From Owenia fusiformis (taxonomy: Eukaryota > Annelida > Polychaeta > Sabellida > Oweniidae), in the NCBI GenBank assembly GCA_903813345.2, contig CAIIXF020000011.1, positions 28,390,166-28,454,165 of the forward strand: DNA of 64,000 nt, read 5' to 3'. Each line of letters begins with the position of its first letter. Positions within the stretch are counted from its first letter, which is position 1. The translations under genes were made by a program, and so were the position numbers. The notes under the pieces were generated by a model. The model had not been told where the DNA came from and made no database searches. It worked only from the letters and a program-made list of their open reading frames with translations. This document shows, one piece after another, positions 1 to 64,000 of the stretch.

Positions 1-190
1 CCAATTAGGGTAACTATGGTGCCACTAGGGGGTACTAGAGAACCAATTAGGGTTAACTAGAGCAATAACGGGGGCAACTAGAGAACCAATTGGGGTAGTT
101 AGGGTGCTATTAGGGGCAACAAGAGAACCAATTGGATAACAAGGGGTCTACTAGGGGCTACAAGAGAACGAATTGGGAAACAAGGGTTAG
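1..190. repeat. Degenerate ~43-bp tandem repeat at left edge
   Basis: The phrase AACCAATT (last copy AACGAATT) recurs near positions 41, 86, 127 and 170, spaced 41-45 bp and joined by 'agggtaactagggtgc..actaggggcaactagag'-like text. At least four diverged units are visible and the array probably continues left of the window. A short open frame starting at 132 is only a shadow of the repeat. Confidence 0.75.
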
Positions 191-3100
191 GGTGTTTCAT
201 TTTTGGTTTTTTTTCCTGATCAAGTTGCTATTCATACATTATGATTTATGGTTAGTAGGGACCGCACAAAACAAATTCAGCCAAATCGGACATCGTTTGC
301 CTCACCCCTCAGGCCATCTTTATTTGACACATTACATGAATACAGCCATGCTCGAATCTACCATAATGCTCCTAGCGATTGGAGTACTTTATTAATCATT
401 TGTTCTAATAAAAATTAATTACATTAAAAATGTGCAAATCAGCATTGCCGTGATCGTAGGCCTACGAACTTACTTGGTTAATGCTTTCCCATTAAATTCC
501 CAAATTTACCAAGAAAATTGAGGTATACATGTGCTGAGACCATCATAATGTTAGTCTCAGACTTCGTTGGCTCATTGTAAATCTATAGCTAATTAATACA
601 TTTTGATATGTGTCACTGACCTTGTTGTTAGATGAGATAAATGGTCAGCACATATCTCTAAAAAGATTTATAATGTTTGTGTTGTGCTTAATCTTGAAAT
701 TCACTTCTCATATCTAGTTCAGTTTTGATATCCTGTTGTTTATTTAATTTTAGATAATTGATTTCTGAAGGTGGACTGAGTGATGAGGATTTGGGTTATA
801 AACATTTTTGGCGTTTTATATGTATGCATGTCTCACCTTAAACGCTTCATCAAAACTGAACTTTGATCATACAATACCATAACATATTTTTTATAAAAAA
901 TCATTACTTACTGTTGGGTACATGGGTAAACAATTTTCGAATCGATAACCTTTAAATTTTCCCGCCATTTTAACAGCAAAAGTTTCGTTAGTTTTTAAAT
1001 CCTTGACAATACATTATAGATTATTTGGAAAATTGCCATTTAATCGTTGCAAAATTCCTCGTAGTGTAGGAGCCATTATTTCAACATTCATTTTCATATT
1101 TTTAAGCATTCCAATTTTACGGTATGAGGAGGAAATTGACGCGTGGTACATTAATTACTCAAAGCTTTATCAAGAAAAATTCTCAATTTTAAAAAAAGTT
1201 AGTAAAAAACAATTTTTAAAATCCGAAAATAAAAGTTTCACATATCCAATAATATTGAATAACCATGGTAAAACTGTTAAGACCAACCTTAAATGATGTT
1301 AAGCAACTTATATAAAGAACAACGTGTAATATTGATAAACAAATATAGACAGAGAAGTAAGGCGAGCAATTATGGGAACTACACTCATATTGTGTGATAA
1401 GTTGCCAAAAACATGATACCAAGAAAATTCCAAAATGTGTGATTATTATACGAAGCCATATTGTATATGTAAATGTAACCGATTTGAAATGTTTTTTTAT
1501 GAATGAAAAAGTAATGACGAACTATGGCTTTTTGTATAAGCCATAGTGATTGAAAATATCTGCTTGTTTTGATAAGGTTCTGTGTAGCATCAATGTAAAC
1601 TGATTATTAACAGATAACAATATAGTTTACATAGAGTTCAATAGATTAACCAGAACTTTGAGCCTAGAACTTTTAACTTCTATACTATGGATTCAAAAAT
1701 GTAAGTCCACGAGCCAAAAGGGTTAAAACCAATTGAAGTATTAAAGACATAATTAGAAGAGGGACATTTAAGATTACAATCGACCATATTAGAATCCAAA
1801 CAAAGCACCCACGTGACAAAACATCATTAACTGGTTGAATCCAGTCTAAGATAGTGAAACATTTTGTGCCAATGTTGTTCAAAATTTCGAAGAATTAGGT
1901 AAAAACTGTGAAATTTTAAATTCAATCCTATCAGGAATTCTTACATTTTTACTATTTAATACCAGCGATGTTAGTTCCCCAATTCGTTGCCATGGTAACA
2001 AACATTGTCCAAAATCGGAACACTTCTACAAGATCTCTAGTCTCTTCACATGCACTCATTGTATGTATGTATTCAGTTCAGTCTAACCTTAACTACATCT
2101 GTGGCAACTAATTATAAAATGTATACCCCTCGGATTATTGTGATGTTACAAAAGATCTTCCTAAAATCCTGATTATGCAAAACGCATCAACATAATCACA
2201 CATGTATTTGTTTCTTAGAATAATACAAGTATGCATGTATTAGTAAACACATATTGTAATCAAATGAAACTGCCAGATACCATCATAAAATAATGAACAT
2301 CTTTATGAGCATAATTCAAAATAAATAAATTATAACATTATCTGTACGGCAATGGCCATTTGGTTTAGTGTGACCTGATATCTAGATGTTTTCTATGTCT
2401 ATGATAGAGACAACATAAAATGATAAGAAAAGTAAAAGATGACAAGTAGGTTTTGTTTACAATTTAAATGGTCATCAATGATTGAATTATCAAAACATGA
2501 ACTCTAAAGTCACTTCGAGCTACATTTGAAGCATTGTTGTCTTATCAGTGTATAAGGATCCCATATTACCTTAAATACCCTTCATACATCATCTACATGA
2601 AGATTTTATATATAAACAAGATATCTGGATCAATACTCATGAAAATAACATGTCTACGGGTTCATTCGTAAAGTTATTGCAAAAAAATTGCACTAAAATT
2701 TTGAGCACCCCTTGAGCGTAAATTTTTTAAATATGTCAGAGGAAGGAAATTAGCGTACATAGTTTCTGATTTAGCAGAATATGTGTCAAAATATAATTTT
2801 GAAAAATGACGCTTTTTTTTACTTAAACTTATTGATTTTTTAAGTGATCTGAATGCTAAAAACCTCAGCGGATATGAATCCATTTTGATAAAGGTATGGC
2901 TGTTTCCGCCGCGGAGTGCATGTAGTGAACTTGTCCCTTTCCGTTGAAATACAGTATACCGTTATATACGTACAGCTATTTAACCTTTACTCTAATTTGG
3001 GATAAAAATCCCCAGGGAAACACAATTTCTGTCACATCGGAACACATTATACCAGTGTCCACATCCTTGCAGCAAGGGTATATACAATTATACAGTATTT

Positions 3101-3333
3101 TAATTTAATTTAAGCATGAATGAAGTCCTTTGAAGAAGGATGCAATGTCCCATACAAATGGCATTTAAAATGGTATTTAACATACTAATTACATTAAAAT
3201 TAGTTTTACAGCACATTTTCGTGGTTTCAAAAGAGCTTTAATGCGTTGTCAATTCTCTGGGTGATGTCTGTTGTAATGTGTTTAATTTTCTCTTTCTAGT
3301 TGTAATGTAAATTCATCTGTGTTTTAATTTTAG
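191..3333. other. Non-coding DNA upstream of the transporter exons
   Basis: I see no recognisable coding exon here. The missing 5' exon of the SLC22-type gene (first membrane helix and large extracellular loop) was looked for on both strands and not found. An open frame of 97 codons at 1003-1296 (+) matches nothing I know and lacks family motifs. The one distinctive site is an RFX X-box-like palindrome at 1986-1999. Confidence 0.5.
1986..1999. promoter_or_regulatory. RFX X-box-like palindrome upstream of SLC22-type gene
   Basis: GTTGCCATGGTAAC fits the X-box consensus bound by RFX factors, two GTTRCC half-sites in inverted orientation. It lies about 1.3 kb before the first visible transporter exon, in sequence with no obvious transposon. 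Similar palindromes also sit inside mariner-type termini elsewhere in the window, so it could equally be a transposon remnant. Function is inferred only. Confidence 0.4.
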
Positions 3334-6300
3334 TGGGAGTTAGTATGTGGGAGAAAATGGATGATCGCTCTAGTACAGTCCATATATATGGGAGGTATCC
3401 TGGTAGGTGCAGTTGCTGGAGGCCAATTGTCAGACAGGTAGCAAACATAAAACATATTTCATTGTCATCATTGGTGTAATGTAGTGTAGTAATGTAGTAA
3501 TAGTGATAAGCTTAGTAGTAAGACTGTAGTATCGGATGTCCCTCTTGCCATCTAAAGATGTTTTTATAAGATCTGCTGTGCATGATTTTTTGAATTAAAA
3601 TATTACCCAGAGATGATATGGTAATGTTGCTAAAACCAATTTCCAGTCAAAAATCGCCAGTCTTTTTTTACACTTTTACTACTATAATCGCAAACTGAAA
3701 ATGAACACAACATAATTACGTTATCTGTGAGCTTACAAATCATGCCCTATCTAGGTGACATAGTTAATGCCACTTTCAAAAAATATGAATGCAAACGTAC
3801 ATTGTACAAGGATGCAATATTTGAGGAAGTACAGTAAATAATTTATCGCAATATAACTCTTAAGAGTACATAAATCAACGAGTTACATGACAAGCTGTGC
3901 AGTTTCTCGTTTCTACACCAACACCTCATCCTTTAAAGAGGCTTACTGTCAATTTCTAATCCTAAAAGACGGCAAAAGGCAGAAAACATGTAAAATTTCA
4001 CCACCTGGCATTTGTTACAGACGCCGAATGCCATCCGCAAAAAGTTGGGGGCTAATAACATGATGTCAACATAAAATTGAAAAACATAAACAAATCACAA
4101 ATCTGTAACTTGCACCATAAAACGACTCTGATACCGTTCTTCTCGTCAGTAAACGTTCGCATTTGATAGAAATACCTACTTTAGCTAATGAATTAACTAT
4201 CTCATAAGAAATCTTAAAGTGTATATAGTGCCATACATCCCTTAATTTTGCACATACCTTGCCGTTTACTATGTGAGCAATAGTTTTCAAGGATTGGTAT
4301 TTTCAAGAAAGAAGCTTTAGTTCATGGTGCACATTAAAAGTAGTCACGAATGTTAAAAATATTGCTGGTTTATTTAAAGACATTTACGCCCTTTGACATT
4401 TATATAACAAAGATGACAATGCACATTAAGATGCAAAATTTAACCACCTGTCATTTGTTACAGACACCGAGCTCCGACCACCGGGCGCCTTTAATCATCC
4501 ACAAAAAAAATCAATATGTCACCACTTGTGGTAGTGACATAACAATAATAGCATCTCAGGAGAATTAATCTTTTTTTCAGATTTGGTAGACGCCCCACGC
4601 TATGCATCTGTATTGTATTAACAGTGATCGCATCCTATGTGGTAGCATTCTCACCCAATTTCATCATCTTCGCCATCCTTAGATTTTGCCTAGCAACATT
4701 CAGCATGGGCGCATATACAGTTGCATTTGTCGTTAGTATGTATGTTTTTATTTGAAATTCGTAAAACCAGAACTATAATACCACAATGTAACATTCAGTA
4801 CCCCAAAAGCTCAAATATCAGCTGTCCCATATTTAAATACTATCCAGTTAAACTCTCCTGGTTTCCAATGTGTTATTATTAAATTGCTTTTCCGATAGCA
4901 TATGTTTTTCTTTAAATTCCATTAAAAAAATCCATATATCTTATTTGCCTCTAATATTCCTTATACAATCAAAATTTCTCCTGAAAATTCAGCGAAAGTT
5001 GGCAGGTAAAAATGGCATTAATCAGTCTATGATTAATCAAAGAGCAATTGCAACTTATTTTGGTTCATATTGTTCATATTTGCAAACTTACATCAAATTA
5101 CCCTAATTTTCAGACATGGAGATAGTTGGTCCCTCTTGGAGGAACACAGCGGGGTTTCTGATGCAGCATACATGGGCACTTGGCTACCTTGTGTTGTCTG
5201 GTATCGCATACGGGGTTCGTGATTGGGTTACTCTGCAGCTTGTCTTGTCTGGACCAATGACGCTATACTTGCTGCTTATTTTGTAAGATTCGGTTCTTGT
5301 TTGTCGAGGTACAATAAATTCCACGGAAAAACTCGTTATTCGCCCTGGACCAGGCGGATAATGATCACTATGGCTCCTATCGCTCACTTTCAAAATCAAT
5401 AAAGTAAAATATGCCTACTAAACTAGTACTTACATCCTGAAAACAGGTCTTTCAAACCTGAAAATAAGCAATCAAAGATTCGCAGTGCAATATTATATGA
5501 AGAATATATTCATATGTTTGGTACGATACTTTTGTTTATTTCAGGAAGATTGGTTTCAATGTGCAGTAATCCTGTGGCCTCTTGTAATTTGGGGAATTTT
5601 AGCCATGATTATTTTTTGAAAATAACATGTCAGGGAAGCAGCAAAATGCAAGAGACCACACATATGTTAGTCAAACCACAAGCAATTCAAACATGCAAAC
5701 GTTTTGCATCTTACTGTGCATCACATGATATTGCTCTGTGGTCATTTGATTGGTTATTTTTGTTTTTTTTAATGACACGGGTCTTCTTTATCCAGCGTTG
5801 CCCCGGAATCTCCAAGATGGCTGTATGCCAACAATCAGTTCGCCAAGGCAGATGCGATCGTGAAGAAGATCGTAAAATGGAATAAGGTCCACATTCCACA
5901 AGATTTCACAATCGAGAATAAGGTAAGTTTCCATTGATACATGTAATTCTCCAAATGAATTATCAAAAACTCACAATCGAGAATACGTACTGGTCCCCAC
6001 ATGGTACTAAAGACGTTACGTCTTTACATTGTACAGGGCGTATAAAAAACGCAACAAACAGTTATCTCGTAAAACCACAAAACCAGTGATGACAAAATCA
6101 ATTTCATTCAATGTACCATAAAGCCACATCCCTCCTATTTGAAACGGTATGTCATTGATTCACATGTGACCATGGTTGGGTGAAAAATCATTCCTTTTGC
6201 ACAATTGGCCAAAATCGGCTCTGGACCAAGTTTCAGATATTGCAAAAGTCAGTGCAAGGGCTAAGTGCGAATGGAAGTTCTCCTGACCTGAATTGTTCTG

Positions 6301-9300
6301 GAGCAGAGTGTTCACCATTCCTCACCCAGATATTGCAGAATTTCGAAAAAGAATTGCCAATGCGCTGCTTTTCTCCGCCTTATTAAGCAACATACTATTG
6401 GTATGACAGTATGACTCAGAGCTGAGCCATAAATGACATTGAGAGATGTGCGCATGTTTGCATGCGAAGAAGTGGTTGCATTTCGGAGGGGTATAGGATG
6501 TATTCTTGTAAGGGTATGAACACTTTTCTGTTTATGCCATACCTGTCATAGCCCTTATGCCCCTTGCATTGACTTTTGCAATGTTTTAAACTTGGCTCTA
6601 AGCTAATTTTAGCCCACTTTGCGAGATCAATAATTATTTGGCCAAACATGAATCCCTGAGAATGAATGACATAACATTGCAAAGAGGAGAAATGTGGCTT
6701 TGTGATATATTGAATGAAAAGGATGCATTGATCTCTGGATTTTCTGTTTTCTCCCAATAACACCTGGCCCCGTGCACTGACTTTCGTGGTGTTCATAACT
6801 TGGTCCCAAGCTAATTTTGGCCAACTTTGCAAAAGGAATGATTACTCGCCCAACCATGATCCGATATCAACGAATGATATAACATTGGAAAGAGGAGACA
6901 CATGACTTTATGTTACATTGAATGAAATCAATGCTGTTATCACTGTTTTTTTGCTTTTTCGAGTTAACAATTTGTTGCGTTTTTTTGATACATTATAACA
7001 AAATGGATGAACTTCCATAGGAGGAAATTCTTATTTTCAGTGTCGATATCATTTTGTCATAGGCCTAGTTTCGAATTTTCTTTTGGACTGCGGTTGGTGT
7101 TTGGCGTCTATAACGGCGACTGTAACAAATGGCAGGTGATAAAATTGTGCATGTTAATGATGCCTTGCACTACATTTCAGTTGAATGACGATGAGAAGAG
7201 AAGGTATTTCATTGATCTTGTACGCACACCAGTCTTACGAAAGAGGGCGCTGATCATGTTTTATTCGTGGTAAGAACTTTTCTTTCATGCATGTATCTTC
7301 TCATTACATCCATTACATATTCTCATTTTGTAGCCCGACCAATAATGCATTATTCCAGATTTTTGCCATCTTGCTTTTGTAGTGGGCCTAAATGTACAAG
7401 AGATCATACATTGTATTTGTAAGCAATAATTCTCGATCAATGGCTCAAAAATATTTTTTAAATAGAGCTATTACAATGGTTTATTATAAGTAACTAAAAC
7501 ACGTGTATCAACTATATCAACTTATATGGGCCACACGTGAGCTATGGTATCACTATATACAAGTATATAATATCGAGTTATGAGTGCATTGGTTCATATT
7601 TCAGGTTCGTGTGTAGCATGGTGTACTATGGCATTTCTCTTAATACATCTAGCCTTGGTGGCGACCCCTATATTAACTTCCTTATATCAGGAGCCATTGA
7701 AGTCCCAGCCTATGGCATGGCACAATTTTTTTTCTGGAAGCTTGGAAGACGATACCCCCTGTGCGGGGTTTTATTAGTTGGCGGTGTTGCGTTACTTTGC
7801 ATGATGGCCGTGCCTAAAGGTAGATTATAAACTTTACAAATCTCATAATCATAATCATTGTTAACAGGTAAAATTGGTCTTAATATCATTCTAGTTGTAA
7901 AAGGAACTAAGACATAGGAACTAAGACAATAAAAATCATGTTCATCATGCTTATTGTATTGAACAAGGCACAATATCGTACCTAAAACACAGCAGTGTGA
8001 CAGTGAAGAATTTAGGACGGAAAATCCAAAATGGCCACCTTAAAATTTACCCAGAATGCCAAAAAACTAATCAGTTCTTAACTTTGATACGTAGAAACAT
8101 CCCTGAAAATTTCAGATGAATCCATCAAATGGTTTGGCTGGAAACCTGTAGACAAGTCTTGAAAGTGAAGATTTTAGGACGGAAAATCCAAAATGGCCAC
8201 CTTAAAATTAACCCAGAATGCCCAAAAACTAACCAGTTGTTAACTTTGATACGTAGAAACATCTCTGTAAATTTCAAATGAATCCGTCAAATGGTTTGGC
8301 TGGAAACCTGTAGACAAGTCTTGAAAGTGAAGATTTTAGGACGGAAAATCCAAAATGGCCACCTTAAATTTTACCCAGAATGCCAAAAAATTTATCAGTT
8401 CTTAACTTTGATACGTACAAACATCCCTGAAAATTTCAGATGAATCCGTCAAATGGTTTGGCTGGAAACCTGTAGACAAGTCTTGAAAGTGAAGATTTTA
8501 GGACGGAAAATCCAAAATGGCCACCTTAAAATTTACCCAGAATGCCAAAAAACTAATCAGTTGTTAACTTTGATATGCATAAACATCCCTGTAAATTTCA
8601 AATGAATCCGTCAAATGGTTTGGCTGGAAACCTGTAGACAAGTCTTGAAAGTGAAGATTTTAGGACGGAAAATCCAAAATGGCCACCTTAAATTTTACCC
8701 AGAATGCCAAAAAACTAATCAGTTCTTAACTTTGATACGTAGAAACATCCCTGAAAATTTCAGATGAATCCGTCAAATGGTTTGGCTGGAAACCTGTAGA
8801 CAAGTATTGAAAGTGAAGATTTTAGGACGGAAAATCCAAAATGGCCACCTTAAAATTTACCCAGAATGCCCAAAAACTAATCAGTTCTTAACTTTGATAC
8901 GTAGAAACATTCCTGAAAATTTCAGATGAATCCGTCAAATGGTTTGGCAGGAAACCTGTAGACAAGTCTTGAAAGTGAAGATTTTAGGACGGAAAATCCA
9001 AAATGGCCACCTTAAAATTTACCCAGAATGCCCAAAAACTAATCAGTTCTTAACTTTGATACGTAGAAACATTCCTGAAAATTTCAGATGAATCTGTCAA
9101 ATAGTTTGGCTGGAAACCTGTAGACAAGCTTAAAAGTGAGACGCCGCCCGCCGCACGCCGCCCGCCCGTCAAGCTGACGACAATATCGTACCTTTATTAG
9201 GTACGATAAAAAACTCAAGTGATGTCTACATGGCAACACGGAGGTAATGATTTCAAAGTCACATCCGATGTACTGCGACTCCCTTACCTTTTCATCTATT

Positions 9301-10041
9301 TTGTAGAGATGGTAGCTCTGAATATCACACTGTCAATGGTGGGAAAGTTGATGTTATCTGCAGGATTCGGCATGGTTTACAACTACGCTGCTGAGATCTT
9401 CCCGACTCAAATCCGTAACATTGGCGTGGGGACATCATCCATGTTTGCTCGTATAGGTGGAATTGTGGCCCCATATATAGGCCTCTTGGTAGGTGGACTC
9501 CAATCATCAATAACATTCGGCTGGGAACATATCATTCATGTTTGCTCGTACATTGCGGTAATGGTATCTGGATATAATTATCAGATAATTCCATGACGAG
9601 TATAAGTAATGATTATCGAGTAAGGAATATGGCCAATTTAGACGTGTTTTCATTACTATCACACGCGTGTATCAGGACAGCTGCCATCTTTTGGCCCTTA
9701 ATTAATACCTATGTTTATTTTCCTCCATTTATAGTCCACTCACTGCAGCTGTCAGCGCATGCGCCATCTATATAATTTCCGTTGCTATTAATAATTTTCA
9801 ATTGTTTTTTGATAATTTCCAGCAAAACTTCAACAGAGTTATTCCAACGGTGATATTTGGTGCCCTGGCACTATTAGCAGGTGTTTTAGTGCTTCTTCTG
9901 CCTGAGACAAGAGACAGAGATCTACCAGAGACTATAGATGATGCGGAGAATTTTGCAAAGTTTAAAACTGATTACGAAATTGAAAAACACAGACATGAAA
10001 ATAATGAATTCGCTGTACCATTGCAAGCTGTACGTAGCTGA
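3334..10041 (+). CDS. SLC22-family organic ion transporter (5' end missing), eight coding exons
   Basis: This is a major-facilitator transporter of the organic cation/anion (SLC22) type, expected in the plasma membrane. Exons read 3334-3437, 4581-4735, 5114-5282, 5796-5922, 7181-7269, 7605-7819, 9307-9488 and 9823-10041. Every intron has GT-AG ends and every junction keeps phase, giving 420 codons. In order one sees WELVCGRKW, the MFS loop GGQLSDRFGRRP, FSPNFIIFAILRFCLATFS, EIVGPSWRNTAGF, PESPRWL at the start of the central loop, RTPVLRKRALIMFYSW, the GRRYP loop, YNYAAEIFPTQIRNIGVG, SMFARIGGIVAPY and the C-terminal PETRDRDLPETIDDAE. SLC22 proteins are usually about 550 residues, so some 130 N-terminal residues (helix 1 and the cysteine-rich extracellular loop) must lie in an exon outside the window or unrecognised. 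Substrate cannot be told. A TIR element sits in the intron before 9307. No disabling change was seen. Confidence 0.9.
7974..9208. mobile_element. 1.2-kb TIR element with internal 162-bp array, in a transporter intron
   Basis: The left end TATCGTACCTAA and right end TTAGGTACGATA are perfect 12-bp inverted repeats. Between them lie seven head-to-tail 162-bp units, then a GC-rich 'gccgcccgccgcacgccgcc' stretch at about 9143-9172. The right end is itself a hairpin (TATCGTACC..GGTACGATA). A TA target duplication is possible but cannot be separated from the palindromic end. There is no coding capacity, so this is a non-autonomous element. Confidence 0.7.
8015..9148 (+). repeat. Seven-copy 162-bp tandem repeat
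   Basis: The phrase GGACGGAAAATCCAAAATGG starts at 8015, 8177, 8339, 8501, 8663, 8825 and 8987, exactly 162 bp apart each time. The units differ by scattered substitutions and no indels. Diverged inverted relatives occur at about 11225-11330 and 50380-50515. Confidence 0.95.
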
Positions 10042-10226
10042 TTTGTTCAATCCACACCCTTGAGAAGATTGGTACCTTTTTGAATCACTTCGATAATCTC
10101 AGGTCATAAGGGTGCTATTAATTCAAATCATGTTAGGCCTATTTGTAATTCCTAATAATTCCAATATATTATATTAATATATTTTTAATTAAAAGCTGAC
10201 ATGTAATTTATACTATTTTCAATGAA

Positions 10227-10232
10227 AATAAA
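10227..10232 (+). promoter_or_regulatory. Candidate polyadenylation signal of the SLC22-type gene
   Basis: AATAAA lies about 190 bp past the transporter stop codon in AT-rich sequence. It is the first full hexamer I see after the stop; use of the site is inferred. Confidence 0.4.
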
Positions 10233-12264
10233 TTGAACATGATTTTTATAAAATTATAAAAATAACTAGGTTGTATATGATATAATAAAATTGATACTCG
10301 TAGAGGCAGAAAGCTTTTAGACTTCATTATTATAACTTGAGAAAGCCTATTTGTTATTACTAAATGAAAAAAAGTGAAAGAGTGTACATGTGGTAAAAAG
10401 TTAAAATAGAAAGATTTCGGGATGCATGCCATCTGTGCCGTTGCATATAGCGGTGCCTTTTGTTCAGTATTTAAAGTTAAAAATAATTTGTGATATACAT
10501 TTCTTTTTCTTAGTAGAATTCAATTATATTCATACATGTGTAGATGAGGCTTACAATAAATACGAAATACGAAAAAACGTCAAAAGATCAACACCAGAAA
10601 AAAGTTTACAGCACTATTCTTTCCCATTGATTATCAGTTAATTTACATATTTCATGAGCACTACGTTAAGGAGTCTATATGCACGCCAATCATGTATTTT
10701 CCCGAATATGCGCGCATTTTAGTACTAGTGGGTAATTGACAGTGATCAGTGCCATCTCAAAATAATGAGTAATATTTTCTGCTTCCGCTTCAAAACATGT
10801 ATGATAAATCAATTTATTCTTGAGACATGAAATGGATCCCTGGGGTGGCAACAAGATTTCTAAAACGCCAATTTTTGTTGCATCAGTATGTTGCATTTTG
10901 ACACACATTTAACCCCTTTAAAGGAATAAGTAATTCTTTAGATAAAGTGGAAAACAATATTTCCAATGTTATTTTCCCATTATTCTGAAAGCAATATATC
11001 GCAGTTTTCCCTATGGGAATGTCGTGATTTTCATTTTCAACCTCTTCCACCCCTGCTTTTTTGTTTTGTTTTTTGTTGCATCAATATGTTGCGTTTTGAC
11101 ACACAGTTAACCCCTTGAAAGGAATAAGTAATTACTTTAGGGGTTTAAAGATATCCTTTATTGGTGACCAAAAGAAAAAAACATGTAAGGAAGTTTAGAA
11201 ATGTGATAGGATTTGGGTAACTTTGGAAAATGTTATGGTGGCCATATTGGATTTTCCGTCAGATAATCTTGTCTTGTCTACACATTTCAATTCAAACCGT
11301 TAGATGGCGCTTGTTCTGAAATTTCCTTATGGAACTTTACAATTGATTATCTTTCAGGCATCCTGGATAAATGTTAAGCCAGTTTTTTTGTCTATGCATT
11401 CCAGATATACTAATATAGTCTTGCTTCAAGATGGTAGACCTGACTTCTATGTGAACAACACAGTTGTTAAGCTACTTGTGGCACGAAAATATTTTTGACC
11501 AGGTTCACAAAAAGAAGAAGACAATGTAATGATGCTTTCCTGAAAAACGCAAGGAAATACATACACGCCTACATACTTTTTTCTGTACCAGAATTTTTCC
11601 AAAAATGTTTCCATTCCACAAGAACGTTAATAGTAGATAGTTCAGTGTCTTTAGGCAAGACTATATGACCTACTACTACTACTGATATGACCTGCTATTT
11701 TCTAAAAAAAAAACTAAACAATATATGAAATTTCTCATAACTTATTTCTATTTATTAGTAGAAAGCGAACATATCATTACAGTTTAGTTAATAAATTGAT
11801 TAACTTGATTTGATCTCTAAATTATTTTCAAAAAAGAGCACTTCATGTGGTATGCATTACTCAAAAGAGCAAAAGCAATGAATAGCAAAAATGTAATTGC
11901 CTCATATTAACATTTTCCATGTGTCCTTGTTTAATATCAATTTTTACTACTAATTAATGTAGTTTCCGGACGTCCAACTAGTGAATTATTCCAGAGGGAT
12001 GATTCCCCTGACCCTCCATTAGTCTATAGGCCGTGTAATCCTTCTGTTTTAGGGGCTATCACATGCGTCCCTTTCATTTGAAACTTTGTTGTACTCTGTC
12101 TTCAATGTACATTATTCACACCATTATATTGGTTGAACAGAATTTGTCCCACTGAAAAAAATATAATACAAAGATAATACATTGTGAATACAATACATTT
12201 AAAGACAAAAATGTTGGATTCAAAACTATTAGCCCCAGTCCAAATTATTTGGATTTGCATTTAA
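10233..12264. other. Non-coding spacer with a 61-bp direct repeat
   Basis: No exon recognised. A 61-bp segment containing 'ttgacacaca' and 'ggaataagtaatt' occurs at 10875-10935 and again, slightly diverged, at 11073-11133. A relic of the 162-bp unit lies at 11225-11330 in reverse orientation. Confidence 0.55.
11225..11330 (-). repeat. Solo, inverted relic of the 162-bp unit
   Basis: Read on the minus strand, this stretch holds the unit's 'aaatcca.tatggccacc' motif next to GACGGAAAATCC and CTTGTCTACA..AACCGTTAGATGG-like text. These correspond to the 'gacaag' and 'cgtcaaatggttt' parts of the intronic 162-bp repeat. There is a single copy without TIRs. Confidence 0.5.
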
Positions 12265-12276
12265 TATGGTGTGATA

Positions 12277-13880
12277 GCAAGGAGTGTGGTGTGGTGTGGA
12301 AGCAAGGAGTGTGATGTGGTGTGGAAGCAAGGAGTGTGTTGTGGTGTGGAAGCAAGGAGTGTGTTGTGGTGTGGAAGCAAGGAGTGTGTTGTGGTGTGGA
12401 AGCAAGGAGTGTGGTGTGGCGTGGAAGCAAGGAGTGTGGTGTGGCGTGGAAGCAAGGAGTGTGATGTGGCGTGGAAGCAAGGAGTGTGATGTGGCGTGGA
12501 AGCAAGGAGTGTGGTGTGGCGTGGAAGCAAGGAGTGTGGTGTAGCGTGGAAGCAAGGAGTGTGGTGTAGCGTGAAAGCAAGGAGTGTGGTGTGGCGTGGA
12601 AGCAAGGAGTGTGATGTGGCGTGGAAGCAAGGAGTGTGATGTGGCGTGGAAGCAAGGAGTGTGATGTGGCGTGGAAGCAAGGAGTGTGGTGTGGCGTGGA
12701 AGCAAGGAGTGTGGTGTAGCGTGGAAGCAAGGAGTGTGGTGTAGCGTGAAAGCAAGGAGTGTGGTGTGGCGTGGAAGCAAGGAGTGTGGTGTGGCGTGGA
12801 AGCAAGGAGTGTGGTGTGGCGTGGAAGCAAGGAGTATGGTGTGGCGTGGAAGCAAGGAGTGTGGTGTGGCGTGGAAGCAAGGAGTGTGGTGTGGCGTGGA
12901 AGCAAGGAGTGTGGTGTGGCGTGGAAGCAAGGAGTGTGGTGTGGCGTGGAAGCAAGGGGTGTGATGTGGAAGCAAGGAGTGTGGTGTGGTGTGAAAGCAA
13001 GGAGTGTGGTGTGGTGTGGAAGCAAGGGGTGTGGTGTGGAAGCAAGGGGTGTGGTGTGGAAGCAAGGGGTGTGGTGTGAAAGCAAGGGGTGTGGTGTGAA
13101 AGCAAGGAGTGTGGTGTGGTGTGGAAGCAAGGGGTGTGGTGTGGAAGCAAGGGGTGTGGTGTGGAAGCAGGGAGTGTCGTGTGGTGTGGAAGCAAGGAGT
13201 GTCGTGTGGTGTGGTAGCAAGGAGTGTGGTGTGGTAGCAAGGAGTGTGGTAGCAAGGAGTGTGGTGTGGTAGCAAGGAGTGTGGTGTGGAAGCAAGGAGT
13301 GTGGTGTGGAAGCAAGGAGTGTGGTGTGGTGTGGAAGCAAGGAGTGTGGTGTGGAAGCAAGGAGTGTGGTGTGGTGTGGAAGCAAGGAGTGTGGTGTGGT
13401 GTGGAAGCAAGGAGTGTGGTGTGGTGTGGAAGCAAGGAGTGTGGTGTGGAAGCAAGGAGTGTGGTGTGGAAGCAAGGAGTGTGGTGTGGAAGCAAGGAGT
13501 GTGGTGTGGTGTGGAAGCAAGGAGTGTGGTGTGGAAGCAAGGAGTATCATGTGGAAGCAAGGAGTATCATGTGGAAGCAAGGAGTATCGTGTGGAAGCAA
13601 GGAGTATGGTGTGGAAACAAGGAGTATGGTGTGGAAACAAGGAGTATGGTGTGGAAACAAGGAGTATGGTGTAATAGCAAGGAGTATGGTGTGATAGCAA
13701 GGAGTATGGTGTGATAGCAAGGAGTATGGTGTGGAAACAAGGAGTATGGTGTGGAAGCAAGGAGTATGGTGTGGAAGCAAAAGGTGTAGCGTGGAAGCAT
13801 AATGTGTAGCGTGGAAGCAAAATGTGTAGCGTGGAAGCAAAATGTGTAGCGTGGAAGCAAAAAGTGTAGCCTGGAAGCAA
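12277..13880. repeat. Minisatellite subarray A: 20- and 25-bp units
   Basis: The units are built from pentamers (GTGGT, GTGGC, GTGGA, AGCAA, GGAGT); the 25-bp form has one extra GTGGN. In 12541-12960 most units are the 25-bp form. Near 13550-13880 the units drift ('ggagtatggtgtgga', then 'aatgtgtagcgtgga'). A 175-bp higher-order block (seven 25-bp units) is duplicated, with its diagnostic GTAGCGTGAAAGC at 12566 and 12741. Confidence 0.92.
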
Positions 13881-13982
13881 AAAGTATGGTTTGGAAGTGA
13901 GGAGTGTGTTGTGAAAGCAAGGAGTGAGGTATAGAAGTGTGAAAGCAAGAAGGGTGGTGTGTAAGCAAGAAGGGTGGTGCGA

Positions 13983-14228
13983 AAGCCAGGACGTGTGGTG
14001 TGAAAGCCAGGACGTGTGGTGTGAAAGCCAGAACGTGTGCTGTGAAAGCCAGGACGTGTAGTGTGAAAGCCAGGACGTGTGGTGTGAAAGCCAGGACGTG
14101 TGGTGTGAAAGCCAGGACGTGTGGTGTGAAAGCCAGGACGTGTGGTGTGAAAGCCAGGACGTGTGGTGTGAAAGTCAGGACGTGTGGTGTGAAAGCCAGG
14201 ACGTGTGGTGTGAAAGCCAGGACGTGTG
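13983..14228. repeat. Minisatellite subarray B: 21-bp units
   Basis: About twelve 21-bp units of the 'gtgtggtgtgaaagccaggac' type, written here only in part as GTGTGAAAGCCAGGAC. It is joined to subarray A by a short irregular stretch at 13881-13982. Confidence 0.9.
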
Positions 14229-15316
14229 GTCGTGTGAAAGCTAGGACGTGTGGTCGTGTGAAAGCTAGGACGTGTGGTCGTGTGAAAGCTAGGACGTGTG
14301 GTCGTGTGAAAGCTAGGACGTGTGGTCGTGTGAAAGCTAGGACGTGTGGTCGTGTGAAAGCTAGGACGTGTGGTCGTGTGAAAGCTAGGACGTGTCGTCG
14401 TGTGAAAGCTAGGACGTGTCGTCGTGTGAAAGCTAGGACGTGTCGTCGTGTGAAAGCTAGGACGTGTCGTCGTGTGAAAGCTAGGACGTGTCGTCGTGTG
14501 AAAGCTAGGACGTGTCGTCGTGTGAAAGCTAGGACGTGTCGTCGTGTGAAAGCTAGGACGTGTCGTCGTGTGAAAGCTAGGACGTGTCGTCGTGTGAAAG
14601 CTAGGACGTGTCGTCGTGTGAAAGCTAGGACGTGTCGTCGTGTGAAAGCTAGGACGTGTCGTCGTGTGAAAGCTAGGACGTGTCGTCGTGTGAAAGCTAG
14701 GACGTGTCGTCGTGTGAAAGCTAGGACGTGTCGTCGTGTGAAAGCTAGGACGTGTCGTCGTGTGAAAGCTAGGACGTGTCGTCGTGTGAAAGCTAGGACG
14801 TGTCGTCGTGTGAAAGCTAGGACGTGTCGTCGTGTGAAAGCTAGGACGTGTCGTCGTGTGAAAGCTAGGACGTGTCGTCGTGTGAAAGCTAGGACGTGTC
14901 GTCGTGTGAAAGCTAGGACGTGTCGTCGTGTGAAAGCTAGGACGTGTCGTCGTGTGAAAGCTAGGACGTGTCGTCGTGTGAAAGCTAGGACGTGTCGTCG
15001 TGTGAAAGCTAGGACGTGTCGTCGTGTGAAAGCTAGGACGTGTCGTCGTGTGAAAGCTAGGACGTGTCGTCGTGTGAAAGCTAGGACGTGTCGTCGTGTG
15101 AAAGCTAGGACGTGTCGTCGTGTGAAAGCTAGGACGTGTCGTCGTGTGAAAGCTAGGACGTGTCGTCGTGTGAAAGCTAGGACGTGTCGTCGTGTGAAAG
15201 CTAGGACGTGTCGTCGTGTGAAAGCTAGGACGTGTCGTCGTGTGAAAGCTAGGACGTGTCGTCGTGTGAAAGCTAGGACGTGTCGTCGTGTGAAAGCTAG
15301 GACGTGTCGTCGTGTG
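14229..15316. repeat. Minisatellite subarray C: ~45 copies of a 24-bp unit
   Basis: The unit core is CGTGTGAAAGCTAGGACGTG; on the plus strand it would encode GRVKARTC in the first seven copies and RRVKARTC in about 38 following copies. The later copies look identical by eye, which points to recent amplification. Confidence 0.95.
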
Positions 15317-15592
15317 AAAGCCAGGACGTGTCGTGTGAAAGCCAGGACGTGCCGTGTGAAAGCCAGGACGTGTCGTGTGAAAGCCAGGACGTGTCGTGTG
15401 AAAGCCAGGACGTGTCGTGTGAAAGCCAGGACGTGTCGTGTGAAAGCCAGGACGTGTCGTGTGAAAGCCAGGACGTGTCGTGTGAAAGCCAGGACGTGTC
15501 GTGTGAAAGCCAGGACGTGTCGTGTGAAAGCCAGGACGTGTCGTGTGAAAGCCAGGACGTGTCGTGTGAAAGCCAGGACGTGTCGTGCGCAA
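15317..15592. repeat. Minisatellite subarray D: 21-bp units
   Basis: Thirteen copies of a unit that is the subarray C unit less one GTC triplet, with GCTAGG changed to GCCAGG. Confidence 0.92.
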
Positions 15593-16316
15593 GGAGAGTG
15601 TGGTGCGCAAGCAGAGTGTGGTGCGCAAGCAGAGTGTGGTGCGCAAGCAGTGTGGTGCGCAAGCAGTGTGGTGCGCAAGCAAAGTGTGGTGCGCAAGCAA
15701 AGTGTGGTGCGCAAGCAAAGTGTGGTGCGCAAGCAAAGTGTGGTGCGCAAGCAAAGTGTGGTGCGCAAGCAAAGTGTGGTGCGCAAGCAGAGTGTGGTGC
15801 GGAAGCAGAGTGTGGTGCGGAAGCAGAGTGTGGTGCGGAAGCAGAGTGTGGTGCAGAAACAGAGTGTTGTGCGGAAGCAGAGTGTGGTGTGCAAGCAGAG
15901 TGTGGTGTGCAAGCAGAGTGTGGTGTGGAAGCAGAGTGTGGTGTGGAAGCAGAGTGTGGTGTGGAAGCAGAGTGTGGTGTGGAAGCAGAGTGTGGTGTGC
16001 AAGAAGAGTGTGGTGTGCAAGCAGAGTGTGGTGTGCAAGCAGTGTGGTGTGGAAGCAGAGTGTGGTGTGCAAGCAGTGTTGTGTGCAAGCAGTGTGGTGT
16101 GCAAGCAGTGTGGTGTGGAAGCAGAGTGTGGTGTGCAAGCAAAGTGTGGTGTGCAAGCAAAGTGTGGTGTGCAAGCAAAGTGTGGTGTGCAAGCAGAGTG
16201 TGGTGTGCAAGCAGAGTGTGGTGTGCAAGCAGAGTGTGGTGTGCAAGCAGAGTGTGGTGTGCAAGCAGAGTGTGGTGTGCAAGCAGAGTGTGGTGTGCAA
16301 GCAGAGTGTGGTGTGA
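15593..16316. repeat. Minisatellite subarray E: 18- and 16-bp units
   Basis: Units are of the GTGCGCAAGCAGAGTGTG type (18 bp); a 16-bp form lacks an AG. The spelling drifts from GCGCAAGC through GCGGAAGC to GTGCAAGC left to right, consistent with short-range unit copying. Confidence 0.92.
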
Positions 16317-16400
16317 AGCAATGGATGTTGCAATGTTTTCAGCTTCCACACTTTAATCATTGCTTCCATTCTACACTCACTGCTTTCAGCCTCCCATTAC
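16317..16400 (-). repeat. Inverted degenerate minisatellite units at right border
   Basis: Read on the minus strand, this flank gives 'gaaagcagtgagtgtag', 'aatggaagcaatgatt' and 'aaagtgtggaagctg', clearly diverged units in the opposite orientation to the main array. The orientation switch lies near 16325. Confidence 0.7.
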
Positions 16401-17597
16401 ACATACAAATTCATCAAAGATTTTTGTGGGTTACTTTTCATGTCATTCATTTTTCACAGGTACAGAGGTTTTGTTGTAACAATGAAGCCATATTATTTCC
16501 AAAGATACTGTCGACCATGAGTATTCTACCATACTCTTTTAACATGATCGTTTAAGGCTTGCTTATTCACTGGTTCTGTACTCTTCAAAGTTTTGGTAAC
16601 CAGTTTGAAGAGTGCAGTACCAGTGTCATTAGTCCAATGATGAAATCATCTTTGTGTAAACCTTCAATCAAACAATTTGAAAATCAATTTATATTTCAAG
16701 GTTTTTAACCCTCCCTCCTCTGAATTAATGTTGTAGCTACTTTGGCAATAGATGTAACTTGAAAATTTGATACATAATCTTGGTGAGTTGTTTTACTACT
16801 AGCTTATTTCTAGCATTTCAAATGTTGTAGTTAAAGGCCTACCTTCAATTTCGCTTGGTTGATGTTGTCCTTTGTATCGAAAGGGGTCGCAGGTTTCTTT
16901 CTTGTCTTGTCATACTATCTTAGCTACAGCAGTAGCATCATCTTGATCAAGCTGATGTGATTTCTTAACATCCATAACCAATGGTCTTAACTTGCTTTTA
17001 GTTAACAAAATGTTATTATTGTAGTCTTCTTGGCTGAATTTTTGAAGACATATCTGTAAAATAGAAGCATAAAAGAGATTAAAAGGCGATTTCATATAGT
17101 AATAATCACTTTATCTAGATTTGAAAGGTAGAAAAAATGCAGATTGCACTTTAGGTTACAAACAGGACCAAGAGGGGGACAAACAATTTCTGACTTGAGT
17201 TTTCCATGGACAACTCTTTTTGGTGAAACACCTTCTTCAAATATCATGTGAATTGTCCCTTCCATTACCAGTGGTAGTTGGTGGTGAAGTGTGTCCTGGA
17301 CATGGGTTAGATAAGAAATACAAATGTATCACTAGGATTTGGATCATTAAGGACTTGAAGAAAATGAGGCCAGATTTCCAATGTTGTCCCATTTTTATTA
17401 GGCCTTTTTTTAGAGTTTCAGGCCTAGTCTAAGCCTTTGTGAATAATACAAACCTCAGTGCAATGATTATGTGCCGATACTTTACTACGAGTACTGTGCC
17501 ATATCTCCTTCAAACACTTACTGGACACCATTGTCCTAACAATTGCACATGACTAGACATGTCTCCTTTGACCTAAATGAAGGACCCACGGTCCTGT
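16401..17597. other. Non-coding spacer
   Basis: AT-rich single-copy-looking DNA. I see no coding exon, RNA gene or repeat that I can support. Confidence 0.5.
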
Positions 17598-18793
17598 GCT
17601 CACACAGTTTGGAACCTTCAGAGGAATGTATATACTGACTTTCAAACAAAAATATTGATTTGGATTTGTAGTCTCAAACTTTGAGAAACTTAGATAGCAC
17701 AGTTGTGTGACCAGGTTTGATGACCATTGACCTTGAAAATTTTGCTAATTCAGAGCTCAGTAAGGTATTTTGTGATTAAGCTGACCAAAATTTACATCCA
17801 AAAATCAATTTGAAAAATCAACTTTTTTGACCTTTCGAAGGTCACTTAAGGTCAAGTAAAGGTCAAATCCTAAAACTAATGTCAGATTTGAACTCCTGGC
17901 AACTTGTAGATGATTTTCGAAAAAAAATTTGGTCAAATTGAAGCAAGTTGAAAAATAACTTATTTTTACTGTTTTTTGACGTCAAATATCTCAAAAACGG
18001 TAAAAATTTGATGCTGACATATATTGAGCAATATGTAGGAATGCTTAAATCTAGTAATGATGTAATTCATTGCAAGAAATGATCAAGTATAAGGCAAACT
18101 TTGTGAAACTTGTCAATCACAAAACCTGCCATTGACTTTATACATGAGAAAGTTTCTTGAAAATGACTAAGTCCTACTTTTTGTCAAATTTTATAGAGTA
18201 AAAACCAAAAACTGTAATTCCAAGAGCTTTGAAATCTTCAGAGGACATAAGTTGCATATACAGCAACTACTAAAAGTTATTTGAAAGTTCTACTTCAACA
18301 AAGTGTCTAGTATTTACAGAAAATTTGACTTTTTGATGTCAAAATCCGCAATTTCTCGGAAACCGGGCGAACTTGGGAAATGGCGATGATAGGTCAAATA
18401 GGCATTATTGATATGCATAAAATGAATGTGGATATGACTCAATCCGAATAGCAGTTTTAATTTGTGCGGCCAATGTTGACGGGCGGACCAACGGACCGAC
18501 GGACGGATGGACAGACGGACGGATGGACAGACGGACCAACGGATGGACAGACGGACCAACGGATGGACAGACGGACCAACGGATGGACGGACGGACGGAC
18601 GGCCGGACCGACGGATGGACCGACGGATGGACGGACGGATGGACGGACGGCCGGACGGATGGACGGACGGATGGACGGACGGCCGGACGGCCGGACCGAC
18701 GGATGGACGGACGGCCGGACCGACGGATGGACGGACGGCCGGACCAACGGACGGACGGATGCCTGGTCGATCCCATAGGCTCACTGTGTGAGC
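17598..18793. mobile_element. 1.2-kb TIR element with terminal GGAC microsatellite
   Basis: GCTCACACAGT at 17598 is matched by ACTGTGTGAGC ending at 18793. The right end is also a hairpin (GGCTCAC TGT GTGAGCC). The body is rich in 'ggtcaaat'-like text without an open frame, followed by the microsatellite and a short unique end. Layout (TIR, body, GGAC microsatellite, palindromic right end) parallels the elements at 7974 and 38113, though the TIR sequence is different. Confidence 0.55.
18480..18768. repeat. GGAC/GGAT tetranucleotide microsatellite
   Basis: Nearly 290 bp of GGAC, GGAT, AGAC and CGAC tetramers. Periodicity of 4 leaves several frames open on both strands; the resulting 94-175-codon frames (PSVRPSV-type, DGRTDGR-type) are artefacts. 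Confidence 0.95.
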
Positions 18794-18799
18794 CAAAAA

Positions 18800-19584
18800 C
18801 AAAATGTTTAGATAACAGGAAATTAAATCTTTAATAAACACCTTATTGGGCTGCTACATGTATATACTAATGCAACTGGTCCGTATCAAGAGTAGCCTGA
18901 TTATGACCAGTGGACCAGCTATTAGGGCACATACTGACTACAAAGCAAAACGTCAGTTCTTCAACCACATTAAATGATGTGCAAGTAAGGACATGTAAAA
19001 TATATTTTTAATCAATATCACATAATATTGAATTACACATTACACCTCTCTGATTCTTAGAGCAAAGGCAATATGTATGGTCTATTGTATGAGAAAGATA
19101 GATTTAGTTGAAACTCTTTTCAATTACAAATTTACCTTTTCATAAGTCAACTTTTTATTTAACAAAAACATCTTCAAATTGAATTCAGTACTCAATTTTA
19201 TTTTCAAATCTTCAATCCTCATGATATGTTTTTTTAATTAATGTGATACTTACCCTCTTTGTCCTCATTGTGAATTTGTCTCAATCCTTTTCTTGTCCAG
19301 AACATTTAATATGTTTCCTTCAGAAGAACTTTTTCTAGCAACACAATCAACTTCTTGGTCCAGCACTACATCATCAGTAGTGAACTATCAGTTATTAGAG
19401 AAGACTGAGTTTCTAAAGCATCAAGTATGGCATCTGCAAGGTAAACAACATACAAAGAGATACCCTTACAGAGCCAAATAACAATATCCTATAAAAAACT
19501 ATCAAAATATTTCATACTATTGAGATGAAAATCTATACATTGAAGAATGATTCGAGCAAGGTGAGCACAATGAGCTTTACATTA
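18800..19584. other. Non-coding spacer
   Basis: No supported gene. A phrase near 18820-18850 (caggaaat.aaatctttaataaacaccttattggg) recurs near 20895, 22535 and 24045, marking a dispersed repeat. Confidence 0.45.
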
Positions 19585-19925
19585 AATACAAGCATAAAAG
19601 CAATAAATTCAAAACTCTCTGTCGTAAGATAAGAAAAGAATTTGAATTGGATATAGCGAAAAATACTATAACTAATCAGAAGCCATTCTGGGCTTTTGTC
19701 AACAGTACCATTTAGGTAAGGTTGAAAGTAGGCCCTATAGACAGCCAAATGGAAACACAACAGACAATGACAGTGACAAAGCAAACATCTTAAATGGTTA
19801 TTTTGCAAGTGTCTTCACTGATGAAACAACCTCCAAGAGTTCCAAGACCAGAAATGGAAACCAGCTCAATACTATTGACATAAATCGAATGGGTGAAGCA
19901 CAAGGAACTATGCAACCAGTATAAA
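19585..19925 (+). pseudogene. LINE ORF2 fragment (endonuclease-RT linker), copy 1
   Basis: Conceptual reading gives KIRKEFELDIAKN, QKPFWAFVNST and, after a stop, YKPNGN..., DKANILNGYFASVFTDE. That is the usual 'FWxxV...NG.... KA..LN.YF.SVFT' stretch between endonuclease and reverse transcriptase in non-LTR retrotransposons. Stops and a frameshift break it, and the RT proper is absent. Confidence 0.65.
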
Positions 19926-20059
19926 GGAGAATATTTTGAGCATTTAATGAAGTAACATGCTTGATAGGAACCTCAATTTGAAAAGACAATGTTTTATAGA
20001 GTGTACCTAATGTGCAACTAATGAATAACAAGAATTCAATTAAAATTTAACTTTTTTCA

Positions 20060-20259
20060 AGTCATAAATTGCCCCACTACGTGACAAAAACATAGGTTAC
20101 CATAGCAACCATAACTTTTGACCAATTAGAACAAAGTAATTCATTTTTTTGTTTTTCAATGAGTATGTATTTTTCTATGATTTGTGAAAGTTTCAAGGAA
20201 AAACATTAAAAAGTTAAAAAATGTTTTTGCATGAACGTACAGTATTGAACGACCTGGTA
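20060..20259 (+). repeat. Solo right terminus of a mariner-like element
   Basis: It starts with 'attgcccc' and carries GGTTACCATAGCAACC, then 'gaaagttt' and a terminal GAACGACCTGGTA. Order and sequence parallel the right TIR of the complete mariner element at 35660-35850, but diverged. No matching left end or transposase is nearby. In the right copy of the duplication (21860-22000) the outer ~60 bp are deleted. Confidence 0.5.
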
Positions 20260-21103
20260 TATATATAAAGTTATATCAGCAAAACTTCTATTGCAGTTGA
20301 GAAAGTGTGTAAAATGAACAAAATGTGACATGAACCATATTTCTCCAACAACTCCTGGGTCTGCGGCGATGTTAATCATTTGACAATAAAATCAAAAATA
20401 TAACGGTTATGAGGCTGGAATTGATATCAGTTATTTCTCAATGATTGTTTAATAAGTGCTCCAAATTTGACAGAAAAATTGCCCATGCCTTATATCTCCC
20501 TCAAAAATCCTCATGACATCTGGGACACCCTGAAACTTTTCACCCATGTGTGTATTTCAAATAATCCAAGGACATTTCATCCTTGTCAGCTGTTGTTATT
20601 TACGCCCAATTTATGACATACATCTAATGAGGGATCTGGAGGAGGCAAAAATAAAATAAAAACAGTGTATGAATCAACATTTTATTTTTATTTTTTTAAC
20701 TTCAAAGGGCTGGAAATCATTGATAATCAATGCTTTTGAATAAAATAAATGCTGTTTTTAAATAGGTTTCATGTATACCAATACTATCTCAAATTATGTA
20801 AGCCAAACACATTCCTTAATCCCCTGAATATTCTGTTGGAGGAATTTTCCATAGAAATCCAATGGTATAATTCCAAGCAGATTTTTAGATGACAAAAAAT
20901 CTTTAATACACACCTTATTGGGTTGCAATATAAACTCATGCCCACTTTTTTGAATATGGATGAGCTTATGAGTGAAGACAATAGTGATGACAACTACAGA
21001 GATGCAATAATGCAAAAAGAATCGTCTGGAAGTTTGAGTGAAGAAGTGAACAAATCAAAGAAAAAAAGCAATGATAAAAGAGAAAAGCAATGACAAAAGA
21101 GGA

Positions 21104-21390
21104 AAGCAAAACTACGCCCCCAATCATATATTTGCAAGCTCTTAAATCGTTACCAGAACACGACAGACGCACCATGACGTAACAACACCAAGTTAAGCAA
21201 ATACGATCCAGTCTCAAGGGTGTAAAAAATGAGCAATTTCGTATGCTGTACCTTGAGAATATTGCTCATAGTGAAGTTGAGGACGATGAGGAAACAATAC
21301 ACAATATTTGTAAACATTCCCACATCACAGGTGCATTATGCAATTGAACATTATACACAATCGATACGCTCGAGACAGAGTTGGATGTAA
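21104..21390 (+). pseudogene. LINE ORF1-like fragment
   Basis: Nearly identical to 25706-25989. It reads IIYLQALKSLPEHDRRTMT, then a stop where the other copy has a sense codon, then LKGVKNEQFRMLYLENIAHS. It separates the two segmental duplication copies and is directly fused to the second ORF2 fragment. Confidence 0.65.
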
Positions 21391-21730
21391 AATACAAGCA
21401 TAAAAGCAATAAATTCAAAACTCTCTGTCGTAAGATAAGAAAGAATTTGAATTGGATATAGCGAAAAATACTATAACTAATCAGAAGCCATTCTGGGCTT
21501 TTGTCAACAGTACCATTTAGGTAAGGTTGAAAGTAGGCCCTATATATAAGCCAAATGGAAACACAACAGACAATGGCAGTGACAAAGCAAACATCTTAAA
21601 TGGTTATTTTGCGAGTGTCTTCACTGATGAAACAACCTCCAAGAGTTCCAAGACCAGAAATGGAAACCAGCTCAATACTATTGATATAAATCGAATGGGT
21701 GAAGCACAAAGAACTATGCAACCAGTATAA
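21391..21730 (+). pseudogene. LINE ORF2 fragment, copy 2
   Basis: Second copy of the fragment at 19585. The longest clean piece begins at 21527 (KVGPIYKPNGNTTDN...) and ends at the same stop as copy 1. One A is missing from the 'agaaaagaattt' run, shifting frame upstream. Confidence 0.65.
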
Positions 21731-22723
21731 AGGAGAATATTTTGAGCATTTAATGAAGTGACATGCTTGATAGGAACCTAAATTTGAAAAGACAATGTTT
21801 TATAGAGTGTACCTAATGTGCAACTAATGAATCACAAGAATTCAATTTAACTTTTTTCACGTCATAAATTGCCCTGCGTGACCAAAACATAGGTTACCAT
21901 AGCAACCATAACTTTTGACCAATCAGAACAAAGTAATTTATTTTTCTTGTTTTTCAATGAGTATGTATTTTTCTATGATTTCTGAAAGTTTCCTGGTATA
22001 TATATAAAGTTATATCAGCAAAACTTCAATTGCAGTTGAGAAAGTGTGTAAAATGAACAAAATGTGACATAAACCATATTTCTCCAACAACTCCTAGGTC
22101 TGTGGCGATGTTAATCATTTGACAATAAAATCAAAAATATGTCCCTCAAAAATCCTCATGACATCTGGGACACCCTGAAACTTTTCACCCATGTGTGTAT
22201 TTCAAATAATCCAAGGACATTTCATCCTTGTCAGCTGTTGTTATTTACGCCCAATTTGTGACATACATTAAATGAGGGATCTGGAGGAGGCAAAAATAAA
22301 AACAGTGTATGAATCAACATTTTATTTTTATTTTTTAAACTTCAAAGGGCTGGAAATCATTGATGATCAATGCTTTTGAATAAAATAAATACTGTTTTAA
22401 ATAGGTTTCATGTATACCAATAATATCTCAAATTATGTAAACCAAACACATTCCTTAATCCCCTGACTATTCTGTTGGAGGAATTTTCCATAGAAATCCA
22501 ATGGTATAATTCCAAGCAGATTTTTAGATGACAAAATTTTTTTAATACACACCTTATTGGGTTGCAATATAAACTCATGCCCACTTTTTTGAATATGGAT
22601 GAGCTTATGAGTGAAGACAATAGTGATGACAACTACAAAGATGCAATAATGGAAAAAGAATCGTCTGGAAGTTTGAGTGAAGGAGTGAACAAATCAAAGA
22701 AAAAAAGCAATGACAAAAGAGGA
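21391..22723. repeat. Segmental duplication, right copy
   Basis: Partner of 19585-21103. A third, more diverged partial relative is at about 24020-24290. Confidence 0.85.
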
Positions 22724-23190
22724 GTCTCACTGAAGTAACAAGAAACAATCAAGAGAGATACAAACGATTCATGAAATAAAAGATAAAAAGAAAATGTCTA
22801 AAATATTACATCAATAAGGAATTGCATTATCTTCCTCTGAGAGGGACTATTACCAAGGACTGGAGGATAAATAGAGTTTTACAGGGAGGTATGTAATATG
22901 GGTATTATTTCGAGGGACAATATGATATTTCATATGATATATCAAATTGTAAAAAAGAATAAACCCATATTTAATCCGGCTAGTCGATCTATGTGGATGC
23001 AGTCAGGCACATGTAATGTTTCGTGAGTGCCCGCCTCTTTACTTTTCAATGGAAGAATTTTGCACTTCTGTTTAATCATACTTCATTGATTTACAAAACC
23101 AAAGCTAGGCTATAAACACACATTCTCTGATATTTTTACGGAGAATAGATAACTCTAATGAGTTCACTCGACCAGTTTTATCATCTCGCT
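22724..23190. other. Non-coding spacer
   Basis: No exon recognised. The segment 22724-22960 (gtctcactgaagtaacaaga; cgagggacaatatgatat) resembles 24140-24290, so it belongs to the same dispersed repeat. Confidence 0.45.
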
Positions 23191-23197
23191 CATAGCT

Positions 23198-23640
23198 GTG
23201 AGAAGGTATGTGAGAAGGTATGTGAGAAGGAATCATCAAAAACTACAAAGCCCAGTACAGCAGACGTCTTCTCATCAGCGTTCTGCACAAGATGGATGCC
23301 CTCAAATCTGGGATGATGTTAAGCCAAACACAATCCAGAACTGCTTCTGCAAATCTGATTTCGAGGAGCAGACTTCGAGGGGTTTGAGGATGATGACTAC
23401 AACAGCCAACTTGGACCTCTAATAGCAGTTGCTGGGGATCACATGGCAGATTCTGTCGATGACTACATTGACATGGAATGCAGAGTTCCCTCTAGGAGAG
23501 GGTGACACTTGGGAATCTCACGTATCAGACTCCACATTGGCAACAGATTCAACACAGAATGATACCGACTCCAAGGATGTTGTCCAGCTCAACATACATC
23601 TGCTGACGTTCTCAAGGCCTTTGACATGTTAAAGGACGTC
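23198..23640 (+). pseudogene. pogo/Tigger-type transposase, C-terminal relic
   Basis: The frame starting at 23198 reads RRYVRRYVRR..., then WDDVKPNTIQNCFCKSDF. In the Tigger/pogo (DDE_1) family the end of the catalytic domain reads 'AW..V...TI.NCF.KAGF', so this is a good motif match. A neighbouring frame supplies LHKMDALK just before it, and GDHMADSVDDYIDMEC after it, so frameshifts flank the conserved block. The catalytic DDE part is not present. Degenerate and surely non-functional. Confidence 0.55.
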
Positions 23641-24019
23641 ACCACTTGATTGGATTTCTACAACACTGTCCTGTTCGTCGAATCAGAACTCCAGACAATA
23701 GCTGTCAAGAAGAATATTGCTTCACAAAGACAAACAAATGACTAACCTTTTCAAACATGTATCATGGATTCATTGTGATATCATTAATGGTACTGTAAAC
23801 TATGTAAAAAATATTTATTATGACCATGTAAAATAAAGTATGAACCTTAATCCAATCTGATGTTACTAGTTTTTTAGTATGAGATGCCCAAATAGGATAA
23901 ATATGCTTATTCAGCAAGTATGAGTTTGCTGAAAGTGTGGCCCCTCTCAGGAAAACCTCTGAACAAGGAAACTTTCCTGCAGTCCCAAAAGTGTTCCCTA
24001 TTCACAAGTTTTACTGTAG

Positions 24020-24290
24020 TTCCTTTGCAGAGTTTTAGTAACAGGAAATAAAATCTTTCATATACACACCTTATTGGGTAGTAATAAAAATTTGAAGAAG
24101 TGACCAAATCAAGGAAAAAAGCATTGGCAAAAGGAAAGTCTCACTGAAGTAACAAGAAATTATTATGAGAGATATAAAAGATTCATAGAAGAGAAGACTG
24201 GAAGATAAATGTAGTTTTTTACTGGGAGGTATTCAATGTGGGTTTAATTCCGAGGGACAATATGATATATCATATTGTCACAAATAAGCC
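24020..24290. repeat. Diverged partial copy of the 19.6-22.7 kb repeat
   Basis: Shares 'acacaccttattggg', 'gtctcactgaagtaacaaga' and 'cgagggacaatatgatat' with 20895-21000 and 22530-22960. Confidence 0.6.
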
Positions 24291-24801
24291 ATTTATCCCA
24301 TGATATTCATAACTCTCACCAGTTTCTTCATAAAATCATAAGCCCAAAATTCATATCTGATTTTTGCAAACACACTATTTATTCAGCACGTAAAATGGCC
24401 AAAAGATAATATTGGAATGTGTTTAAACCTAGTCACAAGCACCATTATTTGGAAACGATTTATTTTACCCAAAGCATTTTTTGGCTGTAAATTGTGGAAT
24501 AGTCTTTCAAAACAACACGTTGAAGATTTAGAAAAAAAACAAAGTGATATGTAATGGGCAAAAGGACCCAAACTGACTGTGCCTGAAGCTGTATTGGTCT
24601 ATGGCCAATCAAAGATTATATTGATAAAATTGTTATTTCTTGATAGACTTTGTTGTTCGAGTAAGGAATCGATACACAAAAAAGTCTTTGAGTAGCTACA
24701 TTAAAAGGAATGACAATAATTCAAAGAAGTTTTTTTACAAGATGTAATTCAAGTCTGATTAAAGGAATATCCACTTTTATTTCATTTTTAAAAAAGGCAA
24801 T
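24291..24801. other. Non-coding spacer
   Basis: No feature supported. It ends in 'aaaaaaggcaat' directly before the ATG of the ORF1-like relic. Confidence 0.4.
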
Positions 24802-26035
24802 ATGGCGGACAACACATTGGACGAAGTGGGAGACGCTCTCCCCTTTTTCGACAGTTTACCCGACTATATAGGGATTATACTGCAACGAGTGACATCAGAG
24901 CCGAGAGATACCATCATAGAAGAAATCAAAGAGTCTACTGATGAGGATACACTCCGACATACCCATGAGATCATATTCGTATTAGCAAAATGTAGACTAC
25001 AAAGGAATACAAATATTGACAACTGCGAGGGGCTGAAACTCAAAGCAAGGAAAGCAGAAAAGTAATTGGATATAGCAGAGACATTTATTTATATATAGCT
25101 GATTTGGATAGTGCGTTTCCAAAAGGAACTCTGAGTGCATCATTTATTCAAAACAGATAATGCTAAACCGAAGGATGATACAACGAAAACAGCCAAAGTG
25201 CCCTCAAGAATGTATGCCAGTGTCATGCCAAGTGCACTCCGTCATCTCGTACACATACCGCAGGGACCACAGATATCTGGGACAACAGGGTACTCATATC
25301 AAAAGTTATACTTATGGAACATAAACTGCTCGAAATGAGCTTTGAAAATAACAAAATGAAAGAGGGCATACATATTTTGCAAGGGTGTACATGTAAATAT
25401 TGTTCAACAACAGTGTCCAATGCAACCGAGAAAGTCTCGACAAACGATGCTAATCAACCATTAGAAGTGGTTGCAACAAAGGGGAATGAAGGTAATCAAA
25501 CCCACTTAAACACGCTTTACAAATCTAATCAACGATCACAATCTCTACCTGACGCAATCACAGATATAAAAACAAACATATACATGTATGCATTTGATGA
25601 CGTCATCATCAACAGCTGATCCAGAAAACAATCAAGCCAAAAACAATAACAAAATACAGGGAATCAATGAAAAAACAACAGAACCCCCAGTAAATGTTCC
25701 AAGCAAAACTACGCCCCCAATCATATATTTGCAAGCTCTTAAATCGTTACCAGAACACGACAGACGCACCATGACGGAACAACACCAAGTTAAGCAAATA
25801 CGATCCGGTCTCAAGGGTGTAAAAAATGAGCGATTCCGTATGCTGTACCTTGAGAATATTGCTCATAGTGAAGTTGAGGACGATGAGGAAACAATACACA
25901 ATATTTGTAAACATTCCCACATCACAGGTGCATTATGCAATTGAACATTATACACAATCGATACGCTCGAGACAGAGTTGGATGTAAAATTGCAGTTGCA
26001 ATTGAATCTTACGCCAACAAGGCAATAACCTTCAT
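24802..26035 (+). pseudogene. LINE-type ORF1 relic, longest copy
   Basis: The first open piece (24802-25065) begins MADNTLDEVGDALPFFDSL and is acidic and helical-looking. A frameshift near 25062 continues as YSRDIYLYIADLDSAFPKG. Later pieces are at 25135-25338, 25314-25619 (cysteines CTCKYC) and 25588-25944, which ends LKGVKNERFRMLYLENIAHS. Another shift leads to RDRVGCKIAVAIESYANK. The C-terminal pattern (ERFR.LY..NIA.S ... R.R.VGCKI.V) resembles ORF1-like proteins that I associate with non-LTR elements of aquatic invertebrates; that family call is from memory and moderate. At least four frame breaks make it a pseudogene. Confidence 0.5.
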
Positions 26036-26051
26036 TGGATCTATAGTTCCT

Positions 26052-26112
26052 CTTTACGGCTTAAGCTTTTTAAGGTCAATATAAACATTTCAATGCCTAG
26101 TAAGCCGTAAAG
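26052..26112. repeat. Hairpin, 12-bp perfect arms
   Basis: CTTTACGGCTTA at 26052-26063 is the exact reverse complement of TAAGCCGTAAAG at 26101-26112, with a 37-bp loop. It follows the end of the ORF1 relic. Confidence 0.7.
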
Positions 26113-26244
26113 ACAGTCACACAATTCAGTACGAAATGCATTGTTGGAAAACTAGAAGAACTCTCTATGAAATATGACTCTGAATATTTATTGATAATTA
26201 AAGATAAGGACGAGCCACTACTCATCAGAGGGAATGGCTATGAA

Positions 26245-26388
26245 TAGTTCTAAACATGACTACCTGTTATAATAAGTGTAACATTTTTTTGAGACTCACT
26301 GTAGTTCTAAACATGACTACCTGTTATAATAAGTGTAACATTTTTTTGAGACACACTGTAGTTCTAAACATGACTACCTGTTATAAGA
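26245..26388 (+). repeat. 57-bp tandem repeat, 2.5 copies
   Basis: TAGTTCTAAACATGACTACC starts at 26245, 26302 and 26359. The third copy is cut after 'acctgttat'. Confidence 0.9.
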
Positions 26389-26663
26389 ATACAAATGTTT
26401 TCTTCGTTTTGGTGTACTCTGGTTGATATATATAAAAAAAATACCTGTTCTATATATACGTAGGTTCAATTTTGTGCCTCAATATCGAAGCCAGAGGCCA
26501 ATCCTTGTGTTCTCTTTGGAAACTTTACCCTTGTCTACTTCGGCATCTATCAAAGGTATGTACTGGATTGGTTCGACATTTGAACATCCTTATTTTTCAT
26601 TAATACAGCTTAATTTACACAAATTTGTATAATGATAGAATAAAAGATAATTTTTTTGACAGC

Positions 26664-26938
26664 GTAAATATGTTCATATATAAAGGCAGCTGTCCATAGA
26701 AACACTGTACCAGGGGATAGTTCTGAGGATATCAATTTAATAAATTTCACTGACAAACTCAGAAAAGATCTGATGGCCAAGGCATATGATTTACTTACCA
26801 TGTCACCATGTTTTACAGTAATTCAGCAACAATTTGTCAAAAGCGATACGTGTGCATCAGGTGTTCAAAGTATTTCAATTATTAATAATCAGAATAATAT
26901 TGTCAAATTCCCCTGCCCATGATACATAACTAGAGGTA
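26664..26938 (+). other. Unidentified open frame without ATG start
   Basis: About 90 codons are open between stops: AAVHRNTVPGDSSEDINLIN, then FTDKLRKDLMAKAYDLLTM and SPCFTVIQQQFVKSD. Composition is protein-like, but I recognise no family. It may be another piece of a decayed mobile element. Confidence 0.25.
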
Positions 26939-29900
26939 TATGCGCTCCTCGTAAGCAGTTGGATATACTCAAAGAACCATTAAAAAACAAACTCTATCAC
27001 CAACGTTTTGATATAAAAAGGGATTGAAGATATCAAAAGAAGTAAAAAGAATACCTGGTCTCACATAGCTGAAATTCAACTAAATCAACTTACTTATTTA
27101 AATGTGGCCAACCTCCGACAACCAAACATGCCTTCAATTACTGTTACCTATATGTAATTTAAAGAAAAGATTTAATTGCTAATCTTTTACAACTGAAATA
27201 TACCTTACACTCATTCAACAGCTGTATTTCATCCATTCCAACCCTAGCTCAGACCCCTCCCCTTCCACCCCTTTAACTCTTTTGACCGGGAAGTCGACTT
27301 AATTATCCTATCGGTAAGTGCAAGACGTCTACTATAGTCGAATTTTATACACGTACTACGCTAATGAGTTTGTCGTTGTATTTATAGATGTCAGGCTATG
27401 TCTTACCTTGTGGATTATGTTTGTAGAGGACGAAACATAAACGTAACAGGAAGTTAATGATATTTCGTGACTTTTTTATAGAATAAACCAATGTTTTTTG
27501 AAATAAAGAAAATGGGATTTAAAATGGCTGTTGCTAGAGCTCAAACTCTCATATGTATTAGGGCTACTGAGGACAATTTTGATAAAATATTCAATGATTT
27601 GGACAGTGAAAACGATACTTGATAAAACGAGGTGAAAATTATGATTTAATTTGGATTTTTGGATGGTATTATTTTATTTTTATTATCACATAGAATATTA
27701 TTTAAATCTAGTCTATTTTTCTCATTGATATCATGATCAATGATGTAATTGCTAACCTATACACTAGAATTTGTACGTTATGATGGTTTGAAATGTTAGA
27801 ACATTATATTGAGAGCATGTACTGAAAATTTCATCAACATCTGATGGCTAGATAAAAAGTTATGACTGTTTGAATAAAATCGGTCAAAAGTAGACAATTT
27901 TCAGGAAATTAATTACCGAACTTAGCAATGTAGCAAATTTGCTAATTACCAGTCCAAAGAGTTAACTACTTCTTCCACTAGAGTGCTAATAATGCTCACA
28001 TTATTAGGCTACCAAATGTTACATGATATACATGTCTTCCATGCAATACTTATGTTTTGTGTTCCATATATGGAACACATTCAGTTGAATTGGGGTGTCG
28101 CCCCATTACTTGTCTAGACTTCTACAAGCTTTCATTTCTTAGTGAAATATCTCTGATTTCTGAATTGTTATCAGACATCAGAATTCCCAGGGGTCTGTTA
28201 TTATAATGGGGCTATCGGACAAATGGCCTGAGAGCAAGGTGAGTTTCATCTGACTGGGTAAGAATTTAACAGGCATCGTCCGCCAGTCTGACGTCAAAGA
28301 CCAAACTGCTCATAATGGGATTTAACCATGGGGATTCATATGTAAAAAGTTAATTTATTGAAATTTGATTTCATGATGCTTTCAGGGAACTTATTAAATA
28401 TCCCATAGCTTCCTGATCTTGCCAAAGTGTTTGTTTTTATTAAAGATGCCAAAAATGACCAAATATGGACACAGTGATAAATATGCTGGACAATGGGTTA
28501 TTTCCGTTTGTAATAAAATTGTTTCATTTTCCTAATGAGGCGAAACTTCCCTAGACACATTTATTTATGACATTCAATCCATCAAACCTTTTTATAGTTA
28601 AATAGAGCTCTTAGGCTCAATTTTTACAGTATGTTGTTACAAACAATGGTGTCCTGATTGGTTCCTGAAAAGAGGTTCTCAAAATAAGTCAATCAGGGAT
28701 AATATTTGGGAACATTGTTGCAGTCTCATTTACTCAAATGATATAAAAGGCAGACAAATAATAAAGTAAAACATTATTGAACCTGACATATACATTACAT
28801 ACAACATAATCAAGATACTTTTCCTTGTAAGTTCCCACAGATGACACACTGATGCAGCAATCTGTAACAAATCACTGGTGCCACTTCATATGAACCTTAA
28901 GATTCAGTTCTAGCCTGGTTCACAGATGGAGACCTAAAAGATCAGCCTTTAAAAAACTTATTTGACAGGATGAACAGGCTAAATATCATGAATCGCCTAC
29001 AGGCCAAGACAGCTGCAAAAACTCCTTTGAGGTGATAAAGAAGTGGGACCAGCAAAACCACAGAATCTCCATGAGGATTTGACCCTCCCAAAGGAAGGCC
29101 TTTTGCTGCAGAGCCTTGCAGAGGAGCATGATGTAGGACATATCAAATTAACCTCACCAATATAAGCCCAGACAAACTTGGATTTTGCATTAATAATACA
29201 TGTTCCTGTGCCTATGCTTACCAATAAACTATAACAGTCATGCAGATTTTCACACTGTCAATAATCTAGAATATTTGAAAGGCAAGTTAGTGGAACAGAT
29301 TCACAATAAAAAGCATGAGTCATGACATGTTTCTTTATTTGCAAAATTAACCAGGTTCACTCACTCTTTTTCAGCCTATCATGTCACATACCCCTAAAAT
29401 CATGTTGTATTTAAAATTGTTATTGTCTTGATTTTTTTGTTAATTTAAATGAATAAATGAGCTATGTTGGAATAATTACTAACCATTCTTTTTATTTCTT
29501 AATTTTTAGATGGAAGAACTTTTCCCATCAAGCAAAGTGTATATCCATTAATCTACTAAGGTGCAGGCATTAACAAGGACAGATAACACTGCAGCTCTCT
29601 GATATTTGATGACTCGCCTTTTCAGCAATAGGGAAATGGAAGAGGGAACTGTAAGCTCCAATATGTCAGGTTTCAAGAGGCTTAAGGGCCTCATATTGGA
29701 TCCTATTTATTGTAAGTATAAATCGGATGTTTAAAGGTGGTACAGCTTATTGATGAACAAGTTTTCTACCAGTTGTCAAAGCCTTTCATATCATTTTCCA
29801 CATATAGTAGTATTAATATGACAAATTGATTGCAATATCGTAGAAAGCCTATTATGCCCTCGATAGAGATAAACTATATACATATACTTAGGGAATCTAA

Positions 29901-31200
29901 GAAACACCCTTTGTACTTTCTGTTTTGTTATTCCAGGCCATTCAAATTTTGTGTAAAAGTATCATCATACTTGGTTTTTCATGAATCCTAATAAATGAGA
30001 TGGCTTTACAATGAATTTCAGCTTTCTGTAATTTAACAGCTAAAAGTAAGATAATAGAGCTTAGGAAAGCAGCTGGAAACACTTATAGGATTTCTCTAAC
30101 CTCGAACGGTAAACCTTAAACGGTAAATATCTACTCATATCGCGTCTTTATCTTGTTTTCTACAAAGATAGTTGAGTTTCTTTAAAGTTATTTTAAACAC
30201 TTCCATTTGGCATTTGTGCTTATTGATAGCTAGTCCGTTTTCCATTGATTTGAATGTGTATTTAACAAGTTTACGAGGTACCATTATCTTTTGGTCTAAA
30301 TTCTGATTTTTGCGGGTTTCTTACTTTTTGGACAAAATTCCTCAAATTTGTTGTTGTTCTTCAGACAAAATGGGTTGAATAGACAAATTTACAAGCCATG
30401 GCATTCTGTGCCGTATGTTGGACCCATACAGCTTCAAATAATTACCACACTTTTCAGTCACAACCTCCTGATGTGATTTCTGTACTCTCAGAATTCTTAT
30501 GGGGATTTAATGAATATCCATTTAGCCACAACCTTGTGTGTAGGGATTGCCTAAAAAAACATAGCTTATCATTTATTTTTATGTATTTTACTAAGTGACA
30601 ATAAACTGATTTTCTCAGAGGTGATTGTGTTGCTGCATTTGACAATGAGCAAATTGTGAGAAAATCTTGGATTCATATCTGCCATCAAGGTCAATGTATC
30701 AGTCATCAGATGATGACTGCTTATGATGACTGCTTTAGATGACAGAGTCAAAAGAAATACAAGCCAAAATACTGGCATAAAATGGCTGGAAATGAGGACA
30801 CCATGAATAATGTGTACAGAAAGAAATGGTACCAAAGACTCATTTACAACAAATTATATTGCAAAAATAGTAAGAAACAAAGGAAATTCATAGGCAGAGG
30901 AGCAGTTTATATGATAGTAGAAGTTCTACTCGAAATCCAATTTTAAAAATATTTAAGTGACAGCTATTCAAATGACAAATTTACAGCAACTAAGCTACAA
31001 TATATAAAATTGTAATAACAATATGTTTCAACTGTAAAAACTTTATATAGGACATTAATAAAGCAAGAGATGTTGATAATTTAGAAACACATGGAAGACA
31101 TTGAAAAATGATGTCTTTATACGCTTTTTTACTATTTGCTAATCTCCAGCTTTGCTGTTATATAGTCTTATTTTGCTCAACTAGAAAGTCATATAGTTAC
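26939..31200. other. Long non-coding stretch
   Basis: No gene supported in more than 4 kb. A short open reading at about 29035-29160 (+; KEVGPAKPQNLHEDLTLPKE, then GLLLQSLAEEH) looks protein-like but matches nothing I recognise. The main distinctive site is the CArG palindrome at 28059-28078. Confidence 0.45.
28059..28078. promoter_or_regulatory. 20-bp perfect palindrome centred on a CArG box
   Basis: GTGTTCCATATATGGAACAC is fully self-complementary, and the pairing extends one base further each side. Its core CCATATATGG fits CC(A/T)6GG, the site of SRF/MADS factors. No gene is recognisable nearby, so regulatory use is only a possibility. Confidence 0.35.
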
Positions 31201-31235
31201 AGGTCCGGGAAGTACAGACTCCAGGAAAGGTTTGG

Positions 31236-32338
31236 GAAGCACAGACTCAAGAAAAGGTTCTGGTCTACCTTGATGAAACTTGGTGCAACCAGAATCACCA
31301 GCGCCAGTGTTTTTTTACATTAAATATCTTCATATTTTCTGAGAAATTTCAAAATAAAATGTATGCTGATTAAAGCTGAATTATCATGACCTGAGTTCCT
31401 GGTGTATATGTACAAGTGCCTTTACTTGAAAAGTAAAAAAAATCTTCCATTTCTTACTAAACATTTTTATTACTGTACAGTGACGGCAGAAGCTACAATT
31501 TTGCAGAAGAAAAGAGCGGTCATTGGATCGTCCTTGATGCAGGAAATAGGGACGGCTTCATTCCTATAGTAGGTATCATTACAATTTTAATCTTTAATAT
31601 TTATTAAATGGAGGATGTTTTGTTCAATTCAACTTGTCTGCAAATGAATCATATCAAGGGGCTGGGTCAAAATTGCCACCGATACAAATAGGGTAGTCAT
31701 AATAGATATAGTCATAATAGATAAATAAAAAAATATGGCATATATGTAAGATAATTTGATCTGTTGTTTAACCCAATTCCAATAGCAGGTATTGTATGCT
31801 GGGGTTGTACTTGCGCAAATCAATATGTTGACACTTCGCACAAATCAACTAAATAAATTATGTTTTTGACTGAAATACTTACCTGGCCCATAACTGTACT
31901 TTATATTTTCTTTAATTTTAAAAGTGATGAAAGAATAATTGATTTATTTCCAGAGGCAACACTGAATTTTAAATCAGTAAGTGCCAAGGAGTGCCAAGGA
32001 GTGCCAAGGAGTACGGTATGAAGAAATGGATTCAGAGAGTTAGGAAAAAATTTGTAAAAATCAGGTAATATTACAATGTAAAAGTAATATATTCCCTAAG
32101 ATGTGATGATTAAACAGATTATATTAAAATATAAATGCATACTAATTAAAATGATGTAGAATACTGTATGGTCTGTTTTGAGAAATAGCTTAGGGAACAA
32201 TTGATCCCTAATCTCCAAAATAATTCAGTCATCATCATGGACAACACGCCATACCATACCTGGATGATGGATGGCAGTTAGTGCCCAACCACAAATTGGA
32301 GAAAAGGAGACATACAAGAATGGCTAACATCCAAAGGT
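31236..32338 (+). pseudogene. IS630/Tc1-mariner-type transposase relic
   Basis: Pieces appear in the right order for an invertebrate DDE transposase. They are VLVYLDETWCNQNH at about 31254-31295, with the first catalytic D in DET; HWIVLDAGNRDGFIP at about 31515-31565; YEEMDSES at about 32017; and LREQLIPNLQ, then VIIMDNTPYHTW at about 32228-32265, with the second catalytic D in MDN. After a stop comes RKGDIQEWLTSKG. Stops, frameshifts and spacers interrupt it. A 10-bp motif (gtgccaagga) is tandemly triplicated at 31980-32013 just before YEEMDSES. Related fragments lie at 54721 and 55590. Confidence 0.6.
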
Positions 32339-32906
32339 GAAGTATATTCTATACACATTATTAAAATGAACCACTTTAGAATAAAATATAACTAAGGCAT
32401 GCATCAGCAAGATGGAAAGGGTAGATATTATACATTAATTTATAAAATAAGCAGATTTGTGAGAGACAACAATTATCTATTTAAGCACTTCACTACAAAA
32501 TACAATATCCCCATGCTGTACCAGACTTTTAAAACCAAGGACAAACATGAGAGTGGTAACTGCCAATATGGTGACAATAGCCGTCAGCCCATTCTAGAAA
32601 ATCAAACTATTGTACTCCAACTTTTATTTACAATATTATGTTTCACGCTTTTGCGATTTTGAAATTTGGTGGGTATTAATTCTAGTTAATTTTGTGTAGC
32701 AAATATGTATGGCTTCAGTCTACTAACCAGCATACCCTATGACTTTTATTCACAGTGTTATAACCCAAGTTCCTTCTTCAAATGGGGCGATTGAGAAAGG
32801 TCATCATAGATCACTGTAAAAATAATGAAGTCTTAATTTTTAGTAAAATTTTGAAATTATTAATTAATATAAAAAATAAAAAACAATCATCAATACAATC
32901 ATATTG
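32339..32906. other. Non-coding spacer
   Basis: An 87-codon frame at 32399-32662 shows no known motif. Nothing else seen. Confidence 0.35.
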
Positions 32907-33528
32907 ATAAGCTACAGTTATCTTTGTTGGTTTGAAATACCAAATTGATTTAGTTTTGCAATAATTTGATTTATTCTTTAAATCTTTTCCAAGCAATTTT
33001 TCTATAATTTTTTTAAATACAATGAATTTCTCAATAAGTTTTATTCATTCTCAACTTTAACATTTTGTGTTTGTGTTTCAGGCCTTGGAAGTTCAGTAAA
33101 GTTGTTTCACAAACCTAGTACCATCAGTGCTTTGCAGTGGCTCGGGTATTCCTGATATCCAAGATCTTGTGAAAATGTACACTGAAGATCTCTCAGAGCT
33201 AGTACAAACAGAACTTATCATAATGATAAGCTACAGTTATCTTTGTTGGTTTGAAATACCAAATTGATTTAGTTTTGCAATAATTTGATTATTCTTTAAA
33301 TCTTTTCCAAGCAATTTTTCTATAATTTTTTGAAATACAATGAATTTCTCAATAAGTTTTATTCATTCTCAACTTTAACATTTTGTGTTTCAGGCCTTGG
33401 AAGTTCAGTAAAGTTGTTTCACAAACCTAGTACCATCAGTGCTTTGCAGTGGCTCGGGTATTCCTGATATCCAAGATCTTGTGAAAATGTACACTGAAGA
33501 TCTCTCAGAGCTAGTACAAACAGAACTT
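32907..33528 (+). repeat. Tandem duplication of ~310 bp including an exon-like hAT piece
   Basis: 32907-33216 and 33225-33528 are nearly identical, from 'gataagctacagttatcttt' to 'ctagtacaaacagaactt'. Each copy includes the polypyrimidine-CAG run before 'gccttggaag' and the coding piece DIQDLVKMYTEDLSELVQTE. Small indels distinguish the copies. Confidence 0.93.
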
Positions 33529-33873
33529 CCTATGTGGAGGGTGTCGAGCCTCTGATTTAATCCCGATATGAAAGACCAGACACAATTTTTAAAGCATTTC
33601 AGGAATGCGATGTTAACATATTTTCTAATGTATCGGAACTGTTGAAACTTGGTGCTACACTACCAGTCAAAAGTGCTGAATGTGAGAGGAGTTTTTCTGC
33701 TCTACTTCGCCTTTGAACCCACATAAGATGCACAATGACCGAAAAAAGACTATCTGGGCTAGCTCTTATGCACATCCATTATTCAAAGCCCATTGACCTA
33801 AATGTTGCTGTTAACTTGTTTGCCAAATACCATGGTGGAAAACTGAAGAAAGTTAAACTTTTATTTAACTAAG
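33150..33873 (+). pseudogene. hAT transposase C-terminal (dimerisation) relic
   Basis: The main block, 33566-33873, reads RYERPDTIFKAFQ, NVSELLKLGATLPVKSAECE, ERSFSALLRL, a stop, THIRCTMTEKRLSGLALMHI and a terminal stop after VKLLFN. This is the hAT C-terminal dimerisation region, with the hallmark 'LPV..AE.ERSFS.L.R.K...R..M...RL..LAL..IH'. Upstream KMYTEDLSELVQTELPMW is present twice because of the local duplication. One in-frame stop replaces the conserved lysine position and the catalytic N-terminal part is missing. The mariner element at 33888 begins 14 bp after its stop. Confidence 0.8.
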
Positions 33874-33887
33874 GGAATATGCAAGTA

Positions 33888-34079
33888 CCAGGTCGATCAA
33901 TAAGTTCTGAGAATTTTCCTCTAAAATCAAGAGTTTTGTGAATTTTTATTTGAAATTTTCACAGAACATGTAATATGAATTCAGCAATTAGTGTAAGAAG
34001 TTAAATGCACTTTCCACCTATTGGGCCAAAATTATGGTTACCATGGTAACTCGTGTTTTGGGTAGGCGGGGCAAGTATT
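33888..34079 (+). repeat. Left TIR of mariner-like element
   Basis: Includes GTTACCATGGTAAC at 34037-34050, a perfect X-box-type palindrome, and ends with 'gggtaggcggggcaa'. Confidence 0.9.
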
Positions 34080-34258
34080 TTTAACGTAAATAAATTTTTT
34101 TAACATCAAGCAACAATCTTATGTTTCAACCAAAGCATTGGATTTCAATGAGGATTTTGTTGTTTTTATAACCATCACTATGGTAACAATTTAATATGAC
34201 ATCATAATTCAGGACAAATTACATAATATTACTATTACATCATAATTCCACAACCTCA

Positions 34259-35533
34259 ATGTACCCTGCCAAAATGGCCGCTCCAAAAGATGCTAAAAAT
34301 TTGGAAGAAAATGAGGAAATGTCAATACAGATGCGCAGTGCCATACGATTTTGCGTGCTTGGTGGCAAAAGTAAACAAGAAACACTCAAGGAGATGTTGG
34401 TAGCCTTTCCAGGCAGGATATCCACTAAAACTATTTACAGATGGTATGGCAAATTCCAAAGTGGGAGAACCAGTGTAAAAGATGAAGCAAGGTCAGGAAG
34501 GCCACTATCTGTTACAAAGCCCACAAATATAATGAAGCTCAAGACTGTCCTTGATGAAGACAGGCGAATAACAATCAGGGAGTTAAGTGAAAAAGTAAAC
34601 TTCAGCTATGGAAGGACACAGTACATACTGAAAGAGAAGCTCCATATGAAGCTTGTGTGTTCTAAATGGGTGCCAAAAGATCTAACCATGGACCAGAAGC
34701 AGCGCCGGGTCGATGTTGCACAAGACTTCCTCAGACGATACCAAGCAGAGGGGGAGGCTTTCTTGGAGCGCATTATTACTGCTGATGAAGTTTATGTTTC
34801 ATATTATGAGCCAGAAGGCAAGAGGGCCACAAGTGGATGGAGAACAAAGGACTCCCCTACCCCTATGACGACCATTGCTAAACTAAATCGTAGAGATGGC
34901 AAGGTTATGTTCATCATTTTCCTGGATATCTACGGGGTACTCCTGGTGCATGCAGTCGCTGAAGGACAAACCATAAACAAAGACTATTATGCTATGGTAA
35001 GTTAGTGTGTGGCTATTGATGCCCTTCAGGATCATGTCTTGCCAGAGAATTTATGTTCACTCTAGTCTAGGTAGTTCAGCTTGAATGTACATGTAGTTTA
35101 AATACATCTAGTAAGGGAATGGTGCCCTAAAAATCACTTCTTTTTTCAGGTATTGAAACGTCATCTTAAGCACGAAATTGCACGAAAACGCCCTGAAACA
35201 GAGCTGTCGTCATTACTTAATCATCACGACAATGCCCCGTCCCACACATCTTCGATTGTCAAAAGCACTGTATCTAATGACCTTCAGATGGAACAACTAC
35301 CCCATATTCCCTATTCACCAGATGTTGCGATCTGTGATTTTGGTGTGTTTGGACCGATGAAAGATGAGCTGAGAGGATTCAGATATGCGAACTTTACAGA
35401 CCTCCACAATGCCGTGCAAAATGCCCTGAAAAAACGTTTCCCAGATGGATTTAGGCACTTGTTCCGCCAGTTGGTTCAACGCCAGGAGAGGTGTATTAAG
35501 AACCGAGGAAATTACTTTGAACATCTTAATTGA
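34259..35533 (+). CDS. Mariner-family transposase, 373 codons, one intron
   Basis: Cut-and-paste DDD transposase. Exon 1 is 34259-34996 and exon 2 is 35150-35533; the intron (34997-35149) begins GTAAGT and ends TTTTTTCAG, phase 0. The N-terminal third holds the paired helix-turn-helix (IYRWYGKFQSGR, DEARSGRP, ITIRELSEKV). WVPKDLTMDQKQRR is the linker motif. Catalytic residues are D176 (ITADE), D273 (HHDNAPSH) and D309 (YSPDVAICD). I count 35 residues between the last two, against 34 in classical mariners. A second ATG at 34274 has the better Kozak context (aaaATGG) and may be the true start. No stop or frameshift interrupts either exon. Confidence 0.92.
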
Positions 35534-35659
35534 ACCCCCTTGACATCTTACTAGGACTATATGACCAACCCTAATGCAGGAAGCAGCTCAGAACTATATT
35601 TATAATTGATTTATAAATGATTTATTTACATTTTATGCGCTTTACTTCTGACATTAAAA

Positions 35660-35850
35660 TTATTTGCCCCGCCTACCCAAAACACAAGTTACCATAGTAA
35701 CCATATTTTTGGTCCAATAAAAGGAAAGTAAGAAAAACTTGGTACACTAATTGCTGAATACATTCAACATATTCTGTGAAAATTTCATTCAAAAAGTCAC
35801 AAAACTCTTGATTTTAGAGGGACATTCTCAGAACTTATTGATCGACCTGG
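35660..35850 (-). repeat. Right TIR of mariner-like element
   Basis: Inverted partner of 33888-34079, carrying GTTACCATAGTAAC at 35688-35701. Identity is high in the outer 55 bp and next to the GGGTAGGCGGGGC inner edge, lower in between. Confidence 0.9.
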
Positions 35851-36129
35851 TACATGTAAGTGCTAGAGCAACATAGTAATCTCAGGAATAGATCTGCTGT
35901 ACATATATATTTTTATATTTGTATTCCAGTTTGCAATAAGAAAACATGATGTCTCAGGAGTACTTAGTATGTATAGAGTTTTAGTGTATGTTGTACACTA
36001 CTAGTCTAGTCTACTACTAGTTATATTGTATTTAAAAATCTTAGTCAAAAAAGTAGCATTTATTCTTTAAAATGTGTTGAGATAGTGGAAAAATAATAGA
36101 GCAATTTATTTTCCACCTTACATTCTAGA

Positions 36130-37400
36130 TTTTTTGATTTATTTATTTTTATTAAGATAAATTTATTTCAGTACAAGATATAACATTATACATCCCTTCA
36201 ATCGCCCAATGGCATTATAGAAGGGTACAGTAAGATTATACAAATACAATATGAATTAAAGGTCAAGGGTTTAATACTGCACTTGAGGTTGACCATGGGG
36301 TGGACATATCTCTGTGGACAAAATTATTTAAAGTACTGTGAAAGAGGGGAAATAGCTCATAGGTTTATTTCAATGAATTCAGCAATTAGGGTTTGGAGTT
36401 TTGAATTTAAATCAAGGGAAAATTTTTCAGAACCATGTTTCATTAAGTAAAGCAGATCATTCTGAGTTGAGTGTTCGTCTGAAGAACCAGTTGCATCTAT
36501 GATATCAGTTTTTAATTTGGTTATACTTTCTTTGATGAGAGGACATTGAAAGAAAAAGTGTTTTTCTGTCTGAGGAGCTCCACAATTACAATTTGGATTA
36601 TCAATATATGTGAAATTATGTGCATAAAGTTGGGCTTTGAAAAGAAGATCGGCTCTAAATCTGTTAATTAGAATTTCATGAGATCTTTTCAGATTGAGTT
36701 TGGAAGTGCTCATAAAACTTTCTTGATTTTTAAACAAGATCTTTTGGTGTTTTTTAAAGGATTGAAAAGTTTCCATATTACGTAATCTTTTAGGTAATTG
36801 TGACCAGTTTGATATTGAAGATGATACTGATGAATTTAAGAACCTCTCTGAGCACCTGGTGGGTAAAATAAAGTCAAATCTATAGCGCAACTTTCGTGTT
36901 CCAGGATTTTTGAACTTCTCAAAGATTTCATCTAGCAAGGGTGGATTTGGCCCATTAACTACCTTGAACATGAAGTTATTGATTTGCATTCTTCTTCTTG
37001 TTGTTTCTAAGGAAGGCCATTGAAGAAGATTTAAAACCTTATCAGTATTACTGCCATGAAGACAACCAGAGCACACAAGAGCAGCCTGATAGTAGATTTT
37101 ATCAAGTCTATTGACAAGATTTTTTGACGCATTATTAAAAAGAGCAGTTCCATAGTCAAAATGAGGTCTTATAAAGGAATTAAAAAGCGTTTTAAGATCT
37201 CTAGAGTATAACTTAGTTTTAAGATTTTTCAAGGGATTTAACATTTTTCTAACTTTATTGTATATTTCCTCAATGTGATTTTGATTCATTAGATTTTGAT
37301 CAAAAGTATATCCAAGGTGTTTATGTACATTTGTTCTTTCAATTTCAGAGTGATTTTTTGATTAAGATCTGAGAGAGGTGCTTCGTTCATATTTGACTGA
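36130..37400 (-). pseudogene. 5'-truncated LINE: ORF2 C-terminus and 3' tail
   Basis: The clean open frame is 37289-36357 (310 codons). It contains the post-RT thumb (LFNSFIRPHFDYGTALF), then RRRMQINNFMFKVV, RADLLFKAQLYAHNFTYID and the zinc-knuckle-like CNCG...KHFFFQCP. Farther upstream (to about 37400) another frame shows HKHLGYTFDQ, the motif that follows the RT core, so the frame shifts near 37290. Below the stop is a ~230-bp 3' UTR ending in AATAAA and A-rich 'aataaataaatcaaaaaa'. It belongs to the same broad clade as the copy at 38735. The RT core and endonuclease are absent. Confidence 0.82.
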
Positions 37401-38112
37401 CTAGTCATTACATTGTACTGTAAGTAAACCATATCATTAGTCCATTAGAATCTAGTTCTAAAAAGCTGTTCATTGTTTACATTAAGTAGAATAATTGTGA
37501 AATCAAATGAAAAGATTGTGAAACCAAAGATTATCAACTAGAATGGTTGTGAAACACCCTACAAAAAGCTGGATATGGGCATGGAGAATGGAGTTGAATC
37601 TGTACGGAAAAATTTCAATGTGGGGGGGGAATTTTACAAAAAGCTGGCTACGGACATGATTTGTGGCAGAGTTGTGTATTGGGAAGAGTCTACTGAAATA
37701 TTAGATTGATGCAATGAATAATAAATAAAAACGAAGAGTACTTCATTTGAAACAAAACAGATGAGAGAAATTGACAAATAGCCACTATAACACTAACAGA
37801 TAATTTTACACAAACTGCACGAGGGATTGACACATACAAAGGCTGGAAAGGTACACTAAATATGGTATGACAGACAATGTCCTTCATGACTCACAGCCAT
37901 ACCCAATAGATGGAGCACAAAAGCACTAGGTTGTCACTTGATCAAAACATTTCACTGCCTTTATTATAATCCAATGCAAGAAAATTACCACTTCTTATTC
38001 ATCACTAATTTCAACACATTTTCTCATATATGTATATAATATCACAACATGGCTTCCAAATGTGATTCTATGCGACTAAATAAAGAACAACGGCAACGCC
38101 AAAGCGTAGCGA
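37401..38112. other. Non-coding spacer
   Basis: No exon or repeat recognised. Confidence 0.4.
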
Positions 38113-38734
38113 ATCCCATCGAACAGAAATGGCTGGCATTTTTACAAACGAAGCGCAAATATCATAAAACAACACACCAGAAAGGCCACCATTTTCAAAA
38201 TGGTTGCTCACTAGCCAAGTTGTCATCAGAAGAAATAACATGCTTTTAAGTAGCCACCTCTAAAATTTTTTGAAAAATCGCACACGTAAAAATGGTGGCC
38301 ATTTTTCAAAATGGCCGACTACTCCCCAAAGTTTTATTAGACAATGTGCCATGCTTAAAGTATTCACATATCAAATATGAACAAAATCGCTCCACTTCTT
38401 TTCGAGTTATAGTAAAATACGTTAAAATGGTGGACATTTTTCAAAATTGTTTTCAAAATGGCCGCCTTCTACCAAAAGTGTCATAGGACAGTGTGCCATG
38501 CTTATAGTATTCACATACCAAATATGAACAAAATCGCTCCACTACTTTTCGAGTTATAGTAAAATACATTAAAATGGTGGCCATTTTTCAAAATTGTTTT
38601 CAAAATGGCCGCCTTCTACCAAAAGTGTCATAGGATAGTGTGCCATGCTTATAGTATTCACATACCAAATATGAACAAAATCGCTCCACTACTTTTCGAA
38701 TTATAGTAAAATACGTTAAAATGGCGGCCATTTT

Positions 38735-39393
38735 CTAATAGATCTTGCATATCAAAAACACTGACTGAATGGAATAAGCTTTCACCTGAAATAAGAAATT
38801 TACCTACCCTTAGTATATTCAAATCCAGACTTAAAATAGATCTATTCAATGACGATGTTACAAATTCATCAGATCTCTCCGTTTCAAGAAAACAAGAAAT
38901 AATTTTCAATAGAGTGCGCTGTGATCTCATTTTTAAGGCTCACCTTTACGCTCACAATTTCACTAATATAAACTCCCCCATTTGCCAGTGTGGAATGGAT
39001 GGTGAAACAACCAATCACGTAATTTTTCACTGTAATCTAAGATCAACATTTTGGACAGAATTTGAAAATGAATTAAAAAATATGAACATAGAATATTCTA
39101 CTAAATATAGATCACAACGAGACAAACTCTCCCTTATCCTCAATGGCGATAAAAGGCTACCTAAAGCTGTAAACTTAAATATCCTCAAATGTAGTGCCAT
39201 CTTTTTTGAACGATGTAAAAATGTCTAGGTCACCCCCACCACTGTAACCCTCCACAAATACAACCCCTATTTTAATAATTGATTGAATACTGTTAATTGA
39301 TTTTCATCATATAACGTGGCTGATAATGCTGATGCCCAGCCACAAGCACATGTGCACTTGTTTACTGTATTCTTTGTATAAATATATAAATAA

Positions 39394-39430
<37 letters not shown>
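38735..39430 (+). mobile_element. 5'-truncated LINE insertion with poly(A) and target duplication
   Basis: The frame is open from 38737 to the stop at 39226-39228: LTEWNKLSPEIRNLPTLS, RVRCDLIFKAHLYAHNFTNI, then CQCGMDGETTNHVIFHC, the zinc-knuckle-like end of LINE ORF2. A short 3' UTR and about 35 A residues follow (to 39430). Before and after it stands AAAATGGCGGCCATTTT (38718-38734; 39428-39444), a likely target-site duplication. That motif belongs to the host array and could partly recur by chance. The uninterrupted frame and long A tract suggest a recent insertion. Confidence 0.85.
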
Positions 39431-39435
<5 letters not shown>

Positions 39436-39850
39436 GGCCATTTTTCAAAATGGCCACCTTCTACCAAAAGTGTCTTTAGACAGTGTGCAATGCTTATAGT
39501 ATTCACACACCAAATATGAACAAAATCGCTCCACTATTTTTTGAGTTACAGCAAAAATCGTAAAATGACGAGTAAAGGCCGCCATTTTTCAAGATGGCTG
39601 CCATGTGCTTTTTAATATCTACATTTGTAGCATTATTAATGTCCTTTATACTTTTTTTACATTTAAAACATATTGCTATTACAGTTTTACATATTGCACC
39701 TAAATTACTGTAAAATCGTCACTAAAATGGCCGCCATTTTGAAATGAGCGGCCATTTTGAAAATCGGCTTTCGAGCAGAACTTCTACCCACATAGGGTAT
39801 ATGTGTACGAAATATGAACAAAATCGGGCCAACGGTATTTGCGTTATTGC

Positions 39851-39913
39851 CCGGACGGACGGACAGACGGACGGACGTACGTACGGACGTACGTACGGAC
39901 GGACGGACGGAGG
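39851..39913. repeat. GGAC / GTAC microsatellite
   Basis: Tetramers GGAC, AGAC and GTAC in a row, at the right end of the TIR element. Confidence 0.93.
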
Positions 39914-40080
39914 CGTTCCCTATATCCCTCCGAACTTCGTTCGATGGGATAATGATCTAAAATAAGAGCTGGGGAGTTGTAAAACTGAATCTACCAGGAA
40001 TAAAAAGAACTAATCAAAAGTGTAAAATAATTCCCAAAGTTTTGCTGCAAAATAAATTTTGCTCAATGTTATCTCACTGA

Positions 40081-40620
40081 CTTTCAAAGACTTTAGAGAC
40101 TGACGTTTGGGATTTCAAGGAATACTTTTAAAGAAAAAAGGCTGACCTTTCTATAAGGATGGGTTCAGGTGCCAAAAATAATTGAACCATGGATATGTAT
40201 CATTTTGGAAATTGGAAGCAAGAAATATTTTTTGGAGGCCATTTTTTACAGTCATGACAGAAAATAGATTCTCTAAATGAAAACTGGATTTATATCATTA
40301 ATCCTGATTTTGGCCTAGAATATCTACCTAAATATGTATTAAAATATTATTAGCATGATTATTGACTATTTTTTTTTTATTAATCTTTTGCAGTATTTTG
40401 ACTGTTTTCTAAAATTCATTAGGTAACTTAAAAATTACACACAATTTTTAACTTATCCCAGTAGCCTAATGGATATAGGCGCTAGGTTGCTAAAACAGCT
40501 TTTGGTGGTTGGAATTCCGGCCATGCCCAAGATTTTTTTTCTTTTTTATTTATCTCTGTGCCACAATATTTTATTTAAATCTCTTTTTATTCAACATAAT
40601 CATATCTATTTATTTGGGGG
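40081..40620 (+). repeat. Dispersed repeat with internal tRNA-like module, copy 1
   Basis: Aligns, diverged but colinear, with 45945-46082 plus 47116-47510. Shared landmarks are 'gatttcaag', 'cctttcta.aaggatg.gttcaggtgccaaaa', 'tatcatttt', 'aaatgaaaactg', a tRNA-like stretch, a T-rich run and 'ccacaatattt'. Copy 1 is uninterrupted and serves as the empty site for the mariner derivative in copy 2. Confidence 0.65.
40455..40530 (+). pseudogene. Degenerate tRNA-like sequence
   Basis: TAGCCTAATGGATATAGGCG resembles an A box with D-arm, and GGTTGGAATTCC resembles a decayed B box (consensus GGTTCGAATCC). Stem pairing in the anticodon and acceptor arms is poor, so this is not a functional tRNA. It lies in the same position of the repeat as the tRNA-like sequence at 47368. 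Confidence 0.45.
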
Positions 40621-41329
40621 GTTTTAGATTATAGATACATCGTTTGTGTGTTACTTTAAGCTTGTTCTAAACAATATTTAAGGAATAAAGACCAAGATTT
40701 TGTGATTTATGGCCTAATACAAGAACAAAATTTTTATTCTGCTCATTGTTAAAAGACCAAAATCGCGTAGCAATTGAGGTCTTTGGTCATATATTTGACA
40801 TAAATCATAAAATTGAGGTCTTTGTTACGATTCTAATATGATAAACTGACAAGAAACGAAACACAACTTTTTGCATTTATGAATCTTAGCAGTCATACAC
40901 ACTCTAATAAAAACCAGTTAATCAATTGTTCTAGCTATTGTGATGTCACATATCATATTAGAATTCTGTATAAAACTTACATCACTCGAGTTGCTATTCA
41001 AAATGCTGTTCTATAAAGATTTAGCTATGTCATTGCGTTTTTAACAAGTTTTAAACTTTAGTCAAGGTCCACTGTTTCAGTGAAAATTTCAGTGTAAATG
41101 CTTACAACAATGATTGAGTTTACGAAAACAAAAACACTTTGAGTTGAAAGAACATGTACAGAAAAACCACAAACATTCCACAAAGCACCAAAACACAAGG
41201 GATCCCCTGTTAAAGCAAAGGACTTAGAAAAGAGATGGTGAACTAATACCATTTACTTTGAAAGTGACCCACGGCCTGTTGAACTCCGAAATCACCCTTG
41301 TTACCCCGCCTACTTAAGGAATTTTTGTG

Positions 41330-41990
41330 TAGACTTTGCTCACAAGGATTATGATTATTATGAACTTTCATATGAAGACAAGTTCTTATTAGAAGACTCT
41401 AAAAAAATCAGAAATTTCACCTGAGGAAATCAGAGGTATTGAGGAAGTCACACTCGGACAGGGAACAAGAAAAGAATGAAAGCAAGAATGTTGTAAAAGA
41501 ATTACAGCATCCAATTTCAAGAAAGTTGCTTGTGCGACAGACAAAGCTGACAAAAATAAACTTGCAAGAAATCTAGTTGTGCATAAAACTTTCAAGAGTA
41601 AGTTTACCAATCATGGTATCAAATAGGAAAAAGCTGTAAAAGACCCATTTCTCGGAAAAAACTGAACTAAAGACATCAGACTGCAGTATATTTGTAATGC
41701 AAGAAACTCCATATTGTAGCACCACGCCAGATGGAGTATTGGATAATGATGATTTGCAAAAAGTGGAATGTCTCTTCACTGCAAAGGGAAAAATTATTAT
41801 ATGAAAGATGCAGATTACCATTGAATTTTCAGCCATATCATCAGATTCATCAAATCTTAAACTCTGCAAAGTCTCAACCTTTCCCATCCACATTTACAAA
41901 TTCTCAAAGGAATCACTCAAGTTCAACATTAGGTTATAGCTGTCTCAGGCTGATGCACATGATGACTTATCAGGTGTAACTACATGTACA
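41330..41990 (+). pseudogene. YqaJ-type viral-recombinase nuclease domain relic
   Basis: Pieces in changing frames read YYELSYEDKFLLEDSKK, ISPEEIRGIEEVTLGQGTRK, then (after a stop) RITASNFKKVACATDKADKN, then YCSTTPDGVLDND and VECLFTAKGK. The order 'Q...S..W...R..RITAS.F..V' ... 'G.SPDG...D' ... 'E.KCPF' is that of the YqaJ-like exonuclease domain found in phages and in many multicopy invertebrate genes. Here TGG is lost in the first block and the 'EVKC' nuclease motif is altered. Several stops and shifts make it a pseudogene, probably of a mobile or expanded family. Confidence 0.55.
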
Positions 41991-41999
41991 TTTATTTGA

Positions 42000-44069
42000 T
42001 TCCCTCGAGCAACCAGTTGAATGATCTACATTCATTTACATACTTATTATTTACAACATTTCAAAATGAACTAGTGAATTCAGATTAGCTAGTTTATTAT
42101 GTGGATATTTCTGTATCAATTCTGAAAATCAGATTAAATATGACTTTGGTGAAGATGCTTTTAAATGTATAAATATTCAGTTGACTGGTAGTGATCAAGA
42201 GAACTCAAACTAAAGGAAAGAAGAGAATGAAAGCTGAAACCCCACCAAGAAAGAAGACAATTATTATTTAAAGGGACAATCATTGAAAGAGACCTCATGT
42301 GTATTGCTTTTGAGGTTTTACATCTTACCTTTTTCCGACATCAAATTAATAGTTCTCAAATGATTTTACTCCAGAGCATTTGGTAATAAATGTTATACCT
42401 TCAAATCAAATAGTAATTTAAATAAATTACAAATAACGGGATTAGTAATATGAATGTTAGCAATTATATTAGGCAAGAATAATGATCTTAATATTAATTA
42501 AGATGAAGGAGAGAGTTCTAGAGTATATTTACAGGAAGCCGTGTTCAACATAAATGTCCTTTTTTATCAAAATGTAAAATTGGAGACACATTAGTATTTA
42601 AATACATAAACTAATGTAAGAGAATAACCTGTATAATAATATGCATATAAATGTAGAATAAGATCAATTTATATATTAAAAATATTATTTAGGTATTAAA
42701 TCATTTCATTGTCTAGGCATCCTAACACAACACAGATCATATCCTATTAATGATATTTCAAAGCAATTCCTGATTCTCAAAAGTGTCACTTAAATAAATA
42801 TACGTAGTATAAATATTTATGCGTTTGTTGGTTATGGAGTTAATGATAATAAATTCAAAATATGAATACTAACACAATTTCAGAGTAATTTACGACAATG
42901 ATGACGTCATTGATTATCCAAAGTGAGATCATGAATCTAAAACGAGGCTCATTGTCTTATTTCAAACAAAGTTTGAACTGAAACTAGGAATTGAATCTAG
43001 GAAAAGAACGATCTTAGAAACCGAATTAGGAATAGAATTCGAAAGAGATTACTATAAAGATCTCAGAATCGTACCTACATAGATAAATAACACAGTTATT
43101 TGCAGATTACACTAGCACAATAGTGTGCAAATAAGTAAGTTTTATATCAACATTTATGATCATAAACTGATAAAGCTCAACTGCAAAACAACAATAATAG
43201 CAACAATAATGAAGTTGTAATCTAGCCTAGACTTAATTATTTAAAAGAAATTAAAGTTTAAATTAGGTAATATTATTAGTTTTAAATGATAGACTAAATT
43301 AATTTGAGATCATGGCTATTGAAACTATTTTGATAATTAAGGTAGTTCTGCAAGTTTGGAATTTTGAAAAATAGACAAAAGAAATTTGAAAATTCAGATG
43401 TTTTAAATTAAATTATTCTCAAAATAATATATGATGACATAGCATAAAGAACTTTTACATTGCCTCATGTTCTATTGTTTCAGTTATTTCATTGTCTAGA
43501 ATTATGCTTATGATTGTATTATATATTAATTTGGGGATACCAGTTAAAATCTAATACAAGTTTAAATCTAATATTCATAGTTATTATTTCTATACAGATA
43601 TACAATTGAGTAATTTTTGTTTGTATGTATTACTTTAACTCCATGTATTCAGGATTTAATTTTGATATTTTTAATGAATCATTTTATTGACTCAACTGTG
43701 AACATGTTGCCATGTTGGAAGTTAGTTTTAGTTAGATGTTTTGATTGTACCAAGCAACACTTAAAAATCTTATTATGCCCTATTTTGAATATGTACTAGT
43801 TAGTCTTAATGTTCATCAATAGATCGGCTGATTATCATATACCTACTATTCAAACAACGTATTCTTTATACTGTATACACCCACATGGGTGTCATGTAAA
43901 ACCTTGTAAATAATACTATACATAAGAAAATAAAGCTGAATTGAATTGGATGTGAATAAATATCTTATTGAATCATCTTAAATCTATAGTTTAATCCATC
44001 AACTGCACTATTATATTTGGCAATAAGGGTATATATATTTTTAACAACATTTAGGCCTAGTAGAAATTT
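42000..44069. other. Non-coding stretch; possible LINE 3' UTR at its end
   Basis: No exon found. From about 43820 to 43947 the sequence ends 'aaaccttgtaaataata ... aataaagctgaattgaattgg', a form typical of LINE 3' ends with a short-repeat tail; no coding part of that element is visible. Confidence 0.35.
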
Positions 44070-44316
44070 TTGACAATCTTGATCATCTCAATCAGCGATG
44101 GAAAATCTCAATTTTAACCCAACCTACCAAGGATTTATACCATTCCAAATCACGGGGAAATCACTATGTGGATTATCAAGTGAATGGGAGAAATACATCA
44201 AAAGGTTTAATTCCTCAGCAGTGGATGTAAAAGGGAAGAAGCATCAAAAATCTTTTCTTCTGCATATACCACTGAATCAACATGCCCTTGAATTTGCGCC
44301 AAAGAACCAGACATGA
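44070..44316 (+). pseudogene. Ty3-type gag N-terminal fragment (tentative)
   Basis: The frame 44098-44316 contains FQITGKSLCGLSSEWEKYIK, RFNSSAV, then KHQKSFLLHIPLNQHALEF. Spacing and spelling resemble the start of invertebrate Ty3 gag proteins (W..W...F........K...LLH.AG). It stops at about 72 codons, with no zinc knuckle or pol behind it. Tentative. Confidence 0.35.
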
Positions 44317-44520
44317 ATATAGCGAAAAATAGGTCACCTTGAAAATTTAGGCTTGTGTTGGATTTCAAGCCTATCTAAAAAAGGTTTCAGCCTGGAAAAT
44401 ATTTTTGATAAGTGATTGTATGTGTGTGGTATGCATGATATGAATAAATGTCCTTTGATTGGAATGGGTTTGTGTGTTGAATAGGTATCTTTGTATTTCT
44501 ATTTCTTTTGTAATAACGGC

Positions 44521-45525
44521 TCATAGTGGGATCAGTTAGGACAATAAAACCCTAGAATTGCACTTGCTATATATAAAGCACAATGTTTTGACAGAAGTAT
44601 CATTGATACATATATATTTGATATCTAATGAAGTGGTATTGAAAAGTGGCCCCAGTTGATAATAGCAGCCCTCAAAGATTTTGCACATTTACATTGAGCC
44701 CCATGTTAATTTATCAATCTTCTAAAGACAACCTGCAGAACAGTTCTAATGTAATAAAGCCCATATTCCCAGTATGTTACAATTATATGATTATCTTCAA
44801 AATGAGAAGGGTTAAAATTTTTCTTTTGCCTAGTTCAAAAGATATTGCCGTTTGAATTTTGGAAAATCTCCATTGGCTGCCATTATAAACTACTATAAAT
44901 ATGGCTTTACTAAAGTGTCAATTTCTCAAAAAGTTTACTATGGAATTTTCTAATATTGCAGATTTCTATAGGTAATACATTGAATTTAAAAAAATCAAAC
45001 AGACACATTTCTAAAAATTTCTTATTTTTGAAATACTTAGCCGTTAAGTTGCACACGAAACTACAAAAAACCTATATTGAGCCCAATGTTAATTTAGCGA
45101 TCTTCAAAAGACCTCCTGCAGAACAGTTCTAGAGTAAAAAAGCCAATATTCCTAGTATGTTACAATTATACATTTATCTTCAAAATACAGAGGGTAAAAT
45201 TCTTTCTTTTGCTGCTATTATAAACCACTATCAATATGGCTTTACCAAAGTGTCCTTTTCTCAAAAAGTCCACTTTGGAATTTTCTAATATTGCAGATTT
45301 CTATAATTAATATATTGAATTAAAAAAAATCAAACAGACACATTTCTAAATATTTCTTATTTTTGAAATATTTAGCTGTTAAGTTACGCATAAAACTATA
45401 GAAAACCTGTATTGAGCCCCATGTTAATTCATCAATCTTCAAAAGACCCCCTGCAGAACAGTTCTAGAGTAATAAAGCCCATATTCCTAGTATGCTACAA
45501 TTATATGATTATCTTCAAAATAGAA
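44521..45525 (+). repeat. Left arm of foldback-like element (about 3 units)
   Basis: Unit landmark ATTGAGCCC starts at 44693, 45076 and 45411. Each unit then carries 'aacagttcta', 'cttcaaaat', 'tctcaaaaagt' and 'ttgcagatttctata'. Confidence 0.85.
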
Positions 45526-46082
45526 AATGTCTGCTATTTTCCGCTATTTTTTTTTTTTTATAATCCGACTTCAATTTATTTCGCCTATGGATTTCTTTGA
45601 AGGAGTTCATTCCATAAATAAATAAAATTATAAGATGCAAGATTTTTGCTATTTGTAATGAAATAATCATTGTACATGTTGACAGGGAGTTATTTTGTCT
45701 TTTGAAACAATTAAGTATGAATAAAACAACATTAAGTTTACAAACTTGAAAGACATCAATATATCTATTTTACTTAAAAGGGGATGGTGTGGGCGTCTGA
45801 TATTAAGTCTTAAACATTGTATCGTATATTTATTTTCAAAATATGTGATTTAAATCATTTTCTGAGCATTTACGATGTAATGATAACATGAGTTTAGTTA
45901 TCAGGGACTAATCAAGACTTATTACATTTTAGTAATTCATTGAATTAAAAAATGTATGTAAAGTGTCTTTCTTAGACTTAGAAGGAGAAATTTGAGATTT
46001 CAAGCCATATGTCTCAAGAAAATGCTCTTACCTTTCTAGTAGGATGAGTTCAGGTGCCAAAAACAGCTGATCAAAGGATATA

Positions 46083-47115
46083 CGAAGGGGGTATCATTAA
46101 TTAGTGAGACTTTTTTGAGGCAGTATCTTATATTCATTCAATTGCAATAAGACTTGGTAGGTATATGCCCTTGGGAATAGGGTATTGAATGAACACACTC
46201 ATTAATTTATTTTTATAGATACCTAGCAACAGCGGTTACCATGGCAACGGTTGCTAGGGGTTGGTGGAGCAGCTAAAAAATTACCAGAAACAAGGGCACT
46301 TTTTACTATGTAATTTTTTACAAAATGACAGTTTCTTTTCAAATTTTGTTTACACAGTGCCCCGAGGTGGTTGTTATGACAACACAACCAATTATTATGT
46401 CATCTCTAGTACATGATGTCACACATGGCTGTGACATCAGAGACACGGCCATTTTGCAGTACTTTAGGGTGGAGCAAAATTGGCTAAAATAGGGATGAAT
46501 TCCAAAGAACTCAATGTTAACATAAGATCTGTTATAAAATACAATGCAATCAGAGGTATTCCAGCACTAGACACCTTAAGGGGCCTACATGAGGTGTATG
46601 GACAGGAAAATGTGAAGCGGTCAACTGTTTACAGGTGATGTTCTACATTTAAAGATAATGGAAACCACACTGTTTTTGATGCTCCCAGATGTGGTCGCAA
46701 AGCTGATACCGTAATTCCAGAAAACATCAAACTTATTGAAGATATGATATCTATGGATGGTAGACACACTATTACTGAACTTTGTATTATGTCTGGACTC
46801 AAATATTCCTCAGTTCAAAAGATTCTAACCCAAGAGCTATCTATGACTCGTGTTAGCGCACATGAAATATAGAGAAATTGGAAAATTTGACATAAAATCT
46901 TAAATAAAAGTTTTTTTATATTAATAACTGCTCCGGGTCACTGGTCATGATGTCACATAGAAATCTCTTAAACCACTACATGATAGAGTTAACTAATCAA
47001 ACTACATGAGGATGTAGCATACTACCAAGATGTTATTTGGTGAAAATATCAATGCAATTGAAGCAAATTTGAAAAAGTTATGGTACTTGTCTCACTAATT
47101 AATGATACCCCCTCG
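46083..47115 (+). mobile_element. 1.0-kb mariner-type deletion derivative
   Basis: The ends are CGAAGGGGGTATCATTAATT and the inverse of CGAGGGGGTATCATTAATT, with GTGAGAC continuing the match; the left end has one extra A. TA flanks both sides (46081-46082 and 47116-47117). It keeps only the DNA-binding third of a transposase. GTTACCATGGCAAC at 46235-46248 sits inside a larger hairpin (TAGCAAC..GTTGCTA). Confidence 0.85.
46495..46872 (+). pseudogene. Mariner-type transposase N-terminus (HTH only)
   Basis: 126 codons with one internal TGA at 46636-46638, where a W is expected after VYR. Readable pieces are LHEVYGQENVKRSTVYR, FDAPRCGRKADTV, DMISMDGRHTITELCIMSG and ILTQELSMTRVSAH, the double helix-turn-helix of mariner transposases including the 'D.PR.GR' linker. 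It ends at TAG just where the catalytic domain should begin, so the DDD part is deleted. It belongs to a different lineage from the complete element at 33888, since the TIRs and HTH spelling differ. Confidence 0.75.
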
Positions 47116-47367
47116 TATATCATTTTCTAACTGAATTTTTTTGTTGAGCCTTGCATTTTTAACACTGTTTTGACAGGAAGTCATACCCAAAATGAAAACT
47201 GAATAAAACAACATTTATCCTAAATGTAGATCAAAATACTTACTCAGACATGCAAAATGTTATTATTAGTAGTAATGCTGATCATTTTCAAGAAATTAAA
47301 GCATGTAAATAAGACTTTTTTCGTCCATGATTATATACATAAAGAATTTCTTTTTTCAGAAAGCTTT

Positions 47368-47453
47368 GACACTGTGGTGTAGTGGTTAGAGCTTTGGACT
47401 CAGATTTCAGACTTTTATTCCAAAAGATCTGGGTTCAAATCCCACGGGTGGAA
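47368..47453 (+). tRNA. tRNA-Leu(CAG)-like gene or tRNA-derived repeat module
   Basis: The A box TGGTGTAGTGGTTAGAGC and a perfect B box GGTTCAAATCC are present. The anticodon arm TTGGA-CTCAGAT-TTCAG pairs fully (with wobbles) and shows CAG. A long variable arm CTTTT-ATTC-CAAAAG pairs perfectly, as in class II (Leu/Ser) tRNAs. The T stem has one C-C mismatch and the acceptor stem pairs at only about four of seven positions, so I judge it a tRNA-derived relic rather than a working gene. It lies at the same point of a dispersed repeat as the tRNA-like sequence at 40455. Confidence 0.5.
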
Positions 47454-47664
47454 CATGTTTTTATTCTTTATTTTTGTTTTTTTTTCATTTTGATCCACAA
47501 TATTTCTGAAATAATATTTTATATATGGCACTTAAACCATATCTAGTATTTCCAAGGGTTTTAATTTTTAGATGAAATCATAGAAAGCTACTTTATCTTG
47601 AAGAACATGTAAGCAAAGACCGCAAAAAGTTGAAAGAAACAGGATTTACACTTTTATCAAAAGC

Positions 47665-49701
47665 ATATTTATAGCGGTTTATGATGACAGCCAATAGAAA
47701 ATTTTCAAAATTCAAACACCAATATCTTTGGAACTAGACAAGGAAAAATGTTTTGACCCTTCTTATATTAAAGATAATCATGCTATTGTAACACAATAGC
47801 AATATGGGGTTTATTACTCTAGAACTGTTCTGAAGGGGGTCCTTTGAAGATTGATTAAAATTATTTATTATAAAATGTTTTCTATGGTTTTGTGTGCAAC
47901 TTAATCCTTCTTATTTTGAAGACAATTATGTTATTGTAACATACTAGGAATATGGGCTTCATTGCTCTAGAACTGTTCTGAAGGGGGTCCTTTGAAGATC
48001 GCTAAATTAACATTGGGCTCAATTAGTTTTTTTATAGTTTCGTGTGCAACTTAACGGCTTAATAAAGAAATTTCCAGAAATGTGCATGTTTGATTCTTTT
48101 AAGTCAAATATTAACTATAGAAATCTGCAATATTATCCTTTGAATCCTTTGAGAAAATGACATTTTAGTAAAGCCATTTTGATAATGGTATATAATGGCA
48201 GTCAATAGGGATTTTCCAAAATTCAAAATCCGATATCTTTGGAAACTAGGCAAAAGTAAAAATGTAACCCTTCTTGTTTTGGAAATAATCATGTTATTGT
48301 AATAAACCAGCAATATGGGTTTTATTACTCTAGAACTGCTCTGCAGCCGGTCATTTGAAGATTGATAAATTAACATGGGGCTCAATATAGGTTTTCTATA
48401 GTTTCGTGTGCAACTTATGGCTAAATATTTCAAAAATTAGAAATTTTTAGAAATGTGTCTGTTTGATTTGTTTAAATTCAATACATTAACAATATAAATC
48501 TGCAATATTAGAAAATTCCATAGTAAACTTTTTGAGAAATGGACACTTTAGTAAAGCAATGTTGATAGTGGTTTATAATGGCAGCCAATGGAGATTTTCC
48601 AAAATTCAAATGTCAATATCTTTGGAACTAGCGAAAAGAAAAAATTTAACCCCCCTTGTTTTGAAGATAATCATGTTATTGTAACATACTAGGAATATGA
48701 GCTTTATTGCTCTAGAACTGTTCTGCAGGTGGTCTTTTGAAGATCGCTAAATTAACATTGGGCTCAATATAGGTTTTTTGTAGTTTCGTGTGCATCTTAA
48801 CAGCTTAATATTTCGAAATTAAAATTTTTTTAGAAATGTGTCTGTTTGATTTTTTCTAAGTCAATATATTAACTATAGAAATCTGCAATATCAGAAAATT
48901 CCATAGTCAACTTTTTGAGAAAAGGACATTTTATTAAAGCCATATTGATAGCGGTATATAATGGCAGCCAATGGAGATTTTCAAAAATTCAAACGTCAAT
49001 ATCTTTGGAACTAGCGTAAAGAAAAAATTTAACCCCTCTTGTTTTGAAGATAATCATGATATTGTAACATACTAGGAATATGGGCTTTATTGCTCTAGAA
49101 CTGTTCTGCAGGGGGTCCTTTAAAGATCGCTAAATTAACATTGGGCTCAATATAGTTTTTTTTTGTAGTTTCGTGTGCAACTTAACAGTTTAATATTTCG
49201 AAATTAAGAAATTTTTTGAAATGTGTCTGTTTGATTTTTTTTAAGTCAATATATTAACTATAGAAATCTGCAATATCAGAAAATTCCATAGTAAACTTTT
49301 TGAGAAAATGACATTTTATTAAAGCCATATTGATAGTGGTTTATAATGGCAGTCAATGGGAATTTTCCAAAATCCAAAGGCCAATATCTTTGGAACTAGG
49401 CAAAAGAAAAAATTTAACCCTTCTTATTTTGAAGATAATTATATAATTGTAACATACTGGGAATATGGGCTTTATTACTCTAGAACTGTTCTGCAGGGGG
49501 TCTTTAGAAGATTGATAAATTAACATGGGGCTCAATGTAAAAATGCAAAATTTTCAAGGGCTGCTATTATTAAATGGGGGCACTTTTTATTACCACTTCG
49601 TTAGATATCAAAACTATATGTATTAAGGATACTTTGGTCAAAAAATGGTGCTTTATATATAGCAAGTGCAATTGAACAGCTAACTGGCCCCACTATCATA
49701 G
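47665..49701 (-). repeat. Right arm of foldback-like element (about 5.5 units)
   Basis: GGGCTCAAT landmarks (inverse of ATTGAGCCC) stand near 48015, 48378, 48760, 49143 and 49528, spaced 363-385 bp. The innermost unit (47665-47870) is degraded. Confidence 0.85.
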
Positions 49702-49934
49702 CAAATCACTTGTATCTTGTCTTGTGCAATGAAAATGTACATTGAGAAAAAAAATTTGGGCTGTTACAGTAGCTTTCCCCAGAGGATTAATGTTCAATAA
49801 ACAAGTCATGTAAATTCTCTATTCTCCCTGTAATGGCAGTAGTGATTTGGAAAAAAATGATTTTGTAAAAACAGCGGAGAGCATAATTTCCCCAATTTTG
49901 TAACATCTGTCATATCATCATCTTATTTTTAGCC

Positions 49935-50242
49935 CTGATGTTGATATCATCAATGAAGAAGAAACAATAGAGGACAAAATACTTCCAAAACAAGCCAGAA
50001 CCTGATATCGATTAATTGCATCTAGATGAGGAACATAATATAGGAGAAAATATACGGAACCTTAGCGAACCTTAGGGACAATATTGAGGATGCTGTTATA
50101 GAAACATCCTATATTTGTTTCATAAAGGATATTCCGAACCTGGCCAATATTCACATCACAAATTGCACAGAAGATGCATGCCTCCTGCGAGTCAAAATTA
50201 TGGTTGACAAGAATGTTGAGTCTGCCTTTTATTTAAAATGGG
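49935..50242 (+). pseudogene. Unidentified exon-like relic
   Basis: An acceptor-like TTTTTAG precedes PDVDIINEEETIEDKILPKQ, then a stop. Another piece reads SYICFIKDIPNLANIHITN, CTEDACLLRVKIMVDKN, ending AFYLKW at a GTATGT donor-like site (50243). Cysteines and the closing 'LKW' faintly recall zinc-binding domains of multicopy THAP/P2X-like invertebrate genes, but I cannot name the family. Confidence 0.25.
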
Positions 50243-50379
50243 TATGTAATTACTTTTGTCATTTATTCATGTTATTTTTAATCACACCCATGTGTGTTAT
50301 AATGTGATCAATTCGGTAGGTGGTTGGGCAGTCTGCTTTTGTCTAGATAAATATTGTCGAAATGTTTTTAGAACTTATT

Positions 50380-50515
50380 GGTTGTAGGGCATTCTAGGTA
50401 AATGATAAGGCATCAATTATTGATTTCCTTGATCAAATCCTGTCAGCCAAGACTTATCTACAGGTTTCAATCCAAACTGTTTGAGGGATTCACCTTAAAT
50501 CTTCAGGGATGATTT
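50380..50515 (-). repeat. Second solo inverted relic of the 162-bp unit
   Basis: On the minus strand the order is 'tgaatccctcaaacagtttggattgaaacctgtagataagtc' (cited in part: AAACCTGTAGATAAGTC), then 'atttacctagaatgccc', the same order as the intronic 162-bp repeat. Diverged, single copy. Confidence 0.5.
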
Positions 50516-51235
50516 TATGAACAAAAGTCTAGAACTGACTTTTTCAAGGCATTCCTATAAGGCATTTATTATTCCTATATATGTCTAGATATGTATTTAT
50601 TATTAGGCCACTTTTCGGTGATCATCATCAAAAGATGACATTTCCTTATAACATTTTAACTGATAGATTTCCTTGCATAAGAGATTTTCATGTTGTATAA
50701 TCAAAACAAAATTCGATTGCAATTTTGTGTGAAGGCTCAAAAATTACTTCAAGGAAAAGGTTGTATTGACTTGAAATCAATAGATTTGATATTCAAACAA
50801 TCATGTAGCTGCCAAATCTATCTACCAAAATTCTCTGTTAGATCCCTCAGAATAAAATTCATATTTCATTCTTTCCACTAAATAGCCTAAATTTATTCTA
50901 TAATAAAATGTTTCCTTGTCTAATATACAGGGAATATAACCCATTAAAAATACCACATCATCAAACCATAATAAGCCAAATCTGGTGTTTGTTCCCTTTT
51001 CCAGTCCAATTCTTGTATCCCATCCAGTATCAGAACTATATTTTGAAACAAATAGGGTATAGATTGATGTGATGTAAGCAAATATGAATATTTCATTGAA
51101 AAATATGGTTTTGTTGAAGTATCACATTGACATTCAGGCTAATGCTCTCAGTTGATATGATATATTCCTTGAGTAATATTTCCCTCAATGTCAGATTCAT
51201 ATTCAATCCCTCCCATTAAATAAAATCCATATCTC

Positions 51236-51379
51236 TCACTCAAAGTTTGTAATTACACGGTAGCCCTTGGTAAAACCTGGTATGAATATTAATAAGTGTT
51301 AAAAGAGCCTCAAAAGAGCAAGTTACATAAAAATGAAACATTTAGGAGACATGTGTAGTCATAAAATGAGTTTTTAACA
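51236..51379 (+). repeat. Direct repeat partner 1 (partner at 55448-55585)
   Basis: About 140 bp from CACTCAAAGTTTGT to GAGTTTTT, including 'acacggta.cccctggtaaaacctgg' and 'gagacatgtgtagtcat'. Its partner stands 4.2 kb downstream, immediately before the DDE fragment at 55590. Confidence 0.8.
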
Positions 51380-51665
51380 GAGTATGTTATTAAACAATTA
51401 AATTAAACAATTTATTTGAAACCAATTTATAACAATGAAAATTATGTAATAAATGCAATGAAGTCATGCTGAAAACAATTTGATATTGCCATATTCATAC
51501 CATTGAAAGGTTAAAAACGAAATAGTTTACTGCCGTTTTCAATACACTAAACTAAAGATTACCCTCAAATGACATACCCATTTAGCCAATGATAAGCCTA
51601 TGTATTTTTCTGAATTATGAAAAACTATGATTTTGTTTAGATCTTTAATTTCTTGTTCAGTTCAT

Positions 51666-52415
51666 CGATTTAATTGTTCAGTTTGAGAGTTTTTGTTTCA
51701 AGAACTATGTTCCATGCTTGATACTGTTAAGACTCGTACGACCCCATACCATCCCCAGTTGGATGGTATGGTGGAGCGTTCCAATCAAACCGTCGAAGCG
51801 ATGTTGTCCAAAGTTGTCTCTACTGATCACCGAGATTGGGATTTACATCTACCTTTCATCGCCGCGGCATACCGCAGCGCAAAACATGAAACCACTGGTT
51901 ATTCGCCTGCTTTTTTAATGTTTGCCGGCATCCAAAGCTCATATCCAAACTAGTTTTTGGCCCGCCTCCTGAAATGTCAGAAGAAAATCATTCCTATACC
52001 CAGTATTGTGATAGTATAAGTTCAGAACATCAAAAACGCATGTATGACGTTAAATAAAGTGGTCACAGGGTCAAGGTCAATGATATGGTTTGGCTTCACG
52101 TTCCAGTTGTCAAGACAGGTCAAACCCCAAAATTTCTGAATCCATGGACGGAGCCATACATTTCAAATTTTGGTAAAAAACAAGCCAAAGGTCGTTCATG
52201 AAAATAGGTTGAAAAAATTTCAAGGGGAAATGTCAGTCAGAAGAAGAATAAAAACTCCTGTCAGTGACAATGTAGAGCCTGCTCTAAACGAGTGTATTGT
52301 AGATAATCCTGATGAAATACATCAAGTCGAAGGTCCACCTCAGCAGGAGACTGCTGGGATTGCTCCAGCCAGACAACGAAGAAAACCCGCCTGGTTGAAA
52401 GATTACCAAATTTGA
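51666..52415 (+). pseudogene. Ty3-type retrotransposon integrase C-terminal relic
   Basis: The frame 51693-51953 gives FQELCSMLD, TRTTPYHPQLDGMVERSNQT, then DWDLHLPFIAAAYRSAKHET and GYSPAFLMFAG, the integrase core end with its catalytic E in MVER. Just before, another frame gives FESF, so a shift lies near 51690. Beyond, broken frames carry VNDMVWLHVP and, at 52170-52415, VVHENRLKKFQGEM and RQRRKPAWLKDYQI, the usual tail of such polyproteins. Protease, RT and RNase H are not upstream, and no LTR was recognised. Stops at 51951-51953 and beyond confirm decay. Confidence 0.8.
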
Positions 52416-52436
52416 AATTGTATACCTAATCTATCT

Positions 52437-53447
52437 TTGTACTTTCCAGTTTATATGCTTCAAATACAAGAAACATGGACTAAATGTCAACTCAACTTTC
52501 CCACATTAGATGAACTGAACCAGCACATTGTCATGTATCACGAGTACCTGCGCTGTGATGTAATGAATTGCAATGTCAAAGTGCCTAAACACCTGCCACA
52601 GAAATTCCTGAGGCACCAGCCAATAGGCTGGGTAACCTGTTCTCCCCTGATGTAAATGTCAAACCTTGGGATGACAAGAAGATACCGTCAAACCTTGGGA
52701 TGACAAGAAGATACCGTCAAACCTTGGGATGACAAGAAGATACCGTCAACTTGTCCCAAGGACATGTTTGATTCAGATGCCGAAACTGTGATCTATGATC
52801 CTCTCAAAGACATGTCGTTTGACCAAATGTCAAGTGAGGTCAAAGAAATAAATAATAACAAATATGTAGATGCGTTAAAAGACGCTATAGCATGCAAACT
52901 GCCAAGTACTACCTCTAATATATCAAGCACGCCAGAATCAAGTTCAGTTTCTCCTGAGCCGACTCAGAAGGCTGAGTCTGTTGTAACTAAGAAGGCTAAG
53001 GCTCCCGTGACTCAGAAAATTGAGTCTACCTTGACTAAAAAGGATGATGCAGCAACGTCTAGAAAGACTGAAACAGACTCGACAAAAACGTCAACTACAG
53101 AAGAGAATCTGAACAAATATATCAAGACATTTGACCAAATTGTCGGGCATGACAAGCCCATTGGTAAAAACCTAAAAATGGACACCCGCAAAGTTCTCAT
53201 CACCAAAAAATCAAAAACTGTGAACTTACCGACCAAAAATAGGCCGGTAAAAAAGGTCGCGTTGGCAAATGGGTTGGACTTGACCATGCCAGCACCAAAA
53301 TTGGTGGCCGAGGTAACCATAGAACCAAAGACAGTGGCAGAGGCAACCGTAACTTCAAAGTCAAAGACAGAAGCAACTGTGAGTTCAAATGTTATAAATT
53401 GTGTCTTTACTCTCAGAATCTGGGAAAGATACCCACATTTTCACTGA
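52437..53447 (+). pseudogene. Relic ORF: C2H2-like finger plus K/S/T-rich tail
   Basis: The first part (52437-52655) has CQLNFPTLDELNQHIVMYH, a plausible C2H2 pattern (the first cysteine precedes NF), then YLRCDVMNCNVK. The second part (52764-53447, 227 codons) is rich in K, T, S and E with 'VTKKAK', 'LTKKDD' and 'VAEATV' repetition. The two were probably one frame: SPDVNVKPWDDKKIPS joins them in another frame, disrupted by a 29-bp triplication. It follows the Ty3 integrase tail by 20 bp, so it may be an extra 3' ORF of that element. I do not recognise a named family. Confidence 0.4.
52658..52744 (+). repeat. 29-bp tandem triplication inside the relic ORF
   Basis: GTCAAACCTTGGGATGACAA starts at 52658, 52687 and 52716. 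The period is not a multiple of three, so each added copy shifts the frame. Confidence 0.95.
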
Positions 53448-54487
53448 ATATTTTCGGTGACCCAGATTCAATATTTCATTCAGTGATAACCAACATTGTG
53501 AATTGGAGATTTGGGAACTTCAATCTTAGTTAAATCATTTAATGTCAATGTACATATAGGCCATTTAAGATAATTGTTCACATAATTTGAAACTTTATAT
53601 GAGAACACTCATATCACATGATTTAGTCAGGACATCCAAGAAGGTGTCCATATTTTGCAATTGAGTATGTTTCATAGAACATGTGTTTTTAACCAAACTG
53701 ACTTTTACTTTGTGGAAACAAGCCGCATTGAGAAGTTATCGTAAGATATTATTCTACATTTCACAGAATTTGTGGAAAGTTTTTAAGAATCGCTTACTTG
53801 AATTATAAGTCAGCTGCATTTGTTGATAAACATAGTCATATTTTGTGACTTAATTTGAATATCAAACATAACAGTATACAAGCCATCACAGCATTATCCA
53901 GAGAGAATTGGTCTCCTTTATAAAGTTATTTATTCTGACAAAGTGCATAAAGTCCATAATATAGAAATCTCATTCAGCAGTATTAAAGAGTATATATTTG
54001 TACCAAAAGGCAATAAAGTATTTCATATTTTTATAAGTTTTATAACCATACATGCTTGTTTTCTGTTTAGTTACTAGGTCTAGGAGGAGAAAGTTGCAAT
54101 TAGCTGTGGTACTTTATGTCACAAAAGTGACATATACTTCAAGTGCTGCCATCTTTTCAACTTTGCAGTAAACTCCACTGACTTTCAAATATAACTTAAT
54201 TTCAGCATAACAGTAAATCTAATAGTGCCTTATAACACAATTGTAACTTGATCGTTACCCGTGAACCCTTGAATAGTTTATGTAGCGATTCTGATTAGTT
54301 AATTACCGCTCATTAACCAACCAAATACCGGTCAGGTCGTTACACCTGATAGTGAGTTCTGGATACCTAGTAACTAGTCGATTTTGATTGTAACAACTAG
54401 GTAAAATAATAAAGAGATGTAATTGATGATATATGATGAACACAAATATAACTCTGATGTTGTGTCGATTTAAAGCAGTAGTAAGGA
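53448..54487. other. Non-coding spacer
   Basis: Nothing recognised; no LTR pair could be paired with the Ty3 relic by eye. Confidence 0.4.
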
Positions 54488-54682
54488 TTGCGTCGACGGT
54501 GGAGTCTACGCCACCGGAACCCAGTTATCATTGAACCCCTGACAAATCTATTTAGTGTTCCCACAATTGTGCAGGCCCCACTGCAAATTCCCCAGTATGC
54601 TCAACCGGAGCAGACAAATATTTTGATGACTTTTGATGAACTTTATGCTATTAAGGAGGCCTACTTCTACAAAGTATTTTGA
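54488..54682 (+). other. Small open frame of unknown nature
   Basis: 64 codons: MRRRWSLRHRNPVIIEP, then a proline/glutamine-rich middle and FDELYAIKEAYFYKVF. The composition is protein-like, but no family is recognised. It might be the last exon of the relic above or chance. Confidence 0.25.
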
Positions 54683-54720
54683 CTTACATAACCTAATAAA
54701 CATATTCTATGAGTGGTTTT

Positions 54721-54894
54721 AAATTATCATTTAAGGAAATCAAAGTCAGGGGTAAAGCTGCAATAGCAAACAATACCATGAAGAACTATCTTAAAAAGAT
54801 GGGCTTCATTAATAATAAAAGAAGAAGGGGAGAGCCTATGTCATGGAGCGTCCATATGTCATGAAGTCTAGGCACAAATATCTCAGAGAGGTAA
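54721..54894 (+). pseudogene. IS630/Tc1-type transposase fragment, copy A
   Basis: KVRGKAAIANNTMKNYLKKM, then GFINNKRRRGEP, then in another frame MERPYVMKSRHKYLRE followed by a GTAAAA donor-like site. 'ERP.V...RHKYLR' is the segment just upstream of the first catalytic aspartate (YLDETW) in the family represented at 31236. Confidence 0.55.
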
Positions 54895-55192
54895 AATAGT
54901 GTTCAATAGATTATAGAATATGATACATTATATGAAAGCTTAATTTTATATAGCTGAAAAAATTATGGCAGATGATACAAGTAAAGTGGAGTATCAGCTC
55001 CCAAACTTTGACTATATTCCCATCGTGATTAGTTCTTCACTACAACAGTTTACACAAGAACCAAATGCAATCTGCATTTGAAAATCTGAATGGCTAAAAT
55101 TACAGCAATTTGGAGGAATGCATTTGGTTTTAATGTTTAAATAGCCTGTCATTATCTATTCCTTAATTAAAAATATCTATTTCTGTTTATAG

Positions 55193-55352
55193 ATCCAGAC
55201 AGTCCATTTTGGTGTATCTGCACAAGGTGTGAATGGATGACCCCACCACCTAACCCAACTCAAACAGGAGATCAAACCAAAACGATGGATCATATTAATA
55301 CATTATTTGGTGAAAGCTATGCTGGAAGGTGTTTTAATAATATAATTTAAAT
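55193..55352 (+). other. Exon-like cysteine-containing frame
   Basis: An acceptor-like 'tgtttatag' precedes DPDSPFWCICTRCEWMTPPP and about 30 further codons to a stop. The C.C..C arrangement and 'EWM' recall the small zinc-binding C-terminal domain shared by P2X7 and many invertebrate genes; the similarity is weak. Confidence 0.25.
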
Positions 55353-55447
55353 TGCAGATAATGGAGATATATGACTGAGTGTTCGTATTTCTATTGTGAA
55401 TTAAAGTTGTCTAGATTAGTCTGTCTTATGTTTAACTAGAAAACAAT

Positions 55448-55585
55448 CACTCAAAGTTTGTTATTACACGGTAACCCCTGGTAAAACCTGGAATGAATAT
55501 TGATGAGTGTTAAAAATAGCCTCAAATGAGCAAGTTACAAAAAATGAAACATTTAGAGACATGTGTAGTCATCGAAGGAGTTTTT
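55448..55585 (+). repeat. Direct repeat partner 2 (partner at 51236-51379)
   Basis: See partner. Differences are scattered substitutions and a few 1-2-bp indels. Confidence 0.8.
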
Positions 55586-55589
55586 CAAA

Positions 55590-55740
55590 ATCAGGGGTAA
55601 AGCTGCCATAGAAAACAATACCATGAAGGACTATCTAAAAAAGATGGGCTCTATTTATAAAAGAAGGGGGGGTGAGCCTATGTTAGGGAGCGTCATTATG
55701 TCGTGGAGTCCAGGCACAAATAAAAGTAAAACCCTACCAG
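55590..55740 (+). pseudogene. IS630/Tc1-type transposase fragment, copy B
   Basis: KIRGKAAIENNTMKDYLKKM, then GSIYKRRGGEP; after a shift RERHYVVESRHK and a stop. Parallel to the fragment at 54721, which retains the ERPYV motif better. Confidence 0.55.
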
Positions 55741-57714
55741 CCAAAGTAGGTCAGTGTACACGCAAATGCAATAGCAAAGAGGTCACTGTGAACATCAAGC
55801 TCAACCTCAATGCTGAAAGAGGCTAATAAATGAGGCGCATATCACTGAATATCATCTACAAACAACAACTGAAGAAACTGATCTCAGTCTCTGGCTGCAT
55901 GTAAGACACAAAGGAATCAAACATACTGCATGTAGATATTTTAAAAGATATTGATATTGGACAAATTGTCTTCCCTCTCGACATAATACCTGACAGAAAT
56001 GTAGTTCTAAAAAAATATTGACATTGGACAATTTAGCCCCCTCTAAAAATTCCTGACTATTATATCTTGGAATGACTGCATGGAGGACTGCAATATCTAG
56101 AGATCCTGACCTTGGTACAGTTTAATCATCAGGAGTAAATACATTCAAGGTTATTCAAATTGTATATACGAGTTGTGACTTTGTGTCCTATTTTGCTGGT
56201 TTAGGAAAAAAAGTTTTTCAAGACATTCTTGCCCTGGGTCACTTGAACTTGAAGAATATGGTAATAAAGTCATAGAGGGGTATATTTTCAAGTGGGATGG
56301 ATAGCCGATCAAATATACAAAAAAATAAAAAACAATCTTACTTAACAAGGGGCATAGATGTTAGTTTGGACAACAAAAACATCTGCATATAAGTGCAACA
56401 AATAACATGCAGTGAGATATGTTTCAACCCTGACTGGTATAAACTGTTTCCAGTTGGATTGTGTATAGTGACAAGGTTGATGGTGTTTTCTGCTTGGCGT
56501 GTGCCCTATTCGCAAGGGGTTGTATAACACTTGGTCAATTAGTGAATCAGCCATTCAATAAATTGGATTAGCACAATGAAAAAGCAAGAGACCATGCAAA
56601 AAAGGATTATCATCATGAGGCAGTGTTGAAAAGCAAGCCCTTGCGCTACAACATACATCAGCAAGAAAGTCATTCCAGAGTTATATGTAAATAGGGTATT
56701 TAACTGTTCATTTTTAAGCATCAATTGCTCTCATTAATTATGCAATATTGTATGCTCCATAATAATTTGGCGTACTTTTTTGCCAATTGCTCTCATTTAT
56801 TATGCAATAATGTATGCTCCATAATAATTTGGCGTACTTTTTTTCCCACCTTTTTACTTTTCAACCAATCAGATTTGTTGGTTGGATAAACACATAATGG
56901 AGGAAGACTTGGTGAGAAATTATCCCATATTTTGTAATATTTCTAATTGATATAATAACCCTATAGATTAATTACATTCATATTCATAAAGAAGATATTA
57001 CAAGGTTCATGTACATATAAATTATTAGATGTTTCGATAGAAATATGAACTTGAAATTGTAATTTTAGAAACTTGTCAACTTTGTGAACAAAATCTATAT
57101 TTTGTAAACAGACATTTACATTTTGGGTATTACTTTATTCAAGGCAACAATGTTATAGCAGATACATATCAATCAACCATCCAATCAACCACAGCTGTAT
57201 ACAGTTAGCCCATAGGGTAAGCATATATATTTTAGAGAATATGCATTTCACTTTGAATATTGCATTTATATTGCATTTCTCATTTTCTCATATAAGATAG
57301 CGTAATTGCTTCTATATTAGAGATAGTTGTATTCACAGGATACATTTGGTCATTTATGTAATAATGGTATATATTTCTAGCTTATTCAGCATAATGTAGA
57401 TGGTCATTGAAATGCACATTGTTGTTTGAAATGCGCATATGCACAATGTTCAATGCCAAATATCTAAGCTATTTATTACCACTTTTATGTAACTGTGTGT
57501 TGATTCAGGGATGATATGTTACGTATTCTATTTCTGCATTGGTAATTTTATCCATACCCAAAATGTTGTAATTTGTACTTTTACAGGCTGTCTGTCTGTC
57601 TGTGTCTATGTCTGGCTGATTACAATAAACCATTTTAAATCTAAGATGATCTTATGTGACGCCATTTAGCCACTTAAAGCCACCACTACATATATTTGAC
57701 TGTCATGCAGAGAG
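55741..57714. other. Non-coding stretch
   Basis: No exon supported. It contains a 62-bp tandem duplication at 56722-56845 and a short GTCT run near 57590-57610. Confidence 0.4.
56722..56845 (+). repeat. 62-bp tandem duplication
   Basis: CAATTGCTCTCAT starts at 56722 and 56784. Both copies run through 'tatgctccataataatttgg' to 'cgtacttttttt'. Confidence 0.93.
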
Positions 57715-58150
57715 TTAAGACAGAGTTAGAATTGGCAAGGTGGATAGCAATAACAACTGATGGCTGGACTAGCTAAGCAACAAAATTAAATTGAAATGAT
57801 GTTCCTTTAATTTGCTTTCATATTTTATTTTATATAATTATTGTATAATATGCAACTGTCTTATTTAGACGCAAATAAATGATACATACAAGTAACAGAT
57901 AGCTACATCAGCGAAACACCACATGGCCAACTGTTGTATAACACATTATGTCTAGACAAAGGCCATGACTGAAAGTCATACTGGACTCAACCTTGACAAA
58001 GTTCTTGATGTCATATTTCAGGACTGGTCACTTCACAAACCCCAGGCAGCAACAACAGATAATGCAGTTAATATGGCAGTCTCAATCAGAGCAGCTAATA
58101 TATCCCTACATAATGGTTGCTACCAACCTGGCTGATAAAAGTGACATGTT
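57715..58150 (+). pseudogene. hAT (ZBED-type) transposase catalytic-region relic
   Basis: ELARWIAITTDGWTS and a stop at about 57728-57775. After a gap come DSYISETPHGQLL, then in a shifted frame KAMTESHTGLNLDKVLDVIF, QDWSLHKPQAATTDNAVNMA. 'TTDGWTS' and 'TDNA.NM' hold the first two catalytic aspartates of hAT transposases, in correct order and spacing apart from the indels. It is broken by stops and shifts, and the BED finger and C-terminus are absent. It need not be the same element as the hAT end at 33150. Confidence 0.7.
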
Positions 58151-58911
58151 GATATTCCTTAAGAAAAGTGGCTTAGGCTGGGAAACTTTGAAACATAAAG
58201 CAAAGATACTATAAGGCATCTTATCCAAAGTAGAGAAATCTGGTTTTAAATTAAAATTTTAAAGTAGGTAAAGTAGTACATAGGTTAGTACAAGTCGAAT
58301 TAATAAAACAAGGATAGTGGGATAGAAATATAAAACCTAATTCTTTGTGAACTGTCCTTACAATTTTAGTGGAAAATATTATTAATTTACGAGCCCTCTG
58401 AGAACTGCAGACAGAACTGAATCATAAACTATAAAACCGCAATCAAACTGTTGGAACTATTTAACCCCTAGTACCAGTGTGCCAAATTTTCACAAATATT
58501 ATGCTCCACTTACTTTTTTGATGTACCAGTAGAAAAATTGAAGTCGTTGGACCAGTCAATTATTTTTGAGACCAGATGAAATTGATTTTAGTCCAAGAAA
58601 AATGCTGACTGTATGAGGTGGAGGTGTTCAAAAAAGCAATATCACCTTTTTGGCTTAAATTTTGCTTCACCTATTTAAATATGCCTCATGTTTCTTCAAT
58701 GTATCATCTGTATCATTGAATTTTCTATTTTAATGAATATGTTCAATGAGGATGCACAATGAAGAAAATCTTTAATAGCACTAAAAAAAGATATGACCCG
58801 TGGGCCTTGGTGATAGGCAGGCTATCAGCCTTGCGTGATGTAATGTGATAAGTAAAACATGTTCTCGAAAAAGTAATCTAAAACATGAATTGAAAGACTT
58901 GTACAACATAA
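58151..58911. other. Non-coding spacer
   Basis: No feature supported. Confidence 0.35.
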
Positions 58912-61211
58912 ATGCAGAACAGGATTCTTCAAATATCCATCCAAATACTGTATGTTCCATTCATTAGGATATATGTATGCGTGCTCACCAAGCTAATCGA
59001 GATCACAAACAGTATGTCTCCATACTTCTCTGCAATTCAATTAATTATGAATGAAACAAATTCAGCAAAACCTCTATCTCGATGGGAAGAAAAACTTTTT
59101 ACACATCTTGCAAAAATAAAACTAGCGCAGGCAGAAGAAAGGGGAAAGGTGAAATGTCAAAACACAAGAGGACAGGTATTAAATCATTACTTAACCTTCT
59201 AAGTACTATCAATTAAATTATCATAATTATGTACACATTTTATATCAACTATCATAGATAGGAATAATATAATGATTAGATGTTTTCATTCAAGTCCTCT
59301 TCAATTGTCATACAGCTAGTGTTGAATAGCCACTTAATACCTCATTAAATACACATTATGTCAAATGATCCACAGTATACACACATATGCACTTGTTTTA
59401 TAATCCTTTCAGCCCTTGGTGTTAATGAAAATAGAAGTTCCAAGAATTAAAAGTCAAGATGCTAAATCACCTCTGAAAAGGCACAGGGCAAGATTAATAA
59501 ATAAAGTGAGGCAAAAAGTTAGCGGTGGAAAAGATAATTCTACTATTCACCAAATGTCAAAAGAGTGGCGTGTTCAGCACCGTAAAAAGAAACCCCGTGA
59601 ACTTTTGACAACTAGGTGCTAAGCAGGCACTTTCTATGAAGGCAGCGGCAAGACTTACATGGGGTCAAGTAAAAGTTATAACCTGCCATCTCAAATCAAC
59701 AAACGTAAAAATAGCTAGCTATAATAGCCAACAGGAATCAAAAAAGAATATTCTTTCAAAAATCAAGTTAAAATCAAAACTCAAACTCTTTGCCAAAAAA
59801 GATTTGACAGCTCCAGAAAGCAGAGGAGGAATTGTAAGGAAAAAACTTCCTATCTTTCAAACTTACCTATTCATCTGACCATCTTGAAAAAATGGAAAGG
59901 TATGGAATGTTAATGTTAGACCACCCTGTCTGTGATACCAAATGATGAGGTCTGGATAAAGTTGGGAGGAGACAAGGGGGGTGGGAGTACTAAAATGACT
60001 TTTCAATTTGTCAACACATCCCATCCAAATGCCACTACAAACACATTGTTTTGTGCACCTGATAGCAGGGAAAATCTAGAAGCTGTTCTGAAAAGATATG
60101 GGCCTGAAATTCAAAATTTAAAGACAATGAAATACAAGGGTAGACAGATTAGATTGTTCTTGTGTGGGGACTATGAATTTTTAACCAAAACAATGGGCTT
60201 ATCTGGAGCTGCTGGTGCTTATCCCTGTTTATGGTGCAATGTTGAAAAAGCTGATATTAACATTCCAAGAGTGAAGCGCAATGACAAAAAAAAGAACAAT
60301 TGATCGAATACAACATTTTTAATGGACGGAAATGGAAATAAGTCAAAAGCCAAAGAATACAGAAATGTCATAGATGAGCCATTATTTGACATAGAACTGA
60401 CGCATATATGCCCTCCCTATCTTCACTTGCTCCTAGGCATCACCCTTAAGCAACATTTTACTTATGCATTGCAATGACATTGATAAAATTATTGCTGTTA
60501 GCATTGCAAAGGATGACATGATGTCAAACAATGGAAGTGAAACCGTTTATGGTAAATATATAAAAGGATACAAAAAAACTATTTGACATGAAGAAAAAAT
60601 TGAGTAGTATGAAAAATGGATCTTTTAAAAGGGCATACAAGGAAAATATTAAAGAAGAAGAAAGTAAGCTGACACTGAAGCTAGAGTCAGGGCCAGTAGC
60701 CGCTGAACTTGACAATATTTTGAAAAAAAAACATGAAATTCACAGATCTTCTTATCATAGCCGCAGCATGAAAGGCAACCACTGCAATAAATATTTTAAA
60801 AAAGAAGTATATGAAGACCTAGCCAGATCAGTGATTCAAACCACAGATAAAATGAGCCAATCATTGTCTTGCAGGGAACGAGTTTTGAAAAAAAAGCAGC
60901 AAGAATCGAAGAGAAAATTATAAAAATAAATGATGCATTTTCAAAGGTACATACTCTTGTAGGACATGGTAACAAAATTCAGAGAATCATTTCCCAAAGT
61001 GAACATTATCCCAAAGGCTCATATATTGGAGGACCATGTAGTGAACTTTATTAGAAAATACAAGTGTGGAATGGCTCTGTTAGGAGAGCAGGGAATAGAA
61101 GCGATACATAAAGTCTTCAATGAACTAAATCGTAGAATGCGCTCCGTCAAGCATCCTGTTAACCGACTTAGCTGTACCCTGTCAGAATTCTACCTGAACT
61201 GCCAACCTTAA
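58912..61211 (+). pseudogene. Uncharacterised multicopy family (GDYEFL / LEDHV type), broken gene
   Basis: An exon-like piece, 58912-59175 (ends NTRGQ, donor GTATTA), joins in phase to one from 59413 (LKRHRARLINKVRQK). Then NVKIASYNSQQESKKN and LTAPESRGGIVRK follow (59636-59878, other frame). Next come IKLGGDKGGGSTKMTFQFVN, FLCGDYEFLTKTMGLSGAAG and YPCLWCNV (59932-60303), then EYRNVIDEPLFDIEL and CPPYLHLLLGI (60300-60450), then a helical piece at 60588-60923. It ends FPKVNIIPKAHILEDHVVNF, GMALLGEQGIEAIHKVFNEL (60966-61211). I know this motif series as a gene family repeated many times in cnidarian, mollusc and echinoderm genomes, with no named domain and probably a mobile element. Some four to six frame breaks disable this copy. 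Confidence 0.55.
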
Positions 61212-62472
61212 ATCATCACCGGTAAACCCATTGTTCGATCCCGTAAAAATAAAAAGTGTCAGCAAAATTGGAATAAATCAAAACAGTCCCCTAATCAACT
61301 GATTGTATTTATGAGATGCGTGTATGTGTTATGGGATGTTTGCTTATGTGAAGTATAATATCATAGTAAAATACAAAGGATTCATTTCTCACCAAACACG
61401 GTCATACACTATACTAAAAAACTACTAGACTATAGTGCTTCTGCCTTTAACTGATGCATGCAACTTTAGCCCGGGTAAGTGTAGAATACTTTTATTAGCT
61501 CACAAAGTGAGCTATTGTAATAATTTAGAATGATTATGGTGATGAGATATATTTCTTAATTCCATTTATTTAACATAGCCAGTGAGAGAAGTGCTTGTGG
61601 TCAGATCCTTAGATTTATTGCATAGGCACAAGCTGTGGCTGCATCTATTAGATTCACTGCCTGGCTTATCTTACTAATTACCTTATCAGATGTTTAATGT
61701 TAAGTAGCGCCAACTAGTATCTATTTACATAACTAGGATTGAATCTACGTAGCTGGCAGCCAGTGATATCAGATCATTTCACTTGATTTGCAGTCGCGAT
61801 TCCAATAAAGGATATTTAAAATTAAATTATTTACAATAATGTTTGAATGATTTATCATCTAAATCTATTCCCTTTGTCAATATTGGTGTCTATTGATATG
61901 ATCATGAAACATTTTCATAGACCCCCTCACTCTCAATCTTAGTCAACTTTATAAGACATCTGATTGGTCAGACTCAGTCATGTGACTCTCTGTGGTGAGA
62001 TTGATGAATTTGAGAGAGACTGTTTCAATCACTTGGAGTGATTGCCAATAAAAAAGGTACACATTGTCGAGACAGTTAGATTATCACAAAGCAAATTGTC
62101 CCCAAACCCATAAGTATCGTTCATTGTCTACTCCCTGAATTTGTGAGGTTATAAAAGCTATCTGAGTCCAAAGGGTAGATTCAAGACCACACAATTCTTG
62201 CTAATAGGATCTATACAAAGCCAACATATATGCAACTTATTTTATTATTATTGTTATATGATGTCATATAATATACAGTTAGTGAAATCACAGTGGTGTA
62301 AAATGCTCACTCGCTCACCAACAAACATATTTTACTGGATATATGATTACTCAAGTCTCTGCTTATCATTGATGAACACATGGACTCATTGCTGAACTCA
62401 TAATAATAGTGAAATAAACATTATAAATGTCTACAATTTTAACCAATTGCAATGTGAAATATCTATTTTCAG
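61212..62472. other. Non-coding spacer
   Basis: No exon seen. It holds a solo hairpin terminus at 61494-61525. Confidence 0.4.
61494..61525. repeat. Solo hairpin terminus (AGCTCAC..GTGAGCT)
   Basis: AGCTCACAAAGTGAGCT is an inverted repeat with a 3-base loop, set in TTATT...AATAA. It resembles the right-end hairpin GGCTCAC..GTGAGCC of the element at 17598 but has no partner end in this window. Confidence 0.55.
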
Positions 62473-64000
62473 CCTGGAAGAGGTAACACGACCTAGTAAC
62501 GTATGGAAAACTAGGATAATGCATACTCCAACTACATCACGAAAGGAGTCAGTCCTATCTACAACGCCCATAGCTGGGCAAAGTACTCAAAATGAGGCAC
62601 ATCTATCTACAACACCTATAGCTGGGCCAAGTACTGTACCAATTAGTGGCCAAATTGATGTAGCAATGTCAACTCCATTGTCTCGTGGGACTAAGGCACG
62701 CTTTGTAGTTGAAAGCTCTGATAATACTGATATTACATCGAGGTACATAGCTAATAAAGTAAATTATTAAATCAGATATTCATTCACATCTAAAACCATA
62801 TGGTTGTAAACTGGCTCTAACATTTCATGTGGATGTTTTACTGTGTACATTATTGCTTATATTAAAAATACTATTTTCATTCAGTTGGTCTTTGGATTAT
62901 TTCACCAGCTTAGTACTACTCATTAGATAAAGGTTGTCAAAATGACTTTATTGTTATTCTTATTTGCATATTCTTTATTGAACATCTCACAATTTTACTT
63001 ATAGTTCATCTGCACCTGAAAAACAATGTATCACAAGTGACCTGGAGAAACAGTCATCTGAACATGAAAACCAGAGGGAAAATGCTTTGTAAGTACATTT
63101 AATTGTTGTACAATGTTAACTTTATAAACATAGATATATATAACATTACAAGGGGTAGCATTCAGGTTTAAACAATGTAAATAATTCTATGATATACTCT
63201 AGTTAAGTGTTTTATATTGATACAACAACATATGTAATATGTACAAAGATTCAATTATCAAATTGACAAGGTGAATTAAATATAAATAGAAAAGAACATT
63301 TTTACATTTACAGTGATTTCTACATTGTATACTGTTACCATGTTAGTTTTTCTGTTGATTTTTATCAGTCTGTGTATTTAACAATTTCAGGCTTCGTGGT
63401 TATATGAATGCCACTATTCCATATGACTGGACAGGTGATGAAAATGAGGATGATGAAAATGATTCTGATTATGATCCCGGTTATGGGAAAATTCCATTGG
63501 TGACTATAGGGTAATTAAATTATACTATTATTACATAGATGATACACCCATCTTCATCAAAACAAATGAAGTTCAAAATGGATATAGTGAAGCCCTGTCT
63601 ATCGCTCCATCAATACTTTTTTGATCTCTTCCAAGTATGGCTATATTATAAAGTTATACTAAAATTGAAGTAATTAAATTTTAAAGTACATCATAATTAT
63701 TGTATTTTTTACTGATTTGTGCCTCAAAAAAATAAAAATGTCTGTAGAGAGTAGGAATTCGCAATGACTTGAGAGATCTCATTTTACTAAATATTGCATT
63801 GTCTTTACAACATTGCATTTTATTTTGAGTTTGATGAACTCATGCTGAAATATACAATGTCTTAATATTTGATGTTTATTTTCCAGTCCTAAAGATGTGA
63901 AGATAGAGAATCTAGAAGACCTTGGTGGAGAAGAAGTAGAACCTGAAGCTGAAGAACAACCAGAGGTTGCATTGAAATTGGGGGAAGATATCCCCCTTCC
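62473..64000 (+). CDS. Unidentified multi-exon gene, acidic protein, runs off right edge
   Basis: Four exons are visible: 62473-62742, 63005-63088, 63391-63510 and 63887 to beyond 64000. Acceptors are TTTTCAG, TTATAG, TTTCAG and TTCCAG; donors begin GTACAT, GTAAGT and GTAATT. All three introns are phase 2 and the frame stays open throughout (about 196 codons). The first exon is S/T/P-rich with a repeated STTPIAG phrase (STTPIAGQST, STTPIAGPST). The third has YDWTGDENEDDENDSDYDPG and the fourth is E/P-rich (EEVEPEAEEQPE). No transmembrane segment or catalytic motif is visible and no start codon is identified, so 5' exons may be missing. I do not recognise the protein. It could be a nuclear acidic protein or the N-terminal part of another multicopy-family gene. 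Confidence 0.7.

What the first reader, a model, noticed from the sequence alone, without database searches (positions are those of the whole stretch)
33888..35850. Structurally intact mariner-like element with long TIRs and a spliceosomal intron in its transposase
Seen directly: TA duplication, matching ~190-bp TIRs, an unbroken 373-codon transposase when a 153-bp GTAAGT...CAG intron is removed, and all three catalytic aspartates. I count 35 residues between the second and third aspartates. Classical mariners have short (~28-bp) TIRs, no intron and DD34D spacing. The combination suggests a separate lineage that could be active or recently active.
Basis: partly seen in the sequence, partly recalled or inferred. 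Interest (0 to 1): 0.8.

Follow-up and report, generated by a model that had tools for sequence, protein, structure and literature searches.

The report
Long-armed mariner-like jumping gene with intron
A stretch of eukaryotic (probably animal) DNA carries a complete-looking relative of the mariner jumping gene with unusually long matching ends, an intron in its enzyme gene, and what look like binding sites for host gene-switch proteins inside those ends; it is a new variant of a well-known kind.

Summary
A 1963-bp element (33888-35850) lies between TA duplicates and has inverted arms of about 195-206 bp. It encodes a 373-aa transposase if a 153-bp GTAAGT...CAG intron (34997-35149) is removed. 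All three aspartates are present (D176, D273, D309), with 35 residues between the last two. The closest solved protein is Mos1 (phmmer E 1.1e-40), and the two exons match adjoining Mos1 segments, which supports the intron. The arms match at 167 of 195 positions. Two new points. (1) A diverged 3' end of a related element lies at about 19.89-20.26 kb, duplicated at 21.69-22.0 kb, so a long-armed lineage is plausible here. (2) The inner end of each of the four arms carries an X-box palindrome (RFX-type) with a CCAAT box at the same 12-bp distance; I read this as a host-factor promoter module built into the arms. Intron retention would leave the DNA-binding half without two of three catalytic residues, a possible self-repressor (inferred). 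New variant of a known kind.

The parts
33886..33887 (.). TA target-site duplicate, left
   Evidence: sequence
33888..34087 (+). left terminal inverted arm (CCAGGTCGATCAATAAG...)
34020..34024 (+). ATTGG (inverted CCAAT box), 12 bp from the X-box, left arm
   Evidence: arm position 133
34037..34050 (.). X-box palindrome GTTACCATGGTAAC in left arm, 237 bp upstream of the preferred ATG
   Evidence: consensus from PMC2375033 passages
34259..34996 (+). transposase exon 1 (preferred start 34274): helix-turn-helix regions, linker WVPKDLT, D176
34997..35149 (+). predicted intron, 153 bp, phase 0, GTAAGT...TTTTTTCAG; in-frame stop at its third codon
   Evidence: homology on both sides
35150..35533 (+). 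transposase exon 2 with D273 and D309 and stop TGA
35651..35850 (-). right terminal inverted arm
35688..35701 (.). X-box GTTACCATAGTAAC in right arm
35714..35718 (-). CCAAT box (ATTGG on the minus strand), 12 bp from the X-box, right arm
35716..35721 (+). AATAAA, candidate poly(A) signal inside the right arm (another, ATTAAA, at 35653)
35851..35852 (.). TA target-site duplicate, right
19887..20257 (+). remnant 1: 3' end of a related, diverged element (C-terminus ...GEYFEHLMK-stop, inner arm block with X-box at 20096, tip ...CGACCTGG then TA)
21693..21996 (+). remnant 2: duplicate of remnant 1 with the outer part of the arm deleted (X-box at 21893)

Best explanation
It is an autonomous-looking cut-and-paste DNA transposon, nearest by sequence to the mariner (Mos1) transposases among what could be searched, with long (~200-bp) arms. 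Inferred working: host factors (RFX-type and NF-Y-type, by motif) bind the X-box/CCAAT module at the inner end of the left arm and drive transcription; transcription ends at AATAAA in the right arm; the 153-bp intron is spliced out to give the 368-373-aa transposase. The enzyme binds the conserved outer ~20-27 bp of both arms with its helix-turn-helix region, cuts, and reinserts at TA, using D176/D273/D309. If the intron is kept, translation stops two codons into the intron, giving a 243-248-aa protein with the DNA-binding half but without D273 and D309: a possible repressor. Shown by sequence: the anatomy, homology, open frame and motif layout. Inferred: factor binding, splicing, repression, mobility.
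For: TA duplicates, arms, open spliced frame. Mos1 match over residues 24-370, E 1.1e-40; SETMAR 4.9e-26 and Sleeping Beauty 1.7e-7 weaker. Exon 1 alone matches Mos1 10-219 and exon 2 alone matches Mos1 226-345, so the junction falls where the intron is removed. Pfam Transposase_1 is above its cut-off (33.6 vs 24 bits), DDE_3 below (14.3 vs 28.6). Arm mismatches cluster in the middle: 20 of 28 in positions 61-140; 80-bp window-scan permutation p 0.0066 (window width chosen after seeing the blocks). ATTGG-12 bp-X-box in 4 of 4 arms, 0 in 60 simulated windows (pattern derived from the arms). The four X-boxes fit the restricted RFX consensus GYTRYY-N1-3-RRHRAC (PMC2375033 passages). Remnant 1 is colinear: stop-to-tip 302 bp against 317 bp in the element (read).
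Against: No second full copy, transcript or activity data; no genome is held, and the flanks gave no empty site in the window, only a local 97% duplicate of upstream sequence. The arms differ at 28 of 195 positions. The restricted X-box consensus occurs 18 times in the window (7.4 expected), and 3 of 7 near-palindromic sites lie outside the arms (1986, 46235, 46370; 0.57 expected in all), so the motif is common here. PMC2375033 itself says that an X-box upstream of an ATG does not predict RFX-dependent expression (degenerate consensus, passage). The four arms are not independent: the remnants are one duplicated sequence, and the two arms of one element may exchange sequence. The remnant's protein match is only 9 of 20 residues. 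HTH_48 (Mos1 HTH) is just under its cut-off.
Confidence: 0.85

Rival explanations
1. An old, immobile copy whose reading frame happens to have stayed open; the long-arm family is extinct in this genome.
For: Arms differ at 28 of 195 positions; the only relatives found in the window are broken remnants.
Against: If the arm difference were all neutral decay after insertion (about 7% per site), a stop-free frame would be expected in about 6% of 400 simulations, indels ignored. The arms align without gaps over 195 positions and mismatches are fewer at the tip and inner block, which fits older, built-in asymmetry.
Confidence: 0.3
2. The conserved inner arm block is an accessory transposase-binding site (as in the IR/DR arms of Sleeping Beauty, recalled), not a transcription module.
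For: Conserved at both ends and in a diverged relative at about the same distance from the tip.
Against: No significant ungapped copy of the outer 18, 24 or 30 bp inside either arm (6 of 6 tests, p 0.27-0.87); the block is a near-palindrome that fits the RFX consensus with a fixed CCAAT partner.
Confidence: 0.3
3. The transposase has been co-opted as a host gene, with the intron marking domestication.
For: Open frame with an intron.
Against: Both arms and TA duplicates are still in place and the catalytic triad is kept.
Confidence: 0.03
4. A Tc1/Minos-type element that only resembles mariner: long arms and an intron inherited from that side of the superfamily.
For: Minos has 254-bp TIRs and one 60-bp intron in a 1.8-kb element (PMC2874221, passage).
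Against: Third catalytic residue is D, and the match to Mos1 (1.1e-40) far exceeds that to Sleeping Beauty (1.7e-7).
Confidence: 0.04

Closest known systems
Mos1 (mariner, DD34D)
   Same: Transposase alignable over residues 24-370 (E 1.1e-40), 32% identical in the alignment; DDD triad; TA target and a tip beginning CCAGGT or similar (both recalled for Mos1)
   Different: 35 not 34 residues between D2 and D3 (one inserted residue), ~200-bp arms, 153-bp predicted intron, 1963 bp; WVPKDL and YSPDVAI instead of WVPHEL and YSPDLAP
Hsmar1 / SETMAR
   Same: DNA-binding and catalytic parts both matched
   Different: weaker match; standard 34-residue spacing
Minos (Tc1 group)
   Same: 1.8 kb, 254-bp TIRs, two-exon transposase gene (PMC2874221 passage)
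   Different: 60-bp intron; the review prints DD34D, while PMC7325037 (passage) gives DD34E and places it in Tc1
Aphid LTIR-like elements (rosa-related, DD40-41D)
   Same: long TIRs, >2.3 kb (PMC5490172 passages)
   Different: ~460-bp TIRs, 40-41-residue spacing; the word intron does not occur in that paper's text
Mollusc Tc1-like elements with spliceosomal introns (TLEWI)
   Same: introns in a superfamily transposase (PMC10379824, passage and reference list; the original paper was not read)
   Different: Tc1-like, 3-5 introns
pogo-type DD35D (Passer, Fot)
   Same: 35-residue spacing, D as third residue (PMC8472432, PMC7325037 passages)
   Different: no pogo-type domain among the 9 Pfam families listed for this protein up to E 1

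Membership tests
mariner (DD34D) | TA target duplication | tested here: met
mariner (DD34D) | transposase sequence related to Mos1/Hsmar1 with helix-turn-helix and DDD domain | tested here: met
   Transposase_1 above cut-off, but HTH_48 22.5 bits is just under its 24.1 cut-off
mariner (DD34D) | 34 residues between second and third D | tested here: not met
   35, one-residue insertion against Mos1 and SETMAR
mariner (DD34D) | short TIRs, ~20-30 bp (stated for most mariners) | tested here: not met
   195-206 bp; a typical rather than strict feature
mariner (DD34D) | single ORF in a ~1.2-1.3-kb element (stated for most mariners) | tested here: not met
   intron needed for one frame; 1963 bp
mariner (DD34D) | falls inside the mariner clade in a tree with maT, rosa/VS, plant and Tc1 families | not testable with these tools
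   no reference set beyond solved structures; collection searches gave no usable relatives
Tc1 / Minos (DD34E) | glutamate as third catalytic residue | tested here: not met
   D309
rosa / LTIR / VS (DD40-41D) | 40-41 residues between second and third D | tested here: not met
   35
pogo (DD35D groups) | pogo-type DDE domain | tested here: not met
   none among Pfam hits up to E 1 (HMMER filters drop most matches above about 0.1)
RFX X-box module | fits GYTRYY-N1-3-RRHRAC | tested here: met
   4 of 4 arms, consensus from PMC2375033 passages
RFX X-box module | bound by RFX and drives transcription | not testable with these tools
   needs ChIP or reporter assay

The most novel reading that the evidence does not exclude
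A mariner-type lineage has built a host regulatory module (X-box plus CCAAT box at fixed 12-bp spacing) into the inner end of both long arms, so that transposase transcription is tied to cells with RFX activity (ciliated or sperm-forming cells), while intron retention elsewhere makes a DNA-binding repressor, like the P element (recalled). Every insertion would then also scatter RFX/NF-Y enhancers.
Probability: 0.25. Interest if true: 0.65.

Novelty: new variant of a known kind. Interest (0 to 1): 0.42.

Why it matters
Long arms in this superfamily are often read as extra transposase sites (recalled). Here the two stretches least changed between the arms are the tip and a block that looks like a transcription module, which gives a testable reason for long arms. 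If bound by RFX, it would suggest how such an element times its expression to a cell lineage and how it could rewire host genes. The intron between D1 and D2 offers a simple on/off control. Otherwise it adds one more long-armed, intron-bearing type to the mariner side of the superfamily.

Tried and rejected
Own-genome search: no genome is held. TIR pattern in viral contigs: 0 matches. Arm-module patterns in viral and genome contigs: 0 and 0. Protein query in viral contigs: 9 stretches matched a pattern, 0 confirmed. Three-sequence alignment query: 116 and 17 pattern stretches, 0 confirmed in viral and genome contigs. Phages: no match. Plasmids: 1 record, 34.5% identity over 45%, a plasmid filed under Proteus whose annotation looks to me like a laboratory vector; not pursued. 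These collections are prokaryotic or viral, so absence there says little about animals.

Papers, search listings only (shown of found): DD35D/mariner 25 of 332, long TIRs + intron 20 of 35 and 25 of 144, mollusc DD34D 3 of 4, mariner + intron + DD34D + TIRs 5 of 5: among the titles and abstract starts shown I saw no long-armed, intron-bearing DD35D mariner. RFX/X-box with transposon terms: 2 of 2, 0, 15 of 30, 0, and RFX + NF-Y spacing 1 of 1: nothing on point in what was shown. Mollusc Tc1/mariner papers seen only in reference lists were not read. PMC4777549 (passages) describes YY1-bound silencers in mariner ORFs and does not contain RFX or X-box.

AlphaFold on exon 1 without an alignment: mean pLDDT 41.5, not used. 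Intron RNA folding is no more stable than shuffles, z 1.59. Internal repeat of the tip in the arms: none significant. YY1-like word at the ATG (AAAATGGCCGC, 34271): dropped as a claim, since similar words sit in tandem-repeat units at 7998 and 38303. A profile search for further arms found only the four it was built from above its threshold. Rfam: 0 matches; tRNAs: 0.

Full report
Observation. The element runs from 33888 to 35850 (1963 bp) and is flanked by TA on both sides. The arms are 206 nt and 85% complementary in the repeat finder. Counted from the tip without gaps, 167 of 195 positions agree, with 28 mismatches (12 transitions, 16 transversions). The outermost 27 bases are identical at the two ends, and 0 of 100 shuffled windows contain them. 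The host species was not identified.

Gene. All three frames of the intron contain stops, so an unspliced message cannot give the full protein. It is the only GTAAGT...Y9-CAG pair at 60-400 nt on the + strand of the window (pattern chosen knowing the intron). The best independent support is homology: exon 1 alone matches Mos1 residues 10-219 and exon 2 alone matches 226-345. The whole protein matches Mos1 at E 1.1e-40, SETMAR at 4.9e-26 and Sleeping Beauty at 1.7e-7. The extra residue between D2 and D3 is a single insertion against both Mos1 and SETMAR. The second ATG (34274) has the better context, so the protein is probably 368 aa. No RNA evidence was available.

Relatives in the window. Searching the window with the element masked found two further places matching the inner arm, with weak C-terminal matches beside them. 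They lie in a tandem segmental duplication (spacing about 1.8 kb here; the pieces overlapping the remnants are 91-97% alike), so they represent one ancestral 3' end. It has a C-terminus ending GEYFEHLMK (9 of 20 residues identical to the element's, E 0.009 on the small target, E 0.45 over the whole window). The inner arm block and a tip CCAGGTCGTTCAATA follow. Stop-to-tip distance is 302 bp against 317 bp (read). The second copy has lost the outer part of its arm. A profile built from the four arms found no further arm above its threshold.

Arm layout. Mismatches between the two arms are not evenly spread: 3 in positions 1-60, 20 in 61-140, 5 in 141-195 (80-bp window-scan permutation p 0.0066; the width was set after seeing the blocks). 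The inner block holds GTTACCATGGTAAC (left), GTTACCATAGTAAC (right) and GTTACCATAGCAAC (both remnants), each with ATTGG/CCAAT exactly 12 bp to the tip side, 4 of 4 arms. These fit the restricted RFX X-box consensus GYTRYY-N1-3-RRHRAC, and palindromic X-boxes are reported as over-represented in RFX-regulated fly genes (PMC2375033, passages). The composite did not occur in 60 simulated windows, but its pattern was taken from the arms. Caveats: the restricted consensus occurs 18 times in the window against 7.4 expected, and near-palindromic ones 7 times against 0.57, 3 of them outside the arms. The same paper says that an X-box upstream of an ATG is not by itself predictive of RFX control. The arms are related by descent, so four sightings are not four independent events. 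That RFX or NF-Y binds here is inference; the NF-Y assignment of CCAAT is recalled.

Mechanism. The outer tip, helix-turn-helix region, DDD residues and TA site make cut-and-paste transposition the natural reading, by analogy with Mos1. The arms contain no significant ungapped second copy of the outer site (6 of 6 tests, p 0.27-0.87), which argues against Sleeping-Beauty-type double sites, though a diverged site cannot be excluded. Intron retention would end translation after two intron codons (the 248-aa frame) and leave a protein with the DNA-binding half and D176 only; a repressor role is an inference by analogy with the P element (recalled).

Activity. If the arm mismatch were all neutral decay after insertion (about 7% per site), a stop-free frame would be seen in about 6% of 400 simulations, indels not counted; at 2% it would be about 36%. 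So the open frame favours modest decay, and the arm asymmetry is probably older than this insertion. This does not show current activity. The flanks matched nothing else in the window except a local 97% duplicate of upstream sequence that does not span the insertion point, so no empty site was found.

Known kinds. Most mariners are 1.2-1.3 kb, DD34D, with 20-30-bp TIRs (PMC7325037, section 6 read), and Tc1/mariner genes are as a rule intronless (PMC10379824, passage). Long TIRs and introns each exist elsewhere: Minos (PMC2874221, passage), aphid LTIR elements (PMC5490172, passages), Tc1-like elements with 3-5 introns. Because the 34-residue spacing was tested and not met, I do not file it as a DD34D mariner; it is mariner-like in sequence and probable mechanism, and its clade is untested. 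In the search listings shown (capped lists) I saw no such combination, but most subscription papers are not held.

Verdict. Observation confirmed; lineage and activity open. New variant of a known kind, with a testable arm-as-promoter idea.

Noticed in passing
12267-16321: Large minisatellite block (periods 18, 24, 25 and multiples) with strong GC skew and long repetitive open frames on both strands.
   Followed up: no
19584-22694: Tandem segmental duplication (spacing 1.64-1.81 kb, most paired pieces 96-100% alike) carrying the two mariner-type 3' remnants beside a LINE-like reading (by eye).
   Followed up: partly
33561-33872: Frames that read like the C-terminal end of a hAT-type transposase (by eye, not scanned), just upstream of the element; a 312-bp tandem duplication lies at 32898-33528.
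   Followed up: no
46235-46248: X-box palindrome GTTACCATGGCAAC inside a CCTAGCAAC...GTTGCTAGG inverted repeat; another X-box at 1986, next to a CCAAT.
   Followed up: partly
59932-60300: Frame matching DUF1280 (E 2.3e-9).
   Followed up: no
44556-49673: Complex of inverted and tandem repeats (TRF units of 335 and 383 bp; inverted pairs 77-90% complementary).
   Followed up: no
36357-37289: 310-aa minus-strand frame that looks like the end of a LINE reverse transcriptase by eye; no Pfam match up to E 0.01.
   Followed up: no
L001 (NZ_CP135988.1): A plasmid filed under Proteus mirabilis has a stretch resembling this transposase (34.5% over 45%), with a rop gene and several predicted resistance-gene stretches; it looks like a laboratory vector.
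   Followed up: no
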